Source: Nitrospira sp. CR1.1
GTDB taxonomy: Bacteria > Nitrospirota > Nitrospiria > Nitrospirales > Nitrospiraceae
Assembly: GCA_014055465.1 (NCBI GenBank)
Contig: WIAF01000007.1
Span: forward strand, 1 to 64,000
Length of the DNA stretch: 64,000 bases
Direction of reading: 5' to 3'
Shown: in pieces, positions 1 to 64,000 of the stretch
How the letters are laid out: every line of letters begins with the position of its first letter
Position numbering within the stretch: position 1 is the first letter of the stretch
Program-made: the position numbers and the translations under genes
Notes under the pieces: model-generated
What the model was told of the DNA's origin: nothing
Database searches by the model: none
The model's input: only the letters and a program-made list of their open reading frames with translations

Positions 1-423
1 TTGCGCTACAAGAAGCCACGCGCGGACCTGTATCGAACTCTCAAGCTCGAGGGTATCGAGGAATCATCGGTGAATCTCTGTGTGACGTGCAGTCGGCAAC
101 GAGGCGGTCCTCACGTCCTCGGCCGTTCGACGGTGCGGGATACGGATCTGTATAGTACCTGTTGCGCCATTCAGAACCTGTGGTTGGCGGCGCGGGTCGA
201 AGGGATCGGGGTCGGCTGGGTGAGCATCTTGAGTCATACCGCATTAAAGCAGGTGCTCGACATTCCGAGGTCGGTTAAGGTGCTGGCCTACCTCTGTCTC
301 GGCTACGTATCAGAGTTTGCGACAAAGCCAGATCTTGAAACTGCGGGCTGGCGCGCCAGACTTCCCGTGCAGGAACTGGTGCACTATGAGACATGGGGAA
401 ATAGAGTGCGAGGGAAGGAGTGA
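1..423 (+). CDS. bluB: 5,6-dimethylbenzimidazole synthase BluB (C-terminal part, 5' truncated)
   Basis: This is the C-terminal 140 residues of BluB, the flavin-dependent nitroreductase-fold enzyme that cleaves FMNH2 to make 5,6-dimethylbenzimidazole, the lower ligand of cobalamin. The stretch NLCVTC, then GPHVLGR, DLYSTCCAIQNLWLAARVEGIGVGW and AYLCLGYV, follows the family pattern closely. BluB is normally about 220 residues, so the N-terminus lies left of the window, and the TTG at position 1 is an internal Leu codon. The stop overlaps the start region of the adenosyltransferase gene, making bluB part of the cobamide operon. Its presence implies the organism makes its own lower ligand. Confidence 0.93.
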   Translation: MRYKKPRADLYRTLKLEGIEESSVNLCVTCSRQRGGPHVLGRSTVRDTDLYSTCCAIQNLWLAARVEGIGVGWVSILSHTALKQVLDIPRSVKVLAYLCLGYVSEFATKPDLETAGWRARLPVQELVHYETWGNRVRGKE

Positions 424-431
424 AGGCGGGG

Positions 432-1028
432 ATGCGAATCACCAAGGTCTATACGAGAACCGGCGACGCGGGCCGCACAAGACTCGCAGGGGGGCAGCAG
501 GTATGGAAGGACTGCCTGCGGGTTGAAGCCTATGGCGCCGTCGATGAACTGAATGCGTCCGTAGGATTAGTACGGGCGATGAATGCCGAGGGTGGGAGCG
601 CGTCCCCCGCTTCCGCGCAACTCGAGGCGGACCTGCGCTGGATTCAGAATAAGTTGTTTGATGTCGGGAGTTTGCTCGCCACCGCGCCAGGCCAGACGTT
701 TCCGAACATGCCGAAGGTCACGGGCAGCGATGTGACCCGGCTCGAGCAGATGATCGATCGCTGTCAGGAGGACCTGGCCCCGCTCAAGGAATTTATTCTG
801 CCGGGCGGGGGAAAAGTTTCGGCCACGCTGCATCAAGCGCGTACGATCTGTCGCCGGGCCGAGCGCGACTGCATCCGGCTCAGCCGGGAAGAAGACGTGT
901 CGGCCGAGCTCAACAAGTATCTGAACCGCTTAAGTGATGCGCTGTTTGTCATGGCGCGCTGGGTAGCCAAAACGCAGGGTGAGCCGGAGTTTTTGTGGCA
1001 GCGTGAATCCGATGCCTCCTCCAAGTAA
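432..1028 (+). CDS. pduO: Cob(I)yrinic acid a,c-diamide adenosyltransferase, PduO type
   Basis: The enzyme transfers the 5'-deoxyadenosyl group of ATP to cob(I)alamin or a corrinoid precursor. The N-terminal ATP-binding signature MRITKVYTRTGDAG and the later VDELNASVG, FILPGG and RRAERD segments are those of the PduO family, and the length (about 198 residues) is normal. I chose the ATG at 432 because the family starts at MRITKVYTRTGD and an AGGAG lies about 11 bases upstream. A GTG at 420 that overlaps the bluB stop would add four residues. The 3' end overlaps cobU by 17 bases, which suggests translational coupling. Confidence 0.93.
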   Translation: MRITKVYTRTGDAGRTRLAGGQQVWKDCLRVEAYGAVDELNASVGLVRAMNAEGGSASPASAQLEADLRWIQNKLFDVGSLLATAPGQTFPNMPKVTGSDVTRLEQMIDRCQEDLAPLKEFILPGGGKVSATLHQARTICRRAERDCIRLSREEDVSAELNKYLNRLSDALFVMARWVAKTQGEPEFLWQRESDASSK

Positions 1029-1569
1029 ATCGACGAAGCAGCCGCGGCGATCACGGTCACGTCTTATTCTGGTCGTGGGTGGAGCGGCTTCAGGGAAGAG
1101 TCAAGCGGCGCTGGAGCGGGCAGGCAGCCGAACACCCAAGGCCTTTGTCGCGACAGGGCAAGGACTGGATACGGAAATGCAGGCGCGTATTGCGCGGCAC
1201 CGTGCGACACGGTCCGCCGATTGGGTGACGGCTGAGGTGCCGCGTGATCTGGCCGCCTGGTTTCGATCTGAAGGCCACGGCTATCGCACCATTGTCGTCG
1301 ATTGTCTGACGCTCTGGCTGAGCAATGTCTGCGGGCGCCGTCTCGCCGGCGTGGATATGACTGACCGGGTCGATGAGGTCTTGCAGGCCATTCGCCGCAT
1401 TCCGGCGCGTGTCGTGCTGGTGAGCAATGAACTGGGTTTTAGCCTGGTGCCGGCCAGCCGCAGCGCGCGCGCTTTCCGCGATGTCGCGGGGCGGGTCAAT
1501 CAGCAGGTAGCCGCCTCGGCTGACGAGGTCTATGTTGTCATGTGCGGCCAGTCGCTCAGGCTCAAATAG
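1012..1569 (+). CDS. cobU: Bifunctional adenosylcobinamide kinase / adenosylcobinamide-phosphate guanylyltransferase
   Basis: CobU phosphorylates adenosylcobinamide and then guanylylates it to adenosyl-GDP-cobinamide, the activated substrate for CobS. The P-loop GGAASGKSQAAL sits near residue 25. The ARIARHRATRS segment carries the histidine that is guanylylated in this family, and VVDCLTLWLSN is the Walker B-like strand. The chosen ATG at 1012 gives 185 residues, the usual family size. An upstream GTG at 979 would only add sequence inside pduO. The gene lies between the adenosyltransferase and cobT, in pathway context. Confidence 0.94.
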   Translation: MPPPSKSTKQPRRSRSRLILVVGGAASGKSQAALERAGSRTPKAFVATGQGLDTEMQARIARHRATRSADWVTAEVPRDLAAWFRSEGHGYRTIVVDCLTLWLSNVCGRRLAGVDMTDRVDEVLQAIRRIPARVVLVSNELGFSLVPASRSARAFRDVAGRVNQQVAASADEVYVVMCGQSLRLK

Positions 1570-1583
1570 GATAGGGAGAGACC

Positions 1584-2636
1584 ATGACGCTCGATGAGGT
1601 GGTGGGCCTGATTCAACCGGTGAATCGTGATAGCGGGAAGCAAGCTCAGGCGCGGCTTGATCGATTGACCAAGCCGCTTGGCAGTCTGGGACGGCTGGAG
1701 GAGATGGCCGTTCAGTACGCCATGATCACGGGTGACGTGAAGCCTAATCTCCCGCGTGGAGTCGTCTATACCTTTGCGGCGGATCATGGGGTGGCGATGG
1801 AAGGCGTGAGCGCCTATCCGCCTGAAGTCACACCTCAAATGGTCCTGAATTTCCTTCGGGGCGGCGCCGGGGTGAATGTGTTGGCGCGGCATAGTGGCGT
1901 CGAGGTCCGGGTGGTGGATATCGGGGTGGCCTATGACTTTGAGTCCGTGCCGGGCCTCATTCAGAAGAAGATCATGAATGGGACGAACAATCTGTTGCGT
2001 GAACCGGCCATGACCCTGGCACAGGCACGACAGGCATTGCAGGTTGGAATAGATTTGGCTACCGAGGCTGCGCAAGAAGGCATCGGGCTCATCGGCACGG
2101 GCGAAATGGGGATTGGTAACACGACTCCGAGCGCGGCGATTGCGGCGGTCATGACCGGTCGCCCGGTCGCTGAAGTGACCGGGCGCGGTACCGGCATCGA
2201 TGAAGCCGGACAGGCTCGCAAGGTGTCGGTCATTCAGCAGGCGCTGGATAGGCATCGCCCCGATCGGGCTGATGCGCTCGACGTGGTGGCCAAGGTGGGT
2301 GGACTCGAAATCGCCGGGCTGGCCGGCCTCATGCTTGGCGCGGCGGCGGCACGAGTGCCCGTGGTATTGGATGGATTTATTGCCGGCGCCGCCGCATTGA
2401 TTGCCGTGGGCATACAGCCGCTATGCCGCGAGTACCTGATCGCCTCGCATCGATCGGTTGAACGAGGGCATCAGGCGATCTTGGAGTCGTTACATCTCCA
2501 ACCTCTGCTCGATCTTGATCTCCGTTTGGGCGAAGGCACGGGGGCTTGTCTCGGAATGGGGCTGGTGCAGGCCTCGATCAAGATTCTCACCGAGATGGCG
2601 ACGTTCGATGAAGCCGGTGTCTCGCAACGTGACTGA
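1584..2636 (+). CDS. cobT: Nicotinate-nucleotide--dimethylbenzimidazole phosphoribosyltransferase
   Basis: CobT transfers phosphoribose from nicotinate mononucleotide to dimethylbenzimidazole, giving alpha-ribazole 5'-phosphate. The 350-residue length is standard. Visible family motifs are RLDRLTKPLGSLGRLE near the N-terminus, FAADHGVAMEGVSAYP, GEMGIGNTTPSAA in the middle and LRLGEGTGACLGM near the C-terminus, whose Glu corresponds to the catalytic base. A GGGAGAG ribosome site precedes the ATG by about six bases. With bluB in the same operon, the base it activates is probably made locally. Confidence 0.96.
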   Translation: MTLDEVVGLIQPVNRDSGKQAQARLDRLTKPLGSLGRLEEMAVQYAMITGDVKPNLPRGVVYTFAADHGVAMEGVSAYPPEVTPQMVLNFLRGGAGVNVLARHSGVEVRVVDIGVAYDFESVPGLIQKKIMNGTNNLLREPAMTLAQARQALQVGIDLATEAAQEGIGLIGTGEMGIGNTTPSAAIAAVMTGRPVAEVTGRGTGIDEAGQARKVSVIQQALDRHRPDRADALDVVAKVGGLEIAGLAGLMLGAAAARVPVVLDGFIAGAAALIAVGIQPLCREYLIASHRSVERGHQAILESLHLQPLLDLDLRLGEGTGACLGMGLVQASIKILTEMATFDEAGVSQRD

Positions 2637-2646
2637 AATTGCCGCC

Positions 2647-3402
2647 ATGACGAGACCGTTTGTGTTCGCCTGGCATTTCCTGACGGCGATCCCGATCAGC
2701 CGACATGACCATGCGCCGACGGGTCATGAGTTGGCGGCATCGATGGCCTGGTATTCCACTGTCGGCCTCCTGATCGGCGGTCTGACGGTGTTGGCCGACG
2801 TTGGCTTGCGTTCGTGGCTGGCAGCGGAGGTCAGCAATGCGTTATTGATCGTCCTGGTCGTGCTGCTGACGCGAGGGTTGCATCAGGATGGCCTGGCGGA
2901 CACAGTGGATGGAATAGCCGGCGGCCGAACCGTTGAGGACCGTCTGCGGATCATGCGCGATCCGCGAGTCGGGGCGTTCGGCGCGGCGGCCCTGTTTCTT
3001 TCTTTATTGCTGCGGTATGCCGGGTTGCTCGCGCTGCCTGCCGCGCTGCGGCTGCCGGTGTTGCTGTGCATGCCGGCACTGGGTCGCTGGGCGATGGTCA
3101 GTCTGGCGTGGGCCTCTCCTTCAGCCCGACGCGACGGCGGACTGGCGGCATCGTTTCTCACCCATTTATCCTGGCCGCCTGTCTTGCTCTCAAGCCTCGT
3201 GTTGGCCGTCGCCTTGACGATAGCATTGGGCGGAAGTGTTGCGGTTGCGACGATGGGCATGGGGATTCTGTTGCTGGCCCTGATTAGGCAACGGTGTCTC
3301 ACGTTGCTGGGAGGCGTGACGGGGGATGTTCTCGGGGCCACGAACGAAGTGATCGAGATCCTCTTCCTCTTGTTGATTCCGGCGTTGGGGATGGCCCGAT
3401 GA
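2647..3402 (+). CDS. cobS: Adenosylcobinamide-GDP ribazoletransferase (cobalamin synthase)
   Basis: CobS is the inner-membrane enzyme that joins adenosyl-GDP-cobinamide to alpha-ribazole (phosphate). The protein begins FAWHFLTAIPI, carries the metal/substrate motif RGLHQDGLADTVDGI and the DRLRIMRDPRVGAFG segment, and has several hydrophobic spans, all as in the family. The ATG at 2647 gives 251 residues, about the usual length. A GTG at 2629 that overlaps the cobT stop is an alternative. The 3' end overlaps cbiB by ATGA, so the two membrane enzymes are probably made together. Confidence 0.94.
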   Translation: MTRPFVFAWHFLTAIPISRHDHAPTGHELAASMAWYSTVGLLIGGLTVLADVGLRSWLAAEVSNALLIVLVVLLTRGLHQDGLADTVDGIAGGRTVEDRLRIMRDPRVGAFGAAALFLSLLLRYAGLLALPAALRLPVLLCMPALGRWAMVSLAWASPSARRDGGLAASFLTHLSWPPVLLSSLVLAVALTIALGGSVAVATMGMGILLLALIRQRCLTLLGGVTGDVLGATNEVIEILFLLLIPALGMAR

Positions 3403-4355
3403 CCGGGGTGGAATTAGCGCTCGCTGCGGTGCTTGATGCCGCGGCAGGGGATCCCCGCTGGTTGCCCCATCCGGTGAGGGGGATGGGAGCGGTCATCGCC
3501 TGGGTTGATCATCATGTCCGCGCCGTCTGCCGGAGCGAGCAGGCCCTTCAGATTGCGGGGAGCTGTTTGGCGCTGGGCCTACCTGCCGCAGTGTACGCCG
3601 CTGCAACGTGGGTGATTGCGCAGGTGATGGAGGTCGCTCCTCTGCTTGGGCAGGTGGTCGGCATCGGATTGGCGTATACGACGCTGGCCGGGCGCGATCT
3701 GTTTGACCACGTTCACGCGGTGCTCCGCGAGTTGACTGCAGGTAATCTGTCTGGCGCCCGTGAAGCCGTGGCGATGATTGTCGGCCGTGACAGTGCGACC
3801 TTGACAGAGCCTGAAATTGCCCGAGCCGCGGTGGAAACCATCGCCGAAAGCACCTCCGACGGAATCATCGCGCCATTGGTGTATCTGTCCCTGGGCGGGG
3901 CACCGCTTGCGCTGGCGTATAAGGCGGTCAACACACTCGATTCCATGATCGGTCATCGCGATGAACGCTATGAACATTTCGGCTGGGCCTCAGCCAGACT
4001 CGATGATGTGATGAACTGGGTACCGGCGCGATTGGCCGGCGGGTTCATCGCGCTGGCTGCAGGCCTTTCGACCGGCCAGTGGCATCGTATCCACGAAAGT
4101 TGGTACATGCTCCATCGAGACGGCGACAAACATCCCAGTCCGAACAGCGGAAGGCCGGAAGCCGCCATGGCCGGCGCTTTGGGCGTGCGACTTGGTGGAA
4201 GAAATTATTATGATGGCGTGCCTCACGAGGCTCCGCTCATCGGTGAGGGGGCCGCAGAGATAAGTCCGGAGCATATCCGCCAAGCGTCTCGCATCATGGT
4301 TGTCACCTATGGGCTGGGTCTGTTCTTCGCCCTGCTCTCCCTATGGGTATCATGA
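3399..4355 (+). CDS. cbiB: Adenosylcobinamide-phosphate synthase (CbiB/CobD family)
   Basis: CbiB is an integral membrane enzyme that amidates adenosylcobyric acid with aminopropanol (phosphate), attaching the arm that later carries the nucleotide loop. Family markers are LDAAAGDPRWLPHPVRGMG at the start, VGRDSATLTEPEIARAAVE, ESTSDGIIAPL and YKAVNTLDSMIGHRDERYEHFGWASARLDD. The start is the ATG at 3399 that overlaps the cobS stop, giving 318 residues. The gene ends in another overlap with the decarboxylase gene that supplies its amine substrate, a common pairing. Confidence 0.95.
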   Translation: MTGVELALAAVLDAAAGDPRWLPHPVRGMGAVIAWVDHHVRAVCRSEQALQIAGSCLALGLPAAVYAAATWVIAQVMEVAPLLGQVVGIGLAYTTLAGRDLFDHVHAVLRELTAGNLSGAREAVAMIVGRDSATLTEPEIARAAVETIAESTSDGIIAPLVYLSLGGAPLALAYKAVNTLDSMIGHRDERYEHFGWASARLDDVMNWVPARLAGGFIALAAGLSTGQWHRIHESWYMLHRDGDKHPSPNSGRPEAAMAGALGVRLGGRNYYDGVPHEAPLIGEGAAEISPEHIRQASRIMVVTYGLGLFFALLSLWVS

Positions 4356-5458
4356 AGCGCCCGGCTCACGGCGGGGATGTCTACGCGGCGGCTCGTGAAT
4401 CGGGGCGAGATGTCCGGCATCTGCTGGATTTCAGCGCCAGCATCAATCCCCTGGGACCATCCCCTGCGGCCTGGCGGGCGATCAGTCAAACGGGTGAACT
4501 GCTGCGCCATTACCCGGATTCGACCTGTTGGGATCTGCGGGAGGCGCTGGCGAGGTTTTGGGACCGTACGCCGGAAGAGTTTCTGGTCGGTAATGGGTCG
4601 ACCGAATTGATCCACCTGCTTCCCGAGGCCTTACAGATTAGACATCTTCTGGTCATTGGCCCGACCTTCTCCGAATATTCGACCGCCATGGCCAGGGTCG
4701 GGGGGCAGATCAGCAGCGTCATGGCCGCGCGTGCAGACGGATACCGGCCTCCGCTTGAACAGGTCTTGACCGCTCTGGATGCGTCTTCGAACAAAGGAAA
4801 CAGCCTGTCTCCTGATGCGGTGATGCTGTGTAATCCCAACAGCCCGACCGGGCAAGTGTGCGATGCCGCCATGGTCAGGAAGCTGGCTCGTCGGGCGGCT
4901 CGCCTTGGACAATGGTGCCTCGTAGATGAAACCTTTGCCGAATATTGCGAGCAGGCCTCGATACTGCCGGAAGGCCTTCCGGCGCGGACCGTCGTGTTGC
5001 GGAGTTTTACTAAGTTTTACGGATTGCCAGGCCTTCGTGTGGGCTATGCGGTCGGGAATCCCAAGGTCATCAAGCAATTGGGCGCTCATCAGCCTCCCTG
5101 GTCGGTGAATATGCTCGCTCAGCGAGCTGCCCGGATCGCATTACATGACTGGCGGCACAACTGGCGGAGTCTCCGGTTCATGGAGCAAGAGCGGGCGCGG
5201 TTCGCGAAAGGACTGGAGCGATTGCCCGGCTGTTCGATTTTTCCCTCCGCGGCCAACTTCCTGCTCCTGGAATTGCCGGCAAGATTGAAGTCTGCGCGCG
5301 TGGTATCGGCGTTTCGGCGGCAAGGGCTCTTGGTTCGAGATTGCTCGCAGGTGCCGGGACTGAATGATCGTTCGATACGGGTCGCCGTTCGGTCGCGCCT
5401 TGACAATGATCGACTGCTCCAATCCCTGTCGGACATCATCGGGAACATCCGAGCATGA
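4352..5458 (+). CDS. cobD: Threonine-phosphate decarboxylase (PLP-dependent, CobD/CobC)
   Basis: This fold-type I PLP enzyme decarboxylates L-threonine phosphate to aminopropanol phosphate for the CbiB reaction. It has HGGDVYAAA and LLDFSASINPLGPS at the N-terminus, GNGSTELIHLL, CNPNSPTGQV, and the Lys-containing SFTKFYGLPGLRVGYAVG that forms the internal aldimine. It resembles histidinol-phosphate aminotransferase, but operon context and the N-terminal HGG motif favour the cobamide role. I chose the ATG at 4352, which overlaps the cbiB stop; an ATG at 4343 adds three residues. The stop overlaps the cbiZ start. Confidence 0.9.
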   Translation: MKRPAHGGDVYAAARESGRDVRHLLDFSASINPLGPSPAAWRAISQTGELLRHYPDSTCWDLREALARFWDRTPEEFLVGNGSTELIHLLPEALQIRHLLVIGPTFSEYSTAMARVGGQISSVMAARADGYRPPLEQVLTALDASSNKGNSLSPDAVMLCNPNSPTGQVCDAAMVRKLARRAARLGQWCLVDETFAEYCEQASILPEGLPARTVVLRSFTKFYGLPGLRVGYAVGNPKVIKQLGAHQPPWSVNMLAQRAARIALHDWRHNWRSLRFMEQERARFAKGLERLPGCSIFPSAANFLLLELPARLKSARVVSAFRRQGLLVRDCSQVPGLNDRSIRVAVRSRLDNDRLLQSLSDIIGNIRA

Positions 5459-6186
5459 CCGGGGTTCGTGCAGACCGATTCTCTGTTCGGCATCGGGTTG
5501 TTTCCGACACGCTCATTGTGGATCTTGGCGCACGCATGCGCGTGTTGTCCTCTGCTCCGCGAGGAGGAGGGCTTCGAACGGCCAGATACATCCTGAATCA
5601 TCAGGTTCCTTCGAATCCGCCAGGATCAGGCGCAGGAGGAAACTGGGAGCATCCATCCCATTCTCTGAGGCGGCTTGCGGAAATGCTCGGAGTAGACACC
5701 GACTGTGTCGGTCTCATGACGGCAGTCCCCATGACGCAGCTGGTGGCTCATCGAGAGGAGGGCGATGGAATCTGGGTGGAGGGTTTTGCCACCGTGGGGG
5801 TCACCAATGCCGTGCGGGCGGGGGAGCCTGTGCGGCGTGTACAAGACAAACCGGGCGGCGCGGCGGCAGGAACGATTAATCTCATTCTGGTCACGAATGG
5901 GTGTCTGGCAGTCTCTGCCATGGTCGGCGCGGTGCAGGTGGCGACGGAGAGCAAAACCGCCGTGTTGCGGGATCATGCCATTCCCAGCTGTACCGGTCTC
6001 GCCGGTGCGACCGGTACGGGGACGGATGCCGTGGTTGTCGCTTCCGCCATACGAGGAAAGGGTCCCTGGCATCCGTATGCGGGAACGCATACGGAGATCG
6101 GATCCATGATCGGCCGGGTCGTGGCTGAATGTCTCCTCCAGGGCTTGACCTTGGCGGCACAGTGGGTCGATAGGGCTCGTATCTGA
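5455..6186 (+). CDS. cbiZ: Adenosylcobinamide amidohydrolase CbiZ
   Basis: CbiZ hydrolyses the amide of adenosylcobinamide (or of pseudo-cobamides) back to adenosylcobyric acid, so scavenged cobamides can be rebuilt with another lower ligand. The sequence has SSAPRGGGL, GLMTAVPM, ATVGVTNAVRAG, GTINLILVTN, TESKTAVLRD and the Gly/Thr-rich ATGTGTDAVVVAS segment typical of CbiZ. The ATG overlaps the cobD stop by four bases. Finding it among de novo assembly genes suggests salvage and remodelling run alongside synthesis. Length (243 residues) is normal. Confidence 0.93.
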   Translation: MTGVRADRFSVRHRVVSDTLIVDLGARMRVLSSAPRGGGLRTARYILNHQVPSNPPGSGAGGNWEHPSHSLRRLAEMLGVDTDCVGLMTAVPMTQLVAHREEGDGIWVEGFATVGVTNAVRAGEPVRRVQDKPGGAAAGTINLILVTNGCLAVSAMVGAVQVATESKTAVLRDHAIPSCTGLAGATGTGTDAVVVASAIRGKGPWHPYAGTHTEIGSMIGRVVAECLLQGLTLAAQWVDRARI

Positions 6187-6200
6187 ACGTCCTCATTCCT

Positions 6201-7757
6201 ATGAACCATCCTTCCCGCGCCAAAGCCATTGCGATTCTTGGAACCGGCTCCGATGTCGGGAAAAGCATGGTCACGGCCGGCCTCTGCCGGCTCCTGCATC
6301 GCGCCGGAATGCGCGTGGCCCCCTTCAAGGCACAGAACATGTCCCTTAACTCATTCGTCACACCGGAGGGCGGGGAGATCGGGCGTGCGCAGGCGTTGCA
6401 AGCCGAGGCTTGCGGGATTGCTCCCCATGTCGACATGAATCCGATCTTGCTCAAACCGGAATCCAACGCCCGATCGCAAGTGGTGGTGCAGGGGAGAGTC
6501 TTCGCGACATTGGATGCCCGGGCGTACTTCACACGCGGACGCGACTCGGAATTACTGCGCGCGGTGCGGGAGAGCTACGAACGGCTCGCTGGACAGTATG
6601 AGGTGATCGTGATCGAGGGGGCCGGCAGCGCCGCTGAAGTGAATTTGCGCGATCGCGATCTCGTGAACTGGCCCATGGTGGAACTGGCTGATGCTCACGT
6701 GGTGCTGGTGGGGGATATCGACCGCGGAGGCGTCTTCGCTCAAATCATCGGGACCCTCGACCTGATTGCGCCGGAGGAACGTGCCCGCGTTTGCGGGATC
6801 GTGATCAACAAGTTTCGCGGGGATAGGGCGCTCTTCGACGACGGCGTCCGTTTTCTCACCGAACGGACGGGGATACCCGTCCTTGGAGTCCTGCCGTACC
6901 TTCGCGATCTCACATTGGATCAGGAAGATAGCCTTGATGCTGGCGCCGGTGGACGAGTTTCCTTCGCAGCTGATCGTGCCAACATTGCCGTGCTGCTCGT
7001 GCCGCACATGAGCAACTTCACCGATTTCAACGCGCTTGCTGAAGAAACCGATGTGGCGTTGCGGTATGTCGCAAGCCCCGGGGAGGCAGCCGGAGCTGAC
7101 GTGATGGTCATTCCCGGCTCGAAGACGACGCTGTCGGATCTGGGGTACCTCCGGGAGAAGGGCTTTGAGCGCCTGTTGCATGATCATGTGCAACGTGGAG
7201 GGGAAGTGGTTGGCATCTGCGGCGGGTATCAGATGCTGGGCCAATGGATCGCCGATCCCGACGGAGTGGAGACCGGCGGCCAGGGAACCGGTTTGGGATT
7301 GTTGCCGGTCACTACCGTCCTGGCGCGGGACAAGATTACGGAGCAGGTCGAGGCGCAGGCGCTGCATATTGACGGATCAACCACATTGCCTGTCCGGGGG
7401 TATCTCATTCACATGGGCAGAACTGATCGCGGCGGGCTTCAGCCTTGCTTCCAGCTTCTGGAAAAGCGAGGCGGGCTGAAGGATCACGGTAGAGAAATTC
7501 CTCGCGCAGAGGAATTTCAGGATGGCGCGGTGCGCCATGATGGGTTGGTGTGGGGGACCTATGTCCATGGCCTCTTCGATCAGCCGTCTTTTCGCCGGGC
7601 CTGGTTGAACCGGCTGCGCAGCCGCAAGGGGTTATCGGCGGTTCCCCTTGAAGACTCCCAACGCGTGAATGAGACACGGCTCAACGCGATGGACCGCTGG
7701 GCGGATCACGTCGGCCGGCACCTTGATCTCGCTCCTCTTCTGGCATGGCTCCGGTAG
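6201..7757 (+). CDS. cobQ: Cobyric acid synthase (glutamine-hydrolysing)
   Basis: CobQ amidates four side-chain carboxylates of adenosylcobyrinic acid a,c-diamide using glutamine and ATP. The N-terminal half is a dethiobiotin-synthetase-like domain with the P-loop GTGSDVGKSMV and KAQNMSLNSFVT. The C-terminal half is a class I amidotransferase-like domain with the nucleophile in VGICGGYQMLG and the His in WGTYVHGLFD. The 518-residue length is slightly above the common 485-510. It is the last gene of the operon, 14 bases after cbiZ. Confidence 0.95.
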   Translation: MNHPSRAKAIAILGTGSDVGKSMVTAGLCRLLHRAGMRVAPFKAQNMSLNSFVTPEGGEIGRAQALQAEACGIAPHVDMNPILLKPESNARSQVVVQGRVFATLDARAYFTRGRDSELLRAVRESYERLAGQYEVIVIEGAGSAAEVNLRDRDLVNWPMVELADAHVVLVGDIDRGGVFAQIIGTLDLIAPEERARVCGIVINKFRGDRALFDDGVRFLTERTGIPVLGVLPYLRDLTLDQEDSLDAGAGGRVSFAADRANIAVLLVPHMSNFTDFNALAEETDVALRYVASPGEAAGADVMVIPGSKTTLSDLGYLREKGFERLLHDHVQRGGEVVGICGGYQMLGQWIADPDGVETGGQGTGLGLLPVTTVLARDKITEQVEAQALHIDGSTTLPVRGYLIHMGRTDRGGLQPCFQLLEKRGGLKDHGREIPRAEEFQDGAVRHDGLVWGTYVHGLFDQPSFRRAWLNRLRSRKGLSAVPLEDSQRVNETRLNAMDRWADHVGRHLDLAPLLAWLR

Positions 7758-8167
7758 CCCAATCGGGCGTCATCTTCGAACTCTCCGCTGCCGTCGGCTC
7801 CCATGTCAGTTTGACGCTTCCACCGTCAAGCGACCAAACTTTGGCGCTTCGATGAAAATCTTGAACAATTGAGGTCCCTGCTCAGACTCCCTGACCATAG
7901 TGGGTATAGTTGATCGTCCACATCTAATCATCCGCAAAATCGCCGACTTCATTTCAGACGCCTCCGCTCATTCGGGGAATTCTAAGTAATTGTTTTGTTT
8001 GGCACCGAACGTGCACGAGGCAGGCCGGGGCTGCAGGGGCTGACGAAACCGTCATCAGGCCAAAAATTGTCAATGACTGATTTTGCGCTATCTTTGACAG
8101 AGGTTTGGCGCAGTGGGAGCGATCGAATTCCTCAGGAGCGACATTGAGATCGGCAGGAGGAGGGGGC
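7758..8167. other. Intergenic region between the cobamide operon and the chemosensory cluster
   Basis: There is no credible gene in these 410 bases. The section at about 7970-8100 is more AT-rich than its surroundings and ends in TTGACA at 8094-8099, a possible -35 box. I see no good -10 box at the right distance, so no promoter is called. A strong GGAGGAGG ribosome site sits just before the ATG at 8168. A weak imperfect inverted repeat around 7810-7840 could end cobQ transcription, but it lacks a T-run. Confidence 0.5.
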
Positions 8168-8902
8168 ATGGGAAATCATGGAATCAGCGCAATGGTGGTG
8201 GCTGTCCTGACGGCGGCCTGTGTGGGGCTGCCCGTTCCGGCATCGGCCAATACCGAGGTGGAAACGGCGGAGTTACTTATTAAATTGGTGCAGGTCGGAC
8301 GCGGTGTTCTATCCGAAAACCAGGTCACGATCAATGATGCCAGTAAAGGGGACAAGGGATTCACCGGGGACTATGTCGCCAACCAGGTTATCGACCGGTT
8401 TCGCAAGGCGACCAAGATTGATCTGAGCCGCCCCGCCACTGTTCCGCAAGCGCCGTTGTTCCTCGCCATGGTGGAATCGGAGAAAGAAGTGATCGACGAG
8501 GCGCAGCCCGTGATCAACAAGCAGGGCGTCGGCTTCAAAGGCATTATTCCCGCCGTGTTCGCGCGCAAATCGGGCGAACGCTTCTACCGCAAGACCGGTA
8601 TTCGCGTGAAGCTGACCAGCATTGACTATCGGTTTCCCGGAAACCGGCCGGATGAGTTCGAGTCCGAAGTGTTACGGATTTTTGCGGACACGCGCCATCC
8701 GAAAGGACAGCCATATAGCAAGGCCACCATATTGGACGGGAGACCGGTGCTGCGCATGATGGATCCGGAATATGCTGCGACCACGTGTCTCAGCTGTCAT
8801 GGAAATCCGAAAGGCGAGCGCGATGTCACCGGCGCCAAGAAAGAGGGCTGGCATGAGGGTGATCTAGCTGGCGCCATCAGCATTGTCATTCCTATGAAGT
8901 AG
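8168..8902 (+). CDS. Secreted DUF3365 (Tll0287-like) haem c sensor-type protein
   Basis: The N-terminus (residues 1-28) is a signal peptide ending near PASANTE. The body has the features of the DUF3365/Tll0287-like domain, a PAS-like periplasmic fold: QAPLFLAMVESEKEVIDEAQ, FKGIIPAVFARKSGERFY and the haem c site C207-L-S-C210-H211 in ATTCLSCHG. Such domains occur alone or as sensor modules of kinases and receptors. The start at 8168 is fixed by the GGAGGAGG site; longer reading upstream has no ribosome site. It precedes a CheY-like gene by 66 bases, so I infer a possible haem-based redox or gas input for the chemosensory cluster. No partner has been shown. Confidence 0.8.
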   Translation: MGNHGISAMVVAVLTAACVGLPVPASANTEVETAELLIKLVQVGRGVLSENQVTINDASKGDKGFTGDYVANQVIDRFRKATKIDLSRPATVPQAPLFLAMVESEKEVIDEAQPVINKQGVGFKGIIPAVFARKSGERFYRKTGIRVKLTSIDYRFPGNRPDEFESEVLRIFADTRHPKGQPYSKATILDGRPVLRMMDPEYAATTCLSCHGNPKGERDVTGAKKEGWHEGDLAGAISIVIPMK

Positions 8903-8968
8903 GCGCGACGGCGAACTCGACATATGCCAGTCGCACACGGGTATCCGCTTTGAAGGGGGGATGGATTC

Positions 8969-9331
8969 ATGAGCAAAATTGTTGTGGTCGATGATTCGTA
9001 CGCCGAACTGCAGTTGATCGAAGGGTATCTCAAGTCTGCCAATCATACGGTGGTGTCTTATCCGAATACCGATAAACTCGAAGACAAGTTGGCGTTGGAT
9101 AAGCCGGATCTGATCGTGCTGGACGTCGTCATGCCCGGGCGCAACGGATTCCAAGCGTGCCGCGACTTGAAGGGCGATGACCGGTTCAAAGGCATTCCGA
9201 TCGTGCTGTGCACGTCCAAGGGACAGGAAAGCGATAAGTTCTGGGGGCAGCAACAGGGCGCGAACGGGTATGTGGTGAAGCCGTTCAAGGCCGAAGAATT
9301 GGTGGCAGCCGTGAAACGGGCATTGAACTAA
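8969..9331 (+). CDS. CheY/PilH-like single-domain response regulator
   Basis: This 120-residue protein is a lone receiver domain. The acidic pair D8-D9, the phospho-acceptor D52 in LIVLDVVMPGRNG, T82 in VLCTSK and K104 in VVKPF are all in place, so it should be phosphorylated, presumably by the CheA at 11905. The AELQLIEGYL and GQESDKFWGQQQGANGYVVKPF segments resemble PilH regulators of type IV pilus chemosensory systems. An AGGGGGG site lies ahead of the ATG. The CheW gene follows after three bases. Confidence 0.88.
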   Translation: MSKIVVVDDSYAELQLIEGYLKSANHTVVSYPNTDKLEDKLALDKPDLIVLDVVMPGRNGFQACRDLKGDDRFKGIPIVLCTSKGQESDKFWGQQQGANGYVVKPFKAEELVAAVKRALN

Positions 9332-9334
9332 CTC

Positions 9335-9880
9335 ATGAGCGACGTTCCACTCATCCAGTCTCAGCCTTCCGCTGCCTCTCCGGCCCAGGGATCCTCCGGT
9401 TCATCGAGGCCTTCCGCCGCACCGACCGAAGGCGCGCTGCGCATGTGCGTGTTGACGCTGGGAGGAGAGCTCTTCGCCATCAATCTACACCATGTCAGTG
9501 AAGTGTTCGAGGTGGAATCCGTGACGGCCGTGCCCAGCATGCCCAGCTATCTGACGGGAGTGACCAACCTCCGGGGCACGGTGATTACGCTGGTTGATTT
9601 GCGCGGGAGCCTCGGCTTGTCGGTGACTACCAGGCCGCTGCCGATTGCGGTGGTGATACGTCACGGCGCCAGACAGGTAGGTGTGCTGGTCGATCACGTT
9701 CCGGAAATTCATACGGTTTCCCGCGAGCATCTGCTGCCGGCCATGCAAGCGGGTCCGGCTGGCGCGCGACCCTGTGTGTCGGCAGTCCTCCGTCTGGACC
9801 ACCGTCTGGGAGGCGTCCTGGAAGTACCGCAGGTCTTTGCGCAGGTGGACGGGGGGAGTGCCGCATGGCCGGTTGTGTAA
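9335..9880 (+). CDS. CheW-like coupling protein (PilI-like)
   Basis: CheW links receptors to the CheA kinase. After a low-complexity Ser/Pro/Ala leader of about 33 residues, the SH3-like CheW domain starts at MCVLTLGGELFAINLHHVSEVFE and contains the receptor/kinase contact region YLTGVTNLRGTVITLVDLR. The 181-residue length is slightly longer than usual because of the leader. It sits three bases after the receiver gene and before the receptor, the typical order of a pil-chp type operon. Of the three CheW-like proteins here it is closest to the standard pattern. Confidence 0.88.
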   Translation: MSDVPLIQSQPSAASPAQGSSGSSRPSAAPTEGALRMCVLTLGGELFAINLHHVSEVFEVESVTAVPSMPSYLTGVTNLRGTVITLVDLRGSLGLSVTTRPLPIAVVIRHGARQVGVLVDHVPEIHTVSREHLLPAMQAGPAGARPCVSAVLRLDHRLGGVLEVPQVFAQVDGGSAAWPVV

Positions 9881-9975
9881 GGGACAGAGTGATGGCGGTT
9901 CGTAGGCCCGCGCGACGAGGGATTGTGCGACCGGGAATCGAACGTTGAGAACGCAGTAACAAGGAGGAGCGCACC

Positions 9976-11850
9976 ATGATCGGGCAAGGCGTCACGAATC
10001 GATTCCAGGACATGAACACACGATCGAAGCTGCTGCTCAGTTTTGGCCTGGTGAGTTTCATCATCTTGATCATGGCCAGCGTCGGCGTATTCACGCTGCG
10101 CCAGCTCAGTGCCCAGTCGCAAACCGTGTACGCGGGCTACACAGTGCCGCTCGCCGATTTCGCTCAGATGGGAACGGCGCTCACCAAGCATCACCAGATC
10201 TTGCTGGACGTCGCGTCTGCCACCAAACAAAGCGACTTCGCCCAGGAGATCACGAAACTCCCCCCGTTGAAAGCCGAGATCGAGAAAGCCGTGACTAACT
10301 ATAAGAGCACCAACTTGCGGGTGTCCCGATCAGGCCGCGACGAAATAAAAGACCTCACGCTGTTTGAGCCGGCGCTCAAAAAGTATTTCCAGGAAGCGGA
10401 TGGCGCGCTCAGCGCCATGGCGGATAGCTTCGATCGCAATACCCTGTCCGCGGCACAGGCCGAGCAAATGCGGGCCCTCGGTGTCCTGGCCTTGACCGTC
10501 AACCTGACGCCTCCATTCGAAAACGCGGTGAAGCGCCACAACGAGCAGATCATCAGCATTGAAGCGGTGGCAAAGGATCTGAACGACGACGCCCAATCCC
10601 TGGCAGCCAGCGGTACCTTTATTCTCGTGGCCGGTGGTCTGGTGGCCGTGGCGCTGGGATTGTTCGTCGGATATCTCCTGGCGACCTTCCTGTCGCGAAA
10701 CATTTCGCACATTGCCAGTGTCGCCACACAGGCCGCCGGCGGCAACCTGCAGGCGCGCGCGAAAATCGGATCACACGATGAGCTCGGGCAGATGGCGACG
10801 GCGTTTAACTCCATGCTCGATCGTATTACGGCTCTCGTATCGACGGAGGAAGAGCGAGACCTGATGCAGAAGCGCCTCATGCAATTTCTCGTGCTCGTGT
10901 CGGAAGTGGGTAAAGGAGACCTGACTCGTCGAGGCGAGGTGACGGCCGACATGTTCGGAAACCTGGCCGACGGTTTTAACCTCATGATCGCGCGATTCGG
11001 ACAATTGTTGAAACAGGTGCGCGAAGCCGCCGACCGCGTGAACAAGTCGGCCGGTACGCTCCGGGATTCTGCCGGACAGATGTCCGGAACGGCCCGCACG
11101 CAGGCGGAAGAATCCGTGCGGACGCTGGGCGCGGTCGAACAGCTGGCCGCCGGTATGCGCCAGGTCGCCACCACGGCCGGAGCCTCGTCGGATTCCGCCA
11201 AGCAAGTGTTGTCCGCGACTGAACGCGGAAACGTCGCGGTGCAGGAAACGGTGCGCGATATGCAAAGCATTCGTTCCGCGGTGCAACGCATGTCCAAGCA
11301 GGTGAAGGGCCTCGGCGACCGTTCGTTGGAAATTTCCCAGATCGTGTCGACCATTCGTGATATCGCTAACCAGACGAACCTCCTCGCGCTCAACGCCGCC
11401 ATTGAGGCGGCGGGCGCCGGTGAGGCCGGTGCGCGATTCGCCGTCGTCGCCGACCAGGTCAGAAAGTTGGCGGAAAGTTCCACGCAAGCCACGCGTGAAA
11501 TTGCGGACCTCGTCAAAGTGATTCAAACGGAAACGCAGGATGCGGTTGTCGCGATGGAGCATGAAACGCAGGCCGTGGAAGCCGGATCTGCGTCGGCCCT
11601 CCGCACCGGTGACGTGTTCGCCGAAATTTCAGATATTGCGAAACGGTCTTCCGAACTGGCCCAGAATATCGCCAGCGCGGCCTCGGACCAGACCTCATCG
11701 ACTGAAAAAGTCGGTCGCGCGATTAAGGAGTTCACGGGCGGCGCCGTGGCGACGCAGAAACAAACCGATTCCACGCGACTCACGATCGAGGATATGGCCA
11801 AGCTGGCCGAAGGCCTCAACTCCTCAGTCGCGCAGTTCAAGCTGGTGTAG
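9976..11850 (+). CDS. Methyl-accepting chemotaxis protein (PilJ-like)
   Basis: This 624-residue receptor has TM1 at about 19-41, a helical periplasmic sensor of roughly 170 residues, TM2 at about 214-236, one HAMP domain, a second HAMP-like segment ([27 protein letters not shown]) and a long cytoplasmic coiled coil. The signalling tip has [19 protein letters not shown] and [16 protein letters not shown], the conserved hairpin that binds CheA and CheW. The double HAMP and the tip resemble PilJ. No C-terminal CheR-binding pentapeptide is present; the protein ends QFKLV. An AAGGAGG site precedes the ATG. It lies directly before cheA. Confidence 0.92.
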
Positions 11851-11904
11851 CCGAATTCCAGGAGAGCGGTGACCATTCCCCCGCTCGGATTATGAAGCAG
11901 GGCC

Positions 11905-14900
11905 ATGAGCGCTGATTTTGATCGCGACCAGCTACTGGACATTTTCGTGGCCGAAGCCGGTGACGATATGGAACGGTTCTGGAAGGCATTACACCTGGAA
12001 GGGAAGGCGCGTCCCGAACCGGCCGACGTGGCCGACTTCCACGCCATCGGCCATAAATTAAAAGGCGCGGCGCTGTTGTACGGTTTTCCGGGTCTGGGCC
12101 AACTTGGCGCGTTACTCGAGGAGACGCTTGAACATGTGCAGGAGATATCTCCGGAGCAATGGCCGGTCGCCTTTGATGTGATCCGGGACATCGTCGCATC
12201 CTTCCGCCATCAGGTGGCGCGGATTGGGCGCGGGGAAGGCGAAGATGCCTCTCTCGTGGACGGGTTCGTTCAACGGTGCGCGCAATTCCTGCCGGCAGCG
12301 TCTCCAGAGACCGGGTCAACACAGTCCCCGAACACATCGACGGAGCCGCCTGACGAATACCTTCTGCCCGTGATGGATGAAGAAGTCCTTTCGTACTTTG
12401 CTCCTGAAGCCGAAGACTATCTCAATACGATTCACACGCTCCTCCAGCGTTTGGACATCGACGTGTCGGATGTGGAGACCATTCATCAACTGTATCGTGT
12501 CGCCCATACACTCAAGGGTTCAGCTTATACGGTCGGATTTCAGGTCGTGGGTGATGTGGCCTTGCCCATCGAAAACTGTCTGATAGCGGTTCGCGAAGGC
12601 ACGGCCGTCATCACGCCTCAGTGGATCGCCACGATCCGGCATGCGGTGGACGTGATGCGTTCGCTGATGGCTCGAGACGCGCAGCAGTTGGCTCGGCTGC
12701 GGCAGGACGTGCCCTGCATTATGACCATGCTTCGTGAACTGGAGCATGGCATCTCCCAAGCCGAAGATTCCGCTACGGCGTCCGTGCCGGACACACGCGC
12801 CTCCGTTCGGGAAGTGGCTCCTCCTGCGGTCGTGGCGGCTGAGCCGATTGCCCAGGCGGCCGAGCACAATCACTCCCTCCAATTGTCGGAAGCCTATTTG
12901 ATTCCTCAGTTGGATGCCGAAGTCATTTCCTATTTCGCTCCCGAGGCACAGGAGTACCTGGACAATCTTGAGACTGACTTGTTGCGAGTCGATAAGGATG
13001 CGGCCAACCCGGATATCATCCATCAATTGTTTCGCACAGCTCATACGTTAAAGGGGTCGGCCTATACCGTCGGGTTCCAATCCATCGGCGATCTGACGCA
13101 CCATATCGAAGATTTCATGGGCGCGGTGCGTGAAGGCCGTGTGACGTTTCTCCTCGGTCATACGGATGTGCTCTTGCGCGCAATAGACGTCATTCGCGCT
13201 CTGATGCGGCGCGACCCGTCAGTATTCAGCCGGACGAGACAGCGGTTCGCAGCGTCGCTCCAGGAATTGAAAGGGTTGGGAGAAGCCTCGCCGACAGGGG
13301 GCATGGACTCTGCCGTTCCATCCGTGCCTGAAGCGGTCGTTCCCTCCGATTTGAATGAAGCCGAGACTGCGGAGTCGATCAATGCCGGCGAAGGAAAATC
13401 CGGAGAAGAGCGGGAGGTGATCCGGGTCAGCCGTGATCGCTTGGAACGTCTGCTCAACCTGGTCGGCGAATTGGTCATCGATCGCGGGCGTCTCGAACAG
13501 CGGTTACGCACGCTGGAACAGCTGGCCACCCAGGTGTTGGCCAATAAAAATCGCCTGACTGATGCGGTGCGGACATTTGAAGACAAGCATACCTTCTCCT
13601 TTCAGCCCTCTCCCCTGTCCCAGGGGGAATCAGCGCCTCAGGCGTTTCCCGGTGTCAGCGACTTCGGCAGTCTGGAATTCGATAAGTACGATGACTTCAA
13701 TATTCTGGCCCGCCGGATCAGCGAGGTGACCGCGGACATCAGCGAATCTATGTCGCAGTTGTCCGGATCGATCCGCCGCGCCCAGGACGATATGGGATCG
13801 TTGCAACAGTTGACGCTCGGCATGCGCGATGAAATTGCCCGCGCGCGCATGGTGCCGATCGGCACTCCGTTTACCCGGTTCCGTCGTGCGGCTCGCGAAA
13901 TGGCCAGGGCCACAGGGAAAGAGGTGAATCTGGTCACCTCCGGAGAACATACAGAAATCGATACCGGCGTGGTCGAGCGTTTGGTGGACCCGCTGGTGCA
14001 TTTGGTCAGGAATGCCGTCTATCACGGCATCGAGCCGGCGTCGGTCCGCCGGGTTCAAGGCAAGCCGGAGGCAGGTACCGTGTACCTGCACGCTGCGCAT
14101 CGGGGCAACTCGGTGCTGATCGAAGTCGAAGACGACGGCGCGGGGCTCGACATCGCAAAGATCAAAGCGAAGGCGGTCAAGCTGGGACTTGTCAGGCAGG
14201 ATGTCGCTGAAACCCTTCCCGAGAGCGAAGTCATCAAGTTCATCTTCCTGCCCGGATTCTCTACCGCTGATGCCATCGGTGAGCAAGCGGGACGCGGAGT
14301 CGGCATGGATGTGGTCAAGCGCGTCATTGAAACGATGAATGGCCATATCGAGGTGGAATCGGTGCGCGGGCAGGGCACCAAGTTTACGATGCATTTGCCC
14401 CTCACCCTGTTGATCGCAACCGCTTTGCTTGTGCGGGTCGGAAAAGAACGGTATGCGATCCCTCTCCCGAGTGTGCGCGAAGTCACGATGTCGACCGCGT
14501 CGACGATTCAGCATATGGGCGATCGTCGCGTTGTGCAGATCGGCGACGAAGCCATCGAAATCTATCCGCTCGGAAGCCTCATTCGACGCGAGGCTGGGAT
14601 GACGGATGACGCCTCCCCCGTGGTGATCGTGCGAACGTCAACCGGCGCACTTGGCTGCGCGGTGGACGAATTGCTGGGCCGGCAGGAAATTGTCATTAAG
14701 TCGCTGGGCGGACTGAAGCCGTATGAGCGGTCCGTGTTCGGTGGGGCCACGATCGATCCCGAGGGACGTGTGGTGTTGGTGCTGGATGTCAGTCGCCTGA
14801 CCACGCGCGAGTATTATGAGAGCGTGTCGATTGCGCAGGCTCCCGCCGTGCCGTCGAACGAGGACGCGACAGGGAACCGTGATGCGAGACAGGATTCCCG

Positions 14901-15288
14901 CTCGCCGTTACCCCTCTTGTTGATCGACGACTCCCTCAGCATCAGAAAGTTCGTGGGCCGCATGCTCGAAGCTGCGGGGTATATCGTGGAAACAGCGACG
15001 GACGGCGAAGAGGGGTGTCGCAAGGCGATGGTGCAAGCCTACCAACTGATTATCACCGATCTCGAAATGCCCAAGTTGAACGGCTACGAAGTCATTCAAG
15101 CCCTTCGGGCAAGACCCCAGACTCATGCGACCCCGATCCTCGTGATGACGACGCGGGCGGGCGAGAAGCATCGTCAAATGGCCGTCAGTGTCGGCGCATC
15201 CGGCTACATTGCCAAACCGGTCGAGGAACGGGCGTTGATTCAGGAAGTGCGCAAATGGACCGCTCCCGGAGCGCGGGCTGAAATATAA
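11905..15288 (+). CDS. cheA: ChpA-like hybrid CheA histidine kinase with three Hpt domains and a receiver
   Basis: The 1127-residue kinase begins with three Hpt domains whose phospho-accepting histidines are H50 (GHKLKGAA), H201 and H380 (both AHTLKGSAYTVGF). Hpt2 and Hpt3 are near copies, pointing to a tandem duplication. Then follow the dimerisation segment (SRDRLERLLNLVGELVIDRG), the ATP-binding domain with HLVRNAVYHGIE, DDGAGLD and GRGVGMDVVK, a CheW-like domain and a C-terminal receiver with acceptor Asp in LIITDLEMPKLNG and Lys in YIAKPV. The layout is like ChpA of type IV pilus systems but shorter. It should phosphorylate its own receiver and the two stand-alone receivers nearby. Confidence 0.94.
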   Translation: MSADFDRDQLLDIFVAEAGDDMERFWKALHLEGKARPEPADVADFHAIGHKLKGAALLYGFPGLGQLGALLEETLEHVQEISPEQWPVAFDVIRDIVASFRHQVARIGRGEGEDASLVDGFVQRCAQFLPAASPETGSTQSPNTSTEPPDEYLLPVMDEEVLSYFAPEAEDYLNTIHTLLQRLDIDVSDVETIHQLYRVAHTLKGSAYTVGFQVVGDVALPIENCLIAVREGTAVITPQWIATIRHAVDVMRSLMARDAQQLARLRQDVPCIMTMLRELEHGISQAEDSATASVPDTRASVREVAPPAVVAAEPIAQAAEHNHSLQLSEAYLIPQLDAEVISYFAPEAQEYLDNLETDLLRVDKDAANPDIIHQLFRTAHTLKGSAYTVGFQSIGDLTHHIEDFMGAVREGRVTFLLGHTDVLLRAIDVIRALMRRDPSVFSRTRQRFAASLQELKGLGEASPTGGMDSAVPSVPEAVVPSDLNEAETAESINAGEGKSGEEREVIRVSRDRLERLLNLVGELVIDRGRLEQRLRTLEQLATQVLANKNRLTDAVRTFEDKHTFSFQPSPLSQGESAPQAFPGVSDFGSLEFDKYDDFNILARRISEVTADISESMSQLSGSIRRAQDDMGSLQQLTLGMRDEIARARMVPIGTPFTRFRRAAREMARATGKEVNLVTSGEHTEIDTGVVERLVDPLVHLVRNAVYHGIEPASVRRVQGKPEAGTVYLHAAHRGNSVLIEVEDDGAGLDIAKIKAKAVKLGLVRQDVAETLPESEVIKFIFLPGFSTADAIGEQAGRGVGMDVVKRVIETMNGHIEVESVRGQGTKFTMHLPLTLLIATALLVRVGKERYAIPLPSVREVTMSTASTIQHMGDRRVVQIGDEAIEIYPLGSLIRREAGMTDDASPVVIVRTSTGALGCAVDELLGRQEIVIKSLGGLKPYERSVFGGATIDPEGRVVLVLDVSRLTTREYYESVSIAQAPAVPSNEDATGNRDARQDSRSPLPLLLIDDSLSIRKFVGRMLEAAGYIVETATDGEEGCRKAMVQAYQLIITDLEMPKLNGYEVIQALRARPQTHATPILVMTTRAGEKHRQMAVSVGASGYIAKPVEERALIQEVRKWTAPGARAEI

Positions 15289-15335
15289 GAAGGTTTTGCC
15301 GACTCCTGCCGTTGCTGGCAGAATGAAGGACGTCT

Positions 15336-15908
15336 ATGGGTCTTCGCGGACAACGGGCAGTCACCATATCGGGCGGGCACGCTGTCAGGTTTCTTGTCAC
15401 GCTGATCGGTCGCTCCTCCGTTGCACTTCCCGCGCAGTGGGTTCGCGGCATCGTAACGCCTGCCTCGGCCGGCCCTGACGGGCTCATCACATGGGCGGGC
15501 GTGCCCTACAACCGAACTGATTTGGCCGCTCGACTCAAGATCGTCTCCCAAGGTCTTTCCCTCGATACCAGGTTCATTTTGTATGGCAATGAAGAACAGT
15601 CGCGGTCATTCGCGGTGGATAAAGTGGTCGGGCTGCTGGACGTCGAGCGGGAGCTGATCCATCCGTTACCCCCTCAGTTCCGGGGCCAGGAACGAGAGCG
15701 ATGGCTGGGATTTTTTGTCGACACGTCGTCCGTCGCGCTGATTGCCAATCCCTTTTGGGCGCTGGAGCTTCCCCTCAGGCCGCAGGCGTTGGAGATCTTT
15801 GCGATCCGCTTTTTGGAGCGCAAGCCGGGAGAAAGGGAGTCACGACTTCATCTGCCGGCGGCTGCCACGGATGAGGCGGTGTCGATGTCAACGGGCCAAG
15901 TGAGCTAA
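15336..15908 (+). CDS. Divergent CheW-like domain protein
   Basis: This 190-residue protein has the strand pattern of a CheW domain: RFLVTLIGRSSVALPAQWVRGIV at the start, a middle segment with WAGVPYNRTDLAARL in the place of the usual NLRG...VVDLR region, and RSFAVDKVVGLLDVERELIHPLPP like the second CheW lobe. The kinase/receptor contact motif is poorly kept, so it may be a specialised adaptor. It starts 47 bases after cheA and precedes another CheW-like gene by 15 bases. The assignment rests on fold-level pattern and context. Confidence 0.65.
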   Translation: MGLRGQRAVTISGGHAVRFLVTLIGRSSVALPAQWVRGIVTPASAGPDGLITWAGVPYNRTDLAARLKIVSQGLSLDTRFILYGNEEQSRSFAVDKVVGLLDVERELIHPLPPQFRGQERERWLGFFVDTSSVALIANPFWALELPLRPQALEIFAIRFLERKPGERESRLHLPAAATDEAVSMSTGQVS

Positions 15909-15923
15909 TTCTCAAAGGTCATC

Positions 15924-16400
15924 ATGCTACGAGCTCAGTTACGCAGGCAGTCACACGAGACGGGACGAGGCACGACCCACGCGCGGGTGGAAAATCTGGT
16001 GGTGTTTTCAGTCGCCGGGCAACGGTTGGCTGCCAGGACTGAAGAGATCGGCGGGGTGTTGCCCTGGCCTGGCGCCACGCCGGTTCCCAGTGATACGCCA
16101 TTTGTGACGTCGTTGGTCCGCTATGAGGAGTCGTGTCTTCCGGTGTTTGATCTTGCGGCCAAATTCGATCGTACGGTGCGCGAAGAGGAATCGCTGTGTC
16201 TGATCGTCAAACATGTTGATGGTCCTCTCGCAATCTGCATCGACTCACAGGTGCCATCACTGCACGTGGTGCCGCGCTCAGAGATACGGTATCAAAGCGG
16301 CCTCGATCCAGACATGGCCGGATCGTGCGTCGCAGGCGACGAACAGCTGCCTCTTATCAACCTGGCAACCTTAGGGGTCGCATCAAGGCGTTCAGCCTGA
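15924..16400 (+). CDS. Divergent CheW-like domain protein
   Basis: After a basic leader of about 25 residues, the 158-residue protein shows a CheW-like pattern: NLVVFSVAGQRLAARTEEIGGVLPW, then FVTSLVRYEESCLPVFDLAAKF in the usual contact region, and LCLIVKHVDGPLAICIDSQVPSLHVV. It lies between the other divergent CheW-like gene and the receiver/coiled-coil gene. Together with the protein at 9335 it gives the cluster three separate CheW-type adaptors plus the one inside CheA. The exact partner is unknown. Confidence 0.68.
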   Translation: MLRAQLRRQSHETGRGTTHARVENLVVFSVAGQRLAARTEEIGGVLPWPGATPVPSDTPFVTSLVRYEESCLPVFDLAAKFDRTVREEESLCLIVKHVDGPLAICIDSQVPSLHVVPRSEIRYQSGLDPDMAGSCVAGDEQLPLINLATLGVASRRSA

Positions 16401-16428
16401 TGCATCCGATAGCGAGTAGGGGAATGAC

Positions 16429-17913
16429 ATGCCAAAGATTTTGATTGCCGATGACAGCATTGCGGTTCGCAAGGTGGCTGAACGACTTTTGACTGAGGCC
16501 GGAATGGGTGTCACGCTCGCGGCGAACGGATCGGAAGCTCTGGCGATGTTGGCAAAGGACCGTCCGGATCTGATCGTCTCCGACGTCATCATGCCCGACA
16601 AGAGCGGCTACGAAGTCTGCGCATTCATCCGCGGGCAGGCCAATCTGGCCGATCTTCCCGTGCTGCTGATCAGCGGTATTGTCAACGATGAAGTATCCAG
16701 ACAGGCCGAAACCTGCAAGGCCGATGGCGTGCTGAAAAAGCCGTTTCAGGGATCCTCCCTGAAGGATCGCGTGCTGGATTTGCTCACCAAGCGTCCGCAC
16801 AAACCTGCGCCGGTTTCGGAACCGATTCATATCCCGATGGCAGAACCGCCGGTCATAGCGGAAGTCGCGCCTGCGCCGGTCTCGCCCATGCAGGAAGAGC
16901 TCTCCCCCGGTCCATCGGCACAGCCGGAGTGCAAGCAACCGGTTGAACCCGTTGCGATGGCTATGGACCTGCCATCGGCGGCGTCGGCGGAGCAGGTGAG
17001 GAATCAGGCAGGTCCCGCTGAGGTCATTCCCTCCAATCGGGCCAATGAGCCGAGTCCTCTGGTGCAGGCGGACAATCAATACCAGTCGATTCTGGCCGAA
17101 CGGGATGCCAGGATCACCGAACTTGAGGAGCAGCTGGGATCTGAACGCAGGCACAGCCAGGGCGAGCGTCAACAGAATCAGTTGATGATGTCGGAACAAC
17201 GCGAGCAGATCGCTGAATTATCTTCGCGAACGCAGGCGCTTGAAAGCCACCTTTCAGAAGAGCGCGCCCACCGGGATTCGATGACCCGACAGTTGGAAGA
17301 CCTGTCGAGGCAGGCGCACCGGCTGAACGAGGTCGAAGCCGCCTTGCTCGAAGAGCGGCACCGTGCCGAGCAGCTGGCGCAGCAGGTCTCCGAGGGCGCT
17401 CGTCTGGGGGCGCGTATTGTGGAATTGGAGGCCCATCTCGAAGCTGAGCGGGAGGCGGCCAACCAACTGGTCAGCCAGATTACCAACCTCGAGCATGTCG
17501 AAGGCCGCATGAAGGAACTCGAGCGAGTCCTGGCGCGCGAGAGGGAGGAGGCAATGGCTCTGCGGAACGAACGCGCGCAATTGGAAAAAAGTGCGGCCAT
17601 GGTGCCGGCACTGGAAGAGGCGGGCGAGAAGGTTCGCGCTCAGGTTGCCGAACTCGATGCGACTCTCACGGCTGAGCGTGACGCCGCGGCTGCCCTTCTG
17701 GCGCAATACAAGCAGATGGAAGAGAAAGCTGAACGTGGGCAGGAATTAGAGCAGGAGCTGAGCGCCGAACGGGACCACTCCATGCAGCTGACCAAACGGG
17801 TGGCTGATGCCGAGTTGATGGCCGAACAGTCGACGCGACGATTCGAAGACCTGGCGAGGAAGCTGGGTGAAATCGCGGGACTCGCCTCCCAACTTGGGAA
17901 CGCAAAACGCTAA
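16429..17913 (+). CDS. Response regulator receiver fused to a long coiled coil
   Basis: Residues 1-120 form a receiver with D8-D9, acceptor D52 (LIVSDVIMPDKSG), S82 and K104 (LKKPF). A Pro/Glu-rich linker spans about 121-200. From about 210 to 490 the sequence is an almost unbroken Glu/Arg/Leu coiled coil with repeated LEEQL, LEEERHRAEQL and LEAEREAA heptads. There is no DNA-binding, enzymatic or other known output domain. The coil may dimerise, form a scaffold or place the signalling complex in the cell; that is inference. A PilG-like role for the receiver is plausible from its position behind cheA. Confidence 0.82.
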   Translation: MPKILIADDSIAVRKVAERLLTEAGMGVTLAANGSEALAMLAKDRPDLIVSDVIMPDKSGYEVCAFIRGQANLADLPVLLISGIVNDEVSRQAETCKADGVLKKPFQGSSLKDRVLDLLTKRPHKPAPVSEPIHIPMAEPPVIAEVAPAPVSPMQEELSPGPSAQPECKQPVEPVAMAMDLPSAASAEQVRNQAGPAEVIPSNRANEPSPLVQADNQYQSILAERDARITELEEQLGSERRHSQGERQQNQLMMSEQREQIAELSSRTQALESHLSEERAHRDSMTRQLEDLSRQAHRLNEVEAALLEERHRAEQLAQQVSEGARLGARIVELEAHLEAEREAANQLVSQITNLEHVEGRMKELERVLAREREEAMALRNERAQLEKSAAMVPALEEAGEKVRAQVAELDATLTAERDAAAALLAQYKQMEEKAERGQELEQELSAERDHSMQLTKRVADAELMAEQSTRRFEDLARKLGEIAGLASQLGNAKR

Positions 17914-17931
17914 AAGGCCGCCACTCGTCCG

Positions 17932-18918
17932 ATGTCGGTCGAGTGCATGTGCCATGGGCAGGATGCCGCTGTGTCGACGGAATCAGAGCAAACCCAGGAC
18001 GATTTTCAGAAAGAACTCATCGAGCTGTTCGGGCAGGAGGCGCAGGAGTGGCTCGTCCAGATCCACGCGGCCCTGGTTGAACTCGAGAGCCTGCCGGATT
18101 CGGACCGGCACTCCCAATTGATCGATGCGGTCGTGCGAGGCATTACCAGTCTTGGCGGCTCCGCGGCCACGGTGAGCCTGCCCGATGTCGAACGCGCCAC
18201 GTTTGCACTCCTTCCGTTCATCGAGACGATCAAAGACCGGACCACGGCGACGAAACAGGACTTCAACACGATCCGGGAACTTTTTCGTATCGTCATCGAG
18301 TCTGTCAGGGTGGATACTGGAATCACGCTCGACCTCTTGCCAACGCAGGAAGCGGCGCCGGCGCCGGAAACGGTTCTTGATTTTCTCACCCTGTTGAATG
18401 CACTGCACCAGCTGCAGGATGAACTGGTGGCGCAGGTGGGCATGGCCCGCAGTCTCATTCCGGTAGTTATGCAACGGTTGGAGCATGAGGCGAGGCAAGG
18501 CGCCGGCCAGATCCAGGCCGCGAAGTTTCAGGAACTTCTGGTGACGATTCAGAGCACGGACGCTCAATATCTGGGCTCGCTGCGACAGGACTTGCCCGGC
18601 GTTGCGCTGCATCTGAGCCGGCTCCGAGCCGGCGGACTTGCGATCCTTGCCTCCGACGCCGGATTCGACGCCCCGATGCAGATGGTTGCACGCCTCCAGG
18701 ATATCGCCAAACAGACCCATGCCACGCCGCTCGTGACGTTCCTGACCGGCCTTCAGAATTTTCTCACCCTGGTCGTCCAGCGCCGCATTGACGTTGCGGC
18801 TCATCGGCTCCAATCGGTCGAGACGCGCATCCTGGCGGTTGCCAGCATGGTCGAAGAGTGGATTGCGGACGGACAAAAAGAGTTGGAGATGATGAGCCGG
18901 CTCGCCCCATCGGCCTGA
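17932..18918 (+). CDS. Pseudo-Hpt domain protein of the chemosensory cluster
   Basis: Residues about 24-105 match the Hpt pattern of the neighbouring CheA: the helix FGQEAQEWLVQIHAALVELE corresponds to the FAPEAEDYL helix, and GITSLGGSAATVSLPDVE corresponds to AHTLKGSAYTVGF. The phospho-accepting His is replaced by T72 and the conserved Lys by G75, so it cannot act as a normal phosphotransfer domain. The remaining 220 residues are helical and match no family I recognise. The ATG at 17932 is the best start, although its ribosome site is weak. The same kind of domain recurs in the HD-GYP protein downstream. I infer a docking or decoy role. Confidence 0.7.
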   Translation: MSVECMCHGQDAAVSTESEQTQDDFQKELIELFGQEAQEWLVQIHAALVELESLPDSDRHSQLIDAVVRGITSLGGSAATVSLPDVERATFALLPFIETIKDRTTATKQDFNTIRELFRIVIESVRVDTGITLDLLPTQEAAPAPETVLDFLTLLNALHQLQDELVAQVGMARSLIPVVMQRLEHEARQGAGQIQAAKFQELLVTIQSTDAQYLGSLRQDLPGVALHLSRLRAGGLAILASDAGFDAPMQMVARLQDIAKQTHATPLVTFLTGLQNFLTLVVQRRIDVAAHRLQSVETRILAVASMVEEWIADGQKELEMMSRLAPSA

Positions 18919-19111
18919 GGCCGTCCACCACGCCGACCGGCAGGCCGGTGCAGACCTTCACAGACCCCCGGTCGAATCATGGATGGCGCTCGCCTCTGCG
19001 CGACGTCGCAATGACCATGAATTCAGAGGAGTATGACCGGAGCGATCGCTGATCCCGACGTCGGGATACGTCCACAGACTCGCCGGACAATGGGGGCTGA
19101 AGAGAACGGGA

Positions 19112-21199
19112 ATGGAACAGACTCACTACCGGCAGGCAGAGGAGATACTCGCGAAGCTGGCTGCCTCCGTCCAACGACAGGAACCCCTGGACCTCGTCGA
19201 GCTGACGCATCTCGCAGAGGCCATCGTCGAATCGTTACAAGGAAGCGAGCAGTTGGTCGTTGAAGCGCTGTCCAGTCCTAGCGGACCTCCGCTCGTGACG
19301 AATCTCATCAATGTCGGAATCCTGGCTACGAAAGTGGGGATCGGCCTCGGATACTACGGAGTCGAATTGCACCGGCTCGCCTTAGCCGGGTTGCTGCACG
19401 ACATCGGAATTTTTGCTGTACCGCAGCAGCTCCTCACCAAAACCGGCCGCCTGACAGCCGAAGAACGCACACTGGTCGAACAACATCCTCGTCTCGGTTC
19501 CGAGGTCATCCGCCGTGCGGGGCCGGATTATGCCTGGCTGGCGGAAGTGGTGCTGCAAGCGCATGAGCGAGGAAAAGGGCAGGGATATCCCCATCGCTTG
19601 AAAGGCCGAGAGATCAACGAGCTGGCCCAGATTATCGGCTTGGTGGATATCTTCGATGCGCTGGTCAGCCCGCGTCCCTATCGTCGGCGGCTGCTGCCTC
19701 ACGAAGCCGTGCGCGAGTTGCTCACCACGGAACGTACCGCGTTCCCGCGGGAAATCATGAAAGCGTTGGTCGAACAATTATCGGTGTATCCGCTTGGCAC
19801 GAGGGTGCGGCTCAGTAGCGGAGAAGAAGGGGTGGTGGTCCGTATTACCGCGCGCTATCCATCGCGCCCGGTATTGCGTATCACGGGCGCAGAGGACGCA
19901 TCGGCTTCTGACCCCCCGCGCATGCTTGATTTGAGCCTGCTGCCCCATGTGTCGGTGGTTGAGACCGTTGAGCCGCCGGCTTTGGAACGTGTCACCTTCG
20001 ATTCTGTTGAACCTGCCACGACAGCGCCCTCTGCGCCGACAAACGTCTCGGACCAATTTGCGGCCTTGCTGGAAAGCCTTGATGCCATTGCCGGAGTCAT
20101 CCAGGCTGCCGTGGACCAGCCTGCCGCAGCACCGGGGCCCGTCCCGGTACCGGCGGAAACAGCGGCGGCTGAGCCAATCATTCCTGTACGCCGGGAAATT
20201 TTGGGCCTGTTCGTCTTGGAAGCCCGGGAATGGCTTCATCAGATTCAAACGGCGTTGGAGCGGCTGGACACCACCAGTGAGCAGGCTCGTCGCGCGCAAT
20301 TGGCTACGATTTTATGGCAGAGCGTCAACAATCTTGCGCGTTCCGCGTCCACGGTCGGATTGACGGCTGTGGAGGAGATGGCGACCAGGTTATTTCCGCT
20401 CCTGCAGGCGGCAGCCAGACACGAACGGGCTGTGGCGGCGCATCACGTGGCGTCGCTTCGAGAGGGCTTGCTGGAGATTGGCAAGACGGTACAGGCGCTT
20501 CGGCCGGTCGAACAGCATCCGGAGACAGTCGACGATTCCGCTGAGCGCGTGCCGATGGCCGTTGAGGAACCCGGGCAACCGGAATCTCAGGAGTCCCAGG
20601 TTTCTATGGGGATTGTCCCTGAGACGGCGTTGCCGACGACTGGTTCTCCACGTCCCGTGCCCGCGTCTTCCATACTCGAAGCCTTGCGGCAATTGCATGT
20701 GGCGCGCGGCCGTTCGCTGGAACCGGTGCGCGATGTATTGGAGACGGTCATTCAGCGAGCCGAACGCGAGGCGGCGGAGGGCGTTGCTGTAGTGGACGCG
20801 CGGACCATCGGCCGTCTGCTGCAGGAACTGGATGACTTGGATGAACGGTTTCTCGGCCATATGCAGGCCCGGGTTCCGTCGGTCATCGCGACGCTTGGCC
20901 GTATCGCACGCGCGAGCGAAGAACGCGTGTTGCCTCCCCAGGCGTTGGAGCCCATTTTTGATGAAATCGATGTGCTGTTCGAGGCATCTGAACGGGTGTC
21001 CGCATCGAATATCAGCGTCTTCCTCCAAGGCCTCCGGACATTTCTTCGCGTAACCGCACAACACAAGCCCGCCGCCATTCGCGAGCGGTTGGCTGCCCTG
21101 GAAGAGCGGTTGGCGACGCTCATTCCGCTGGCCCAGCAATGGGTGGATGTCGGGCGGGTGGAGCGGGCCGCCATTTTTGATATTCTGCCCATGGCCTAG
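19112..21199 (+). CDS. HD-GYP domain protein with C-terminal pseudo-Hpt region
   Basis: Residues about 60-225 form an HD-GYP domain, the c-di-GMP phosphodiesterase type: LLHDIGIFAVP with H96-D97, EQHPRLGSEVI with H125, AHERGKGQGYP at 150-160, and VDIFDALVSPRPYRRR. The usual HHE is AHE here (A150), and the Asp of the DGxGYP motif is K155, so activity is uncertain. A short barrel-like region follows (LGTRVRLSSGEEGVVVRI). From about 358 the sequence repeats the Hpt-like pattern (VLEAREWLHQIQTALERLD) with N406 where the phospho-His should be. It closes the chemosensory cluster and is its likeliest output. Confidence 0.8.
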   Translation: MEQTHYRQAEEILAKLAASVQRQEPLDLVELTHLAEAIVESLQGSEQLVVEALSSPSGPPLVTNLINVGILATKVGIGLGYYGVELHRLALAGLLHDIGIFAVPQQLLTKTGRLTAEERTLVEQHPRLGSEVIRRAGPDYAWLAEVVLQAHERGKGQGYPHRLKGREINELAQIIGLVDIFDALVSPRPYRRRLLPHEAVRELLTTERTAFPREIMKALVEQLSVYPLGTRVRLSSGEEGVVVRITARYPSRPVLRITGAEDASASDPPRMLDLSLLPHVSVVETVEPPALERVTFDSVEPATTAPSAPTNVSDQFAALLESLDAIAGVIQAAVDQPAAAPGPVPVPAETAAAEPIIPVRREILGLFVLEAREWLHQIQTALERLDTTSEQARRAQLATILWQSVNNLARSASTVGLTAVEEMATRLFPLLQAAARHERAVAAHHVASLREGLLEIGKTVQALRPVEQHPETVDDSAERVPMAVEEPGQPESQESQVSMGIVPETALPTTGSPRPVPASSILEALRQLHVARGRSLEPVRDVLETVIQRAEREAAEGVAVVDARTIGRLLQELDDLDERFLGHMQARVPSVIATLGRIARASEERVLPPQALEPIFDEIDVLFEASERVSASNISVFLQGLRTFLRVTAQHKPAAIRERLAALEERLATLIPLAQQWVDVGRVERAAIFDILPMA

Positions 21200-21461
21200 C
21201 CGGGTTTTCCCACACAGACCCCACCTTCATTCCCTCTGACCATCGTGCTTCCTCGCGCTTAATCCTTGGGCAATTGACCGGCGCCCCCTCGCAGTCCGCC
21301 TAAACGCGTTCCATCCACATGGTTGCGCACAGTCCGTCCACAGTTCTTGTGGACAGGCGGGATGACCGCGTTCACAGGGGACGTTAGGGACCGAACCTAT
21401 CACTTCAAGCCAGTACAATTTCTCTTGCGGTTGGGGTGAGGATTGTACGACCATCACGGCC

Positions 21462-21986
21462 ATGCCAAAACTCGTCTCAGCGAAACAGCAGGAAAGTCAC
21501 GACGCGCGCGCGACGGCCTATATCAAAGCGTACATGTTATTTCCGGCCGGTATTCTCGGTCTGATCTCTATGCTTGGCGGAGTCGGTGGATTAGGCTATC
21601 AGCTGCTTGGAACCGACACCTATTCGTGGGCAACTTTTTTGCAAAGCTCCGGATTGTTGCTGTTGGGAGGGGTGCTGGGGTGGCTGCAGACCACCTATCA
21701 TCGGTGGATTCTGGCCAACCGTCCCGAAGTGTTTGCCGACCGCATGCGGCAGCCTGCGCTCACGAAGAGCGGGAAACTGAAACGGGAGAGCGGGAAAAGT
21801 CAGAAATCGTCCAGTGGGTCCCCCTGGGCTCCGGTTGCGTACATGGCTGGTCTAGCCTTGCTCTTGTTCGGATCGACCATTGCCGTGGTGTACGGCGCGG
21901 TGCATCCGATCGCGGCCTATTTCCTGCCTTGGGCCGGATTCTTTTGGGCCAAGTTGTTCTTCTGGAAGACGCTGCTGAAATCCTGA
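21462..21986 (+). CDS. Small membrane protein of unknown function
   Basis: I do not recognise this family. The 174-residue protein has four likely membrane spans, roughly at 24-46, 58-78, 122-145 and 148-168, separated by a basic loop (LTKSGKLKRESGKSQKSSSG). The ATG at 21462 has no strong Shine-Dalgarno sequence. It lies 262 bases after the HD-GYP gene and converges on lpxD, with only 17 bases between the two stops. It could belong with either neighbour or stand alone. Confidence 0.6.
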   Translation: MPKLVSAKQQESHDARATAYIKAYMLFPAGILGLISMLGGVGGLGYQLLGTDTYSWATFLQSSGLLLLGGVLGWLQTTYHRWILANRPEVFADRMRQPALTKSGKLKRESGKSQKSSSGSPWAPVAYMAGLALLLFGSTIAVVYGAVHPIAAYFLPWAGFFWAKLFFWKTLLKS

Positions 21987-22003
21987 CGATATCGGTGAGT
22001 CAG

Positions 22004-23086
22004 CTACTTGCGGCGCGGCTTGCGGATTTTAGCGGCAGGTGTCGCGGCTTGCTCTAGTTTCGCGAGGCGCTCCTCCAACTCGCGGACCCGTTGGCGGAGT
22101 TCAGGCAGTTGAGGAATGACCGCCTGGGCCTTTAGAAAGGTGGTGTGCGGCATGACGGGCGCGCCGGAGACGATCTGATTCGGCTCCAAGCTTCTGGTCA
22201 CGCCGGATTTCGCCGCGATCATCACCTGGTCGCCGATCTGCAAATGATCGGCCAAACCTGCTTGCCCACCCACCATCACGTAGCGTCCCAGCGTGGTGCT
22301 TCCGGCAATACCGACCTGCGCGACCAAAATATTGTGTTCGCCGACGACCACGTTGTGCGCAATTTGCACGAGGTTGTCGATCTTAGAGCCGCGCTTGATG
22401 ACGGTATCACCAAACGTCGCGCGATCCACGGAGACGTTGGCGCCCAGTTCCACATCGTCTTCGATGAGGACGCCGCCCAGCTGAGGGATCTTCTGATGGC
22501 GGCCCTGGTATTGGACATACCCGAAGCCGTCGCTGCCGATCACCGTCCCGCTGTGGACAATGACGCGCGCGCCGAGCCGGCATCCTTCCCGGACGACCAC
22601 GTTAGGGTAGAGGAGGCTCTCATCGCCGATGACGCTGTCGTCCCCGATGAAGACACCGGGATAGAGGGTCACCCGCGCGCCAATGGTCACGCGATCGCCC
22701 AAGGTTACGCCGGGCCAAATCGAGACATCGGCGCCGATCGCCACGCCGTCCCCGCGCGTGATGCCCTCCGCAACTCCGCGCACCCGGCTCGCTCGCGCAA
22801 AAAACTGCTGCGCCGCCCGCGCGAACGCGTACGCGGGGTTGTCCACCACGATTTGCGGGGAGGGGCAGTCCGCAATGCGTCGTCCGACGAGCAGGGCGCC
22901 GATGGTCGCCTGCTGTGGAGACTTGAGATGTCGCTCGGATGTCACAAAGGCCAGATCGCCCGGCCCGGCCTGCTCCAGGCTGGCCACGGCGGTGACGGTT
23001 GCATCCGGGGACCCGATCAGTTCGCCTTTCACATACTCGTGGAGTTCCCGGAGTGTCAGCGGGGTGCGCCTGGGTGCCGTGCTCAT
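22004..23086 (-). CDS. lpxD: UDP-3-O-acylglucosamine N-acyltransferase LpxD
   Basis: LpxD adds the N-linked hydroxyacyl chain from acyl-ACP to UDP-3-O-acylglucosamine in lipid A synthesis. The N-terminal uridine-binding domain ([16 protein letters not shown]) is followed by a left-handed beta-helix with many hexapeptide repeats ([20 protein letters not shown] and onward), the [20 protein letters not shown] segment and the catalytic-type His in [13 protein letters not shown]. The ATG at 23086 gives 360 residues. A C-terminal coiled segment and basic tail complete it. The gene follows its likely acyl donor, the ACP gene, by four bases. Confidence 0.95.
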
Positions 23087-23090
23087 CCTG

Positions 23091-23402
23091 TTAGGCTTTC
23101 TTGCTCTTGGTCGAACGTTTCGCAGCCGAATGTTTCGTTGCGGCTTTGGCCGGGGCCGGCGCGACCCGCCCTTCCACGTAGGTGATGACATGGCCGACGG
23201 TCGTGAGGCCGACCAGATCCTGGTCAGGAATCTGCAGATTGAACACCTCTTCAATTCGATACAACATTTCAATAACCGCCATCGAATCCAAGCCAAGATC
23301 TTCCCGCAGGTGATGCGTCGGCTTGATGGAGGCCGCATCCCGCTTCAGATACTCCGCCAGCGCCCGGATGATCTTGCCGGAAACATCTATAGTGTTGGCC
23401 AT
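23091..23402 (-). CDS. Acyl carrier protein with a basic C-terminal tail
   Basis: The phosphopantetheine attachment Ser lies in the DSM motif of [16 protein letters not shown] at about residue 40. The core (residues 1-80) is a normal ACP helix bundle. Beyond it, about 22 residues rich in Lys and Ala (ending KRSTKSKKA) make an unusual basic tail, since ACPs are normally acidic throughout. Its position between fabF and lpxD suggests a dedicated carrier for hydroxyacyl chains used in lipid A. It need not be the main AcpP of the cell. Confidence 0.9.
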
Positions 23403-23466
23403 GCCCGGGTTCCTTCGTTCCTTCCTGGTCAGTCGCCCGCCGCCCGCTGCCGTTGCCGGACAGGGG

Positions 23467-24723
23467 TCAGGAGGAGACAGTTTTTAAAACGACCGCAGCA
23501 TTGTTGCTGCCGAATCCAAATGCGTTGATCAGGGCCACCTTCGCGTTGCGCGGTTGCTGCTCCTTGGAGAGGCCCGCCAGGGCGCAAGCCGGGTCGGGAT
23601 CATCCAGGTTCAGCGTGGGGTGAACCTGCCCGCTGGTGAGCGTGAGCGCCGACACGATACCGGCGAGTGATCCGGCTGCGCCCAGGGTATGGCCCACCAG
23701 CGACTTGGTCGCGTTGATGGCGAGTTTATCCGCGCGTGACTTAAACACCAGGCGAATGGCCTTCACCTCCACCGCGTCGCCGACCGACGTCGACGTGGCG
23801 TGAGCGTTGATGTAATCCACCTGCGCCGGCGTCACGCCCGCATCTTTCAACGCCAGCCGCATGGTCGTGGCGACTTCCTCCCCGTCCTCGCGGGGAATGA
23901 CCATGTGATGGGCCTCGCTCGTGGCGGCATACCCGGCCACTTCCGCGTACATCCGGGCCTTGCGTTTCTTGGCGTGAGCCAGCGATTCGAGGATCAGCGC
24001 GCCGGCGCCTTCTCCCATCACGAACCCATCCCGTCCGCGGTCGAAGGGACGTGAGGCTTTCTCCGGGGCCTCGTTATACTTCGTGGAGAGGGCCCGAAGC
24101 GAGCAAAATCCCGCAAAGACCAGAGGTGTAATGCTGGCATCCGCGCCGACCACGATCACGGCGTCCGCCGTGCCGGCGCGAATGGCGTGCATGGCTTGTC
24201 CCAGAGCATGGGCGCTCGACGAACAGGCAGTTGAAATCGTGAGGTTCGGACCTTTTGCCCCATAGGCCATGGCCACGATCCCGGAGGCGGAATTCAACGT
24301 GATGACCGGAATAAAATTCGGATGCACCCGGTGCGGGCGTTTCTGTTCATAGAGTTGCGTGATCTCGCGCTCGCCCATCACCATCCCGCCCATGCCGGCT
24401 CCGACGATGACGCCAACCCGGTGCGGGTCTTCACGTTCCATCTTGAAGTCGGCGTCAGCCAGCGCCTCCTTGGCGGCGACGAGCGCGAATTGGGCATACC
24501 GATCCACACGATCCCCCTGACCGGCGGGGAGATAGTGGTCAGGCGAGAAGTCGACGATGCGCCCTGCGATGCGCGACCGATAGCCCTCAAGTGGAAACGG
24601 ATCGAAGGAGGGAATGGCGGAAATTCCTGACCGGCCTTCCAGCGCTGCCTTCCAGAACTGCGGCACTCCGATGCCGATGGGGGAGACGACTCCCAGACCC
24701 GTGATGACGACCCTCGTCGACAT
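23467..24723 (-). CDS. fabF: Beta-ketoacyl-ACP synthase II (FabF family)
   Basis: This 418-residue condensing enzyme extends acyl-ACP with malonyl-ACP. The Cys-His-His triad is visible: Cys in ISTACSSSAHALG, His in NAHATSTSVGD and His in KSLVGHTLGAAG, with the C-terminal NAFGFGSNNA loop. The N-terminal VVITGLGVVSPIG is typical. It precedes the ACP and lpxD genes on the same strand with small gaps, so it may supply chains for LPS or for general fatty acid synthesis. The context favours a specialised function but does not prove it. Confidence 0.94.
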   Translation of the reverse strand: MSTRVVITGLGVVSPIGIGVPQFWKAALEGRSGISAIPSFDPFPLEGYRSRIAGRIVDFSPDHYLPAGQGDRVDRYAQFALVAAKEALADADFKMEREDPHRVGVIVGAGMGGMVMGEREITQLYEQKRPHRVHPNFIPVITLNSASGIVAMAYGAKGPNLTISTACSSSAHALGQAMHAIRAGTADAVIVVGADASITPLVFAGFCSLRALSTKYNEAPEKASRPFDRGRDGFVMGEGAGALILESLAHAKKRKARMYAEVAGYAATSEAHHMVIPREDGEEVATTMRLALKDAGVTPAQVDYINAHATSTSVGDAVEVKAIRLVFKSRADKLAINATKSLVGHTLGAAGSLAGIVSALTLTSGQVHPTLNLDDPDPACALAGLSKEQQPRNAKVALINAFGFGSNNAAVVLKTVSS

Positions 24724-24909
24724 AGAACCCTTTCGCTGCTGCGTGATGGTGCTGTGTGCGGCCTGTCTACTTACCGCACGGGGGCGTCACAGTCAATGCT
24801 GTGCGCATGCACCCAGTCGAGAGCTCCGTATGGACAGTGGCGAAACCACCGTACAGGCTGGGGCTTGATCAATGCCAGAACGCCGCCGGCGGACAATTTC
24901 AGCGTCCTT

Positions 24910-26001
24910 TCAGTAGCGCACCTTCATGAGCAGATACAAACCGAACGTCAGGAACACCATATTCGCCATCCATCCGGCCAGCATCGGAGACAGCGCACCG
25001 CCGCGCCCCAGCGCAATGGCAACGGAGTGCGTGGACCAATAGAAGAACCCGACCGCCATGGCTTGTCCGATGCCCATGGCCATGCCGCTTCCGCGGACAC
25101 CCGTGCGGCGAAGGCTCAACGCGATGCCGACGATCACCATGATCAGCGTGACGCAGGGAAAGGCGATCCGGCCGTAGTAATCTGTGAGCAACCGGGGGAG
25201 CATGGTGCCGCCTAGATGCAAGCGATCGACATAGGCGCGAATCTCGCGCAGGGTCATCGTTTCAGAATCCAGTTCGGCCCAGGTGGTAAAGTCATCGGGA
25301 ATGTGGGGCAGCGCCAGCGGTTGCGTCTGAAAGCTGCTCACCGAGACCGTGCCGTCTTCACGGAAGGCGCGTGTCATGCCCTCGTGCAGAGCCCAGCCTT
25401 GGGAAGAATACACCGCGCGCTTCGCCTCCGCGATCTCCTCCAATTGAAACGCCGGGCTCAATCGATACAGCCGGATGTTGCGCAACACCGCGCCTCCGGG
25501 ATCGATCGTGTCGATGTTCATCAGGGTCTGGCCGCCGAGGCTCACCCACGGCTGGGCGGCCTTCAGCGAGACCGGCGTGACGCGTTTCTCGATCTGCGTC
25601 GTTTTGATGTGTTCGGCCTTGGCCAGCGCCAGGGGAATCACGGTGGAACTGAACAGGAACAGCACGAGCGCCAACACCGTTCCGAGAAAAATAAACGGCG
25701 AGGTGATCCAGTACAGACTGATGCCGCAACTGCGCATGGCCGTGATTTCATGGCTGCGTGAGAGCAGGCCGATGGTCAAGAGGGTTGCCATCAAGACCGC
25801 CAGTGGAGCGATCTGATAGGAGATGGCCGGCATTTTCAACACGAAGTAGGCCAGCACATCGAGGGCGTGGGCGTCATACCGCAGGAAGCGGCGGACCTTT
25901 TCAAAAAAATCGATGACGAGATAAATCGTCATCAGCCCGGAAAAGCACATGCCGAAAATCTTCACATACTCGCGCAGCATGTATCGGAAGAGAATACTCA
26001 T
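24910..26001 (-). CDS. lptG: LPS export permease LptG (YjgP/YjgQ family)
   Basis: The 363-residue protein has the permease layout: TM spans at the N-terminus (RYMLREYVKIFGMCFSGLMTIYLVIDFFEK), a periplasmic beta-jellyroll-like middle, and three C-terminal TM spans including RIAFPCVTLIMVIVGIALSLR. LptG pairs with LptF to move lipopolysaccharide out of the inner membrane, driven by LptB. The FFEKVRRF segment and its position after the lptF-type gene, four bases downstream, support the LptG label. LptF and LptG are hard to tell apart by eye. Confidence 0.88.
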   Translation of the reverse strand: MSILFRYMLREYVKIFGMCFSGLMTIYLVIDFFEKVRRFLRYDAHALDVLAYFVLKMPAISYQIAPLAVLMATLLTIGLLSRSHEITAMRSCGISLYWITSPFIFLGTVLALVLFLFSSTVIPLALAKAEHIKTTQIEKRVTPVSLKAAQPWVSLGGQTLMNIDTIDPGGAVLRNIRLYRLSPAFQLEEIAEAKRAVYSSQGWALHEGMTRAFREDGTVSVSSFQTQPLALPHIPDDFTTWAELDSETMTLREIRAYVDRLHLGGTMLPRLLTDYYGRIAFPCVTLIMVIVGIALSLRRTGVRGSGMAMGIGQAMAVGFFYWSTHSVAIALGRGGALSPMLAGWMANMVFLTFGLYLLMKVRY

Positions 26002-26005
26002 AGGG

Positions 26006-27091
26006 CTATTGCCGGCTCACACGGTAGAACCACAGAATCGTGACGATCGTGAAGATGACATTCGGTAGCCAGGCGCCGGCGAACGGGGAGATCCAGAGCG
26101 TGGTCACCAGAAACTCGCAGGCGACATTGATCACGTAGTAAGCGATCACGACGAGCACCCCGACGGCAAACCCGCCGATGCTGCCGGAGCGTTTCGACAC
26201 AATCCCGACCGGCACTCCCAGAATGCAGAACACCAGCGACGCGGCGGGAAACGCCAGGTCTTTATAGTATTCCATGAGCCGCCGCAAGGCGTTGGTATCC
26301 GTCCAGTTGGAACTTTCCAGTTTCGCGCGAATCACCTCCATCGGCGTGCGCTCTTCGGCGCCGTAGAGGCTTGCGTTGATGCTCAATTTGAGATCGTAAG
26401 CCGCAAAGGAAATCTTCTGGTACTCCACGGGGTTTTGAGGACGGCTGTGGATGACGCCGTTCATGAGTCGCAGCGCGACCTGGCTGCTCGCGGAATCGGT
26501 CATCACCTGGTACTGCTGCGCCACGATGATGCGGGGATCGGCCGGGTTGCGTTCATCCGCCACGAAAATGCCGCGGTTGTCCTGCCCCTCCTGAGCATCG
26601 GGCACGTAAATCACCATTTTGGGGATGGCTTCGTTGAAGACCCCGCGGTCCAGTTCCAGCACCAGTTCGTCGCGCAGGAGATTCAACGCCACTTTTTTCA
26701 GATTCACATTGCTCCACGGCTGGCCGTATTGCGCCATCATGAGCGTGAGGCCGCAGACGAGTGCCGCGAAGAGAAACACCGATTGGGACAGCCGCAACAG
26801 GCTGAAACCGGCGGCGCGCATCGCCACCAGTTCTTTATCCAGCGACAGCCGCCCGAAGGCTGTAATAGAGGCAATGATGCCGGCGATGGGCAGCGTCAGC
26901 ACGAGGAACGAGGGGAGTAAGTGGGCGAAGACCTTCAAGACCGAAAGAAAGCCGATGCCCTTCGTGACGAGCAGCTCCACCAGGCGGAGCAGTTCCTTCG
27001 TGAGCATCACGAAGCACAGGGCTCCCAGGCTGATGCAAAAGGGCGAAAGCAATTCGCGGAAGATGTAGCGATCGAGGATGGTGTGCAGCAC
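26006..27091 (-). CDS. lptF: LPS export permease LptF (YjgP/YjgQ family)
   Basis: This is the partner permease. It starts VLHTILDRYIFRELLSPFCISLG, matching the usual LptF opening of a short helix before TM1, and has LPSFLVLTLPIAGIIASITAFGRLS with the DKELVAMRAAGFS loop typical of the family. Three C-terminal TM spans are visible. I place the start at the GTG at 27091 because homologues begin near LLDRYI; upstream codons read through a low-quality leader with no ribosome site. The result is 361 residues, a normal length. It heads the minus-strand block lptF-lptG-fabF-acp-lpxD. Confidence 0.88.
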   Translation of the reverse strand: MLHTILDRYIFRELLSPFCISLGALCFVMLTKELLRLVELLVTKGIGFLSVLKVFAHLLPSFLVLTLPIAGIIASITAFGRLSLDKELVAMRAAGFSLLRLSQSVFLFAALVCGLTLMMAQYGQPWSNVNLKKVALNLLRDELVLELDRGVFNEAIPKMVIYVPDAQEGQDNRGIFVADERNPADPRIIVAQQYQVMTDSASSQVALRLMNGVIHSRPQNPVEYQKISFAAYDLKLSINASLYGAEERTPMEVIRAKLESSNWTDTNALRRLMEYYKDLAFPAASLVFCILGVPVGIVSKRSGSIGGFAVGVLVVIAYYVINVACEFLVTTLWISPFAGAWLPNVIFTIVTILWFYRVSRQ

Positions 27092-27192
27092 GAGAGCGGC
27101 CGGGGTCCCACATCGGAGAATTGGTTGCTGCACTATAGAAGAGTCTGCGTGGGTTGTAAACAGATCAGAACGGCCAGGGCCAAAAGATCCGC

Positions 27193-27221
27193 TTGACAAG
27201 CATTTCACCCCATGGTACATC
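27193..27221 (+). promoter_or_regulatory. Putative cspA promoter with long leader
   Basis: The divergent gap 27092-27403 contains TTGACA at 27193-27198 and TACATC about 17 bases later, a plausible sigma-70-type promoter pointing to the cold-shock gene. It would give a leader of about 180 bases, similar in size to leaders of other cold-shock mRNAs that act as thermosensors. The -10 box is poor, so the call is tentative. Nothing else is evident in this 312-base gap. Confidence 0.35.
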
Positions 27222-27403
27222 GCTGCGCACTTTTCAGCAGGTCAAGATGGTTCGGGTTGAATGTTGTCTGAACGCCTCCGCAAGAGCTGCCGCGCTCGTC
27301 GCTGTTGTTTCTTCCTTTTTTATCGTCATCATTCCATGCCATGCGACTCAGCCGACGAGCTGATGCGCTCTTTATGTCCGTGCGTTGAGAACAGGAGGAC
27401 CGT

Positions 27404-27622
27404 ATGAAAACTAAGGGCACCGTCAAGTGGTTCAACGATCGTAAAGGATTCGGATTTATCCGGCTTGATGGCGGAGACGACGTCTTCGTGCATTACTCTG
27501 CGCTGCAGGGCGATGGATTCAAGACCTTGAAAGAGGGCGAGAACGTGGAGTTCGACATCGTTCAGGGCGCCAAGGGACCGCAGGCGGCGAACGTGTTGAA
27601 GGATCTCGCGCCGGCTTCCTAA
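27404..27622 (+). CDS. Cold-shock protein (CspA family)
   Basis: The 72-residue protein is a single cold-shock domain that binds single-stranded RNA and DNA. It has the RNP1 motif KGFGFI and the RNP2-like DVFVHYSAL, preceded by GTVKWFND. An AGGAGG-type site precedes the ATG. The gene stands alone, followed by a strong hairpin terminator, and is preceded by a long leader. It acts in the cytoplasm as an RNA chaperone or antiterminator. Confidence 0.95.
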
Positions 27623-27644
27623 CCGGTTGCATCTGTCATAATCC

Positions 27645-27680
27645 GCGGCCCCTCAGCTGCATCGAGGGGCCGCCGGTTTC
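27645..27680 (+). terminator. Rho-independent-type terminator after cspA
   Basis: A perfect 10-base stem pairs GCGGCCCCTC (27645-27654) with GAGGGGCCGC (27664-27673) around a nine-base loop, followed by CGGTTTCTTC. It lies 22 bases after the cold-shock stop codon. The T-tract is interrupted, but the stem is strong. Confidence 0.75.
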
Positions 27681-27796
27681 TTCGTCGAACCGCCGCTCTG
27701 GGCGCCGCGTTTGCGGTGTCTCTCTTTTATCCATTTGTTTGACAATACATAGGTTGACTGTTAGCGTGGACTCTCAACGCCGGGTGAGGGCTCTTC

Positions 27797-29719
27797 TTGG
27801 CTGTCGACCGCCGAACAGTGCTTCAGAACGCGCAGCTCTTTGCTTCCAAGGGGCAGTACGATGCCGCCATCGCCGAATGGCGGAAGCTGACCACCGACAC
27901 GCCTGCCGACGGCACCATCTTTAATTCCATCGGCGATCTTCAGCTCAAACGCAATGCCACCGCAGACGCCGTCACGGCCTTTCAGCAGGCGGCCACGGCA
28001 TTTCGCTCCGAAGGCTCGGTCCTCAAGGCCATTGCCGCCTACAAGAAGATTCTTAAGGTCGATCCCGCACGGGTCGAAATCTATCGGCACCTTGGTGATT
28101 TGAACGCCGAACGAGGCTTGCTGAGCAGCGCCGTTCAGGACTACCTCACCCTCGGTAAGCATTACGTCAAGGACGGCCGGAACAAAGAAGCGCTGGAGAT
28201 CTATCGCAAGATCGTTGCGCAAGACCCCTCAAACCTGGACGCCCAGTTGCGCGTGGCAGAGCTCTGCGTGCAGGAAGGGCTCGTTGATGAGGCGGCGCGG
28301 ATGTACTTGCAGCTTGGGCGCGAGCAATCGGCCGCGCAACAGTACGATCAAGCCAAAGCAATGTATACGGCCGTTCTTCGCCTCGATCCGGAAAATGCCG
28401 AGGCCAAAGAAATCACCTCCATGATCGAAACGGGCGGCGCGGTGCCGCCCAGTGCCGCCCGCCCTGGCAAACCAGCCGCCACGGCAGCCAAGCCAGGCGA
28501 TGCGAGCGATCTCATGGCCGAAGCGACCCGCCGGATCGAAGAAGGGCAGTACGCCGGAGCCGAGGCCATGTTGACTCAGCTGCTGAGCCGCGAGCCTGGC
28601 AATCCTGAGATTTGCCAATTGCTCGCCAGGATGCATCTCTTGCAGGGCAATCTCGTTGTCGCCTTGGGGGAGTACCGCTTTCTTGCCGGTGCGGCTCTTC
28701 GCGCGCAAGACTATGGCATGGCAGAATTGTTGATAGCCGACTATCTCAAAGTCGAACCGGCCTCCGTTCCCATGCTGGAATTGCTGGGCGAGCTCTACCA
28801 GGAAAAGGATGACCCCGCGACGGCCGCGCAGCATTTCGGCCGGGCCGTCGAGATTTTGTTGGAGCATCCTGAGCCGGGCATGCCGACGCTGCCGGCCGAG
28901 CTCTTTGAAAAAGTGCAGGCGCTGGCCCCCGGCAGCCCGATTGCCCGGAAGCTCGCGCCCTCGTTCGATCCCAATGCCGGGTCGATGCCCGAATCGGAAG
29001 CCGTCGCGCCGATGGCGGAGGTTTCCGAAATGCCGACGCCTGAACCGGTATCGGTGCCTGAGGTCATGGCCATCGAGCCGGTGGCGGACGCTCCCTTTAG
29101 ACTCGTGGATCCATCGGCGCCTCCGGTCGAGGCTCCGGCCGTGCGGCCTCCGGTGGCGGAACCGGTTGTCGTGCAAGCCGTGCCGCCACCCGTGCCTCCT
29201 TCCGCGCCCGTCCTCGAAATCTCCCCTGTCGTCGCGGCCGAGCCACCGCAGGTTCCATCGCCCGCGCCGCCGCCCGCTCCCGCTATGGAGACGGCGGATG
29301 CGGAAACCCGTTACGCCCTGGGCATGGCCTACAAAGACATGGGGCTCTGCGAAGAAGCGAAGGAAGAGTTTCTGCTGTCGATGAAGGATTCAGGGTTCTT
29401 CGTGGATTCCTGCCTGATGATGGCGCTCTGCTGCAAGGAACAGAGCCGCGCAGATCACGCGATTCAGTTGCTGGAGAAGCTGATCTCTGACTCGCGCTGC
29501 CGGGGAGGCAACGCGCAATTGGTCCGATACGAACTGGCGTTACTCTACGAAGTGACAGGTGCTCACGATCGGGCGCTGAGCATGTATCAATCCATTCCGT
29601 CCTTCCATGACGTGCCTCGCCGGGTTGACGCGCTGCGGCTGCAGGTGACCAACGGGGCCGTTCATCCGGAACTTCCCGCGTCCGCTCCGGCGAGTCCTCT
29701 CCCGATCGCCGGCCACTAG
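27797..29719 (+). CDS. Tetratricopeptide repeat protein
   Basis: Residues 1-210 hold several TPR units (for example GQYDAAIAEWRKL, VLKAIAAYKKILKVDP, GRNKEALEIYRKIVAQDPSNLDA). A second group spans about 230-370, and a third lies at about 495-600 (RYALGMAYKDMGLCEEAKEEF). Between the second and third is a Pro/Val/Glu-rich linker of about 90 residues (402-495). There is no signal peptide, so it is probably cytoplasmic. The start is a TTG at 27797, since no ATG or GTG in frame fits better and the first TPR begins at once. TPR arrays bind proteins; the partners are unknown and the neighbours give no clue. Confidence 0.82.
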   Translation: MAVDRRTVLQNAQLFASKGQYDAAIAEWRKLTTDTPADGTIFNSIGDLQLKRNATADAVTAFQQAATAFRSEGSVLKAIAAYKKILKVDPARVEIYRHLGDLNAERGLLSSAVQDYLTLGKHYVKDGRNKEALEIYRKIVAQDPSNLDAQLRVAELCVQEGLVDEAARMYLQLGREQSAAQQYDQAKAMYTAVLRLDPENAEAKEITSMIETGGAVPPSAARPGKPAATAAKPGDASDLMAEATRRIEEGQYAGAEAMLTQLLSREPGNPEICQLLARMHLLQGNLVVALGEYRFLAGAALRAQDYGMAELLIADYLKVEPASVPMLELLGELYQEKDDPATAAQHFGRAVEILLEHPEPGMPTLPAELFEKVQALAPGSPIARKLAPSFDPNAGSMPESEAVAPMAEVSEMPTPEPVSVPEVMAIEPVADAPFRLVDPSAPPVEAPAVRPPVAEPVVVQAVPPPVPPSAPVLEISPVVAAEPPQVPSPAPPPAPAMETADAETRYALGMAYKDMGLCEEAKEEFLLSMKDSGFFVDSCLMMALCCKEQSRADHAIQLLEKLISDSRCRGGNAQLVRYELALLYEVTGAHDRALSMYQSIPSFHDVPRRVDALRLQVTNGAVHPELPASAPASPLPIAGH

Positions 29720-29773
29720 GCCGGTCCGTCACCGTCGTTCGCCAGCCCTGATCGCCACTGCGTGGTGACGTCG

Positions 29774-30739
29774 TTACGCGGGGTGGACCTGATTGGGCGC
29801 CGGCCTTCCGGACAACACCGCCGCAATATTTTCCAGACAGATCATCCCCATCCGGACTCTCGTCGCCAGCGTGGCAGAACCCAAATGGGGCAGGAGCACG
29901 ACCTGCCTGAGTTCGCGCAGGCTTGGATGAAAGGCCGGTTCCTGTTCGAACACGTCGAGTCCCGCGCCGGCCAACCGGCGTTGCAGCAGGGCATCGACCA
30001 GCGCAGATTCCTCGACGACCGGTCCCCGTGAGGTATTGATCAGGAACGCCGTCGGTTTCATCAGCGCCAGCCGGCGCGCGCCGATCAGGTGATGGGTGGC
30101 GGGGGTCAGCGGCACATGCAGGCTCACAAAATCGGCTTCCTGTAACAGATCGGGGAGCGCGCGAGATTCCCAGTGAGACGGCAACCCTTCGAGGGTCGCG
30201 GGAGTGCGCGAGGTATAACGGATGCGCATGTTGAAGCCGGTTGCCCGTTGCGCCACGGCCTGTCCGATGCGACCCATGCCGATGATGCCCAAGGTTTTGC
30301 CCGACACATCCGCTCCCAGCATCTGCGTCGGCGCCCAGCCGGACCAGTCCCCCGATCGTACGTAGGCGTCTCCCTCCGCCACTCGCCGCGCCACCGCTAG
30401 GAGCAGAGCCCAAGTCAGATCCGCCGTGGAGTCGGTCAACACATCCGGCGTGTTGGTCACCACAATGCCGCGGGTCTTCGCGGCGGCGAGGTCGATGTTG
30501 TTGTAGCCCACGGCATAATTCGCCAGAACTTTGAGACGGGTCGCCTCGGCCAGCATGGAGGCATCCACGCGATCGGTCAGCGTGCAGATCGCGGCCTCCG
30601 CCTCACGCAGGCCTGTTTTCACGCTGTCCCAAGAGGGCGAAGCATCGCGAGGATCGTTCAGCAGCTGGAACTGCCGCCTGGCGGCGGTCATCACCGGATC
30701 CGGGAGCAGGCGGGAGATGTACAGGGTAGGGGCAGACAT
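29774..30739 (-). CDS. D-isomer-specific 2-hydroxyacid dehydrogenase (glyoxylate/hydroxypyruvate reductase type)
   Basis: The 321-residue enzyme has the NAD(P)-binding GIIGMGRIGQAVAQR motif and the catalytic Arg in NTSRGPVVEE. The active-site Glu lies in LDVFEQEP and the His in LPHLGSATLATR. This pattern is that of GhrB/GyaR-like enzymes that reduce glyoxylate or hydroxypyruvate to glycolate or glycerate. The ATG at 30739 has a GCGAGG-like site. It is divergent from the glycolate oxidase-like gene at 31020, so the two may handle the same hydroxyacid in opposite directions. Confidence 0.9.
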   Translation of the reverse strand: MSAPTLYISRLLPDPVMTAARRQFQLLNDPRDASPSWDSVKTGLREAEAAICTLTDRVDASMLAEATRLKVLANYAVGYNNIDLAAAKTRGIVVTNTPDVLTDSTADLTWALLLAVARRVAEGDAYVRSGDWSGWAPTQMLGADVSGKTLGIIGMGRIGQAVAQRATGFNMRIRYTSRTPATLEGLPSHWESRALPDLLQEADFVSLHVPLTPATHHLIGARRLALMKPTAFLINTSRGPVVEESALVDALLQRRLAGAGLDVFEQEPAFHPSLRELRQVVLLPHLGSATLATRVRMGMICLENIAAVLSGRPAPNQVHPA

Positions 30740-31019
30740 GAAGGCCTCGCCGGACTGAGCCACATCTTAGCGGATCACGCGGCAGGCAACAACCGGCTTG
30801 TCCTCCCAGCATCCGAGCAACGAGCAGGCTGCGGAAAAAACTCGATTGTTGCGCACCACGCTCCCATTCACTCCTGGGCTGTGTCGATGTGGCAGTCACC
30901 CGCAGCAAGCGAAGGAGTGAACCGTACTCGCGCCGGACGATGACCCGCTGAGTGCCACGAGAACGCCGCTGGCGGACGTTTTCCGTATCCTGCTAGAATG
31001 CGGCAGTGTATACACGAGC

Positions 31020-33851
31020 ATGACCCTCATTCTTCCCAACACCTCATCCGCTGTCGCCAACGACCTTCGGCGCCTCCTTGGACATGCGAAGGTCCAAGAC
31101 GATGTACCCACCCTGACGGCCTATGCCGTCGATGCCAGTATCTATCGCATGACGCCGAAGGCCGTCGTGCTGGCGGAGCACGAGGCCGATATCGACGCGG
31201 TCGTCTGCTTTGCCGTGGAACGGGGCATTCCCCTCACGCCGCGTGCCGCCGGAACCAATCTCACCGGCTCGGCGGTCGGCTCAGGCATCATCCTCGATGT
31301 GTCCAAGTTGAACCGTATCCTCGAACTCAACGAGGAGGAACGGTGGGCGCGGGTGCAGCCGGGCATCGTGCTGGCGGAGCTGAATAAGCAGCTGGGGCGG
31401 CGCAATTGGTTGTTCGGTCCTGATCCATCCAGCGGCGACATGTGCAAACTCGGCGGCATGGTCGCCAACAATTCCTCCGGCCCTCACACGCTGATCTATG
31501 GCTCGGTGAAAGACAATGTGCAGGCGCTGCGCGTGTGTCTGCCGTCGGGGGCGTGGCTTTCTGCCGCGCCGATGAGATTGGACGATCCGGCGCTCGCACA
31601 GCTATTGACCGCTCATCCCACACTCAAGCCGATCCTCGACCTCGTGCAGCGGCAACGGGCCTTGATCGACAGCAAGAAGCCGACTGTCAGCAAGAACAGT
31701 TGCGGGTACAACCTGTTCGGGTTGGCCGACGGGCTGAGCCAGGGCCTGTTCGATCTCCCCAAACTATTCGTCGGCAGCGAAGGCACGTTGGGCGTCGTCA
31801 GCGAGGCGAAGCTCCGGCTCGTGCCGAAGCCCCAAGGCACGCTCACTGCCTTGATTCATTTTCGCCGTCTGGAGGAAGTCGGGGAGGCGGTGCCGCATCT
31901 GCTGAGCCTCCGTCCGAGCGCACTGGAGGTGATGGACGCCAACACGTTGAACCTGATCGGCCGGGCCGCGCACGGCATTCCCGCCGAGGCCGCCGCCACT
32001 CTGCTTGCCGAGCTCGACAGCAGCGACGGCGAGGCCGGCTTGCGCGACCGCGCCGACCGCATGGCCGCAATCTGCCGCCGGTATCAGCTCTGTGGCGACC
32101 TCACCATCGCCTACGACAAGGAGCAGCGGGACCAGCTCTGGAAAGCCAGGAAGGCTCTCTATCCCACGCTCTACCGGTTCGATCCACGCAAGAAGCCGAT
32201 CAATTTCGTCGACGACGTGGTGGTGCGCGCCGAACGCATCAGCGAACTGATCCGCTACCTCGAAACGTTCTTCGAGGGCCAGCATGTGCCGGTGGCGATC
32301 TTTGGCCATATTGGCAACGGCAATGCCCACATCACTCCGCTCCTCGACGTAAACGACCGGCAGGATTTCGGCAAGATGGTGCAGGCCTACCATGAGATCC
32401 ATCAAACCGTCTTGTCGCGCTTTGGCGGGTCGATTTGCGGCGAGCATGGTGACGGACGCGTCCGTGCCGAGTATGTGCGCAAGATGTTCGGCGAGGAACT
32501 CTATCAATTGTTCGTGGAGGTCAAGCGCACGATTGATCCCGCGAACGTCATGAACCCCGGCATTAAGATCAGCGACGCGCCGTTCACCGACCATATCGAC
32601 TACCAGCGGCTGTCCAAGTCCTGCGCGACCTGCGCGAAGTGTAACTCCGTCTGCCCGGTCTACGATGTGTTTCAGTCGGAAGACATGAGCTCACGCGGCT
32701 GGTACGAAATCGTCACGGCGAAAGACTATTCCTATCTCAATTCGAAGCGGGTGGTGGAGGCCTGCCTGAATTGCAAATCCTGCCGCACGATTTGTCCGGC
32801 CGGCGTGGATGTTTCAGAGTTGATCCTCCAGCGGCGCGCCGAACAGCCCAATCAAGGAAGCCGCTGGTTGTTTGCGCTTCAGGCGAGATTGCCGATATTT
32901 GAAGCGATACTCAAAGTTTTGGCGAACACGCAACGCCTCTGGGATCGTCCCGGCCCACGTGCCCTGCTCGAACGGCTGGCAGCGCCACTGTTGAAGCGCA
33001 TTGCGCCAACCGCCAAACTGCCGGCCGACATGGTGCTTCCCAAGTTGGCTCCCCGGCATTTGCGCGACCGGTATCCTGAGCTCACTCAACCGAATCCGGC
33101 CGCAGCCGGTCCGCGCGTCGCCTACTTCCACGGTTGTGCGGCCAACTATTTTGATGACGGGGTAGGAGATGCGGTGATTGGTGTTTTGCGGAAACATAAA
33201 GTGAATCCTGAGCTTCCACCGCAGCGCTGCTCCGGGACGCCGATTGAAACGTACGGCCATGTAGACCTGGTGAAGGACAACGCGCGATTCAATTTACAGT
33301 CGCTCGCGGGGTATGATCAGGTCGTCACGGGTTGCGCCTCTTGCACTCTCATGCTCAAGGAATACAAGAAATTCTTTGAGGCAGAGCCGGAACGGCAGGC
33401 GGCGGACGCGCTGGCGAAGAAGGTTGTCCACATCACGGAGTTCGTGGCGCGCTCCGCGGAACATCCTCCGATGGGAGCGGTGGAAGGTCCTGCGCGCCGG
33501 GTGACGTACCATTCATCCTGTCACCTGCGAGCGGCCGGTGTCACGAAGGAGCCGCGCCAGCTTCTCCAGCAGGTGCCGGGTGCGGACTATGTGGAGATGA
33601 CCGATGCCGATCGCTGCGCCGGCGGGGCCGGCACCTACCTCGTGAAGGACTACGACACCTCACAGAAGGTGTTCGACCGGAAGCGCCGGAACATCGAACA
33701 GAGTGGCGCGGACACGGTGGCCACCAGTTGCCCGGCCTGCATGATCCAACTCAACAACGGTCTGCGCGGGCGCGCGGCGGTCAAACATGTGGCGCAGGTG
33801 TTGAACGACGCGTATGAGGCGGGTGCGCATCAACGAACAGGCGCGCAATAG
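31020..33851 (+). CDS. FAD-linked oxidase / iron-sulfur fusion (GlcD-GlcF type, glycolate or D-lactate oxidase)
   Basis: This 943-residue fusion has an N-terminal FAD-binding domain (VVLAEHEADIDAVV, PRAAGTNLTGSAVG, FGPDPSSGDMCKLGGMVANN) and a FAD-oxidase C-terminal domain ending with HGDGRVRAEYVRKMFG. Then come two 4Fe-4S motifs (CATCAKCNSVCPVYD and CLNCKSCRTICP) and two cysteine-rich CCG domains (FHGCAANYFDD with VVTGCASC, and SSCHLRAAG with CAGGAG and SCPACM). It oxidises a 2-hydroxyacid and passes electrons towards the membrane. Glycolate and D-lactate are both possible. A small dihaem cytochrome follows after 26 bases. Confidence 0.9.
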   Translation: MTLILPNTSSAVANDLRRLLGHAKVQDDVPTLTAYAVDASIYRMTPKAVVLAEHEADIDAVVCFAVERGIPLTPRAAGTNLTGSAVGSGIILDVSKLNRILELNEEERWARVQPGIVLAELNKQLGRRNWLFGPDPSSGDMCKLGGMVANNSSGPHTLIYGSVKDNVQALRVCLPSGAWLSAAPMRLDDPALAQLLTAHPTLKPILDLVQRQRALIDSKKPTVSKNSCGYNLFGLADGLSQGLFDLPKLFVGSEGTLGVVSEAKLRLVPKPQGTLTALIHFRRLEEVGEAVPHLLSLRPSALEVMDANTLNLIGRAAHGIPAEAAATLLAELDSSDGEAGLRDRADRMAAICRRYQLCGDLTIAYDKEQRDQLWKARKALYPTLYRFDPRKKPINFVDDVVVRAERISELIRYLETFFEGQHVPVAIFGHIGNGNAHITPLLDVNDRQDFGKMVQAYHEIHQTVLSRFGGSICGEHGDGRVRAEYVRKMFGEELYQLFVEVKRTIDPANVMNPGIKISDAPFTDHIDYQRLSKSCATCAKCNSVCPVYDVFQSEDMSSRGWYEIVTAKDYSYLNSKRVVEACLNCKSCRTICPAGVDVSELILQRRAEQPNQGSRWLFALQARLPIFEAILKVLANTQRLWDRPGPRALLERLAAPLLKRIAPTAKLPADMVLPKLAPRHLRDRYPELTQPNPAAAGPRVAYFHGCAANYFDDGVGDAVIGVLRKHKVNPELPPQRCSGTPIETYGHVDLVKDNARFNLQSLAGYDQVVTGCASCTLMLKEYKKFFEAEPERQAADALAKKVVHITEFVARSAEHPPMGAVEGPARRVTYHSSCHLRAAGVTKEPRQLLQQVPGADYVEMTDADRCAGGAGTYLVKDYDTSQKVFDRKRRNIEQSGADTVATSCPACMIQLNNGLRGRAAVKHVAQVLNDAYEAGAHQRTGAQ

Positions 33852-33877
33852 ACAGAAAGACGACCAGGAGCCGGCCG

Positions 33878-34126
33878 ATGACCTTTCGCAAAGTGGATTT
33901 GATTTTTGTGGTGCTGGCGCTGCTCGTCGTTGGCGGCGTGGCCTTGCTCCCGTCGCCGCGTGACCGCAATCCAAAGGTGCCGTCCAACAGCGCGCATCAG
34001 GCGATCACGGTGGAGAGTCAGTGTACGACCTGTCATACCCCCCAAGGCGTTCGCCCCTTGCCGGCGCAGCATCCCAAGCGGCAGGATTGTCTGCATTGCC
34101 ACGCGCGGGCAGGCCGGGAGACGTGA
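33878..34126 (+). CDS. Small membrane-anchored dihaem cytochrome c
   Basis: The 82-residue protein has one N-terminal TM anchor (about residues 7-26) and two haem c sites, CTTCH and CLHCH, in a short extracytoplasmic tail. The spacing HTPQGVRPLPAQHPKRQDC between them supplies extra His residues that could be distal ligands. It follows the hydroxyacid oxidase gene by 26 bases, and I infer that it may take electrons from that complex or its quinone product. The size is smaller than most NapC or tetrahaem proteins, and I cannot name a family. Confidence 0.78.
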   Translation: MTFRKVDLIFVVLALLVVGGVALLPSPRDRNPKVPSNSAHQAITVESQCTTCHTPQGVRPLPAQHPKRQDCLHCHARAGRET

Positions 34127-34262
34127 GGCGTGAAAGGTGAAACGTCAGGCCGGAAAATGTAAAACGTGAAACGTGAAAGGTCAGATGAGAAACGCGAAAG
34201 TTCAAAGGTGAAACGCTCCGAATATCGTTTCACCTTTTACGTCTCACGTTTCACGCAGCAAA
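34127..34262. repeat. Cluster of GTGAAACG-type words with a perfect hairpin
   Basis: About 135 bases are built of repeated GTGAAAGG, GTGAAACG and AAACGTGA words, followed by their inverted form (CGTTTCACC, CACGTTTCACG). AAAGGTGAAACG at 34204-34215 pairs perfectly with 34226-34237 around a ten-base loop. A T-run after the right arm could help it end transcription of the cytochrome operon. Related words recur at 34586-34620 and 41117-41138. Confidence 0.75.
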
Positions 34263-34287
34263 GATTGAACAGGAGGAGTCATCGACA

Positions 34288-34566
34288 ATGGTCAAAGTGT
34301 TGATTCTCGGGCCGACCCTGCTACAGCGTGTGACCGAGCCGGAGTTGGACGTCGAAGTGGAAGGGCCGACGGCCATCAAGATGTTGATCGAGGCCAATGC
34401 GGAGTTGATGGATGCGCTGGCCCCGTTCGTGGTGCGCGGCGAATTGCTCGTGACCGTCAATCGCAAGGTGGGCTCGCTCGACTCGATGGTGAAAGACGGC
34501 GACACGTTGAAAATCGCGCATCAATCCCGCGCCTCCTACGATGGGACAACCGACATTCCCACCTGA
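34288..34566 (+). CDS. Beta-grasp (MoaD/ThiS-like) small protein
   Basis: The 92-residue protein shows a ubiquitin-like beta-grasp pattern: MVKVLILGPTLL, a helix around IKMLIEANAELMDALAPF, then GELLVTVNRKVGSLDSMVKDGDTLKI, which resembles the end of MoaD and ThiS. It lacks the C-terminal Gly-Gly that sulfur-carrier proteins need and ends in a short polar tail. A GGAGGAG site precedes the ATG. No molybdopterin or thiamin genes adjoin it. The function is open: it may be a degenerate carrier or a binding module. Confidence 0.6.
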   Translation: MVKVLILGPTLLQRVTEPELDVEVEGPTAIKMLIEANAELMDALAPFVVRGELLVTVNRKVGSLDSMVKDGDTLKIAHQSRASYDGTTDIPT

Positions 34567-34585
34567 GCGGGCGCGACCTCGAGAG

Positions 34586-34620
34586 CTGTGAAGCGTGAAA
34601 CGTACAAGGTGAAACGTTTC
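34586..34620. repeat. Second GTGAAACG repeat copy
   Basis: The words GTGAAGCGTGAAACG and AGGTGAAACGTTTC occur here, with the short palindrome GAAACGTTTC at the right end. The arrangement echoes the cluster at 34127-34262, so the beta-grasp gene is flanked on both sides by this repeat type. Confidence 0.65.
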
Positions 34621-34758
34621 GGTCGGGGAAGAATGTCTGCTCGGTCCCCTCCGAGAGACGTTTCGCGAGGTACGGTTCGCCCCGCCACCGCTCTTCTCTC
34701 CGTTGAATCATCCTGGTAGACTGGCGCCGCAATCGACCGGGCCGGGAGTGGGGTGGCG

Positions 34759-35742
34759 ATGGCGCGTAACGATCAAGCCGTGCGTCTCTTAGTGGTGTTG
34801 AAGCAGTTGGAGGCCTCGCGGCATGGCCTCACGCTGGAGCAGTTGGCGGAGTCACTGGCGCCCGGTTCCACCCGCCATCCCCGCACCCTCAGACGCGATC
34901 TCGCCGCGTTGGAAGAAGCCGGGTATCCCCTCGTGACTGAGCGCATCAATGGGCACACCTGCTGGCGGCTCCTGGAAGGATTTCGAAATGTTCCCGGCCT
35001 GCGGTTCTCGCCGTCGGAATTGATGGCCCTCACGTTCAGTCGTCGCCTCATTTCCCCCCTGGAAGGCACCGAACTCCATACCTCGCTCCAATCCGCCCTG
35101 GGCAAGGCCGCCGCTGCGCTTCCGCCGCAAGGAGTGGCCCTGGTGCAACAGCTCGACGGCACATTCAGCGTCGGACTCGGTCCGCATAAGCATTATCGCC
35201 AACATCGCGAAACCATCGACCGGCTCACCCGCGCCATCACCAACGCCACCACCGTGCAGATCCGGTACGACTCTGTGTCGCGCGGCCGCACGACCAGACG
35301 CGAGGTGGATCCGTATCGGCTTTGGTACGCCTCGGGCGGTCTCTATCTCATTGCCTATTGTCACCTGCGTCGCGAGCCGCGCATGTTTGCCGTGGAGCGG
35401 ATCAAGTCCGTCACGCCGACCGACCATCCCTATCAGATGCCGCTGCATTTCGATCTGGATGCCTTCGTGCAGGACGCGCTCACGGTCATGCGTGGGCCGC
35501 GCATCGAGGTGGAGTTGGAATTCGACAAGGCCACGGCGGCCTGGGTGAAGGATCGGGTCTGGCATGCCACGCAGGGCACGAAACGGGTGCGAGGCGGCGG
35601 CCTGCGTATGACCCTCTCCGTCGCCGATACGCGTGAGTTGGTCGGCTGGGTGCTCAGCTTCGGGAGCGGCGTGAAAGTCCTCAAGCCGGAGAGTCTGCAT
35701 CAGGCGGTGGTCGACGAAGCCCGCCGCATCAGTCAGGCATAG
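34759..35742 (+). CDS. WYL-domain transcriptional regulator (YafY-like)
   Basis: An N-terminal winged helix (LLVVLKQLEASRHGLTLEQLAESL, then HPRTLRRDLAALEEAGYPL) is followed by a WYL domain with DPYRLWYASGGLYLIAYC and a C-terminal WCX-like region (IEVELEFDKATAAWVKDRVWHATQ). Such regulators sense ligands, often nucleic acids, and usually repress nearby genes. I chose the ATG at 34759; a GTG two codons upstream is possible. It sits at the left margin of the toxin and restriction region, and WYL regulators often control defence genes, but no direct target is evident. Confidence 0.88.
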   Translation: MARNDQAVRLLVVLKQLEASRHGLTLEQLAESLAPGSTRHPRTLRRDLAALEEAGYPLVTERINGHTCWRLLEGFRNVPGLRFSPSELMALTFSRRLISPLEGTELHTSLQSALGKAAAALPPQGVALVQQLDGTFSVGLGPHKHYRQHRETIDRLTRAITNATTVQIRYDSVSRGRTTRREVDPYRLWYASGGLYLIAYCHLRREPRMFAVERIKSVTPTDHPYQMPLHFDLDAFVQDALTVMRGPRIEVELEFDKATAAWVKDRVWHATQGTKRVRGGGLRMTLSVADTRELVGWVLSFGSGVKVLKPESLHQAVVDEARRISQA

Positions 35743-35846
35743 CCTGCGTAGATCATCTTTTCAATTTTCTCTGAATCTCCGGCCCGCACTGCTCCTGTGA
35801 ACCATTCGTCGTCGAGCAGCTGCGCACTGGTGATTGACGTCATGCC

Positions 35847-35875
35847 TTGACTTCTCAGGTACCTCGCCAGACAAT
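35847..35875 (+). promoter_or_regulatory. Putative promoter of the vapBC pair
   Basis: TTGACT at 35847-35852 is followed after 17 bases by GACAAT, a fair match to sigma-70 boxes, about 45 bases before the antitoxin start. No clear operator palindrome was seen nearby. Confidence 0.4.
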
Positions 35876-35920
35876 GCGTATGTTGAAGAGTTCATTAACT
35901 GTTGCGAATAGGAGGCTGCT

Positions 35921-36154
35921 GTGGCGACGGTGAATTTTAGTGTCCCGGAGGATGTGAAGAAGAGATTCGACAGGGCATTTGCGGGTCAGAATAAAAGCCG
36001 GGTGATTGCCGATCTCATGGCTCAGGCGGTTGAGGAACAGCTCATGTTGAAACGCCGGAGTGATGCGATCGACTCTCTCTTAAGTCGGCGACGAACCAAA
36101 CGACCAGTAGCCGCACGCGCTATTCGACAGGCTCGGGAGAGCGGTCGGCCATGA
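35921..36154 (+). CDS. vapB: VapB-like antitoxin (ribbon-helix-helix)
   Basis: The 77-residue protein begins VNFSVPEDVKKRFDRAF and SRVIADLMAQAVEEQ, the strand-helix-helix pattern of small RHH DNA-binding antitoxins. The basic C-terminal tail (SRRRTKRPVAARAIRQAR) would wrap the toxin. The start is a GTG with an AGGAGG site. Its stop overlaps the toxin start by four bases, the usual antitoxin-first arrangement. It probably represses its own promoter in complex with VapC. Confidence 0.8.
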   Translation: MATVNFSVPEDVKKRFDRAFAGQNKSRVIADLMAQAVEEQLMLKRRSDAIDSLLSRRRTKRPVAARAIRQARESGRP

Positions 36155-36579
36155 CACGGGTCGTCGTTGATGCCAGTGTGGTTGTGAAATGGCTATTGCC
36201 TCAACGCGAGGACGAGGCCGATGTCGAACAGGCGTTGATGCTGCTCGATGGGTTGAGGAGCGGCCGGGTGAAGATCTTTCAACCGGTGCACTGGCTGGCT
36301 GAAACCGCGGCCGTGTTGGTTCGACTCAGTCCGGAGACAGCTGCTGTTGACGTTTCCGACCTCTATGCCATGGACCTACCGATAGAGAATGGACCGAACG
36401 TGTACCTGACCGCGTGTGAGCTGGCACGAGCGCTGAATCATCACGTGTTCGACACGTTGTATCACGCGGTGGCATTGACATTGCCGGACACGGTTCTGGT
36501 CACAGCAGATGCTCGCTATGAGCGGGCCGCTCGGCGGAGAGGATCAATTATGTTACTGAGCGAACTGTCAGTTGTATAG
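36151..36579 (+). CDS. vapC: VapC-like toxin (PIN-domain ribonuclease)
   Basis: The 142-residue PIN-domain protein has the acidic residues expected for a Mg-dependent ribonuclease: Asp in RVVVDASVVVKWLL, Glu in HWLAETAAVL, Asp in VFDTLYHAVAL and Asp in LVTADARY. The fold and length are normal. It overlaps the antitoxin gene by ATGA. VapC toxins cut tRNA or rRNA when the antitoxin is lost. All active-site acids are present, so the toxin looks intact. Confidence 0.88.
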   Translation: MTRVVVDASVVVKWLLPQREDEADVEQALMLLDGLRSGRVKIFQPVHWLAETAAVLVRLSPETAAVDVSDLYAMDLPIENGPNVYLTACELARALNHHVFDTLYHAVALTLPDTVLVTADARYERAARRRGSIMLLSELSVV

Positions 36580-36689
36580 TCATTCGCCTCTCCGGCGTTT
36601 CGACCTCTTCACGTTCCCGTCTCACCGTCCACACCCCACATGGTGCATTCCGACCGTGAAACGGGGTAAGCTCCGGAGTTCGGTTCTGT

Positions 36690-38042
36690 ATGACTAAGAC
36701 CAGCGCCACATCCAACTGCCTCCCGATGCCCCTCTATACCCAGGTGCTTATCGCCGTGATCTTCGGCGGTCTGCTCGGGGTGATCTTCGGCCAGGAGCCT
36801 TACCTGGGCGGCGTCACGAACTCGCAGTTGGGCAAGCTCGGCATGGTTGTCGTGCAGTTGCTCAAGACGCTCGCCATTCCGCTGATCTTCTTTGCGATTC
36901 TCGATGCGCTTATCCGAACCAGTCTGCCGCTCAGCCAGGGCACCAGGCTGCTGGTCATCTGTGTGGTCAACGTGTCTGTGGCCATGACCATCGGCCTGGT
37001 GATCATGAACACCTGGCAACCGGGCCTGTCCTGGCAAGGCCGCGTCGATCAACTGCTGCAGCTTGTGCCGGGGTCCACGCTTCCGGCCAAAGTGGCGACC
37101 TCGCAAACACCGATTGAAGATCTCGCCGCCTATATCCCCCGCACGATTCTCTCGCCCTTTTCTACCAACAATATCATCGGCGTCGTGCTATTGGCGCTGG
37201 TCTTAGGAACGGGTCTGCGCCGCCTGCACATCAAGGCGGCCAGGACCGGCGCGGAGGATCACGCCGTGGTGCGCGGGGTGGAACGGGTGTACGAATGGCT
37301 GGTGCGTATTCTCGGCTGGATCATTCACCTGGTGCCGCTGGCGGTGTTCGGCGTGGTGGCGCAGGTGGTGGGCAAGTCCGGCGTGGGGGTCTTCTCCGCG
37401 CTCTGGATTTTTCTCGTGGCGATGCTCGCGGGGCTGACCATCCACGCCCTCATCTATTACCCGCTGGTCGCCTGGTTCGTGGGAAAAAAATCGCCAAAGG
37501 TCTATCTGGGAGAGGGGGCCGATGCCATCATGACGGCCATGTCGTGCAACAGCAGCCTGGCGACCGTGCCGGTCACGCTTCAATGCCTCCACCGCATGAA
37601 GGTCTCCGCGCAATCGGCGCGTCTCGCGGCCTGTGTCGGCACGAACCTCAACAACGATGGCATCACCCTCTACGAGGCGATGGCCGCGCTGTTTCTCGCC
37701 CAGGCCCTGGGGTATGACCTGTCGTTGACGAGTCAATTCCTGATCGTGGCGGCCTCGATCATTGCCGGGGCCGGCGTGGCGGGTATTCCGGAAGCAGGGC
37801 TGATCGTGTTGCCGCTTGTGCTCTCGGCCGCCGGCCTGCCGGACAGCATCATCGCCGCCGCCATTCCCCTCATCATGACGGTGGATTGGATTGTCGCTCG
37901 CGCGCGCTCCGGCGTGAACGTCATGAGCGACATGCTCGTGGCGATTCTGCTGGATGCGGGCCTGTCGAAGCCTGCCGCTGAACCAGGCGTGGCGCGATAC
38001 CAACCCGAGACCGTCAGGCGGTCCGGGTCTCCGCTCTCCTAG
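36690..38042 (+). CDS. Dicarboxylate/amino acid:cation symporter (DAACS family)
   Basis: The 450-residue membrane protein resembles GltP/DctA transporters. It has about eight TM helices, the AMSCNSSLATVPVTLQCL re-entrant loop (a variant of SSSxATLP), and NLNNDGITLYEAMAALFLAQ in place of the usual NMDGT motif. GVAGIPEAGLIVL is the second re-entrant loop. It probably imports a dicarboxylate or an acidic amino acid with Na+ or H+. The stop codon TAG shares two bases with the palindromic element that begins at 38041. Confidence 0.88.
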   Translation: MTKTSATSNCLPMPLYTQVLIAVIFGGLLGVIFGQEPYLGGVTNSQLGKLGMVVVQLLKTLAIPLIFFAILDALIRTSLPLSQGTRLLVICVVNVSVAMTIGLVIMNTWQPGLSWQGRVDQLLQLVPGSTLPAKVATSQTPIEDLAAYIPRTILSPFSTNNIIGVVLLALVLGTGLRRLHIKAARTGAEDHAVVRGVERVYEWLVRILGWIIHLVPLAVFGVVAQVVGKSGVGVFSALWIFLVAMLAGLTIHALIYYPLVAWFVGKKSPKVYLGEGADAIMTAMSCNSSLATVPVTLQCLHRMKVSAQSARLAACVGTNLNNDGITLYEAMAALFLAQALGYDLSLTSQFLIVAASIIAGAGVAGIPEAGLIVLPLVLSAAGLPDSIIAAAIPLIMTVDWIVARARSGVNVMSDMLVAILLDAGLSKPAAEPGVARYQPETVRRSGSPLS

Positions 38043-38234
38043 CCCGCACTATTCACGAACGCTTCTATTGCAACCGCGGATTCGCTGCTGCGACAAGCCT
38101 TTCGGCGACCATGCTCGCCGAAAGGCCCCTCGACGTACGGCAATGAGTACGCCTCGGCACCTCGCGGTTGCGCGTGCTCGTCTCGCAACGCGATTCCACG
38201 CGTTCGTGACGAAGCGCAATGAATAGTGCGGGCT
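38041..38234. mobile_element. MITE-like palindromic element
   Basis: The element is bounded by a perfect 15-base inverted repeat, AGCCCGCACTATTCA at 38041-38055 and its complement at 38220-38234. Inside are nested pairs: CGAACGC (38056 region) with GCGTTCG (38200-38206), CAACCGCG (38071-38078) with CGCGGTTG (38163-38170), and a perfect 12-base hairpin 38097-38108 with 38115-38126 around a six-base loop. It codes for nothing credible. Its left end overlaps the symporter stop codon. A related short copy lies at 63878-63920, so I read it as a non-autonomous repeat family. Confidence 0.7.
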
Positions 38235-38275
38235 ATCTCGTTCACCGTTCACGATGCGGCCGCTTCCTCGTACTC

Positions 38276-39457
38276 TCACGGCCGCGTATCGGCGCGTAAG
38301 GACTCCCCGCGAAAATGATTCGGCAGCAGCATGATGCAGTTGGGATTGAACCCCTGCGATTTCAGCGTGTCGATACTGCCCACCACCGCGCCGCCTTTGC
38401 GCAAATCGATCACCGTGACGGAGCCGTCGCTCATGCCCTCGAGGTTGAGCAGGCTGTTCTGCACGAACAGATAATGTTCATCGGGTGACAGCAGGGAATG
38501 GTGCGCGCCGTTGGCGGCGGGAATGGCCTGCAGGAACTTCGGATGGCGCGGATCGCTGTTGTCATACACATTAACAAAGCCCGGCTTCGCCGTGGTGACG
38601 AACAGGCGGTCGCCCTTGGCGTTGTACAACATTTCCAGCGGCATGCCCTGTTGTCGCGGGCCGAAGTCGTCGATCTCGTGAAAAGAGAATGAGGACGTGG
38701 TGGGGTCCCACACCCCGGCCCAGAGCGTGCCTTCCATCATGTTCGTGATGTGGACCACCGGCGGTGTCGTGTTCGGCGAAAACATCACCTCGACCGGCGC
38801 GGATTTCGAAGGAGCCGGTTTCGACGACACGCGATGCGTCGAGAGCACCGCGCCGGTGTTGGCCTCGATCACGGTGACGGAATCACCCGCCTCGGACATG
38901 TCCGGCTTGACGGTGCTCGTAATCAACACGCGGTTGATCCCATTGTGGATCGCAATCCCGTGCGGGTATCGCACTGAGACCGGGGCGCCGTCGCCCGAGC
39001 GCACGACCTTGGCCGGCCGGTCTGTGGCCGCATCACCCATGATCACCGTGCTCGATCCCATGCAGGTGAGGAACCAGGTGCGGTTGTCTTCCGACACGAC
39101 CAGGTCTTCGAGCATCTGGCATTCCGGCACGTCGATGGCGCGCAGACGATAAGGGAAGCGCGTTAGATCTATCGTATGCAGCACGCTCTTGTTCAGCGCG
39201 GTGATGTAGGCCTTGGTCCGGTCGCGGTTGAAGAAGATATGGTGCGCGACGAGGTCCGGCGGCAGCGGAATGTCCATCAGGATCTTCCCGAAATCCGGAG
39301 ATTCGGGATCGATTTCCATGATGGCGATCCCTTCGCGGCGCGCCGGCTGGTTCGGCTTGCTCTCATAGTTGAGCAGGGCCAGCAGTTCAGCCGAGGCCAG
39401 CGACGTACAGGAGAGGAACAGGAGCGAAAGACAGGTGAGGAGTCGGACGCGTCTCAT
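38276..39457 (-). CDS. Secreted beta-propeller (YncE-like) protein
   Basis: A signal peptide (RLLTCLSLLFLSCTSLASAE) precedes about 370 residues of repeated beta-strand units with phrases such as AYITALNKSVLHTIDL, TWFLTCMGSSTVIMGD, VLITSTVKPDM, LFVTTAKPGFVNVYD and SDGSVTVIDLRKGG. These look like blades of a seven-bladed propeller of the YncE or lactonase-like type. The ATG at 39457 has a perfect AAGGAGG site, so the longer upstream reading is rejected. It lies in the periplasm and binds something unknown. The neighbouring genes do not suggest a pathway. Confidence 0.8.
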   Translation of the reverse strand: MRRVRLLTCLSLLFLSCTSLASAELLALLNYESKPNQPARREGIAIMEIDPESPDFGKILMDIPLPPDLVAHHIFFNRDRTKAYITALNKSVLHTIDLTRFPYRLRAIDVPECQMLEDLVVSEDNRTWFLTCMGSSTVIMGDAATDRPAKVVRSGDGAPVSVRYPHGIAIHNGINRVLITSTVKPDMSEAGDSVTVIEANTGAVLSTHRVSSKPAPSKSAPVEVMFSPNTTPPVVHITNMMEGTLWAGVWDPTTSSFSFHEIDDFGPRQQGMPLEMLYNAKGDRLFVTTAKPGFVNVYDNSDPRHPKFLQAIPAANGAHHSLLSPDEHYLFVQNSLLNLEGMSDGSVTVIDLRKGGAVVGSIDTLKSQGFNPNCIMLLPNHFRGESLRADTRP

Positions 39458-39645
39458 AGTCGGCCTCCTTGGCGAGAAAAGGGCGGATGAGCAGTGAAGA
39501 GGGTACTCCTGTAATGGGACATACGCAAGAGATCGCAGCGGGAATGGAACCATTTCGGGGGAGCTGAAGGTGGACGTGAGGATCGAGACGGTGCTCGCTC
39601 CTGGCAAGTTTCCACGAAGGTGACCCGCGAAGTCGTAGGCTTGAG

Positions 39646-39674
39646 TGAATCACCGTGATTCATGTATATACATG
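39646..39674 (+). promoter_or_regulatory. Two palindromes at the brnT start: probable BrnA operator
   Basis: TGAATCACCGTGATTCA at 39646-39662 is a palindrome with perfect eight-base arms around one central base. It is followed at once by CATGTATATACATG (39661-39674), a perfect 14-base palindrome that contains the brnT start codon. BrnA antitoxins repress their own operon, so one or both are likely operators. The overlap with the start codon also allows translational control. Confidence 0.65.
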
Positions 39675-39962
39675 AAAGTGTTTACCTGGGATATCACGAA
39701 GGCTATCGCGAATTTCGAGAAGCACGGCGTTCCGTTCGAGGAGGCAGCGTCGGTATTTGATGATTCGGACGCCTTAGACGGCGATGATCCAGATCATTCA
39801 GCCCAGGAATCAAGGCGACAACGTATTGGACAGTCCGTATCAGGCCGTGTCTTATTCGTTGTGTACACAGTACGGAGGGTGGATCATGAAAAAGAAACGA
39901 TCCGTATCATTAGCGCACGGCAGGCGAGTCGCAAGGAACGTCAAGCATATGCCGGATTCTGA
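39672..39962 (+). CDS. brnT: BrnT-like toxin (type II toxin-antitoxin)
   Basis: The 96-residue protein has the BrnT pattern: FTWDITKAIANFEKHGVPFEEAASVFDD, RRQRIGQSVSGRVLFVVYTVR and IRIISARQASRKERQAY. BrnT is a RelE-like ribonuclease toxin that works with a BrnA antitoxin. The ATG at 39672 lies inside a palindrome; an ATG at 39645 is a less likely start. The toxin gene comes first and overlaps brnA by 77 bases. It looks intact. Confidence 0.88.
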   Translation: MKVFTWDITKAIANFEKHGVPFEEAASVFDDSDALDGDDPDHSAQESRRQRIGQSVSGRVLFVVYTVRRVDHEKETIRIISARQASRKERQAYAGF

Positions 39963-40179
39963 AATCGATTTTTCAGACATCCCAGAAGCTACGGATGACC
40001 AACTGAAAAGAATGCGACGAGTGGGCAGGCCGGCAAGCGGCATGGCGAAGCAACTCATTGCCATCAGGCTCTCGCCGAAACTGTTGAATCAGCTCCGAAA
40101 GATGGCAGCGAAACAGAAGAAGCCCTATCAAACGTTGATCCACGAGCTACTGGAGAAAGCGGCATCCAGAGCGGCCTAG
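39886..40179 (+). CDS. brnA: BrnA-like antitoxin
   Basis: The 97-residue protein starts at the ATG at 39886, inside brnT, after GGAGGG. Its C-terminal RHH-like part (KQLIAIRLSPKLLNQLRKMAAKQKKPYQTLIHELLEKA) is typical of BrnA, which dimerises and binds the operon promoter. The N-terminal half would bind BrnT. The order toxin then antitoxin is the usual one for this family. Confidence 0.86.
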   Translation: MKKKRSVSLAHGRRVARNVKHMPDSEIDFSDIPEATDDQLKRMRRVGRPASGMAKQLIAIRLSPKLLNQLRKMAAKQKKPYQTLIHELLEKAASRAA

Positions 40180-40337
40180 GCCGTCGACCATTCGTGCGTC
40201 TATTCCTGCCACATGTCACTTGGTATGCTGTCCGCTTGGCAGATCGCGGGTGAATCGGTATGCTGCTGGCAAGACACTGTTGCCTCATCCGTTGACGCTG
40301 AATCGGGCTCACGAGAGATGAGCCAATCGGGATTGCC

Positions 40338-40628
40338 ATGATCCTTCGCGAACTGGTTCACGCTAAGAGAAATAAAATTCTCGACATTGCCGCGCGCCAT
40401 GGCGCGCGCAAGGTTCGTGTCTTTGGATCAGCGGGCCGAGGGACCGCGCGGCGAGACAGCGACGTCGATTTTCTGGTCGAAATGGAAGACGGTCGAAGCC
40501 TGCTTGATCATGCAGCGCTGATCCTCGACCTGGAGCGATTGTTGAGACGGTTGGTCGACGTGGCCTCCGAACGCGGGCTTCGACGCGTGGTTCGCAAAGA
40601 GGTGTTGAAAGATGCGATCGCGTTATGA
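40338..40628 (+). CDS. mntA: MntA-like nucleotidyltransferase antitoxin
   Basis: The 96-residue minimal nucleotidyltransferase has the motif VFGSAGRGTARRDSDVDFLVE with two Asp residues for metal binding, as in MNT proteins. In known MntA/HepT systems MntA AMPylates and neutralises the HEPN toxin. The ATG lies after a long upstream gap. The stop overlaps the start of the HEPN gene by four bases. It looks intact, whereas its partner is broken. Confidence 0.88.
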   Translation: MILRELVHAKRNKILDIAARHGARKVRVFGSAGRGTARRDSDVDFLVEMEDGRSLLDHAALILDLERLLRRLVDVASERGLRRVVRKEVLKDAIAL

Positions 40629-41003
40629 GGGATGACCGAGACCGCCTGCAGGACATTCTTGACGCGATCAAGAACACAGAGCGGTATGCGAAGCGTGGGC
40701 GTCGCCTCTTCGAGGAGGATGAACTAGCCCACACCAGCACATTCAATTATCGGCGAAGCTGTGAGCAAGCTCACTCCTGCCTTTCGCAAAACCTACTCGC
40801 AAGTTCCATGGCCGCAGATCATCACAATGCGACATGTCTTAGTGCATGACTATCTGGGGATCGATCTGGCAGAAGTCTGGGCGGGAGTGGAACGGGATCT
40901 TCCAGCCCTCAAAAAAACAAATCCAGCAGTTGGTCAAGCCAAAGCTCAAGCGCGCACCGAAAGGCTGAGGTTCCTCACCGGGTCTTCCCACTTTCAATCA
41001 TAG
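40625..41003 (+). pseudogene. hepT: HepT-like HEPN ribonuclease, frameshifted
   Basis: The frame starting at ATG 40625 reads RDDRDRLQDILDAIKNTERYAKRGRRLFEEDELAHT, a normal HepT N-terminus, then runs into unrelated sequence. The next frame from about 40746 reads IIGEAVSKLTPAFRKTYSQVPW and MRHVLVHDYLGIDLAEVWAGVERDLPALK, the normal second half including the catalytic Rx4H motif of HEPN. A deletion of about 10 bases, or of a similar number leaving one base out of register, near 40727-40746 separates them. The toxin is probably inactive, unless the shift is a sequencing error or is bypassed. Confidence 0.85.
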
Positions 41004-41116
41004 CCGTTGAATCTTCTCAGGCCGTCCGATCCCAACTGCGGCTCTGCATTCACTCATACCTCATTACTCAACCCTCAACACTTGAGATTTCCTGCGCTTC
41101 CAGATGACTCTGTATG

Positions 41117-41138
41117 TTTTACGTCTCACGTTTCACGC
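41117..41138. repeat. Copy of the GTGAAACG-type repeat
   Basis: These 22 bases are identical to 34235-34256, the inverted part of the cluster near the beta-grasp gene (core ACGTCTCACGTTTCACG). It lies 75 bases before the NP-repeat gene. Confidence 0.7.
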
Positions 41139-41213
41139 CCGAGAGTGACCCCATCTGTCACAGTCGTGGAGTATGCTGCCCGCAGGGTGTACACAGACAC
41201 AAAGGAGGCCATC

Positions 41214-41597
41214 ATGCGAAACGCAGCGCTTGCCGGAGTAGTCTTTCTGGTGGCGATGACCGAGGTAGCCGTGGCGGAGCCGGGCTTCGACGAGAAGTAC
41301 CAGCGCGACTTCAACATCTTCAACCCCATCAACCAGTATCAGCCAGGCAACCCGCTCAATCCCATCAATGCCTACGATCCGGCGAACCCCTTTAATCCGA
41401 TCAACCGGTTCGATCCCGGGAACCCCGCCAATCCGATCAACCAGTTCAATCCCAACAATCCCTTCAATCCGGTGAATCGGTATCGGCCGGAGAATCCGTT
41501 GAACCCGATCAATGAATTCAATCCCACCGTGCCGTTTGCGCCGTTGGATGGTGGGAGAGGGACGGGGGCGGTGAAGGGTTCGAACGAGATGCGTTGA
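41214..41597 (+). CDS. Secreted Asn/Pro repeat protein (six 12-residue repeats)
   Basis: After a signal peptide (residues 1-21, ending VAVAEPG) and a short spacer, six consecutive 12-residue repeats run from about residue 38 to 110. Their consensus is N-P-I/V-N-x-Y/F-x-P-x-N-P-L/F/A, for example NPINQYQPGNPL and NPINRFDPGNPA. A Gly-rich tail follows. The ATG has a strong AAAGGAGG site. There are no Cys residues, so it may be a simple extended or helical secreted polymer. I do not recognise a named family. Confidence 0.78.
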   Translation: MRNAALAGVVFLVAMTEVAVAEPGFDEKYQRDFNIFNPINQYQPGNPLNPINAYDPANPFNPINRFDPGNPANPINQFNPNNPFNPVNRYRPENPLNPINEFNPTVPFAPLDGGRGTGAVKGSNEMR

Positions 41598-41794
41598 CCC
41601 CTTCGCGCTTCGCGCCGCACGCAACCTGGCAGCTTTACGAGAAGCGATTCACGTAGAGACCAGGGCCGAAAAATCGTGCGCAAATGCGTGATTTTGATAG
41701 AAGAACAGGGTATTCTCCCACCCGCGGATTTCGCAATGGGGATTGCCGTTTGATCCAAACCCTGCACGTTTCCTGGAGGGGGCACACTTGGTAG

Positions 41795-43270
41795 ATGACT
41801 TTGCCGGAGCACAGTTTCATGTTTGAACAAGCGTTCAGAAGTATCGACGATGTGCTCCGTAGAGAAGGTGGCGGCGTCTTAAAGTACACGGAGCAAGCTT
41901 CTTGGTTGCTGTTCCTGAAATATCTGGACGCGTTAGAGCAGGACCGGGCGATGGAGGCCGAATTACAGGGAAAGAAATATACCTTTATCCTCGACCAGCC
42001 GTATCGCTGGGAAGCCTGGGCCGCGCCGAAGGGGCAAGACGGCAAGCTTGACCACAATAAAGCCCTCACTGGCGACGATCTCCGCGACTTTGTTAATGAG
42101 AAATTATTCCCCAACCTGCGCGGATTTAGACAGAAGGCTAGTGGGCCGAATACTATCGAATACAAGATTGGCGAAATTTTTAGCGAAACAAAAAATGAAA
42201 TCAACAGCGGTTACAACCTCAGGGAAATCGTCGAGATTATTGATGACCTGCGATTCCTCTCACAGAAAGAGAAGCACGAGCTCAGTTACTTGTACGAGGA
42301 AAAAATTCGCAATATGGGCAACGCCGGGCGCGACGGGGGCTCGTATTACACACCACGACCGCTTATCCGCGCTATCATACAGGTAGTCAAACCACGAATA
42401 GGCGAGCGGATCTACGACGGTGCGGTTGGTTCAGCGGGTTTTTTATGTGAGGCCTTCGAGTACCTCAAGGCTAAGCCTCATCTCACCACGAACGAGGCCA
42501 GAACTCTTCAAGAACGGACTTTCTACGCAAAGGAAAAGGACAAGCTCGCCTACGTGATCGCGATCATGAACATGATCCTGCACGGCATTGAGGCGCCGAA
42601 CATCATTCACACGAACACGCTTACGGAAAACCTCGCCGACATTCAGGAAAAAGACCGTTTTGATGTGGTATTGGCCAACCCGCCCTTCGGGGGCAAGGAG
42701 CGGAAGGAAGTGCAGCAGAACTTTCCCATCCGCACCGGCGAGACGGCGTTTCTCTTTCTCCAGCACTTCATCAAGATGCTCAGGGCGGGTGGACGCGGCG
42801 GCGTGGTCATCAAGAACACGTTTCTCTCCAACACCGACAATGCCTCGGTGAGCCTCCGCAAGCTGCTGCTGGAAAGCTGCAACCTCCACACAATTCTGGA
42901 TTGTCCCGGCGGCACCTTCCAGGGCGCGGGCGTAAAGACCGTGGTGGTGTTCTTCGAAAAGGGCGCGCCCACGAGAAAGATCTGGTACTACCAGCTCGAC
43001 CCGGGCCGCAGCCTCGGCAAGACTAACCCTCTCAATGACGATGACCTCAAAGAGTTCGTGAAGCTGCAGAAAACCACAGCCGATTCGCCCAAATCCTGGA
43101 CCGTGGATGCGAAAACAATTGATCAGGCGACGTTCGATCTCTCGGTGAAGAATCCGAACGGCGGCGAAGTCGTCACGCATCGCAGCCCGCAGGAGATCAT
43201 GGAGGAGATTGCGGCGCTAGATGTCGAAAGCGAGGAAGTGCTGAAGAATATCAGGGCGCTGCTGAAATGA
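41795..43270 (+). CDS. hsdM: Type I restriction-modification system methyltransferase subunit HsdM
   Basis: HsdM is the N6-adenine methyltransferase subunit of the type I complex. The SAM-binding motif appears as IYDGAVGSAGFLCEAF at about 207-221, and the catalytic motif is NPPF at 295-298. The N-terminal helical domain (EQAFRSIDDVLRREGGG) and GGSYYTPRPL before motif I are typical. An alternative ATG at 41819 gives the family's usual MFEQ opening. The gene overlaps hsdS by ATGA. The first gene of a five-gene operon, it follows a 197-base gap. Confidence 0.95.
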   Translation: MTLPEHSFMFEQAFRSIDDVLRREGGGVLKYTEQASWLLFLKYLDALEQDRAMEAELQGKKYTFILDQPYRWEAWAAPKGQDGKLDHNKALTGDDLRDFVNEKLFPNLRGFRQKASGPNTIEYKIGEIFSETKNEINSGYNLREIVEIIDDLRFLSQKEKHELSYLYEEKIRNMGNAGRDGGSYYTPRPLIRAIIQVVKPRIGERIYDGAVGSAGFLCEAFEYLKAKPHLTTNEARTLQERTFYAKEKDKLAYVIAIMNMILHGIEAPNIIHTNTLTENLADIQEKDRFDVVLANPPFGGKERKEVQQNFPIRTGETAFLFLQHFIKMLRAGGRGGVVIKNTFLSNTDNASVSLRKLLLESCNLHTILDCPGGTFQGAGVKTVVVFFEKGAPTRKIWYYQLDPGRSLGKTNPLNDDDLKEFVKLQKTTADSPKSWTVDAKTIDQATFDLSVKNPNGGEVVTHRSPQEIMEEIAALDVESEEVLKNIRALLK

Positions 43271-44487
43271 AGAAGGGGTGGCAGACAAGGATGCTGTGCG
43301 AGCTTTACCAAGTCGGCTCAAGCAAGCGCGTTCTAAAATCCCAATGGAAGACGAGCGGAGTGCCCTTCTATCGAGGGCGCGAAGTCACTCGATTGGCTGC
43401 CGATGGATTTGTTGACAACGAATTGTTCATCACAGAGGACCACTTTGCTGAGCTCTCGAAGGAATACGGGGTCCCGAAAGCTGACGACATCGTTATTACC
43501 GCTATTGGAACCATCGGGAACTCGCACGTCGTTCGGAGTAGCGACCGATTCTATTTCAAGGACGCAAGCGTTCTTTGGATGAAACGAACTTCCGATGTGA
43601 GCAGTGAGTTTGTTAATCTTTGGCTGAAGTCACCGTCCTTCTTTGATCAACTCGACCAAGGCAACGGTGCCACAGTCGATACGCTCACGATTCAAAAGCT
43701 CCAAAGCGTCAAGATCAGCATCCCCCCGTTCCCCGAACAGCAGCGGATCGTCGGCATCCTCGACCAAGCGTTTGACGGCTTCGCCACCGCCACGGCCAAC
43801 GCCGAAAAGAACCTCCACAACGCCCGCGCCCTCTTCGAAAGCCACCTGCAATTTGTGTTCACTCAGCGGGGGAAGGGGTGGGAGGAGAAGCGACTCGAAG
43901 AGGTTTTAGGGGTGCAGCCTCAGAATGGGTGGTCGCCCCCTGCTGCTAATCATGCAGATTCGGGTACGCCGGTTCTCACCCTTTCCGCCGTCACGGGCTT
44001 TGTCTTCAGGCCGGAGAAAATCAAATTCACCTCAGCTGTAACGGATTCGAGAGCGCGATACTGGGTTCGGAATGGCGACTTTCTGATCACACGGAGTAAC
44101 ACACCGGAGTTGGTAGGGCACGTCGCCATCGCGTCTGGGATTGAAAAGCCGACCATCTATCCCGACTTGATCATGCGGATGAATCCCGACCCAGCAAAAG
44201 CCGTCACGGAATTCCTCTACTACCAGATGCGAACATCAGCTCTTCGGAAGGAAATTTCAGGGCGAGCACAAGGTGCAAATCCAACGATGAAGAAGATCAG
44301 TAACGAGGCTGTCCGAACGCTTCCGATCGTTGTTCCACCAATACGTGAACAACACCGAGTTGTTGCCCAACTCGACTCTCTCGCCGCCGAAACCCAACGC
44401 CTCGAATCCATCTACCGACAAAAGCTTGCCGAGCTGGGCGAGTTGAAGCAGTCGCTACTGCACCAGGCCTTCACAGGGCAACTCTAG
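43267..44487 (+). CDS. hsdS: Type I restriction-modification specificity subunit HsdS
   Basis: HsdS chooses the DNA target. The 406-residue protein has two target recognition halves, each ending in a helical spacer. The first is PPFPEQQRIVGILDQAFDGFATATANAEKNL and the second PPIREQHRVVAQLDSLAAETQRLESIYRQKL. The two recognition domains differ (VPFYRGREVTRLA versus TPVLTLSAVTGF), implying an asymmetric bipartite site. The C-terminal LKQSLLHQAFTGQL is the usual family ending. It overlaps hsdM and lies nine bases before the HTH gene. Confidence 0.93.
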   Translation: MKKGWQTRMLCELYQVGSSKRVLKSQWKTSGVPFYRGREVTRLAADGFVDNELFITEDHFAELSKEYGVPKADDIVITAIGTIGNSHVVRSSDRFYFKDASVLWMKRTSDVSSEFVNLWLKSPSFFDQLDQGNGATVDTLTIQKLQSVKISIPPFPEQQRIVGILDQAFDGFATATANAEKNLHNARALFESHLQFVFTQRGKGWEEKRLEEVLGVQPQNGWSPPAANHADSGTPVLTLSAVTGFVFRPEKIKFTSAVTDSRARYWVRNGDFLITRSNTPELVGHVAIASGIEKPTIYPDLIMRMNPDPAKAVTEFLYYQMRTSALRKEISGRAQGANPTMKKISNEAVRTLPIVVPPIREQHRVVAQLDSLAAETQRLESIYRQKLAELGELKQSLLHQAFTGQL

Positions 44488-44496
44488 GACATTGCT

Positions 44497-45522
44497 ATGG
44501 CCAAAGACCTCACCAATTCGGCGGTTGATCGGCAGAATATTCTGAACAATCCCTATGCACTTGCTGAGATTGAGAAGGCGGCAGGTATCCGGGGCATTCC
44601 GTTTGAAGGCAAGACGGTGGTGCTGAAAGAGCAGGTCTCGGCATTTTTCGAAGTCTCTCTACGCACTGTAGAAAATTATTTGGAACGCAATGCCGAAGAA
44701 TTGGCTCGAAACGGGTATGAGGTAGTGAAGGGTAACCGGTTGAAAACATTGAAGTTGGCTATCCAGGGGCTGGATGTTCCCGAAACAGATTTCGGGAACA
44801 TCTCGAAGGCTCCGCAGCTGGGCGTCCTTGATTTTCGTGCCTTTCTTAATCTGGCCATGTTGATGACGGAATCCGAGCGTGCCGGTCTGTTGCGCAAGGC
44901 CATTCTGGACATCGTCATTGACACGATCAACCGGCGTACTGGCGGTGGCACGAAATATATTAATCAGCGCGACGAAGATTTTATTCAATCGGCCTTCATT
45001 GAAGAGAACTATCGCAAGCAGTTTACAGACGCACTGAAGGATTGCGTCGATATGGGCAATTTCAAATACGCTCTCTATACAGACAAAATATACGTCAGCA
45101 TTTTCCGCGAGAAGGCACAGGCCTATCGACGTGTGCTGCGATTGGATAAGCGCGCCAATGTTCGGGACACGTTTTATTCGGAAGTGCTGGATTTAATTGC
45201 TGCCTACGAAGCCGGGTTTGCGGATGTCCTGGTACAAGATTTCAGATCCAAGGGGCGCAGGTTGACCTCGTGGGAAGTGGATGGTTTGTTTGTGGCGTTT
45301 GAAAAACAAGCGCATTGGAAACCATTGGTTGAGAAAGCGCGCAATAAAATGGCCAGTCGTGACCTTGCGTTTCGAGATGCCCTGCATCTTCAGCTGCAGG
45401 AGTATGTCACCCCCCTCCAGCGTGATGAGTTTGAGCGGTTTCTTGGCGAGAAGAGTAAGGAGTTAGCCGAGCGCCTGGAAGAAGCCAAAGATGTGATGAA
45501 GCGGCTCAAAGAGCGAGAATAA
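44497..45522 (+). CDS. HTH/RhuM-like DNA-binding protein inside the restriction operon
   Basis: The 341-residue protein starts with a segment resembling a helix-turn-helix (VVLKEQVSAFFEVSLRTVENYLERNAEELARNGYEVVKG), similar to the N-terminus of RhuM-type proteins. The rest is largely helical, with NRRTGGGTKYINQRDEDFI in the middle and a charged coiled C-terminus. It lies between hsdS and a Fic gene, one base overlapping the latter. I infer an antitoxin or regulator of the Fic protein. The precise family is uncertain. Confidence 0.65.
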   Translation: MAKDLTNSAVDRQNILNNPYALAEIEKAAGIRGIPFEGKTVVLKEQVSAFFEVSLRTVENYLERNAEELARNGYEVVKGNRLKTLKLAIQGLDVPETDFGNISKAPQLGVLDFRAFLNLAMLMTESERAGLLRKAILDIVIDTINRRTGGGTKYINQRDEDFIQSAFIEENYRKQFTDALKDCVDMGNFKYALYTDKIYVSIFREKAQAYRRVLRLDKRANVRDTFYSEVLDLIAAYEAGFADVLVQDFRSKGRRLTSWEVDGLFVAFEKQAHWKPLVEKARNKMASRDLAFRDALHLQLQEYVTPLQRDEFERFLGEKSKELAERLEEAKDVMKRLKERE

Positions 45523-45974
45523 TGGCCTGGGTGTATTTGAGTTTAGAGCAAGCGATTGAGGTTCACGGAAAAACCGTGGAAGTCAGCGGCGGCGGTTTAT
45601 TGGGCCAGCTTGACCTCGGCAAACTGGACGCGGTGCTTCAGCACATTCAGAACGACGATTACTATCCGACGTTTGACGAAAAGCTCACACACTTATTTTT
45701 CTGCGCCTGCAAATTCCATTGCTTTGAGGATGGCAATAAGCGCATCGCCATTTCTCTATGCGCCCAGATGTTGCTTTGGAATGGCTATCTGCGCAGCGTC
45801 AACGCCTTCATTCGGGAGTCTGAAAACATCAGTTATCACGTTGCCGCAGGTAACATCTCAAAGGAATTGCTCGGGGATTGGATTGCCGCTGTGCTCCGTG
45901 GAGATGAAGACGACGAAGCCTTGAAGTTGAAAATCTTCCAAGCGATTAGCGGCGGCAACGAAGGCGTGTCATGA
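45522..45974 (+). CDS. Fic/Doc family protein inside the restriction operon
   Basis: The 150-residue protein carries the Fic motif H66-C-F-E-D-G-N-K-R74 (KFHCFEDGNKRIAI), with catalytic His and anion-binding GNKR, as in Doc and small Fic proteins. Fic enzymes add AMP or phosphate to protein targets; Doc phosphorylates EF-Tu. Residue 71 is Gly, as in AMPylating Fic proteins, rather than the Ala common in Doc. It overlaps the HTH gene by one base and hsdR by four, so it is made as part of the restriction operon. Confidence 0.82.
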   Translation: MAWVYLSLEQAIEVHGKTVEVSGGGLLGQLDLGKLDAVLQHIQNDDYYPTFDEKLTHLFFCACKFHCFEDGNKRIAISLCAQMLLWNGYLRSVNAFIRESENISYHVAAGNISKELLGDWIAAVLRGDEDDEALKLKIFQAISGGNEGVS

Positions 45975-48337
45975 ACGAAGCCGAAACCAGAGCCGAACAC
46001 GTCGATCCCGCGCTGAAGGCGGCGGGGTGGGGCGTCGTGGAGGGGAGCCGTGTGCTACGCGAGTTTCCCATCACGCTCGGCCGTATCGAAGGCCTTGGGC
46101 GGCGCGCAAAACCGTTGATCGCCGATTATGTGCTCGTCTATCGCAATACCAAACTGGCTGTGATCGAGGCTAAGGCCTGGGATGAAGCGCTGACGGAAGG
46201 CGTGGCACAGGCGAAACAGTATGCCGGGAAACTCGCCGTTCGTTTCACCTATGCCACCAACGGCCAGGGCCTCTACGGCATCGATATGGAGACGGGGAAG
46301 GAAGGTGAGTGGCCGAGCTATCCCAGCCCGGAGGAACTCTGGACGCGCACATTCGCCAAGCAGAACGTCTGGCGCGACCGGTTCGCCGCAGTGCCGTTCG
46401 AAGACAGGGGTGGCTCGCATACCAGCCGCTACTATCAGGACATTGCCGTTGAGCGCGTGATGACGGTGATCGCCGCCGGTAAGCCGCGTGTGTTGTTGAC
46501 GCTGGCGACGGGCACTGGGAAGACGTTCATTGCATTTCAGATCGCGTGGAAGCTCTTTCACAGCCGCTGGAACCTCAGCCGCGAGCCCTCGCGCCGTCCG
46601 CGCATACTGTTTCTGGCCGACCGCAACATCCTTGCCGATCAGGCCTACAACGCCTTCTCCGCGTTTCCGGAAGACGCGCTGGTACGGATCGCTCCGGACG
46701 ACATTCGCAAGAAGGGCAGAGTGCCGAAGAACGGGAGCCTGTTCTTTACGATCTTCCAGACCTTCATGAGCGGGCCAGGGGACACCCCCTATTTCGGCGA
46801 GTACCCGCCTGACTTCTTCGACTTCATCGTCATCGACGAATGCCATCGCGGCGGGGCCAACGATGAAAGCAACTGGCGTGACATCTTGGAGTATTTTACT
46901 CCCGCCGTGCAGCTCGGCCTGACCGCCACACCCAAGCGCAAAGATAACGTGGACACCTATCGCTATTTCGGAGAGCCGGTCTACGTCTATTCGTTGAAGG
47001 ACGGCATCAACGACGGCTTCCTCACGCCATTCAGGGTGAAACAGATCTCGACGACACTCGACGACTATGTTTACACGTCGGACGACAGGGTGATGGAAGG
47101 CGAAGTTCAGTACGGCAAGCGTTACATGGAAGCGGATTTCAATAAGATCATCGAGATCAAAGAGCGCGAAAAGAAGCGGGTCGAGATCTTCATGGACGCG
47201 ATCGATCAGCGAGAGAAGACACTGGTGTTCTGCGCCACGCAGGATCATGCTCTGGCCGTGCGCGACCTCATCAACCAGTTGAAGACGAGCACGGACCCGA
47301 ACTATTGCCAGCGGGTGACGGCTAACGACGGGGAACTCGGGGAACAGCACCTGCGCGACTTCCAAGACAATGAAAAGACCATTCCGACTATCCTGACGAC
47401 CTCGCAGAAGCTTTCGACCGGGGTGGACGCCAGGAACATCCGGAATATCGTGCTGATGCGGCCGGTCAATTCGATGATCGAGTTCAAGCAAATCATCGGA
47501 CGAGGGACGCGACTCTATGACGGGAAGGACTACTTCACGATCTACGATTTCGTGAAGGCACATCACCACTTCAGCGATCCCGAGTGGGACGGGGAACCGT
47601 TGGAGCCTGGGGTGTGCAGGAGGTGCGGCGCCAGGCCCTGCAGCTGTGAAAGGCGCCCACCGCAAACCTGTGTGGTCTGTGGCCAGCGTCCGTGCCTCTG
47701 TGCGCCCAGCCCTTGTCCAGTCTGTGGGCAGAGGCCCTGTCAATGTAAAAAGAAGGCGAAGGTCAAACTGGCCGACGGCAAGGAACGTACAATCCAACAC
47801 ATGATGGTCACGACCTTCTGGCATCCGGACGGAACCCCCATGTCGGCGCAGCAATTTTTGGAATTGCTCTTCGGCAAACTGCCGGAGTTTTTTCGCAATG
47901 AGGAGGAACTCCGTGCGATTTGGAGCGTACCGGATACGCGTGTCAGGTTGTTGCAGGGTCTGGCCGAGAAGGGCTTCGGCGCCGAGCAGATGGCGGAGAT
48001 GCAACGCGTCATCGATGCGGAAAACAGCGACCTGTTCGATGTGCTGGCCCATGTGGCTTATGCGATGGCTCCGCTGACCCGCGAGGAGCGGGCCGCCAGG
48101 GCCAAGGTGAAAATCCGGACACACTTCACCGGCAAGCAACAAGGGTTCCTCGACTTCGTCCTGGGGCAGTATGTAAAGGTTGGGGTGGACGAACTCGCTC
48201 AGGACAAGCTGTCGCCGCTGCTCAAACTGAAGTACCACAATGCCATTGCCGACGCCGTGGCGGATCTAGGGAAACCAGAAGAGATCGGGCGGGTCTTCGC
48301 GGGGTTTCAGAAATATCTCTATCAGCCGCAGATCTAG
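45971..48337 (+). CDS. hsdR: Type I restriction endonuclease subunit HsdR (EcoEI-like)
   Basis: The 788-residue motor/nuclease has a PD-(D/E)XK nuclease domain with D52, E66 and K68 (VIEAKAW), then a helicase with Walker A GTGKT at 181-185, DECH at 289-292, TATPKR and QIIGRGTRLYDG near 508-518. Residues 549-592 form a cysteine-rich insertion with three CxxCGxRPCxC motifs. The C-terminal region resembles the EcoEI R C-terminal domain. The length fits the type IB family. The start overlaps the Fic gene by ATGA. Confidence 0.94.
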   Translation: MNEAETRAEHVDPALKAAGWGVVEGSRVLREFPITLGRIEGLGRRAKPLIADYVLVYRNTKLAVIEAKAWDEALTEGVAQAKQYAGKLAVRFTYATNGQGLYGIDMETGKEGEWPSYPSPEELWTRTFAKQNVWRDRFAAVPFEDRGGSHTSRYYQDIAVERVMTVIAAGKPRVLLTLATGTGKTFIAFQIAWKLFHSRWNLSREPSRRPRILFLADRNILADQAYNAFSAFPEDALVRIAPDDIRKKGRVPKNGSLFFTIFQTFMSGPGDTPYFGEYPPDFFDFIVIDECHRGGANDESNWRDILEYFTPAVQLGLTATPKRKDNVDTYRYFGEPVYVYSLKDGINDGFLTPFRVKQISTTLDDYVYTSDDRVMEGEVQYGKRYMEADFNKIIEIKEREKKRVEIFMDAIDQREKTLVFCATQDHALAVRDLINQLKTSTDPNYCQRVTANDGELGEQHLRDFQDNEKTIPTILTTSQKLSTGVDARNIRNIVLMRPVNSMIEFKQIIGRGTRLYDGKDYFTIYDFVKAHHHFSDPEWDGEPLEPGVCRRCGARPCSCERRPPQTCVVCGQRPCLCAPSPCPVCGQRPCQCKKKAKVKLADGKERTIQHMMVTTFWHPDGTPMSAQQFLELLFGKLPEFFRNEEELRAIWSVPDTRVRLLQGLAEKGFGAEQMAEMQRVIDAENSDLFDVLAHVAYAMAPLTREERAARAKVKIRTHFTGKQQGFLDFVLGQYVKVGVDELAQDKLSPLLKLKYHNAIADAVADLGKPEEIGRVFAGFQKYLYQPQI

Positions 48338-48374
48338 GCTAGACCATAATTGGTAGAAAGTAAGTGCTTTCAGT

Positions 48375-49156
48375 ATGGCTATTAAGAAAAACGGCATAGA
48401 AATACTCAGCTTGAAGGACCTGGGAGCTTCGCGCTGGCCCCAAGAGTCAAGATCAATGGGTTGCTGATCGGAGCGCTAAAGAGGTTGCGCACGCTTGGTT
48501 GGGGCTGAATGGTTCAGAGCTTCCTAGCGAAGTTCAGAAGACGTTGGCCTCTAACGTTGCATTTTCAGGTGTGCACGAGTGGGTGGCTGAGCCTGAAGCC
48601 AAGCTTTCTTTTGACAGCTTCGCCGGTGAGCCACGGAATACCGACCTTGTTGTTTATGCTAAGTATGCATTCGGACAATTCCTGGCCGCGGTCGAGGCGA
48701 AGGCCGATGAGCCGTTTAGTGAGACTGTTCCAGATGCGTTGGCTTCGGCTCTTGAGCGCTACCTGCAGAATAGCCGGTCGAACGGTGTCACTCGTATCCA
48801 GCAATTGGCTGTAGCTTTATTGGGTCCACGCCTAAGCAACGAGCCGTCGTTGAAGCATATTCGCTATCAACTACTCACTGCTACGGCAGGAGCACCTGCG
48901 TAAGGCAGAGGAAATGGGCCTGGATAGGGCAGTCTTGTTGATTCATGAGTTTGTGACGGACAAAACACTTGATGAGAAGCACGAGCAGAATGCGAGAGAC
49001 TTGACCCATTTTGTTGCTCGTCTGTCGCACGGTGCGGTCAAATCTGTGCAGGCCGAATATCTTTACGGCCCCTTCACTGTTCCTGGTGCTCCTTTATTTT
49101 CGAAGAAGGTAGATTTATTTGTAGGCAAGGCAACTCGGAACCTACGCAGACGGTAG
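48375..49156 (+). pseudogene. Nuclease-like protein of unknown family, two frameshifts
   Basis: Reading from the ATG at 48375 gives a start (MAIKKNGIEILSLKDLG) that shifts frame near 48435. The middle frame holds KSQDQWVADRSAKEVAHAWLGL and NTDLVVYAKYAFGQFLAAVEAKADEPF, with Asp and ExK like a PD-(D/E)XK nuclease. An extra base near 48895 then shifts to the frame that reads LRKAEEMGLDRAVLLIHEFV and ends KVDLFVGKATRNLRRR. The three pieces join smoothly if the shifts are repaired, so this is one broken gene. It lies just after hsdR on the same strand and may have been part of the system. Confidence 0.7.
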
Positions 49157-49231
49157 CTTGCCTAAAGAAGTGAAATGGTGCCAAGAATCATTGTCAGCTA
49201 GGGGTGGAGCCGAATACTGCCGATCAGGGGG

Positions 49232-49501
49232 CTATGCGGCGGACTGCTTCGCCACGTCCCAGCCGGGAAAGACCAGGACGGCTGGATGGCACTGGAGGAC
49301 CCGCGCCAGAGTTTTGGCCCGTTCGACGCCAAGATTGATGGTGTCGTTTTCAATGGCCGAAATTGTGGACTGTGAAATCTTGGTCCTTCGAGCCAGCTCG
49401 CTTTGCGTCAGCCCTTGCAGTTCTCGGACAATCCGAACGGACTCTCCTACCGAGACCACCACTCGCGCTTTTGCCGGGCGAACGTTTTTGGTTTTCATCA
49501 T
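49232..49501 (-). CDS. HigA-like XRE antitoxin
   Basis: The 89-residue protein has an XRE helix-turn-helix (VRIVRELQGLTQSELARRTKISQSTISAIENDTINLGVERAKTLARVLQ) after a basic leader. Antitoxins of this kind bind their own promoter and block a RelE-fold toxin. Its start overlaps the stop of the toxin-like gene by four bases, giving the toxin-first order of HigBA. It looks intact. The C-terminus (HPAVLVFPGWDV) probably contacts the toxin. Confidence 0.8.
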   Translation of the reverse strand: MMKTKNVRPAKARVVVSVGESVRIVRELQGLTQSELARRTKISQSTISAIENDTINLGVERAKTLARVLQCHPAVLVFPGWDVAKQSAA

Positions 49502-49782
49502 TGCCTCCGATAATCGTGGGCTGTTACGTCCATGATCACGACCAGTACGCGCTGTTCTTCAACTTTGTAGATCACCCGATACTGTGTATTCAACCTTGAC
49601 GAGCGATGACCGTTCCATTCGCCTTGAAGCCGCTCATCGTGGAACCCTTTGATCAGGCGTAGACCTGCCGGCTTCGACCTTCCATTCCCCGCCAGGCCGC
49701 TGATGATGAAGCAGAGTCCTGAATGCGTCCCTGACCTGCTAAGTGTGGGGTATGGGGCAGTATCCCCGGTCGCTTGGCCCAA
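49498..49782 (-). pseudogene. RelE/HigB-like toxin, N-terminal half out of frame
   Basis: The C-terminal 45 residues read GLRLIKGFHDERLQGEWNGHRSSRLNTQYRVIYKVEEQRVLVVIMDV, the conserved second half of RelE/HigB toxins. The part before this in the same frame does not look like the family. The neighbouring frame reads VRDAFRTLLHHQRPGGEWKVEAG, which fits the expected N-terminal half, and an in-frame stop lies just upstream of it. A frameshift near 49665 is the simplest reading, and the first residues are also missing. The toxin is therefore probably dead. Confidence 0.55.
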
Positions 49783-49858
49783 TGGGAGCTGACCTGAACC
49801 AGACGTTTCCTGTTACAATGCCCTCCCTCACGAAACTGTGCGCAAGGAAAGGCCTGCG

Positions 49859-51247
49859 ATGTCGAAGCCCGCACAATCGAATGCCGTGCTTGTGGCGATC
49901 CGCACCCCCCGCGTCACTGCGGAGGAGGTGGACAGTTCGCTGCAAGAGCTCACCCGTCTGGTGACGACCCTCGGATACACTGTTGTGGGCCGTGTGACGC
50001 AAAAGCGGAGTTCCGATCGATATGCGGCGGTTCTGGGGGAGGGCAAACTCGCCGAACTGGCGCTGTGGACCGGTGGGTCCGGGAAAATCGAATCGGCATT
50101 TGGTCGGCCCAAGGACAAGGCGGCGGCGAAGGACGAGGCGGATGATTCAGACGTCGAGAAAGAATCAGACGACGACGAATCGGACGACACCATCGAGGCT
50201 GCTCCCAGCCCCCGCGAACAAGCGCAGATCGTTATCGTGGATTGTGATCTGTCGCCGTCCCAATTAAAAAACCTTGAACGTGCCGCCGGCGTGCCGGTGC
50301 TCGATCGTACCGGGGTCATCATCGAGATTTTCAGCCGGCATGCGCGAACCAGAGCGGCCCGCCTGCAGGTAGAGATCGCGCGACTCAATTATCTTGCGCC
50401 GCGTTTGCGGGAAACCGGCGGCGGCAGCGAGCGGCAAGGCGGGGGCGTTGGTGGCAAGGGGGCCGGGGAAACGAGTCTGGAACTCGATAAGCGCAGAATT
50501 CGCGATCGCACGAAAGAACTCCGGGCGGAATTGGCCGCGATCGGGGACGAGCATCGGACGCGCCGCGCCAGGCGGGAACACGAATTGACGGTCGCGCTCG
50601 TGGGCTACACGAATGCCGGAAAATCCTCGCTCATGCGGGCGATGACGGGCAGCGAGGTGCTCGTGGCCGACAAGCTGTTCGCCACGCTCGATACCACGAT
50701 CCGGCCCTTGTATCCGGAGACGCGTCCGAAGGTCCTCCTGTCCGATACGGTGGGCTTCATCAAGAAACTCCCGCATGACCTGGTGGCGTCGTTCAAGTCG
50801 ACACTGGATGAAGCGGCCAGTGCCTCGCTTTTGCTGTTTGTCGTCGATGCCTCGGATCCGTCCTTTCGCTCCCAACTCGACGTCACCCGAAAGGTGTTGG
50901 CTGAAGTCGGCGCCACGGATGTGCCCAGCCTGTTGGTGTTGAATAAACGAGACCGTCTCGGGCCGGATGAGCTCGGAGCCCTGAAGGCGGAATATCCCGA
51001 CGCCATTGTGCTGTCCACGAGAAACAAGGACGATCTGCAGGCGCTCCGTGAGCGCATCATGGGGTATTTTGAGAGCGATATGCTTGACGAGGAATTGCGG
51101 ATTCCGTTTACGGCTCAAAGCGTCGTCGCGGAGATCCGCGCCAAGATGCGCATCTTGTCCGAAGCCTATGATGCCGAAGGGCTCACGCTACGGGTGCGAT
51201 CAACTCCTGAGAACCTGGCGGCCATCAAAAAAAAGCTCGAACGATGA
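49859..51247 (+). CDS. hflX: GTPase HflX
   Basis: HflX is a ribosome-associated GTPase that splits stalled or heat-damaged ribosomes. The 462-residue protein has the N-terminal glycine-rich domain (YAAVLGEGKLAELA, LDRTGVIIEIFSRHARTRAARLQVEIARLNYLAPRL), the G domain with GYTNAGKSS, DTVGFIKKLPHDLVASF and NKRD, and a C-terminal region. Between about residues 83 and 118 it has an acidic insertion (DEADDSDVEKESDDDESDD) not usual in the family. The ATG at 49859 follows an AAGGAA site. A 60-residue gene follows closely. Confidence 0.94.
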   Translation: MSKPAQSNAVLVAIRTPRVTAEEVDSSLQELTRLVTTLGYTVVGRVTQKRSSDRYAAVLGEGKLAELALWTGGSGKIESAFGRPKDKAAAKDEADDSDVEKESDDDESDDTIEAAPSPREQAQIVIVDCDLSPSQLKNLERAAGVPVLDRTGVIIEIFSRHARTRAARLQVEIARLNYLAPRLRETGGGSERQGGGVGGKGAGETSLELDKRRIRDRTKELRAELAAIGDEHRTRRARREHELTVALVGYTNAGKSSLMRAMTGSEVLVADKLFATLDTTIRPLYPETRPKVLLSDTVGFIKKLPHDLVASFKSTLDEAASASLLLFVVDASDPSFRSQLDVTRKVLAEVGATDVPSLLVLNKRDRLGPDELGALKAEYPDAIVLSTRNKDDLQALRERIMGYFESDMLDEELRIPFTAQSVVAEIRAKMRILSEAYDAEGLTLRVRSTPENLAAIKKKLER

Positions 51248-51272
51248 GGGTTTGGCAAGGAGTCACAATCAT

Positions 51273-51455
51273 ATGAAGCGACAGGAATTGGAAGAAAAAC
51301 TGCCCACAATGACGCAGGCTCAACTCGTTGACACGGTGAAGACCTGCCTCGACATGATCGAGCGGCTGGAAAATGACTTGTCCGCCGGGACGCGGAAGCT
51401 GGAAGAAATGTCGGCGTTAGTGAAGAAACTGTCTGACACCAACCACGCAGGCTGA
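51273..51455 (+). CDS. Small coiled-coil protein downstream of hflX
   Basis: The 60-residue protein (MKRQELEEKLPTMTQAQL, then DMIERLENDLSAGTRKLEEM) is charged and helical, with one probable coiled coil. It begins 25 bases after hflX, with an AAGGAG site upstream, and is followed by a clear terminator, so the two genes form one unit. I recognise no family. A role with HflX on the ribosome is only a guess from position. Confidence 0.65.
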   Translation: MKRQELEEKLPTMTQAQLVDTVKTCLDMIERLENDLSAGTRKLEEMSALVKKLSDTNHAG

Positions 51456-51478
51456 GGCTGTCATTGTGAATGCTGGAC

Positions 51479-51511
51479 GCTCCGCCTTCGAAAGGGGACG
51501 GAGCTTTTTTT
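51479..51511 (+). terminator. Rho-independent terminator of the hflX unit
   Basis: GCTCCG at 51479-51484 pairs with CGGAGC at 51499-51504, with additional CCTT/AAGG pairing inside the loop, followed by seven T bases. It is 23 bases after the stop codon of the small gene. Confidence 0.9.
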
Positions 51512-51662
51512 ATCGTGTCTGCACGCAGTCTTCAAGAAACGGCAGGATGGTTGGGCTTTGTCTTGGGTGCTCTTTCCTGTATTTCCCCCTGTTGTACGCT
51601 CCCCCCTTTGTGTAAGCTGGAGCTCACATCATCCATCCTAGTAATGGAGGAGGAAGGGTACT

Positions 51663-52904
51663 ATGAAGTCTTTTCCCATGGTCATTTTGGGCGGCGGTGT
51701 GGGGACCGGGTATGCGGCGAAAGAATTTGTGTCGCAGGGCGGCGGCAAGGGGCAACTGGCGATTGTCTCAGCGGAGCATATTCCTTCCTATGAGCGTCCG
51801 CCTTTGTCGAAGGAATTTCTCGCCGGCAAAAAGAAACCCGACGAGATTCTCATCTCCGATGCCCGGTTCTATCAGAAACAGGGTATCACCCTGTTTCGGG
51901 ACTTTCGCGTGCAGAAGGTGGACTTCAGACGCCGTCTGCTGCATGGTCCCTCCCGCCAGACCATCGGTTTCGAGAAATTGTTGATCGCCACCGGGTCCTC
52001 GGTGCGGAAGTTCACGGTACCGGGCGCCGACCAGCCATGGATCTGTTACCTCCGGCAATTGCCGGACTCGCAGCACATCCGCCAGCTCATCACAAAGGGC
52101 AAGCAGGCTGTGGTCATCGGGTCCGGCTTTATCGGGATGGAAGTGGCCTCCGTCCTCACCGGGCAAGGCATGCCGACCACGATGGTGTTTCCCGGGGATC
52201 GCGTCTGGGAACGTGTGTTTACGCCGGAGGTGTCGGCGTTTTTCGAGAAGCAGTTTTTGGGTCATGGCATCCGTTTCGTGAAGCATCAAAAAGTTGTCGG
52301 TTTTTCGCGAGAGAAAGGCAGCGGGCAAGTCCTGTTGGCTTCCGGCGGGCGTCTTCCGGCGGATCTCGTCGTGGCGGGGATCGGCGTGACGCCGACCGTG
52401 GATCTCTTCACAGACACGCCGCTTGTGCATGATGACGACGGGATCCGGGTCAACGAGTACCTTGAGACCAGCGTGGACAGCGTGTGGGCGGCGGGGGATA
52501 TTGCCAACTATCCGGACCGGATATTCCGGCGCCGCATGAGGATCGAACATTGGGACAATGCGGTGGAGCAGGGGCGGGTGGCCATGCGGAACATGATGGA
52601 CAAATTCCAGCCCTTCATCCACGTGCCCTATTTCTTTTCCGATGAGTTCGACCTGTCGTACGAATATTGGGGTGATGCGCAGGGCCATGATCAAGTCGTG
52701 TATCGCGGGGAGATGAAGAAAAAACAGCTCAGTGTCTGGTGGCTGAGAAAGGGGATTCTCTGCGCGACGCTGCTCATGAATCGTCCGGATGAAGAACGCC
52801 GGTATGCGCCTCGCTGGATTCTCCGTCGCGCGCAGCTCGATGCCAAAGCGCTCCGAACGACGAAGAGCCTGAAGTCGTTGGACCGCACATTCGGTCAGGA
52901 CTGA
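51663..52904 (+). CDS. FAD/NAD(P)-dependent oxidoreductase (ferredoxin reductase/AIF-like)
   Basis: The 413-residue flavoprotein has an N-terminal FAD motif (VILGGGVGTGYAAKEF), YERPPLSKEFL, the NAD(P) motif VVIGSGFIGMEVASVL, VWAAGDIANYP near 280 and a C-terminal reductase-like domain (FFSDEFDLSYEYWGDA). This is the layout of rubredoxin/ferredoxin reductases and of AIF-like enzymes. There is no redox-active CxxC. An AGGAGGA site precedes the ATG. No ferredoxin or oxygenase gene adjoins it, so the electron acceptor is unknown. Confidence 0.88.
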   Translation: MKSFPMVILGGGVGTGYAAKEFVSQGGGKGQLAIVSAEHIPSYERPPLSKEFLAGKKKPDEILISDARFYQKQGITLFRDFRVQKVDFRRRLLHGPSRQTIGFEKLLIATGSSVRKFTVPGADQPWICYLRQLPDSQHIRQLITKGKQAVVIGSGFIGMEVASVLTGQGMPTTMVFPGDRVWERVFTPEVSAFFEKQFLGHGIRFVKHQKVVGFSREKGSGQVLLASGGRLPADLVVAGIGVTPTVDLFTDTPLVHDDDGIRVNEYLETSVDSVWAAGDIANYPDRIFRRRMRIEHWDNAVEQGRVAMRNMMDKFQPFIHVPYFFSDEFDLSYEYWGDAQGHDQVVYRGEMKKKQLSVWWLRKGILCATLLMNRPDEERRYAPRWILRRAQLDAKALRTTKSLKSLDRTFGQD

Positions 52905-53117
52905 TGCCGCCCCGGGCATCTGCTGCTCCGAGACAAAATCACCGCTTCCCGATCCCTTTCCGCAAGGCGTTTCCCTGCAATTCCCCCCCCTTTACTTGTG
53001 ACCCGGACAGGACTAATCTTCCGCATAATTTCCCATAGCGGCATGGCGCAACATGAAGCCAGATCACGGCTGACAGACGATATGCGAGCCAACGTTCCAG
53101 ACACAAAGGAGTTTGCC

Positions 53118-53939
53118 ATGTCCCACGTGATGCCCCTGATCCTCGCCCTTGCGACGGTCCTGGCCGGAGGGTTTGCCTCTGCGGCGCAACCGACCCGCCC
53201 CCAGGCCGAGTACTCGGCTGATTCGACCATGCAAACGGAGGAAGGCACCATCCAGCAGCACGTTTACGTCACGCCGACGAAGGAGCGCAAGGAACTGACT
53301 GGCGCAGGCGAGGGGGCTGTGCAGATCTTCCGGTATGACAGCAAGGTCCTGTGGATGTTGATGCCGTCGGAACACATGTATATGGAGTATTCCCTGAGCG
53401 GGGGGCAGGCTCAGGGGCAGGAAAACGATCCGTCGCAATGGACCTACGAGGACACGGTTGTGGGAGAAGACACGCTGAACGGCATGAAGGTGACGAAGTA
53501 CAAGACCATCGCGACCAGCACGGACGGCAAGAAATTCGGCGGATTCTCGTGGCGGACGAGAGAGGGCATCAACGTCAAACAGGATCTGCTGTACAAAGAA
53601 GGCAACGACAAAAAGCGGATGCTCATCGAACTTAGCAACCTTGCGATCGGCCGGCAGGACCCCGCACTGTTCGAGATCCCGGAAGGATTCACCAAGCTCG
53701 ACATGGGCGGAATGATGGGCATGATGGGCGCGCCCGGGAGAGGACGTCCCGGCATGGGGCAACCGGCGGGCCGGCCGGATATGGGTGCAGAAGGCATGGG
53801 CAGGCCCAATATGGGAAGGGGCCAGGCGCGGCCGCAAGTCATGCCGCCGCCAGCGCCGCAGGAACCGGAACCTTCCGGGGACGAGCGGTCGGATATGCAG
53901 AAGGCCAACGAATTCATGAAGGGCTTGTTCGGCCGATAG
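53118..53939 (+). CDS. Secreted DUF4412-like protein with Met/Gly-rich tail
   Basis: A signal peptide (residues 1-23, LILALATVLAGGFASAA) precedes a domain of about 170 residues with AEYSADSTMQTEEGTI, VQIFRYDSKVLWMLMPSEHMYMEY and DPALFEIPEGFTKLD, the pattern of DUF4412 or LolA-like barrels that bind lipids. The tail from about 195 is rich in Met, Gly, Pro and Arg (MGGMMGMMG, GMGRPNMGRG). The ATG at 53118 follows AAAGGAG. The dacF-like gene follows after 12 bases. The tail could bind metal or another surface; this is inference. Confidence 0.7.
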   Translation: MSHVMPLILALATVLAGGFASAAQPTRPQAEYSADSTMQTEEGTIQQHVYVTPTKERKELTGAGEGAVQIFRYDSKVLWMLMPSEHMYMEYSLSGGQAQGQENDPSQWTYEDTVVGEDTLNGMKVTKYKTIATSTDGKKFGGFSWRTREGINVKQDLLYKEGNDKKRMLIELSNLAIGRQDPALFEIPEGFTKLDMGGMMGMMGAPGRGRPGMGQPAGRPDMGAEGMGRPNMGRGQARPQVMPPPAPQEPEPSGDERSDMQKANEFMKGLFGR

Positions 53940-53951
53940 GCTGACTGCAAC

Positions 53952-54800
53952 ATGAAGAGGTGGCTGGTGGGCGGATCACTGTTCCTTGCCGTGATGCTGG
54001 CCGCCGTCGTTTTGCCGGCGCCCCTCCGCGCAATGGAGAAGGGAGTGGTTCCCCGGCCGGATCGGCCGGCCGTCAGGGCGTCAGCCTTGTACCTGATCGA
54101 TCTGACATCCGGGCGCGTCTTATTGGAAAAACACTCCACCCGTCGCCTGGCTCCCGCGAGCCTCACCAAGATCATGACCGCGCTGATCGCCCTGGACGCC
54201 GCGCCGCTCCAGGACGTGGTGACGATCCATCCGCGCGCGATTACGCACCCGTCCATCTACCATTTCCGTCCCGGGGAACAATTTCTTCTCCGTGATCTGA
54301 TCACGGCCATGCTGGTGGCCAGCGCGAACGATGCGTGCGAAGCGGTGGCCTGGCATATCGGGGGCGACGACAAGCGGTTCGTCGCCCTCATGAACGAGCG
54401 GGCGCGGAAACTGGATTTGAAAGACACCCGGTTTGCGAATCCCTGCGGCTTCGACGCGCCGGGACACTATTCCACCGCGGCGGACCTGGCGACGCTCACC
54501 GAACAGGCGCTCCGGCAGCCGGTCTTTTCCATGATGGTCAGGACGGTCGTGCGGGACATCGCCACCGTGGACGGGTCCAGACAACTCTCCCTGCACAGCA
54601 CGAACGAATTGCTGGCCGATCCGGATGTCAACGGCGTCAAGACCGGCTACACGAGCAAGGCGGGCCGCTGCCTCGTCGCGAGCATGTTCAAGGACGGGCG
54701 CCGGTTGTTGTTGGTGGGATTGAACCTGACAGACCAATGGACGCAGGCCACCAGCCTGCTTCGGTATGGCCATGAGCTCCTGCAGGACGGGAGTGGTTGA
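53952..54800 (+). CDS. D-alanyl-D-alanine carboxypeptidase (DacA/DacF family, PBP5-like)
   Basis: The enzyme trims the terminal D-Ala from peptidoglycan stem peptides. Its catalytic motifs are S70-L-T-K73 (PASLTKIM), S124-A-N126 and K230-T-G232 (VKTGYTSKAG). A signal peptide covers residues 1-27. The protein is 282 residues, shorter than PBP5 (about 400), because it stops soon after the catalytic domain and lacks the C-terminal beta domain and amphipathic anchor. It would be a soluble periplasmic enzyme. It lies 12 bases after the DUF4412-like gene. Confidence 0.92.
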   Translation: MKRWLVGGSLFLAVMLAAVVLPAPLRAMEKGVVPRPDRPAVRASALYLIDLTSGRVLLEKHSTRRLAPASLTKIMTALIALDAAPLQDVVTIHPRAITHPSIYHFRPGEQFLLRDLITAMLVASANDACEAVAWHIGGDDKRFVALMNERARKLDLKDTRFANPCGFDAPGHYSTAADLATLTEQALRQPVFSMMVRTVVRDIATVDGSRQLSLHSTNELLADPDVNGVKTGYTSKAGRCLVASMFKDGRRLLLVGLNLTDQWTQATSLLRYGHELLQDGSG

Positions 54801-54818
54801 CTGCGTGAGGCGCAAGCG

Positions 54819-56225
54819 CTATCGCCGTCCGGCGCGATGGAGATAGGCGTCGCGGAGATTCTGCTGCGCGACGATGAAATTGGGATCGAGTCTGGCTGCC
54901 AGTCGAAATTCGTCGATGGCCCGGTCCCACTCGTCCTGCAGCGCATAGGCTCGTCCCAGGTTGTTGTGCGGCCTGGCCTTGTTCGGAGATTTCAGGACCG
55001 CATCCGCCCAGAGCGAAAGCTGGTCCCGGTAGAGGTCATTTCGCTGGTGGGTGAAGAGGGCGAGGAGCAAGGCCAGCGCTGAGGCAAGACCCAGGGAAAC
55101 GGTCCGGACGACAGCGGGGCGGGAACAGGCGATCGTGAGCCGTTGCTCGGCGTGAGAGCCGAGTGAGACGAGCGCGATCAGCAATCCCGGCGAGGCCAGA
55201 TACAGGTTGCGTTCGCTGAGCAGGTCATTGCGTGGAATGAGGCTGGTCGGAAGAAGCTGCAGGAAAAACCAGGCAAGACCGAACGCAATCAGCGGAAAAC
55301 GTCGGCGGGCGATGAACGCGCTAGCCGCCATGGCCGAGAGGAACAGGCTATCGAGGGGCAGCGGCCATTGCGCCGGAGAATGGAAGAGCGGGAGATCATG
55401 ATCGAAGTTTTGACTCCAGGGCGTGAAGTACAGCAGCAGCGCATAGACCGTGGCGTGCAGCTCGCTTAGCAAATTGACCAGCCAGGGGCGGAGGTGAATG
55501 CTGAACTGCGCCAGCGCCGAATAGCGCGGGTGCAGCATCGCCCAGCCGGCAGCGAGCAGCAGAACAATCCAGAACGGCAGATGGTCACGGAGGACGGCAG
55601 TGCGTAGTTCGTCGCCATGCTTCCGGCGGATCACATGGTCCCAGAGCAGCAGCACGACCGGAAAGGTGCCCGCTGTTTCCTTGGAACCGATCGCCAGCAG
55701 GAAGAGGACTATCGAGCCTATAAAAGGAGCCCGGCCGAACCTCCTTGGCCCGGAACCTTCCGTTGCCCTGATGTAGAGCAACAGCGAGCCGAGGTAGAAG
55801 CACGACATCAAGCCGGAGGCCCGTCCCGAGATGTAGGTGACCGTTTCCGTGGCGATGGGGTGGATGAGGAAGAACAGGGAGGCCCAGAACGGGACCGAGG
55901 AGCGCTCATCCGATACCGCGCTGGTGAGGATGCGGAAGATCAGCAATCCTGACCCGAGGTGTAGCAGGAGATTCAGGAGGTGGTAGCCGGACGGATCGGC
56001 TCCATACTGCGAACGGTCGAAGAGGAACGTGGCGTATAACACGGGGCGGACCATGTGATCGAGGTGCCCGAAGAAGTGCCGCCATCCATCGAGATGGGGA
56101 TTTTCGAGAATCGCGACCGTGTCATCGTAGTGAAAATCTCCACCGAAGCCGGACCAGTAGGCCGCCACGGTGCAAGCGCAGAGCAGGAAGCAGAGATGCC
56201 AGTGGCGAGGGGGTGGAAGGTTCAT
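54819..56225 (-). CDS. TMTC-like polytopic membrane protein with C-terminal TPR
   Basis: The 468-residue protein has about ten TM spans, starting with CFLLCACTVAAYWSGFGGDFHYDD. The FHYDDTVAILENPHL segment and FLIHPIATETVTYISGR are typical of GT-C type proteins with TMTC/DUF1736 features. The C-terminal 70 residues hold two TPR units (ARPHNNLGRAYALQDEWDRAIDEF). Such proteins are thought to act as glycosyltransferases using polyprenyl-linked sugars. It converges on dacF, with 18 bases between stops, and is divergent from the next gene. Confidence 0.75.
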   Translation of the reverse strand: MNLPPPRHWHLCFLLCACTVAAYWSGFGGDFHYDDTVAILENPHLDGWRHFFGHLDHMVRPVLYATFLFDRSQYGADPSGYHLLNLLLHLGSGLLIFRILTSAVSDERSSVPFWASLFFLIHPIATETVTYISGRASGLMSCFYLGSLLLYIRATEGSGPRRFGRAPFIGSIVLFLLAIGSKETAGTFPVVLLLWDHVIRRKHGDELRTAVLRDHLPFWIVLLLAAGWAMLHPRYSALAQFSIHLRPWLVNLLSELHATVYALLLYFTPWSQNFDHDLPLFHSPAQWPLPLDSLFLSAMAASAFIARRRFPLIAFGLAWFFLQLLPTSLIPRNDLLSERNLYLASPGLLIALVSLGSHAEQRLTIACSRPAVVRTVSLGLASALALLLALFTHQRNDLYRDQLSLWADAVLKSPNKARPHNNLGRAYALQDEWDRAIDEFRLAARLDPNFIVAQQNLRDAYLHRAGRR

Positions 56226-56270
56226 GGGCCTCGTTATACTGCATTACGACGAAACGATACAGGGGGGATT

Positions 56271-56633
56271 ATGGCAGGCGTACATCGGGCGCTGTGGGGC
56301 ATGGGGCTGTGCGTGCTTGCGATGTCGTTTCCAACCGGCAGCGAGGCCGTGTCGAGTAGTCAACTGTGCCAAGCGGTGGGCAATGACCTGTGGGGGCAGT
56401 CTCGCAGTGCGGCAATGCCCAGCAACGAGGCGTCAATCGAGAAGCTGCAGAAGATCAAGCAGGATTGCCCCCAATTAGCCGTCAGCATCGACAGGCTGGT
56501 CAGTGGCATCAAGGCACACCTGCAACGGCAGGCTGATGCGAGCAAGCACGTTAGGAAATCCGGCGAGGCGTACCAGAATTCAGCCTATGACCCGGGAGGG
56601 TTCAACACAGGCGGCAGCTTCAGCCCGAATTAA
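56271..56633 (+). CDS. Small secreted protein of unknown function
   Basis: The 120-residue protein has a signal peptide (residues 1-26, LWGMGLCVLAMSFPTGSEA) and then about 95 mostly helical residues with two Cys residues (SSSQLCQAVGNDLW, KIKQDCPQLAVSIDRL) that could form a disulfide. A Gly/Ser-rich tail ends it. An AGGGGGGA site precedes the ATG. The HEAT-repeat gene follows after 31 bases, so the two may be co-transcribed. No family is recognised. Confidence 0.65.
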   Translation: MAGVHRALWGMGLCVLAMSFPTGSEAVSSSQLCQAVGNDLWGQSRSAAMPSNEASIEKLQKIKQDCPQLAVSIDRLVSGIKAHLQRQADASKHVRKSGEAYQNSAYDPGGFNTGGSFSPN

Positions 56634-56664
56634 CGGCGCCGGGCAAGACTCAGGAGGACTCTTC

Positions 56665-57852
56665 ATGAACCGAGGTCAATCACAATCCGTATCGACCATG
56701 ATGCGCCTGTTCACGCTGTCGCTGCTTTCCCTCTGCCCGCTCTTACCGGTTGCGACCGCGGGCGCGACTCCCAAAGATGATGTGGTGGATCAGTTCCTCG
56801 GAGGCTGTGTCGGGAAACCGGCCAAAGCATCGAACTGTGACACGCTCCGGCCGCAGTTCGTCGACATCGTCAAGGATGACCTGCTGACGCTGGGGTCCTC
56901 GGCCGATCGGAAGCATCTGCCGGATATCGTCCGCCTGTTCAGGAGCGACGAGGTCGAACTCCGGATCGCGGCTGCGGATGCCATCGGGATGATCGGGCCG
57001 CAGGATCAGGACGTGGACTTACTCATTCCGCTCACCAACGATCCCGTCCCGGATGTCCGCCATGCGGTGTCGCACATGATCACGCGCGGGAAAGGCAAGG
57101 CGTTGGACTCTCTGAAGGAGCGCATCATGCCGATACGCACGGGCCGCGAGGTGGAAAAGCCGGCCGATGCCGGGAAATTATCGCTCCCGCTGATGCCAGA
57201 CAGTGTGTACGTCTTCGACTCCAGCGATGCGATGAAGGGGCGTCTCTCCTATGTGGCAAGGGGCAAGGGCGACCCGGCGCAGTTCTACAAACCGAAGGCC
57301 AAGAAGGGGCCGTATACACTGGACCAGTTCAAGGAGCAGTATCGCTATCAGTTGCGGGATGAAGAAGAAGCGCTCAATGAATGGCAACGGACGCAGGTGG
57401 AACAGGAAAAGGCCCCGGATCCGAAAGACATGCAAGCCTATCTCGAATACATACAACGGATAGGTTCGTTATCGACGCAAGGAGGCATGGGGAGGATGTA
57501 CTTCGATACCTACCAGCCGAATCTCTACGGCGCTCCGACCGTGTACGTGCTGGAGGAACGGCAGATCGGTCAGCGCAGCTATCCCACCCGCTACGTGGTG
57601 GTCTATCAAGAGCTGGCCTTCAAGCGTCCCGGTTATCGGTTGAACTGGACTATGGTATCCGACAGCGCCATCAAGACCGCGCAAGCCGCTTCGTTGGCGG
57701 AGGAAAAAGAGGAGCTGGCGAACAAAGCCGAAAGCGAAGCCCTGAAGAAAAAAGCCGCGGAACTGGAGGCCGTGACCAAAAAGAAGGAAGCGGCGGGCAG
57801 ACAACAATTTAAAAAGGGCCAGGAAGATCTGGAAAAGGCGCTGGGATTTTAG
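56665..57852 (+). CDS. Secreted HEAT-repeat protein with coiled-coil tail
   Basis: A signal peptide (FTLSLLSLCPLLPVATAGA) is followed by HEAT-like helices (KHLPDIVRLFRSDEVELRIAAADAIGMIGPQDQDVDLLIPLTNDPVPDVRHAVSHMI) at about 82-140. The central part (about 170-335) has no family I know. The last 60 residues are a charged coiled coil (LAEEKEELANKAESEALKKKAAELEA). The ATG at 56665 follows an AGGAGG site. It is probably periplasmic. It follows the small secreted gene and precedes a 264-base gap. Confidence 0.68.
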   Translation: MNRGQSQSVSTMMRLFTLSLLSLCPLLPVATAGATPKDDVVDQFLGGCVGKPAKASNCDTLRPQFVDIVKDDLLTLGSSADRKHLPDIVRLFRSDEVELRIAAADAIGMIGPQDQDVDLLIPLTNDPVPDVRHAVSHMITRGKGKALDSLKERIMPIRTGREVEKPADAGKLSLPLMPDSVYVFDSSDAMKGRLSYVARGKGDPAQFYKPKAKKGPYTLDQFKEQYRYQLRDEEEALNEWQRTQVEQEKAPDPKDMQAYLEYIQRIGSLSTQGGMGRMYFDTYQPNLYGAPTVYVLEERQIGQRSYPTRYVVVYQELAFKRPGYRLNWTMVSDSAIKTAQAASLAEEKEELANKAESEALKKKAAELEAVTKKKEAAGRQQFKKGQEDLEKALGF

Positions 57853-58116
57853 CAAGACGGAAGAGGTGAGACACGCTGGCAGGCGCCGATCGCCCAGAAC
57901 GTATGGCTGCCTTCACCTGCACCTGTTCCATGGAATCCGGAGTCACCCACGGAGGCCTGATATTTTCACGGGACACATCGGGCGCCTCTCCCTCCACAGG
58001 CGCGTTCACAGCCGTGTGATCCAACGCGCCTGTGCCGGTGACTTGGTAGAGGTTCTCCGCACACCGTGCGATCAGCTGCCCGACATGATCCCTTAGCGTC
58101 ACCAACCTGATTCCCC

Positions 58117-59202
58117 ATGAACATTCTCCAGGCGACGCACGAGTATGAGCGATGGTCGGCGCGGCAGGTGCCGGTTGTGCCGGCGGATCTGCGTGTGAAG
58201 CATACCCTGATGACGCAGAGCGCGTTCTCTTTTCTCCGGGCTACCTGCTACCGGTGGATGCAGGTTTGGCCGGAAGTCTGTGCCGGTCTGGCCGGGGCGC
58301 CGGCGCTGCGGGCGGTCGCCGATCTGCATGTCGAAAATTTCGGCACGTGGCGCGATAGCGAAGGGCGTCTGATTTGGGGCATCAACGATTTCGACGAGGC
58401 CTGCGTTGTTCCCTACCAGAGCGACCTGGTGCGCTTGGTCGTGAGCGCCAGGCTTGCCGGTCGGGCTGAGCATCTTGCCGTCAAGTTGGGTGAGGCCTGC
58501 GAGGCGGTGCTGACCGGCTACGTCGAAGGCCTGCGGGCAGGCGGGAAGCCGTTTGTGTTGTCGGAACAGCATGCCTGGTTGCGTGAGATCGCGACGAACT
58601 CGCTGCGCGATCCGGTGAAATTCTGGAAAAAGATGGCGGCGCTGCCGATGGTCCAAGACACGGTCCCTCACGAGGTGACGGACGCGCTCGAGCAGGTGAT
58701 GCCGGAGGCGGGTCTCGCCTATAGTCTCAGGCGGCGGCGCTCGGGTCTCGGCAGCCTGGGGCGCCCGCGATTTGTGGCGCTTGCCGAGTGGCGCGGCGGG
58801 AAGGTGGCCCGGGAGGCGAAGCGGCTGATCGCTGCTGCCGGTCTCTGGGCTCAAGGGCAGAAGGGGAGCGGCGCGCTGCTGTATCCATCGATGTTGGAGC
58901 AGTCCGTGCGTTGCCGCGATCCGTTTGTGCGGATGGAGGGCCAGTGGCTGCTCCGGCGGCTGTCGCCCTACTGCTCCCGGATTGAAGTGACGGCGCTGCC
59001 GAGGAAACGGGACGAGGGCAAGTTGCTGTATGCGATGGGCTGGGAGACGGCGAATGTGCATCTCGGGGACCAGCCACACATCAAAGCGGTCCAACGCGAC
59101 CTGGCTGCGAGGAAATCCGCCTGGCTACGGAAAGCGGCGAAGGCGATGACGAAGGCCACTCTCGCGGATTGGACACACTGGACTGAACATCATGCCAGGT
59201 AA
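58117..59202 (+). CDS. DUF2252 family protein (kinase-like fold)
   Basis: The 361-residue protein has the DUF2252 signature VADLHVENFGTW followed by GINDFDEACVVPYQSDLVRLVVSARLA, which resembles the catalytic loop and DFG-like segment of aminoglycoside-phosphotransferase-type kinases. The later part (ETANVHLGDQ) fits the family too. The substrate is unknown. It overlaps a phosphatase gene by 11 bases, so a phosphorylation/dephosphorylation pair is suggested. The ATG at 58117 has a weak ribosome site. Confidence 0.82.
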   Translation: MNILQATHEYERWSARQVPVVPADLRVKHTLMTQSAFSFLRATCYRWMQVWPEVCAGLAGAPALRAVADLHVENFGTWRDSEGRLIWGINDFDEACVVPYQSDLVRLVVSARLAGRAEHLAVKLGEACEAVLTGYVEGLRAGGKPFVLSEQHAWLREIATNSLRDPVKFWKKMAALPMVQDTVPHEVTDALEQVMPEAGLAYSLRRRRSGLGSLGRPRFVALAEWRGGKVAREAKRLIAAAGLWAQGQKGSGALLYPSMLEQSVRCRDPFVRMEGQWLLRRLSPYCSRIEVTALPRKRDEGKLLYAMGWETANVHLGDQPHIKAVQRDLAARKSAWLRKAAKAMTKATLADWTHWTEHHAR

Positions 59203-59698
59203 CTCATCACCAGAGCAAAAGAGCGGAACGGTGCTGACGCCATACCCGCTCAATCTGCCCGGCCGGATCTACGGCAGCGCGATGCCGTTCGGCCTGTATG
59301 ATCCTGACGGGACCTTGTTGCCGGAGTTCAGAGCCGCCGCGATTCATGGGGTGGTGTTGTTGGCCGAGCCGGATGAATGCCGGGAAAAAACAGGGCGGGA
59401 TCTGCTCGCAATCTATCAAGCCGAAGGGCTGACGGTGCTTCCGCTGCCGATTCCCAACTACGGCGTGCCCGCCGATGGCCGCCTGCCCGGCGTGCTCAGG
59501 CAGGCGCGCGAACAGGCCGCGCAGGGGCGCAACCTGCTGATCCATTGTTCCGCCGGGCTCGGACGCACGGCATTATTTGCGACGTTGCTGGCACGGTCGG
59601 TTTTGAGGCTGTCGGGGCCGGAGGCGCTGGCCTGGCTGGGACGCCATCAACCAGGCGCGCTTCTCACGCCGGCGCAAATCATGCTGATCATGAAATAA
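59192..59698 (+). CDS. Dual-specificity/tyrosine-type protein phosphatase
   Basis: The 168-residue protein has the Cys-based phosphatase signature H118-C119-SAGLGRT with the phosphate-binding Arg at 125, as in atypical dual-specificity phosphatases. A general-acid Asp may be in PDECREK or elsewhere. It has no signal peptide, so it acts in the cytoplasm. It starts inside the end of the DUF2252 gene (11-base overlap), implying co-translation. The substrate could be a protein or a small phosphorylated molecule. Confidence 0.82.
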   Translation: MPGNSSPEQKSGTVLTPYPLNLPGRIYGSAMPFGLYDPDGTLLPEFRAAAIHGVVLLAEPDECREKTGRDLLAIYQAEGLTVLPLPIPNYGVPADGRLPGVLRQAREQAAQGRNLLIHCSAGLGRTALFATLLARSVLRLSGPEALAWLGRHQPGALLTPAQIMLIMK

Positions 59699-59730
59699 AG
59701 AGTCGGAATAGTTTTGCCTCATGAAGGCGC

Positions 59731-60279
59731 TCATTTCTTCGCCGCAGACATTTCGACCGTTTCCCGGATCTTGACCCACGTGTCCCAGCCGTAACTTTTG
59801 GCCGTGCTCCTGATCGCTTCCCTGGCGGATTCGATGGCTTTCCTCACCTGCTCCCGGTCCATCGTGGATGCATGCCGAACGACGATGTGAAGCGTCTGCG
59901 GATCGGCGAGGACGATGTCGAGCGAATAGGGACGGTCAGCGCTGGCCTCGCGGCGCAGGCCGGCTCTCGTAATCAGAGCCAGCCATTCACCTTCCGTGGG
60001 CGTGTAGGGGGCGAGGCCGGGCCGGCCGGATGGCGAGTGGGCCTCCGTGGTTGCCGTTTCCTCCCTGACCGCCTGACATTGATTGTCGCTGCAGGCCTTG
60101 AGGCGCACCCGCCGGTTTTCCAGGCAGCTATTTCTATCGCCCGCGCTGATGGCATTATCGAGGCATTTGCGCACCTCCTCTTCAGCGGCGTAGAAACAAT
60201 CCGAACAAGGGCTCTGGGCAGAGACAGACGCAGTCAGTACCAGCGGCAGAGATACGGCGCACAACAGCCATCGGTTCAT
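59731..60279 (-). CDS. Secreted Cys-rich protein of unknown function
   Basis: A signal peptide (residues 1-21, LCAVSLPLVLTASVSA) precedes a Cys-rich segment (PCSDCFYAAEEEVRKC, SCLENRRVRLKACSDNQC) with seven Cys residues within about 45, then a linker and a C-terminal domain of about 90 residues (SLDIVLADPQTLHIVV). The spacing suggests several disulfides or a metal site. A GGGAGG site precedes the ATG at 60279. No family is recognised. It converges with the phosphatase gene. Confidence 0.65.
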   Translation of the reverse strand: MNRWLLCAVSLPLVLTASVSAQSPCSDCFYAAEEEVRKCLDNAISAGDRNSCLENRRVRLKACSDNQCQAVREETATTEAHSPSGRPGLAPYTPTEGEWLALITRAGLRREASADRPYSLDIVLADPQTLHIVVRHASTMDREQVRKAIESAREAIRSTAKSYGWDTWVKIRETVEMSAAKK

Positions 60280-60519
60280 GATCGGACCTCCCGTGCCAAT
60301 TCTCTACGCCACTCACCGCGCGATTTCAATCATGGGACTGCGATGCATCACCGGAGAGGCCTGACCGGGAGGGATTGCTTGCAATCATCCGGGGCGAGGT
60401 CGCACACTGCCCGGCAACGGCGCAGCGTCTCCGTGCCGCTGGCCGATGAACAGGAGCGCGCGACGGTATTGAACAGCCGGAGGCGAGCTTGATGCACACT
60501 CTTGGAAGGAGCGTGAGCC

Positions 60520-60870
60520 ATGTTGAATGCTGAGGTCATGGCGGCGGTGCTGGAATTTCGGCGGAAGCGCAACTGGGAGCAGTTCCACACACCGAAGGAA
60601 CTCGCTGCCGCCATTGCAGTCGAGGCGAGCGAACTCCTGGAAGTCTTTCAATGGAAGTCTCACGAGGAAGTGGCGCGGTTGCTCGACAGTCCGTCACGGG
60701 AACGTGTCACGGACGAAATCGCCGATGTGGTGATGCTCCTGTCCTATCTCTGCCACGACCTTGGCCTGGATGTGAATGACGCGGTGCGCTCGAAGCTGGA
60801 GAAAAACAACGCGAAGTATCCGGTCGAAACGTCATACGGCAATGCTCGCAAGTATGACGAAGGGCCGTGA
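60520..60870 (+). CDS. MazG-like nucleotide pyrophosphohydrolase
   Basis: The 116-residue all-alpha enzyme has the metal-binding ExxE...ExxD motif: E35-A-S-E38 in VEASELLEVFQW and E66-I-A-D69 in DEIADVVMLL. The sequence (RRKRNWEQFHTPKELAAAIAVEASEL) resembles dCTP pyrophosphatase and small MazG proteins of the MazG/RS21-C6 family that clean up unwanted nucleotides. An AAGGAG site precedes the ATG. It stands alone between two gaps. The exact nucleotide is not predictable. Confidence 0.86.
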   Translation: MLNAEVMAAVLEFRRKRNWEQFHTPKELAAAIAVEASELLEVFQWKSHEEVARLLDSPSRERVTDEIADVVMLLSYLCHDLGLDVNDAVRSKLEKNNAKYPVETSYGNARKYDEGP

Positions 60871-61021
60871 ATGAACGGCGCATATCCACGAGTGCAGGCA
60901 GCCACGTCAACGAATGTCTGGATGACCGTCCAGGCGCCTGAGGCCCCTCGACGACATATCCGGCCTGGAAAGAGCTCGGCGCCACTCCGGCAGAGAGCGC
61001 CGGGGAAAGAGAGCGTCGTCC

Positions 61022-63547
61022 TCAGGCACTGTGATCGTCCTTCTGACGTTGTGTGCCGCGGCTCTGTGACGCCCATTTGTTAATGGTCATCATGAGGCTT
61101 TCTTTTTTTATGGGCTTACTCAGGTAGTCGTCCATGTCGGCATCCAGGCATTTTTGCTGATCCTCCTGCATGGCGTTTGCGGTGAGGGCAACGATGGGGA
61201 CACGTGGGCGTTTCTGGTCCCGTTCTTCTTTCCGAATCGCCGCCGTTGCCTCAAACCCGTCCATCTCCGGCATTTGGCAATCCATCAGGATCAGCGCATA
61301 GTTGATTCGGGATACAGCCTCGACCGCCTCGAGTCCATTCGCAACCACGTCGGCCCGATATCCGAGTTTTTCCAATTGGCAAACTGCGACCTTTTGATTC
61401 ACGATATTATCCTCGGCGACCAGGATTCGTATTTTTTCCGCCACTTCCAGTTCCTTCAGCACATGCCGGGTCAATAAGACGTCGTGGGACCGTTGTCGGA
61501 TGTCACCGTCGGCACTGCCGGGAGCAGGTTTGGCCGGCATCTCAATCATGCGGGACAAACAATCATAGAGATGCGCACGGTGCACGGGTTTCGTGAGATA
61601 GGCGGCGATTCCAGCCTCTTTCGCCAGCCCCGCCTGCCCGCGCATGCCGACCGATGTCAGGAGAATAAGACGTGTCGCGGCCAGGTCCGGATCCGCGGAA
61701 ATCGCGCGCGCCAGTTCGAAACCGTCCATCTCGGGCATGAGGAGGTCGAGGATCGCGACATCAAACGGCTCTCCGCCGGCTGCAGCCTGCCTCAGAAGCG
61801 TCAGCGCCTGATGACCGTCAGAAGCGCTGACGCTCCGGAGACCCCATTGCTGAGCATGATGCTCCAGGATGCGTCGATTGGTGGCGTTGTCGTCAACAAT
61901 GCAGACTCGTCGTCCCGGGAGCGACCCTTTCACCGCCGGCGGCTCTTGAAGCTGGGCCGGCTGTTTGGCCATCTGCACCGTGAACCGGAATGTGCATCCC
62001 TGGCCGGGCATACTTTCGACTCCGATCACCCCGCCCATCTGTTCCACGAGCTGCTTACAAATGGCCAGCCCCAGCCCCGTGCCGCCAAATTTTCGTGTTG
62101 TTGATGTATCCGCTTGAGAGAACGGTTTGAACAGCATCTCCTGGACCTCAGGAGATATGCCGATTCCCGTATCCGATACCGCGAATTCAATCGTGACCTG
62201 CTGGTCGGTCTCCGCTCCGTGGGTGACGAGGATGATCACTTCTCCCTGCTGGGTAAACTTGATCGCATTGGCGGTCAAATTCACAAGGATCTGTCGCAGC
62301 CGGCCCGGGTCTCCCCGCAGCGCCGTGGGCACGTCCGCATGAAGCAGGTACCCGATCTCCAACCCCTTGCTCTGCGCCGGCTCGGCAAAGAGGTCCAACG
62401 CCTCCTCGACCATCGCCCGTAAATCGAAATCAATCGACTCCAGGGTCAACCTGCCCGCTTCGAATTTAGAGAAATCCAGGATGTCATTGATGATGTCGAG
62501 AAGCGCATCGCTGGACCGGCGCACGATCTCGGCATACTCGCGTTGTTCATCCGTTAACTCCGTATCGAGCAGCAACCCGGTCATCCCGATAATGCCGTTC
62601 ATGGGCGTGCGGATTTCATGGCTCATGACGGCCAGGAAGGCCGATTTGGCTTGCGTGGCGGCTTGGGCATCGAACAAGGCTTTGTCGAGGCGCGATGACT
62701 GATCACGAACGGTGCGCTCGTACACATCCATCAATTGGTTGAGCACCAGCGCTTGAGAGCGGAGTTGGTCTGCCGTCGGGGCGGCTTGCGATCGCTGAAG
62801 CTGCGCCGAACGACGGGGGTTGGAAAAAATCATGTCGGGGGTATCGAAGGGAAGGAGGCTCGCCTTTGCGGCCAGCGCGAATGGCTTAAAGAGCTGCGCC
62901 GTTTCCTCAGGGATGTGATTTCTACTGAATAGAATGATGGCAAAGAGCTCCCCTGACGGGAGTAATCCTCCGAACCCCAGCACAGATTTGATGCCGAATG
63001 GAATGACAAAAGTGTTCTGCGCTGGGATGTAGGGGCTTCCTACCGCCTCCGGGACATAAAAGACGTTGTATGCTTGTTGCTCAGCTGCGAGCAGCATAGT
63101 CGGCGTCGGTTTGATCACACAATTGACGTCGATTCCAAGCTGGTGGATGAGCTGCGAGATCATGGGAATACTGGTGAGGACCTGTTCGCTGGGCAGCGGA
63201 ATGACCTGGTGGCCGCTCGACAGGTGCCTGGAGTTCCACGCCGGTTCTTGTCCCACGGTCCCTAACAAGACGAGGCACTTATGCGTAGGGGATTCCTCAA
63301 TATTCCCGAGCATCTGTCGCGCGCGGTTCTGCAACTCTGAATTCAATCCGCCGAATGGTTGAGTGACGAACAGCCGCACGAGTGCACAGGATCGTTGGGA
63401 CGTGCCTTTCATCAGAAAATGGTCATACAGGAATCGCACCATTTGTCCTGCAACCTCCTCCATGCTGGCCGCATCTGCGCCAATTTTCCGGAGGGTGGTG
63501 AGGGTATCTGTCAGTTCGGAGAGCGTGAAGTTGGGCGGATTAAACAT
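61022..63547 (-). CDS. Hybrid histidine kinase with two receiver domains
   Basis: The 841-residue protein has no TM segment. Residues 1-240 are a GAF-like sensor region ([41 protein letters not shown]). A coiled linker leads to HisKA with H310 ([15 protein letters not shown]), an ATP-binding domain ([21 protein letters not shown]), receiver 1 with D601 ([12 protein letters not shown]) and receiver 2 with D756 ([11 protein letters not shown]). Both receivers keep their acidic residues and Lys. No Hpt or output domain follows, so the phosphate must pass to another protein. No partner gene is visible in the window. Confidence 0.92.
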
Positions 63548-64000
63548 CTCTCTCTCGCTAGGCGCGTGGTGGATCAGGGGGGAAGAACGGACGTTTCTCT
63601 ACTGCCGGGCCTTTTTCAGAACCCCGGAGTTTGGCCTGAGACAGCTGGGTCTGATGGTGACAGGAGGAGACAGTGGCGGATGGTGAACGTTTCATGAGCG
63701 GTGCGCAGGGAGCTGAAGCAAACATCTCGCTCCACCTCTCAACCCGGATGGGGATCCACCGCGCCAGTTGAGAAATCACGATAAGATCAGGTTGCCACCA
63801 TCCCAGTAAAAAGTAAAGATGAGGACGCGTTTCGGGATGACGTGCTTCCGGAACCATCCGATCCCTTGACGCAAGTGAGCCCGCGCTATTCACGACACAC
63901 CGTCATGAATCAGGCGGGCTAGATTCCTCTGACAGAGTTGTACGCTGTTCCCGCAGCGCGGGCCGCCACCGGCTGACCTCTTGCGGGTCAATGCTACGGA
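63548..64000. other. Non-coding region at the right edge
   Basis: No convincing gene lies in these 453 bases. The section before the kinase start has no clear promoter. The short open frame on the minus strand at 63558-63893 has no family resemblance and crosses repeat sequence. The one notable item is the REP-like repeat at 63878-63920. Confidence 0.5.
63878..63920. repeat. REP-like palindrome related to the element at 38041
   Basis: AGCCCGCGCTATTCA is followed 13 bases later by TGAATCAGGCGGGCT, an imperfect inverted repeat (three mismatches in 15). The first 18 bases differ from the left end of the element at 38041 at only one position, with CGA following in both. This is a short member of the same family, lacking the interior. 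Confidence 0.65.

Follow-up and report, generated by a model that had tools for sequence, protein, structure and literature searches.

Two neighboring genes of a chemosensory cluster from a Nitrospiraceae genome encode proteins, here named P1 and P2, that are related to the Hpt domains of the cluster's own CheA but carry no histidine at the phosphoacceptor site. We therefore asked what an Hpt fold that cannot take up a phosphate may do in such a pathway. The window that we analyzed is a stretch of 64,000 nucleotides; the closest named records of its genome are Nitrospira MAGs, and relatives are also found in Ca. Nitrospira defluvii and N. moscoviensis.

Organization of the cluster and fold of P1 and P2

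All genes of the cluster lie on the forward strand. It opens with a CheW (9335..9880; PF01584, E 2.3e-29), a neighbor conserved across loci, followed by an MCP chemoreceptor with 4HB, HAMP, and MCPsignal domains (9976..11850, assigned by Pfam and synteny) and by a CheA of 1127 aa (11905..15288), in which Pfam recognizes three Hpt domains (His50, His201, and His380) in addition to dimerization, ATPase, CheW, and receiver domains. Next come two CheW-like proteins, the first at 15336..15908 (PF01584, E 2.2e-5, and synteny) and the second at 15924..16400 (PF01584, E 1.2e-12), and a response regulator (16429..17913; PF00072, E 3.2e-22) made of a receiver with a complete active site (D8, D9, D52, S82, and K104) and of a long charged, coiled-coil-like region. 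P1 (17932..18918, 328 aa) and P2 (19112..21199, 695 aa) then follow as intact open reading frames. This gene order is common to the loci of many Nitrospiraceae genera, and the segment that runs from CheA through both CheW proteins and the receiver to P1 is also present, in the same order, in one genome of a different family within the order.

An earlier note on this DNA had P1 and P2 close the cluster, which is true only in a loose sense, as the conserved order runs on to a small putative membrane protein (21462..21986, +) that we assign by synteny and for which Pfam and NCBIfam gave no significant family match. The gene for this protein lies close downstream of P1/P2 in most loci, those devoid of P2 included. 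In the window, P1 and P2 are separated by a gap of only 193 bases (18919-19111); in many relatives, the same interval holds what we judge by eye to be a gene for an ExeA/GspA-like AAA ATPase (for example, 10541-11482 in locus L037, 10594-11421 in L033, and 4994-5797 in L060).

P1 is a stand-alone protein predicted to fold into a tandem of four-helix bundles, at residues 17-129 and 196-322 (mean pLDDT, 85.9). We delimited its pseudo-Hpt domain (18013..18318, +, residues about 28-129) by a match to the Pfam Hpt family and by comparison of the model with the CheA structure 1tqg. The match of P1 itself (PF01627, residues 28-93, E 4.6e-4) scores 20.8 bits, below the gathering score of 24.6; all of the 20 diverse P1 relatives that we aligned match the same family, with a best E of 9.6e-14. 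Conversely, a profile of the P1 family recovered the CheA P1 domains 2ld6 and 1tqg at ∼1e-6 and matched the cluster CheAs of related genomes with E of 1e-6 to 1e-8. The search of Pfam and NCBIfam for a P1 family model other than Hpt yielded nothing useful, and Foldseek with the P1 model gave no match at E < 0.001. The pseudo-Hpt of P2 (20189..20497, +, residues 360-462) was located by BLASTP to P1 and by superposition on 1tqg, which gave a Z of 15.3 and an rmsd of 2.4 over 104 residues for positions 358-465, in a model that is moderate as a whole (pLDDT, 67.6).

For P1, residues 24-130 of the model superpose on 1tqg with a Z of 13.6 and an rmsd of 2.3 (104 of 105 residues, 20% identity). The C-terminal bundle (196-322) also aligns with CheA P1 structures (Z of 13.1 with 1i5n), but values of Z around 13 are easily reached by four-helix bundles and may reflect their common arrangement alone. 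A profile of the C-terminal bundle found no credible match among the PDB sequences and no Hpt sequence signal. Since sequence supports the first bundle only, we describe the second as Hpt-like in shape and no more, the model being at most a weak hint of a second Hpt domain. The four-helix bundles of the two pseudo-Hpts match the CheA P1 fold, and the homology to the CheA Hpt domains put forward in the earlier note is borne out; we consider that P1 and P2 really possess an Hpt fold without its histidine.

Loss of the phosphoacceptor and history of the family

As the earlier note had read, alignment with the CheA Hpt domains places Thr72 of P1 and Asn406 of P2 at the histidine site. The lysine that it reported as missing is indeed lost (Gly75 in P1 and Ala409 in P2), yet its position is directly before the GSA motif and not two residues before. 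Among 169 readable Nitrospiraceae copies (110 P1-type and 59 P2-type), not one has a histidine in the phosphoacceptor column. Threonine occupies it in 92/110 P1-type and 33/59 P2-type copies, the remainder having Ala, Ser, Asn, Gly, or Met, and three more distant copies carry Thr or Ala. The orthologues of the cluster CheA retain the histidine at the three Hpt sites (89/89, 83/85, and 89/89) and the receiver protein next to P1 retains Asp52 in 112/114 copies, so that the loss is specific to P1 and P2. The helix that bore the histidine is among the best-conserved parts of P1, with a conserved face, L-G-G-S-A-A-T, that has Gly at both His+3 and His+4; in P2, these two positions are Ala and Arg/Lys.

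Compared with two congeners, the pseudo-Hpt domains show dN/dS values of 0.058 to 0.090 in P1 and of 0.038 to 0.048 in P2, whereas the whole CheA reaches ∼0.105 against the same two genomes. We reject the idea of decaying pseudogenes, as the frames are intact and dN/dS is low. P1 was found in 128/147 Nitrospiraceae genomes, including all 121 sampled genomes that have the cluster CheA (E < 1e-100), and the cluster CheA was found in none of the 19 genomes that lack P1. Beyond the Nitrospiraceae, full-length relatives were found in a single further genome from the order, and the other matches at the level of the phylum cover only the Hpt segment, inside longer open frames of CheA size. Because a His-less Hpt fold is kept in all relatives under strong purifying selection, it is likely that P1 and P2 have a selected function other than phosphotransfer, as had been suggested from the window.

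The suggestion that the histidine disappeared independently in each protein does not stand up to the comparison of the two families. The two proteins are paralogues: BLASTP aligns nearly the whole of P1 with P2 (27% identity in the aligned part, E 1e-19), through the C-terminal domain that both share, and their pseudo-Hpts form one clade separate from the CheA Hpts, with a modest support of 0.785. Thr is the commonest residue at the site in both; parsimony on the tree assigns it to the root and to the ancestor of P2, and single-copy relatives, also outside the Nitrospiraceae, have Thr or Ala. Given this paralogy and an ancestral Thr in both proteins, the histidine was most likely lost once, before P1 and P2 split. 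With Thr at the root and in the P2 ancestor, and with Ser, Gly, and Asn all seen at the P2 site within the genus of the window, Asn406 is most likely a late change within that genus.

Pairing of the two proteins is lineage specific and not a defining trait: at the loci examined, the HD gene includes a pseudo-Hpt in 68 cases, is HD-only in 38, and is absent from the stretch examined in 14, these figures being counts of loci from sets that overlap in organisms and not of independent species. Several stand-alone copies group with the P2-type clade (at 8710-9744 in L046, at 9759-10808 in L047, and in L048, L050, L052, L065, and L066), and the duplication history is thus more complex than a simple derivation of P2 from P1.

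The HD-GYP-like domain of P2

Ahead of its pseudo-Hpt and of a C-terminal bundle whose homologue is found in P1, P2 has an N-terminal HD-GYP-like domain that an earlier reading of the sequence had overlooked (19322..19732, +, residues 71-207 matched; HD_5, E 6.5e-28, and alignment with 4mcw). The HDIG and GYP motifs are retained. The metal ligands of PmGH (4mcw), which we take to be E185, H189, H221, D222, H250, H276, H277, and D305, are kept at five of the eight positions, with E185, H189, and H276 replaced by P60, N64, and A150, and in the same alignment the Lys of HDIGK is replaced as well (K225 to I100). N64 is invariant and A150 nearly invariant in the aligned copies of the P2 family. Seen across 19112-19900, the loss of the first His, of the HDIGK Lys, and of the first His of HHE is conserved family-wide. 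Since the aligned family keeps the substitutions at positions 64 and 150, the domain is probably not an active standard c-di-GMP phosphodiesterase, a judgment on the HD part that draws mainly on the sequence, as the structure model is moderate. P2 would then join two pseudo-domains, a degenerate HD-GYP-like domain and a pseudo-Hpt. Residues 1-221 of P2 align with Bd1817 (3tmb; Z 12.7, rmsd 3.7 over 174 residues), with the HD and GYP motifs kept. P2 departs from Bd1817 and from the other HD-GYP proteins by its fusion with a pseudo-Hpt and by the absence of two histidines, the first one and the one that opens HHE.

Possible roles of the His-less Hpt proteins

The earlier note knew of no described chemosensory pathway with such proteins, but a precedent exists in the Pil-Chp system of Pseudomonas aeruginosa, where FimL has two Hpt-like domains without a phosphoacceptor, Gln being found at both sites (PMC3019171). 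FimL interacts with the receiver PilG, and both FimL and ChpA are needed for the polar localization of PilG (PMC10519157). Like FimL in outline, P1 and P2 are non-kinase chemosensory proteins devoid of a phosphoacceptor and related to the Hpt domains of their own pathway's CheA, and P1 is predicted to have two bundles, of which the second lacks sequence support. They differ from FimL in having Thr, Ala, Ser, Asn, or Gly instead of Gln at a clear Hpt site, in being encoded next to the CheA gene, and, for P2, in the added HD-GYP-like domain. His-less Hpt domains, or "Xpt," are also already known inside chemosensory CheAs, and a recent survey of CheA proteins regards their function as not yet settled (PMC10782961). 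The Xpt domains of ChpA and of R. sphaeroides CheA3 are likewise Hpt folds without the conserved histidine but lie within the kinase, whereas P1 and P2 stand apart from it as proteins of their own. Plant pseudo-HPts, such as AHP6 with Asn at the His site, are stand-alone as well, but they serve a eukaryotic multistep phosphorelay and come without a chemosensory cluster, a second bundle, or an HD fusion. In the literature that we searched, we found no paper on the Nitrospira cluster with P1 and P2, no relevant one that brings HD-GYP and Hpt together with a chemosensory system, and no stand-alone pair that extends through a family and bears an HD-GYP-like fusion.

Since the CheA Hpts and two receivers are intact and P1 and P2 cannot carry phosphate, an adaptor acting through its Hpt surface is the most economical explanation. 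We thus lean, with moderate confidence, toward P1 and P2 being paralogous, phosphoacceptor-less Hpt adaptors of a Nitrospiraceae pathway that dock receivers and/or CheA, with P2 coupling to c-di-GMP. Their ancestor, a descendant of a CheA-type Hpt domain, would have lost the histidine once and been retained as a noncatalytic adaptor. This adaptor may dock the phosphorylatable receivers (the coiled-coil response regulator and that of CheA) and/or CheA itself, the sequence leaving both as candidate partners, and docking would hold, localize, or buffer the receivers in a FimL-like manner. In some members of the family, a copy would have become fused to an HD-GYP-like protein without conserved catalytic residues, giving P2, which probably links the state of the receivers with c-di-GMP or with a different HD-GYP partner. 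Against this reading, many lineages have no pseudo-Hpt on P2.

The same anatomy, a lost histidine and a receiver-facing helix that is kept, would also suit a competitive inhibitor or titrator, with P1 and P2 occupying the receivers in place of the CheA Hpts and lowering phosphotransfer as AHP6 does. Plant pseudo-HPts provide a described class of this kind, and sequence does not separate an inhibitor from a scaffold; the constant presence of the C-terminal bundle, together with the HD fusion, hints at a role beyond that of a decoy, and we regard pure inhibition as unlikely. A structural module that makes no contact with receivers, and instead binds the CheA kinase core or a pilus or polar protein or forms a P1-P2 complex, would agree with the constant co-occurrence with CheA and with the tandem bundles. 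The Gly-Gly of P1 and the Ala-Arg/Lys of P2 after the His site also alter the usual receiver interface, but the strong conservation of the old His-site helix in P1 speaks the other way; we regard this explanation as unlikely too. The prevalence of Thr at the site, with Ser in some P2 copies, recalls the Thr/Ser "Xpt" domains of ChpA, once proposed to be phosphorylated. We consider an alternative phosphoacceptor very improbable, as many copies have Ala, Met, Asn, or Gly there, the P2 of the window has Asn, the Lys at His+3 is lost, and the His-less Hpt domains of ChpA were not phosphorylated in vitro (PMC10782961). The residues found at the site disfavor Thr as a routine phosphoacceptor.

With P1, the question of the His-less Hpt moves to a separate, small, and strongly conserved protein tied to a single kinase. 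This tie spans the whole family, the Nitrospira nitrite oxidizers included, so that two purified proteins would suffice to address the question. P2, for its part, is a possible link from a chemosensory kinase to c-di-GMP through two pseudo-domains. A further step, which we put forward only tentatively, is that the conserved adaptor family consists solely of nonphosphorylatable domains and that binding alone passes the chemosensory signal to c-di-GMP signaling: receivers would be held by a pseudo-Hpt joined to an HD-GYP domain that has degenerated, in an adaptor that performs neither phosphotransfer nor hydrolysis.

The genome also carries pilT-type genes, a fliG, and two other CheAs, and the output of the cluster could accordingly lie in pili, in flagella, or in c-di-GMP signaling. 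Upstream of CheW, the conserved gene order includes a Tll0287-like protein (PF11845, 8105-8902), which could be a sensor, and the region directly upstream (420-7757) holds cobalamin biosynthesis genes (Cob_adeno_trans, DBI_PRT, CobS, CobD/CbiB, an aminotransferase, CbiZ, and a CbiA/CobB-like gene).
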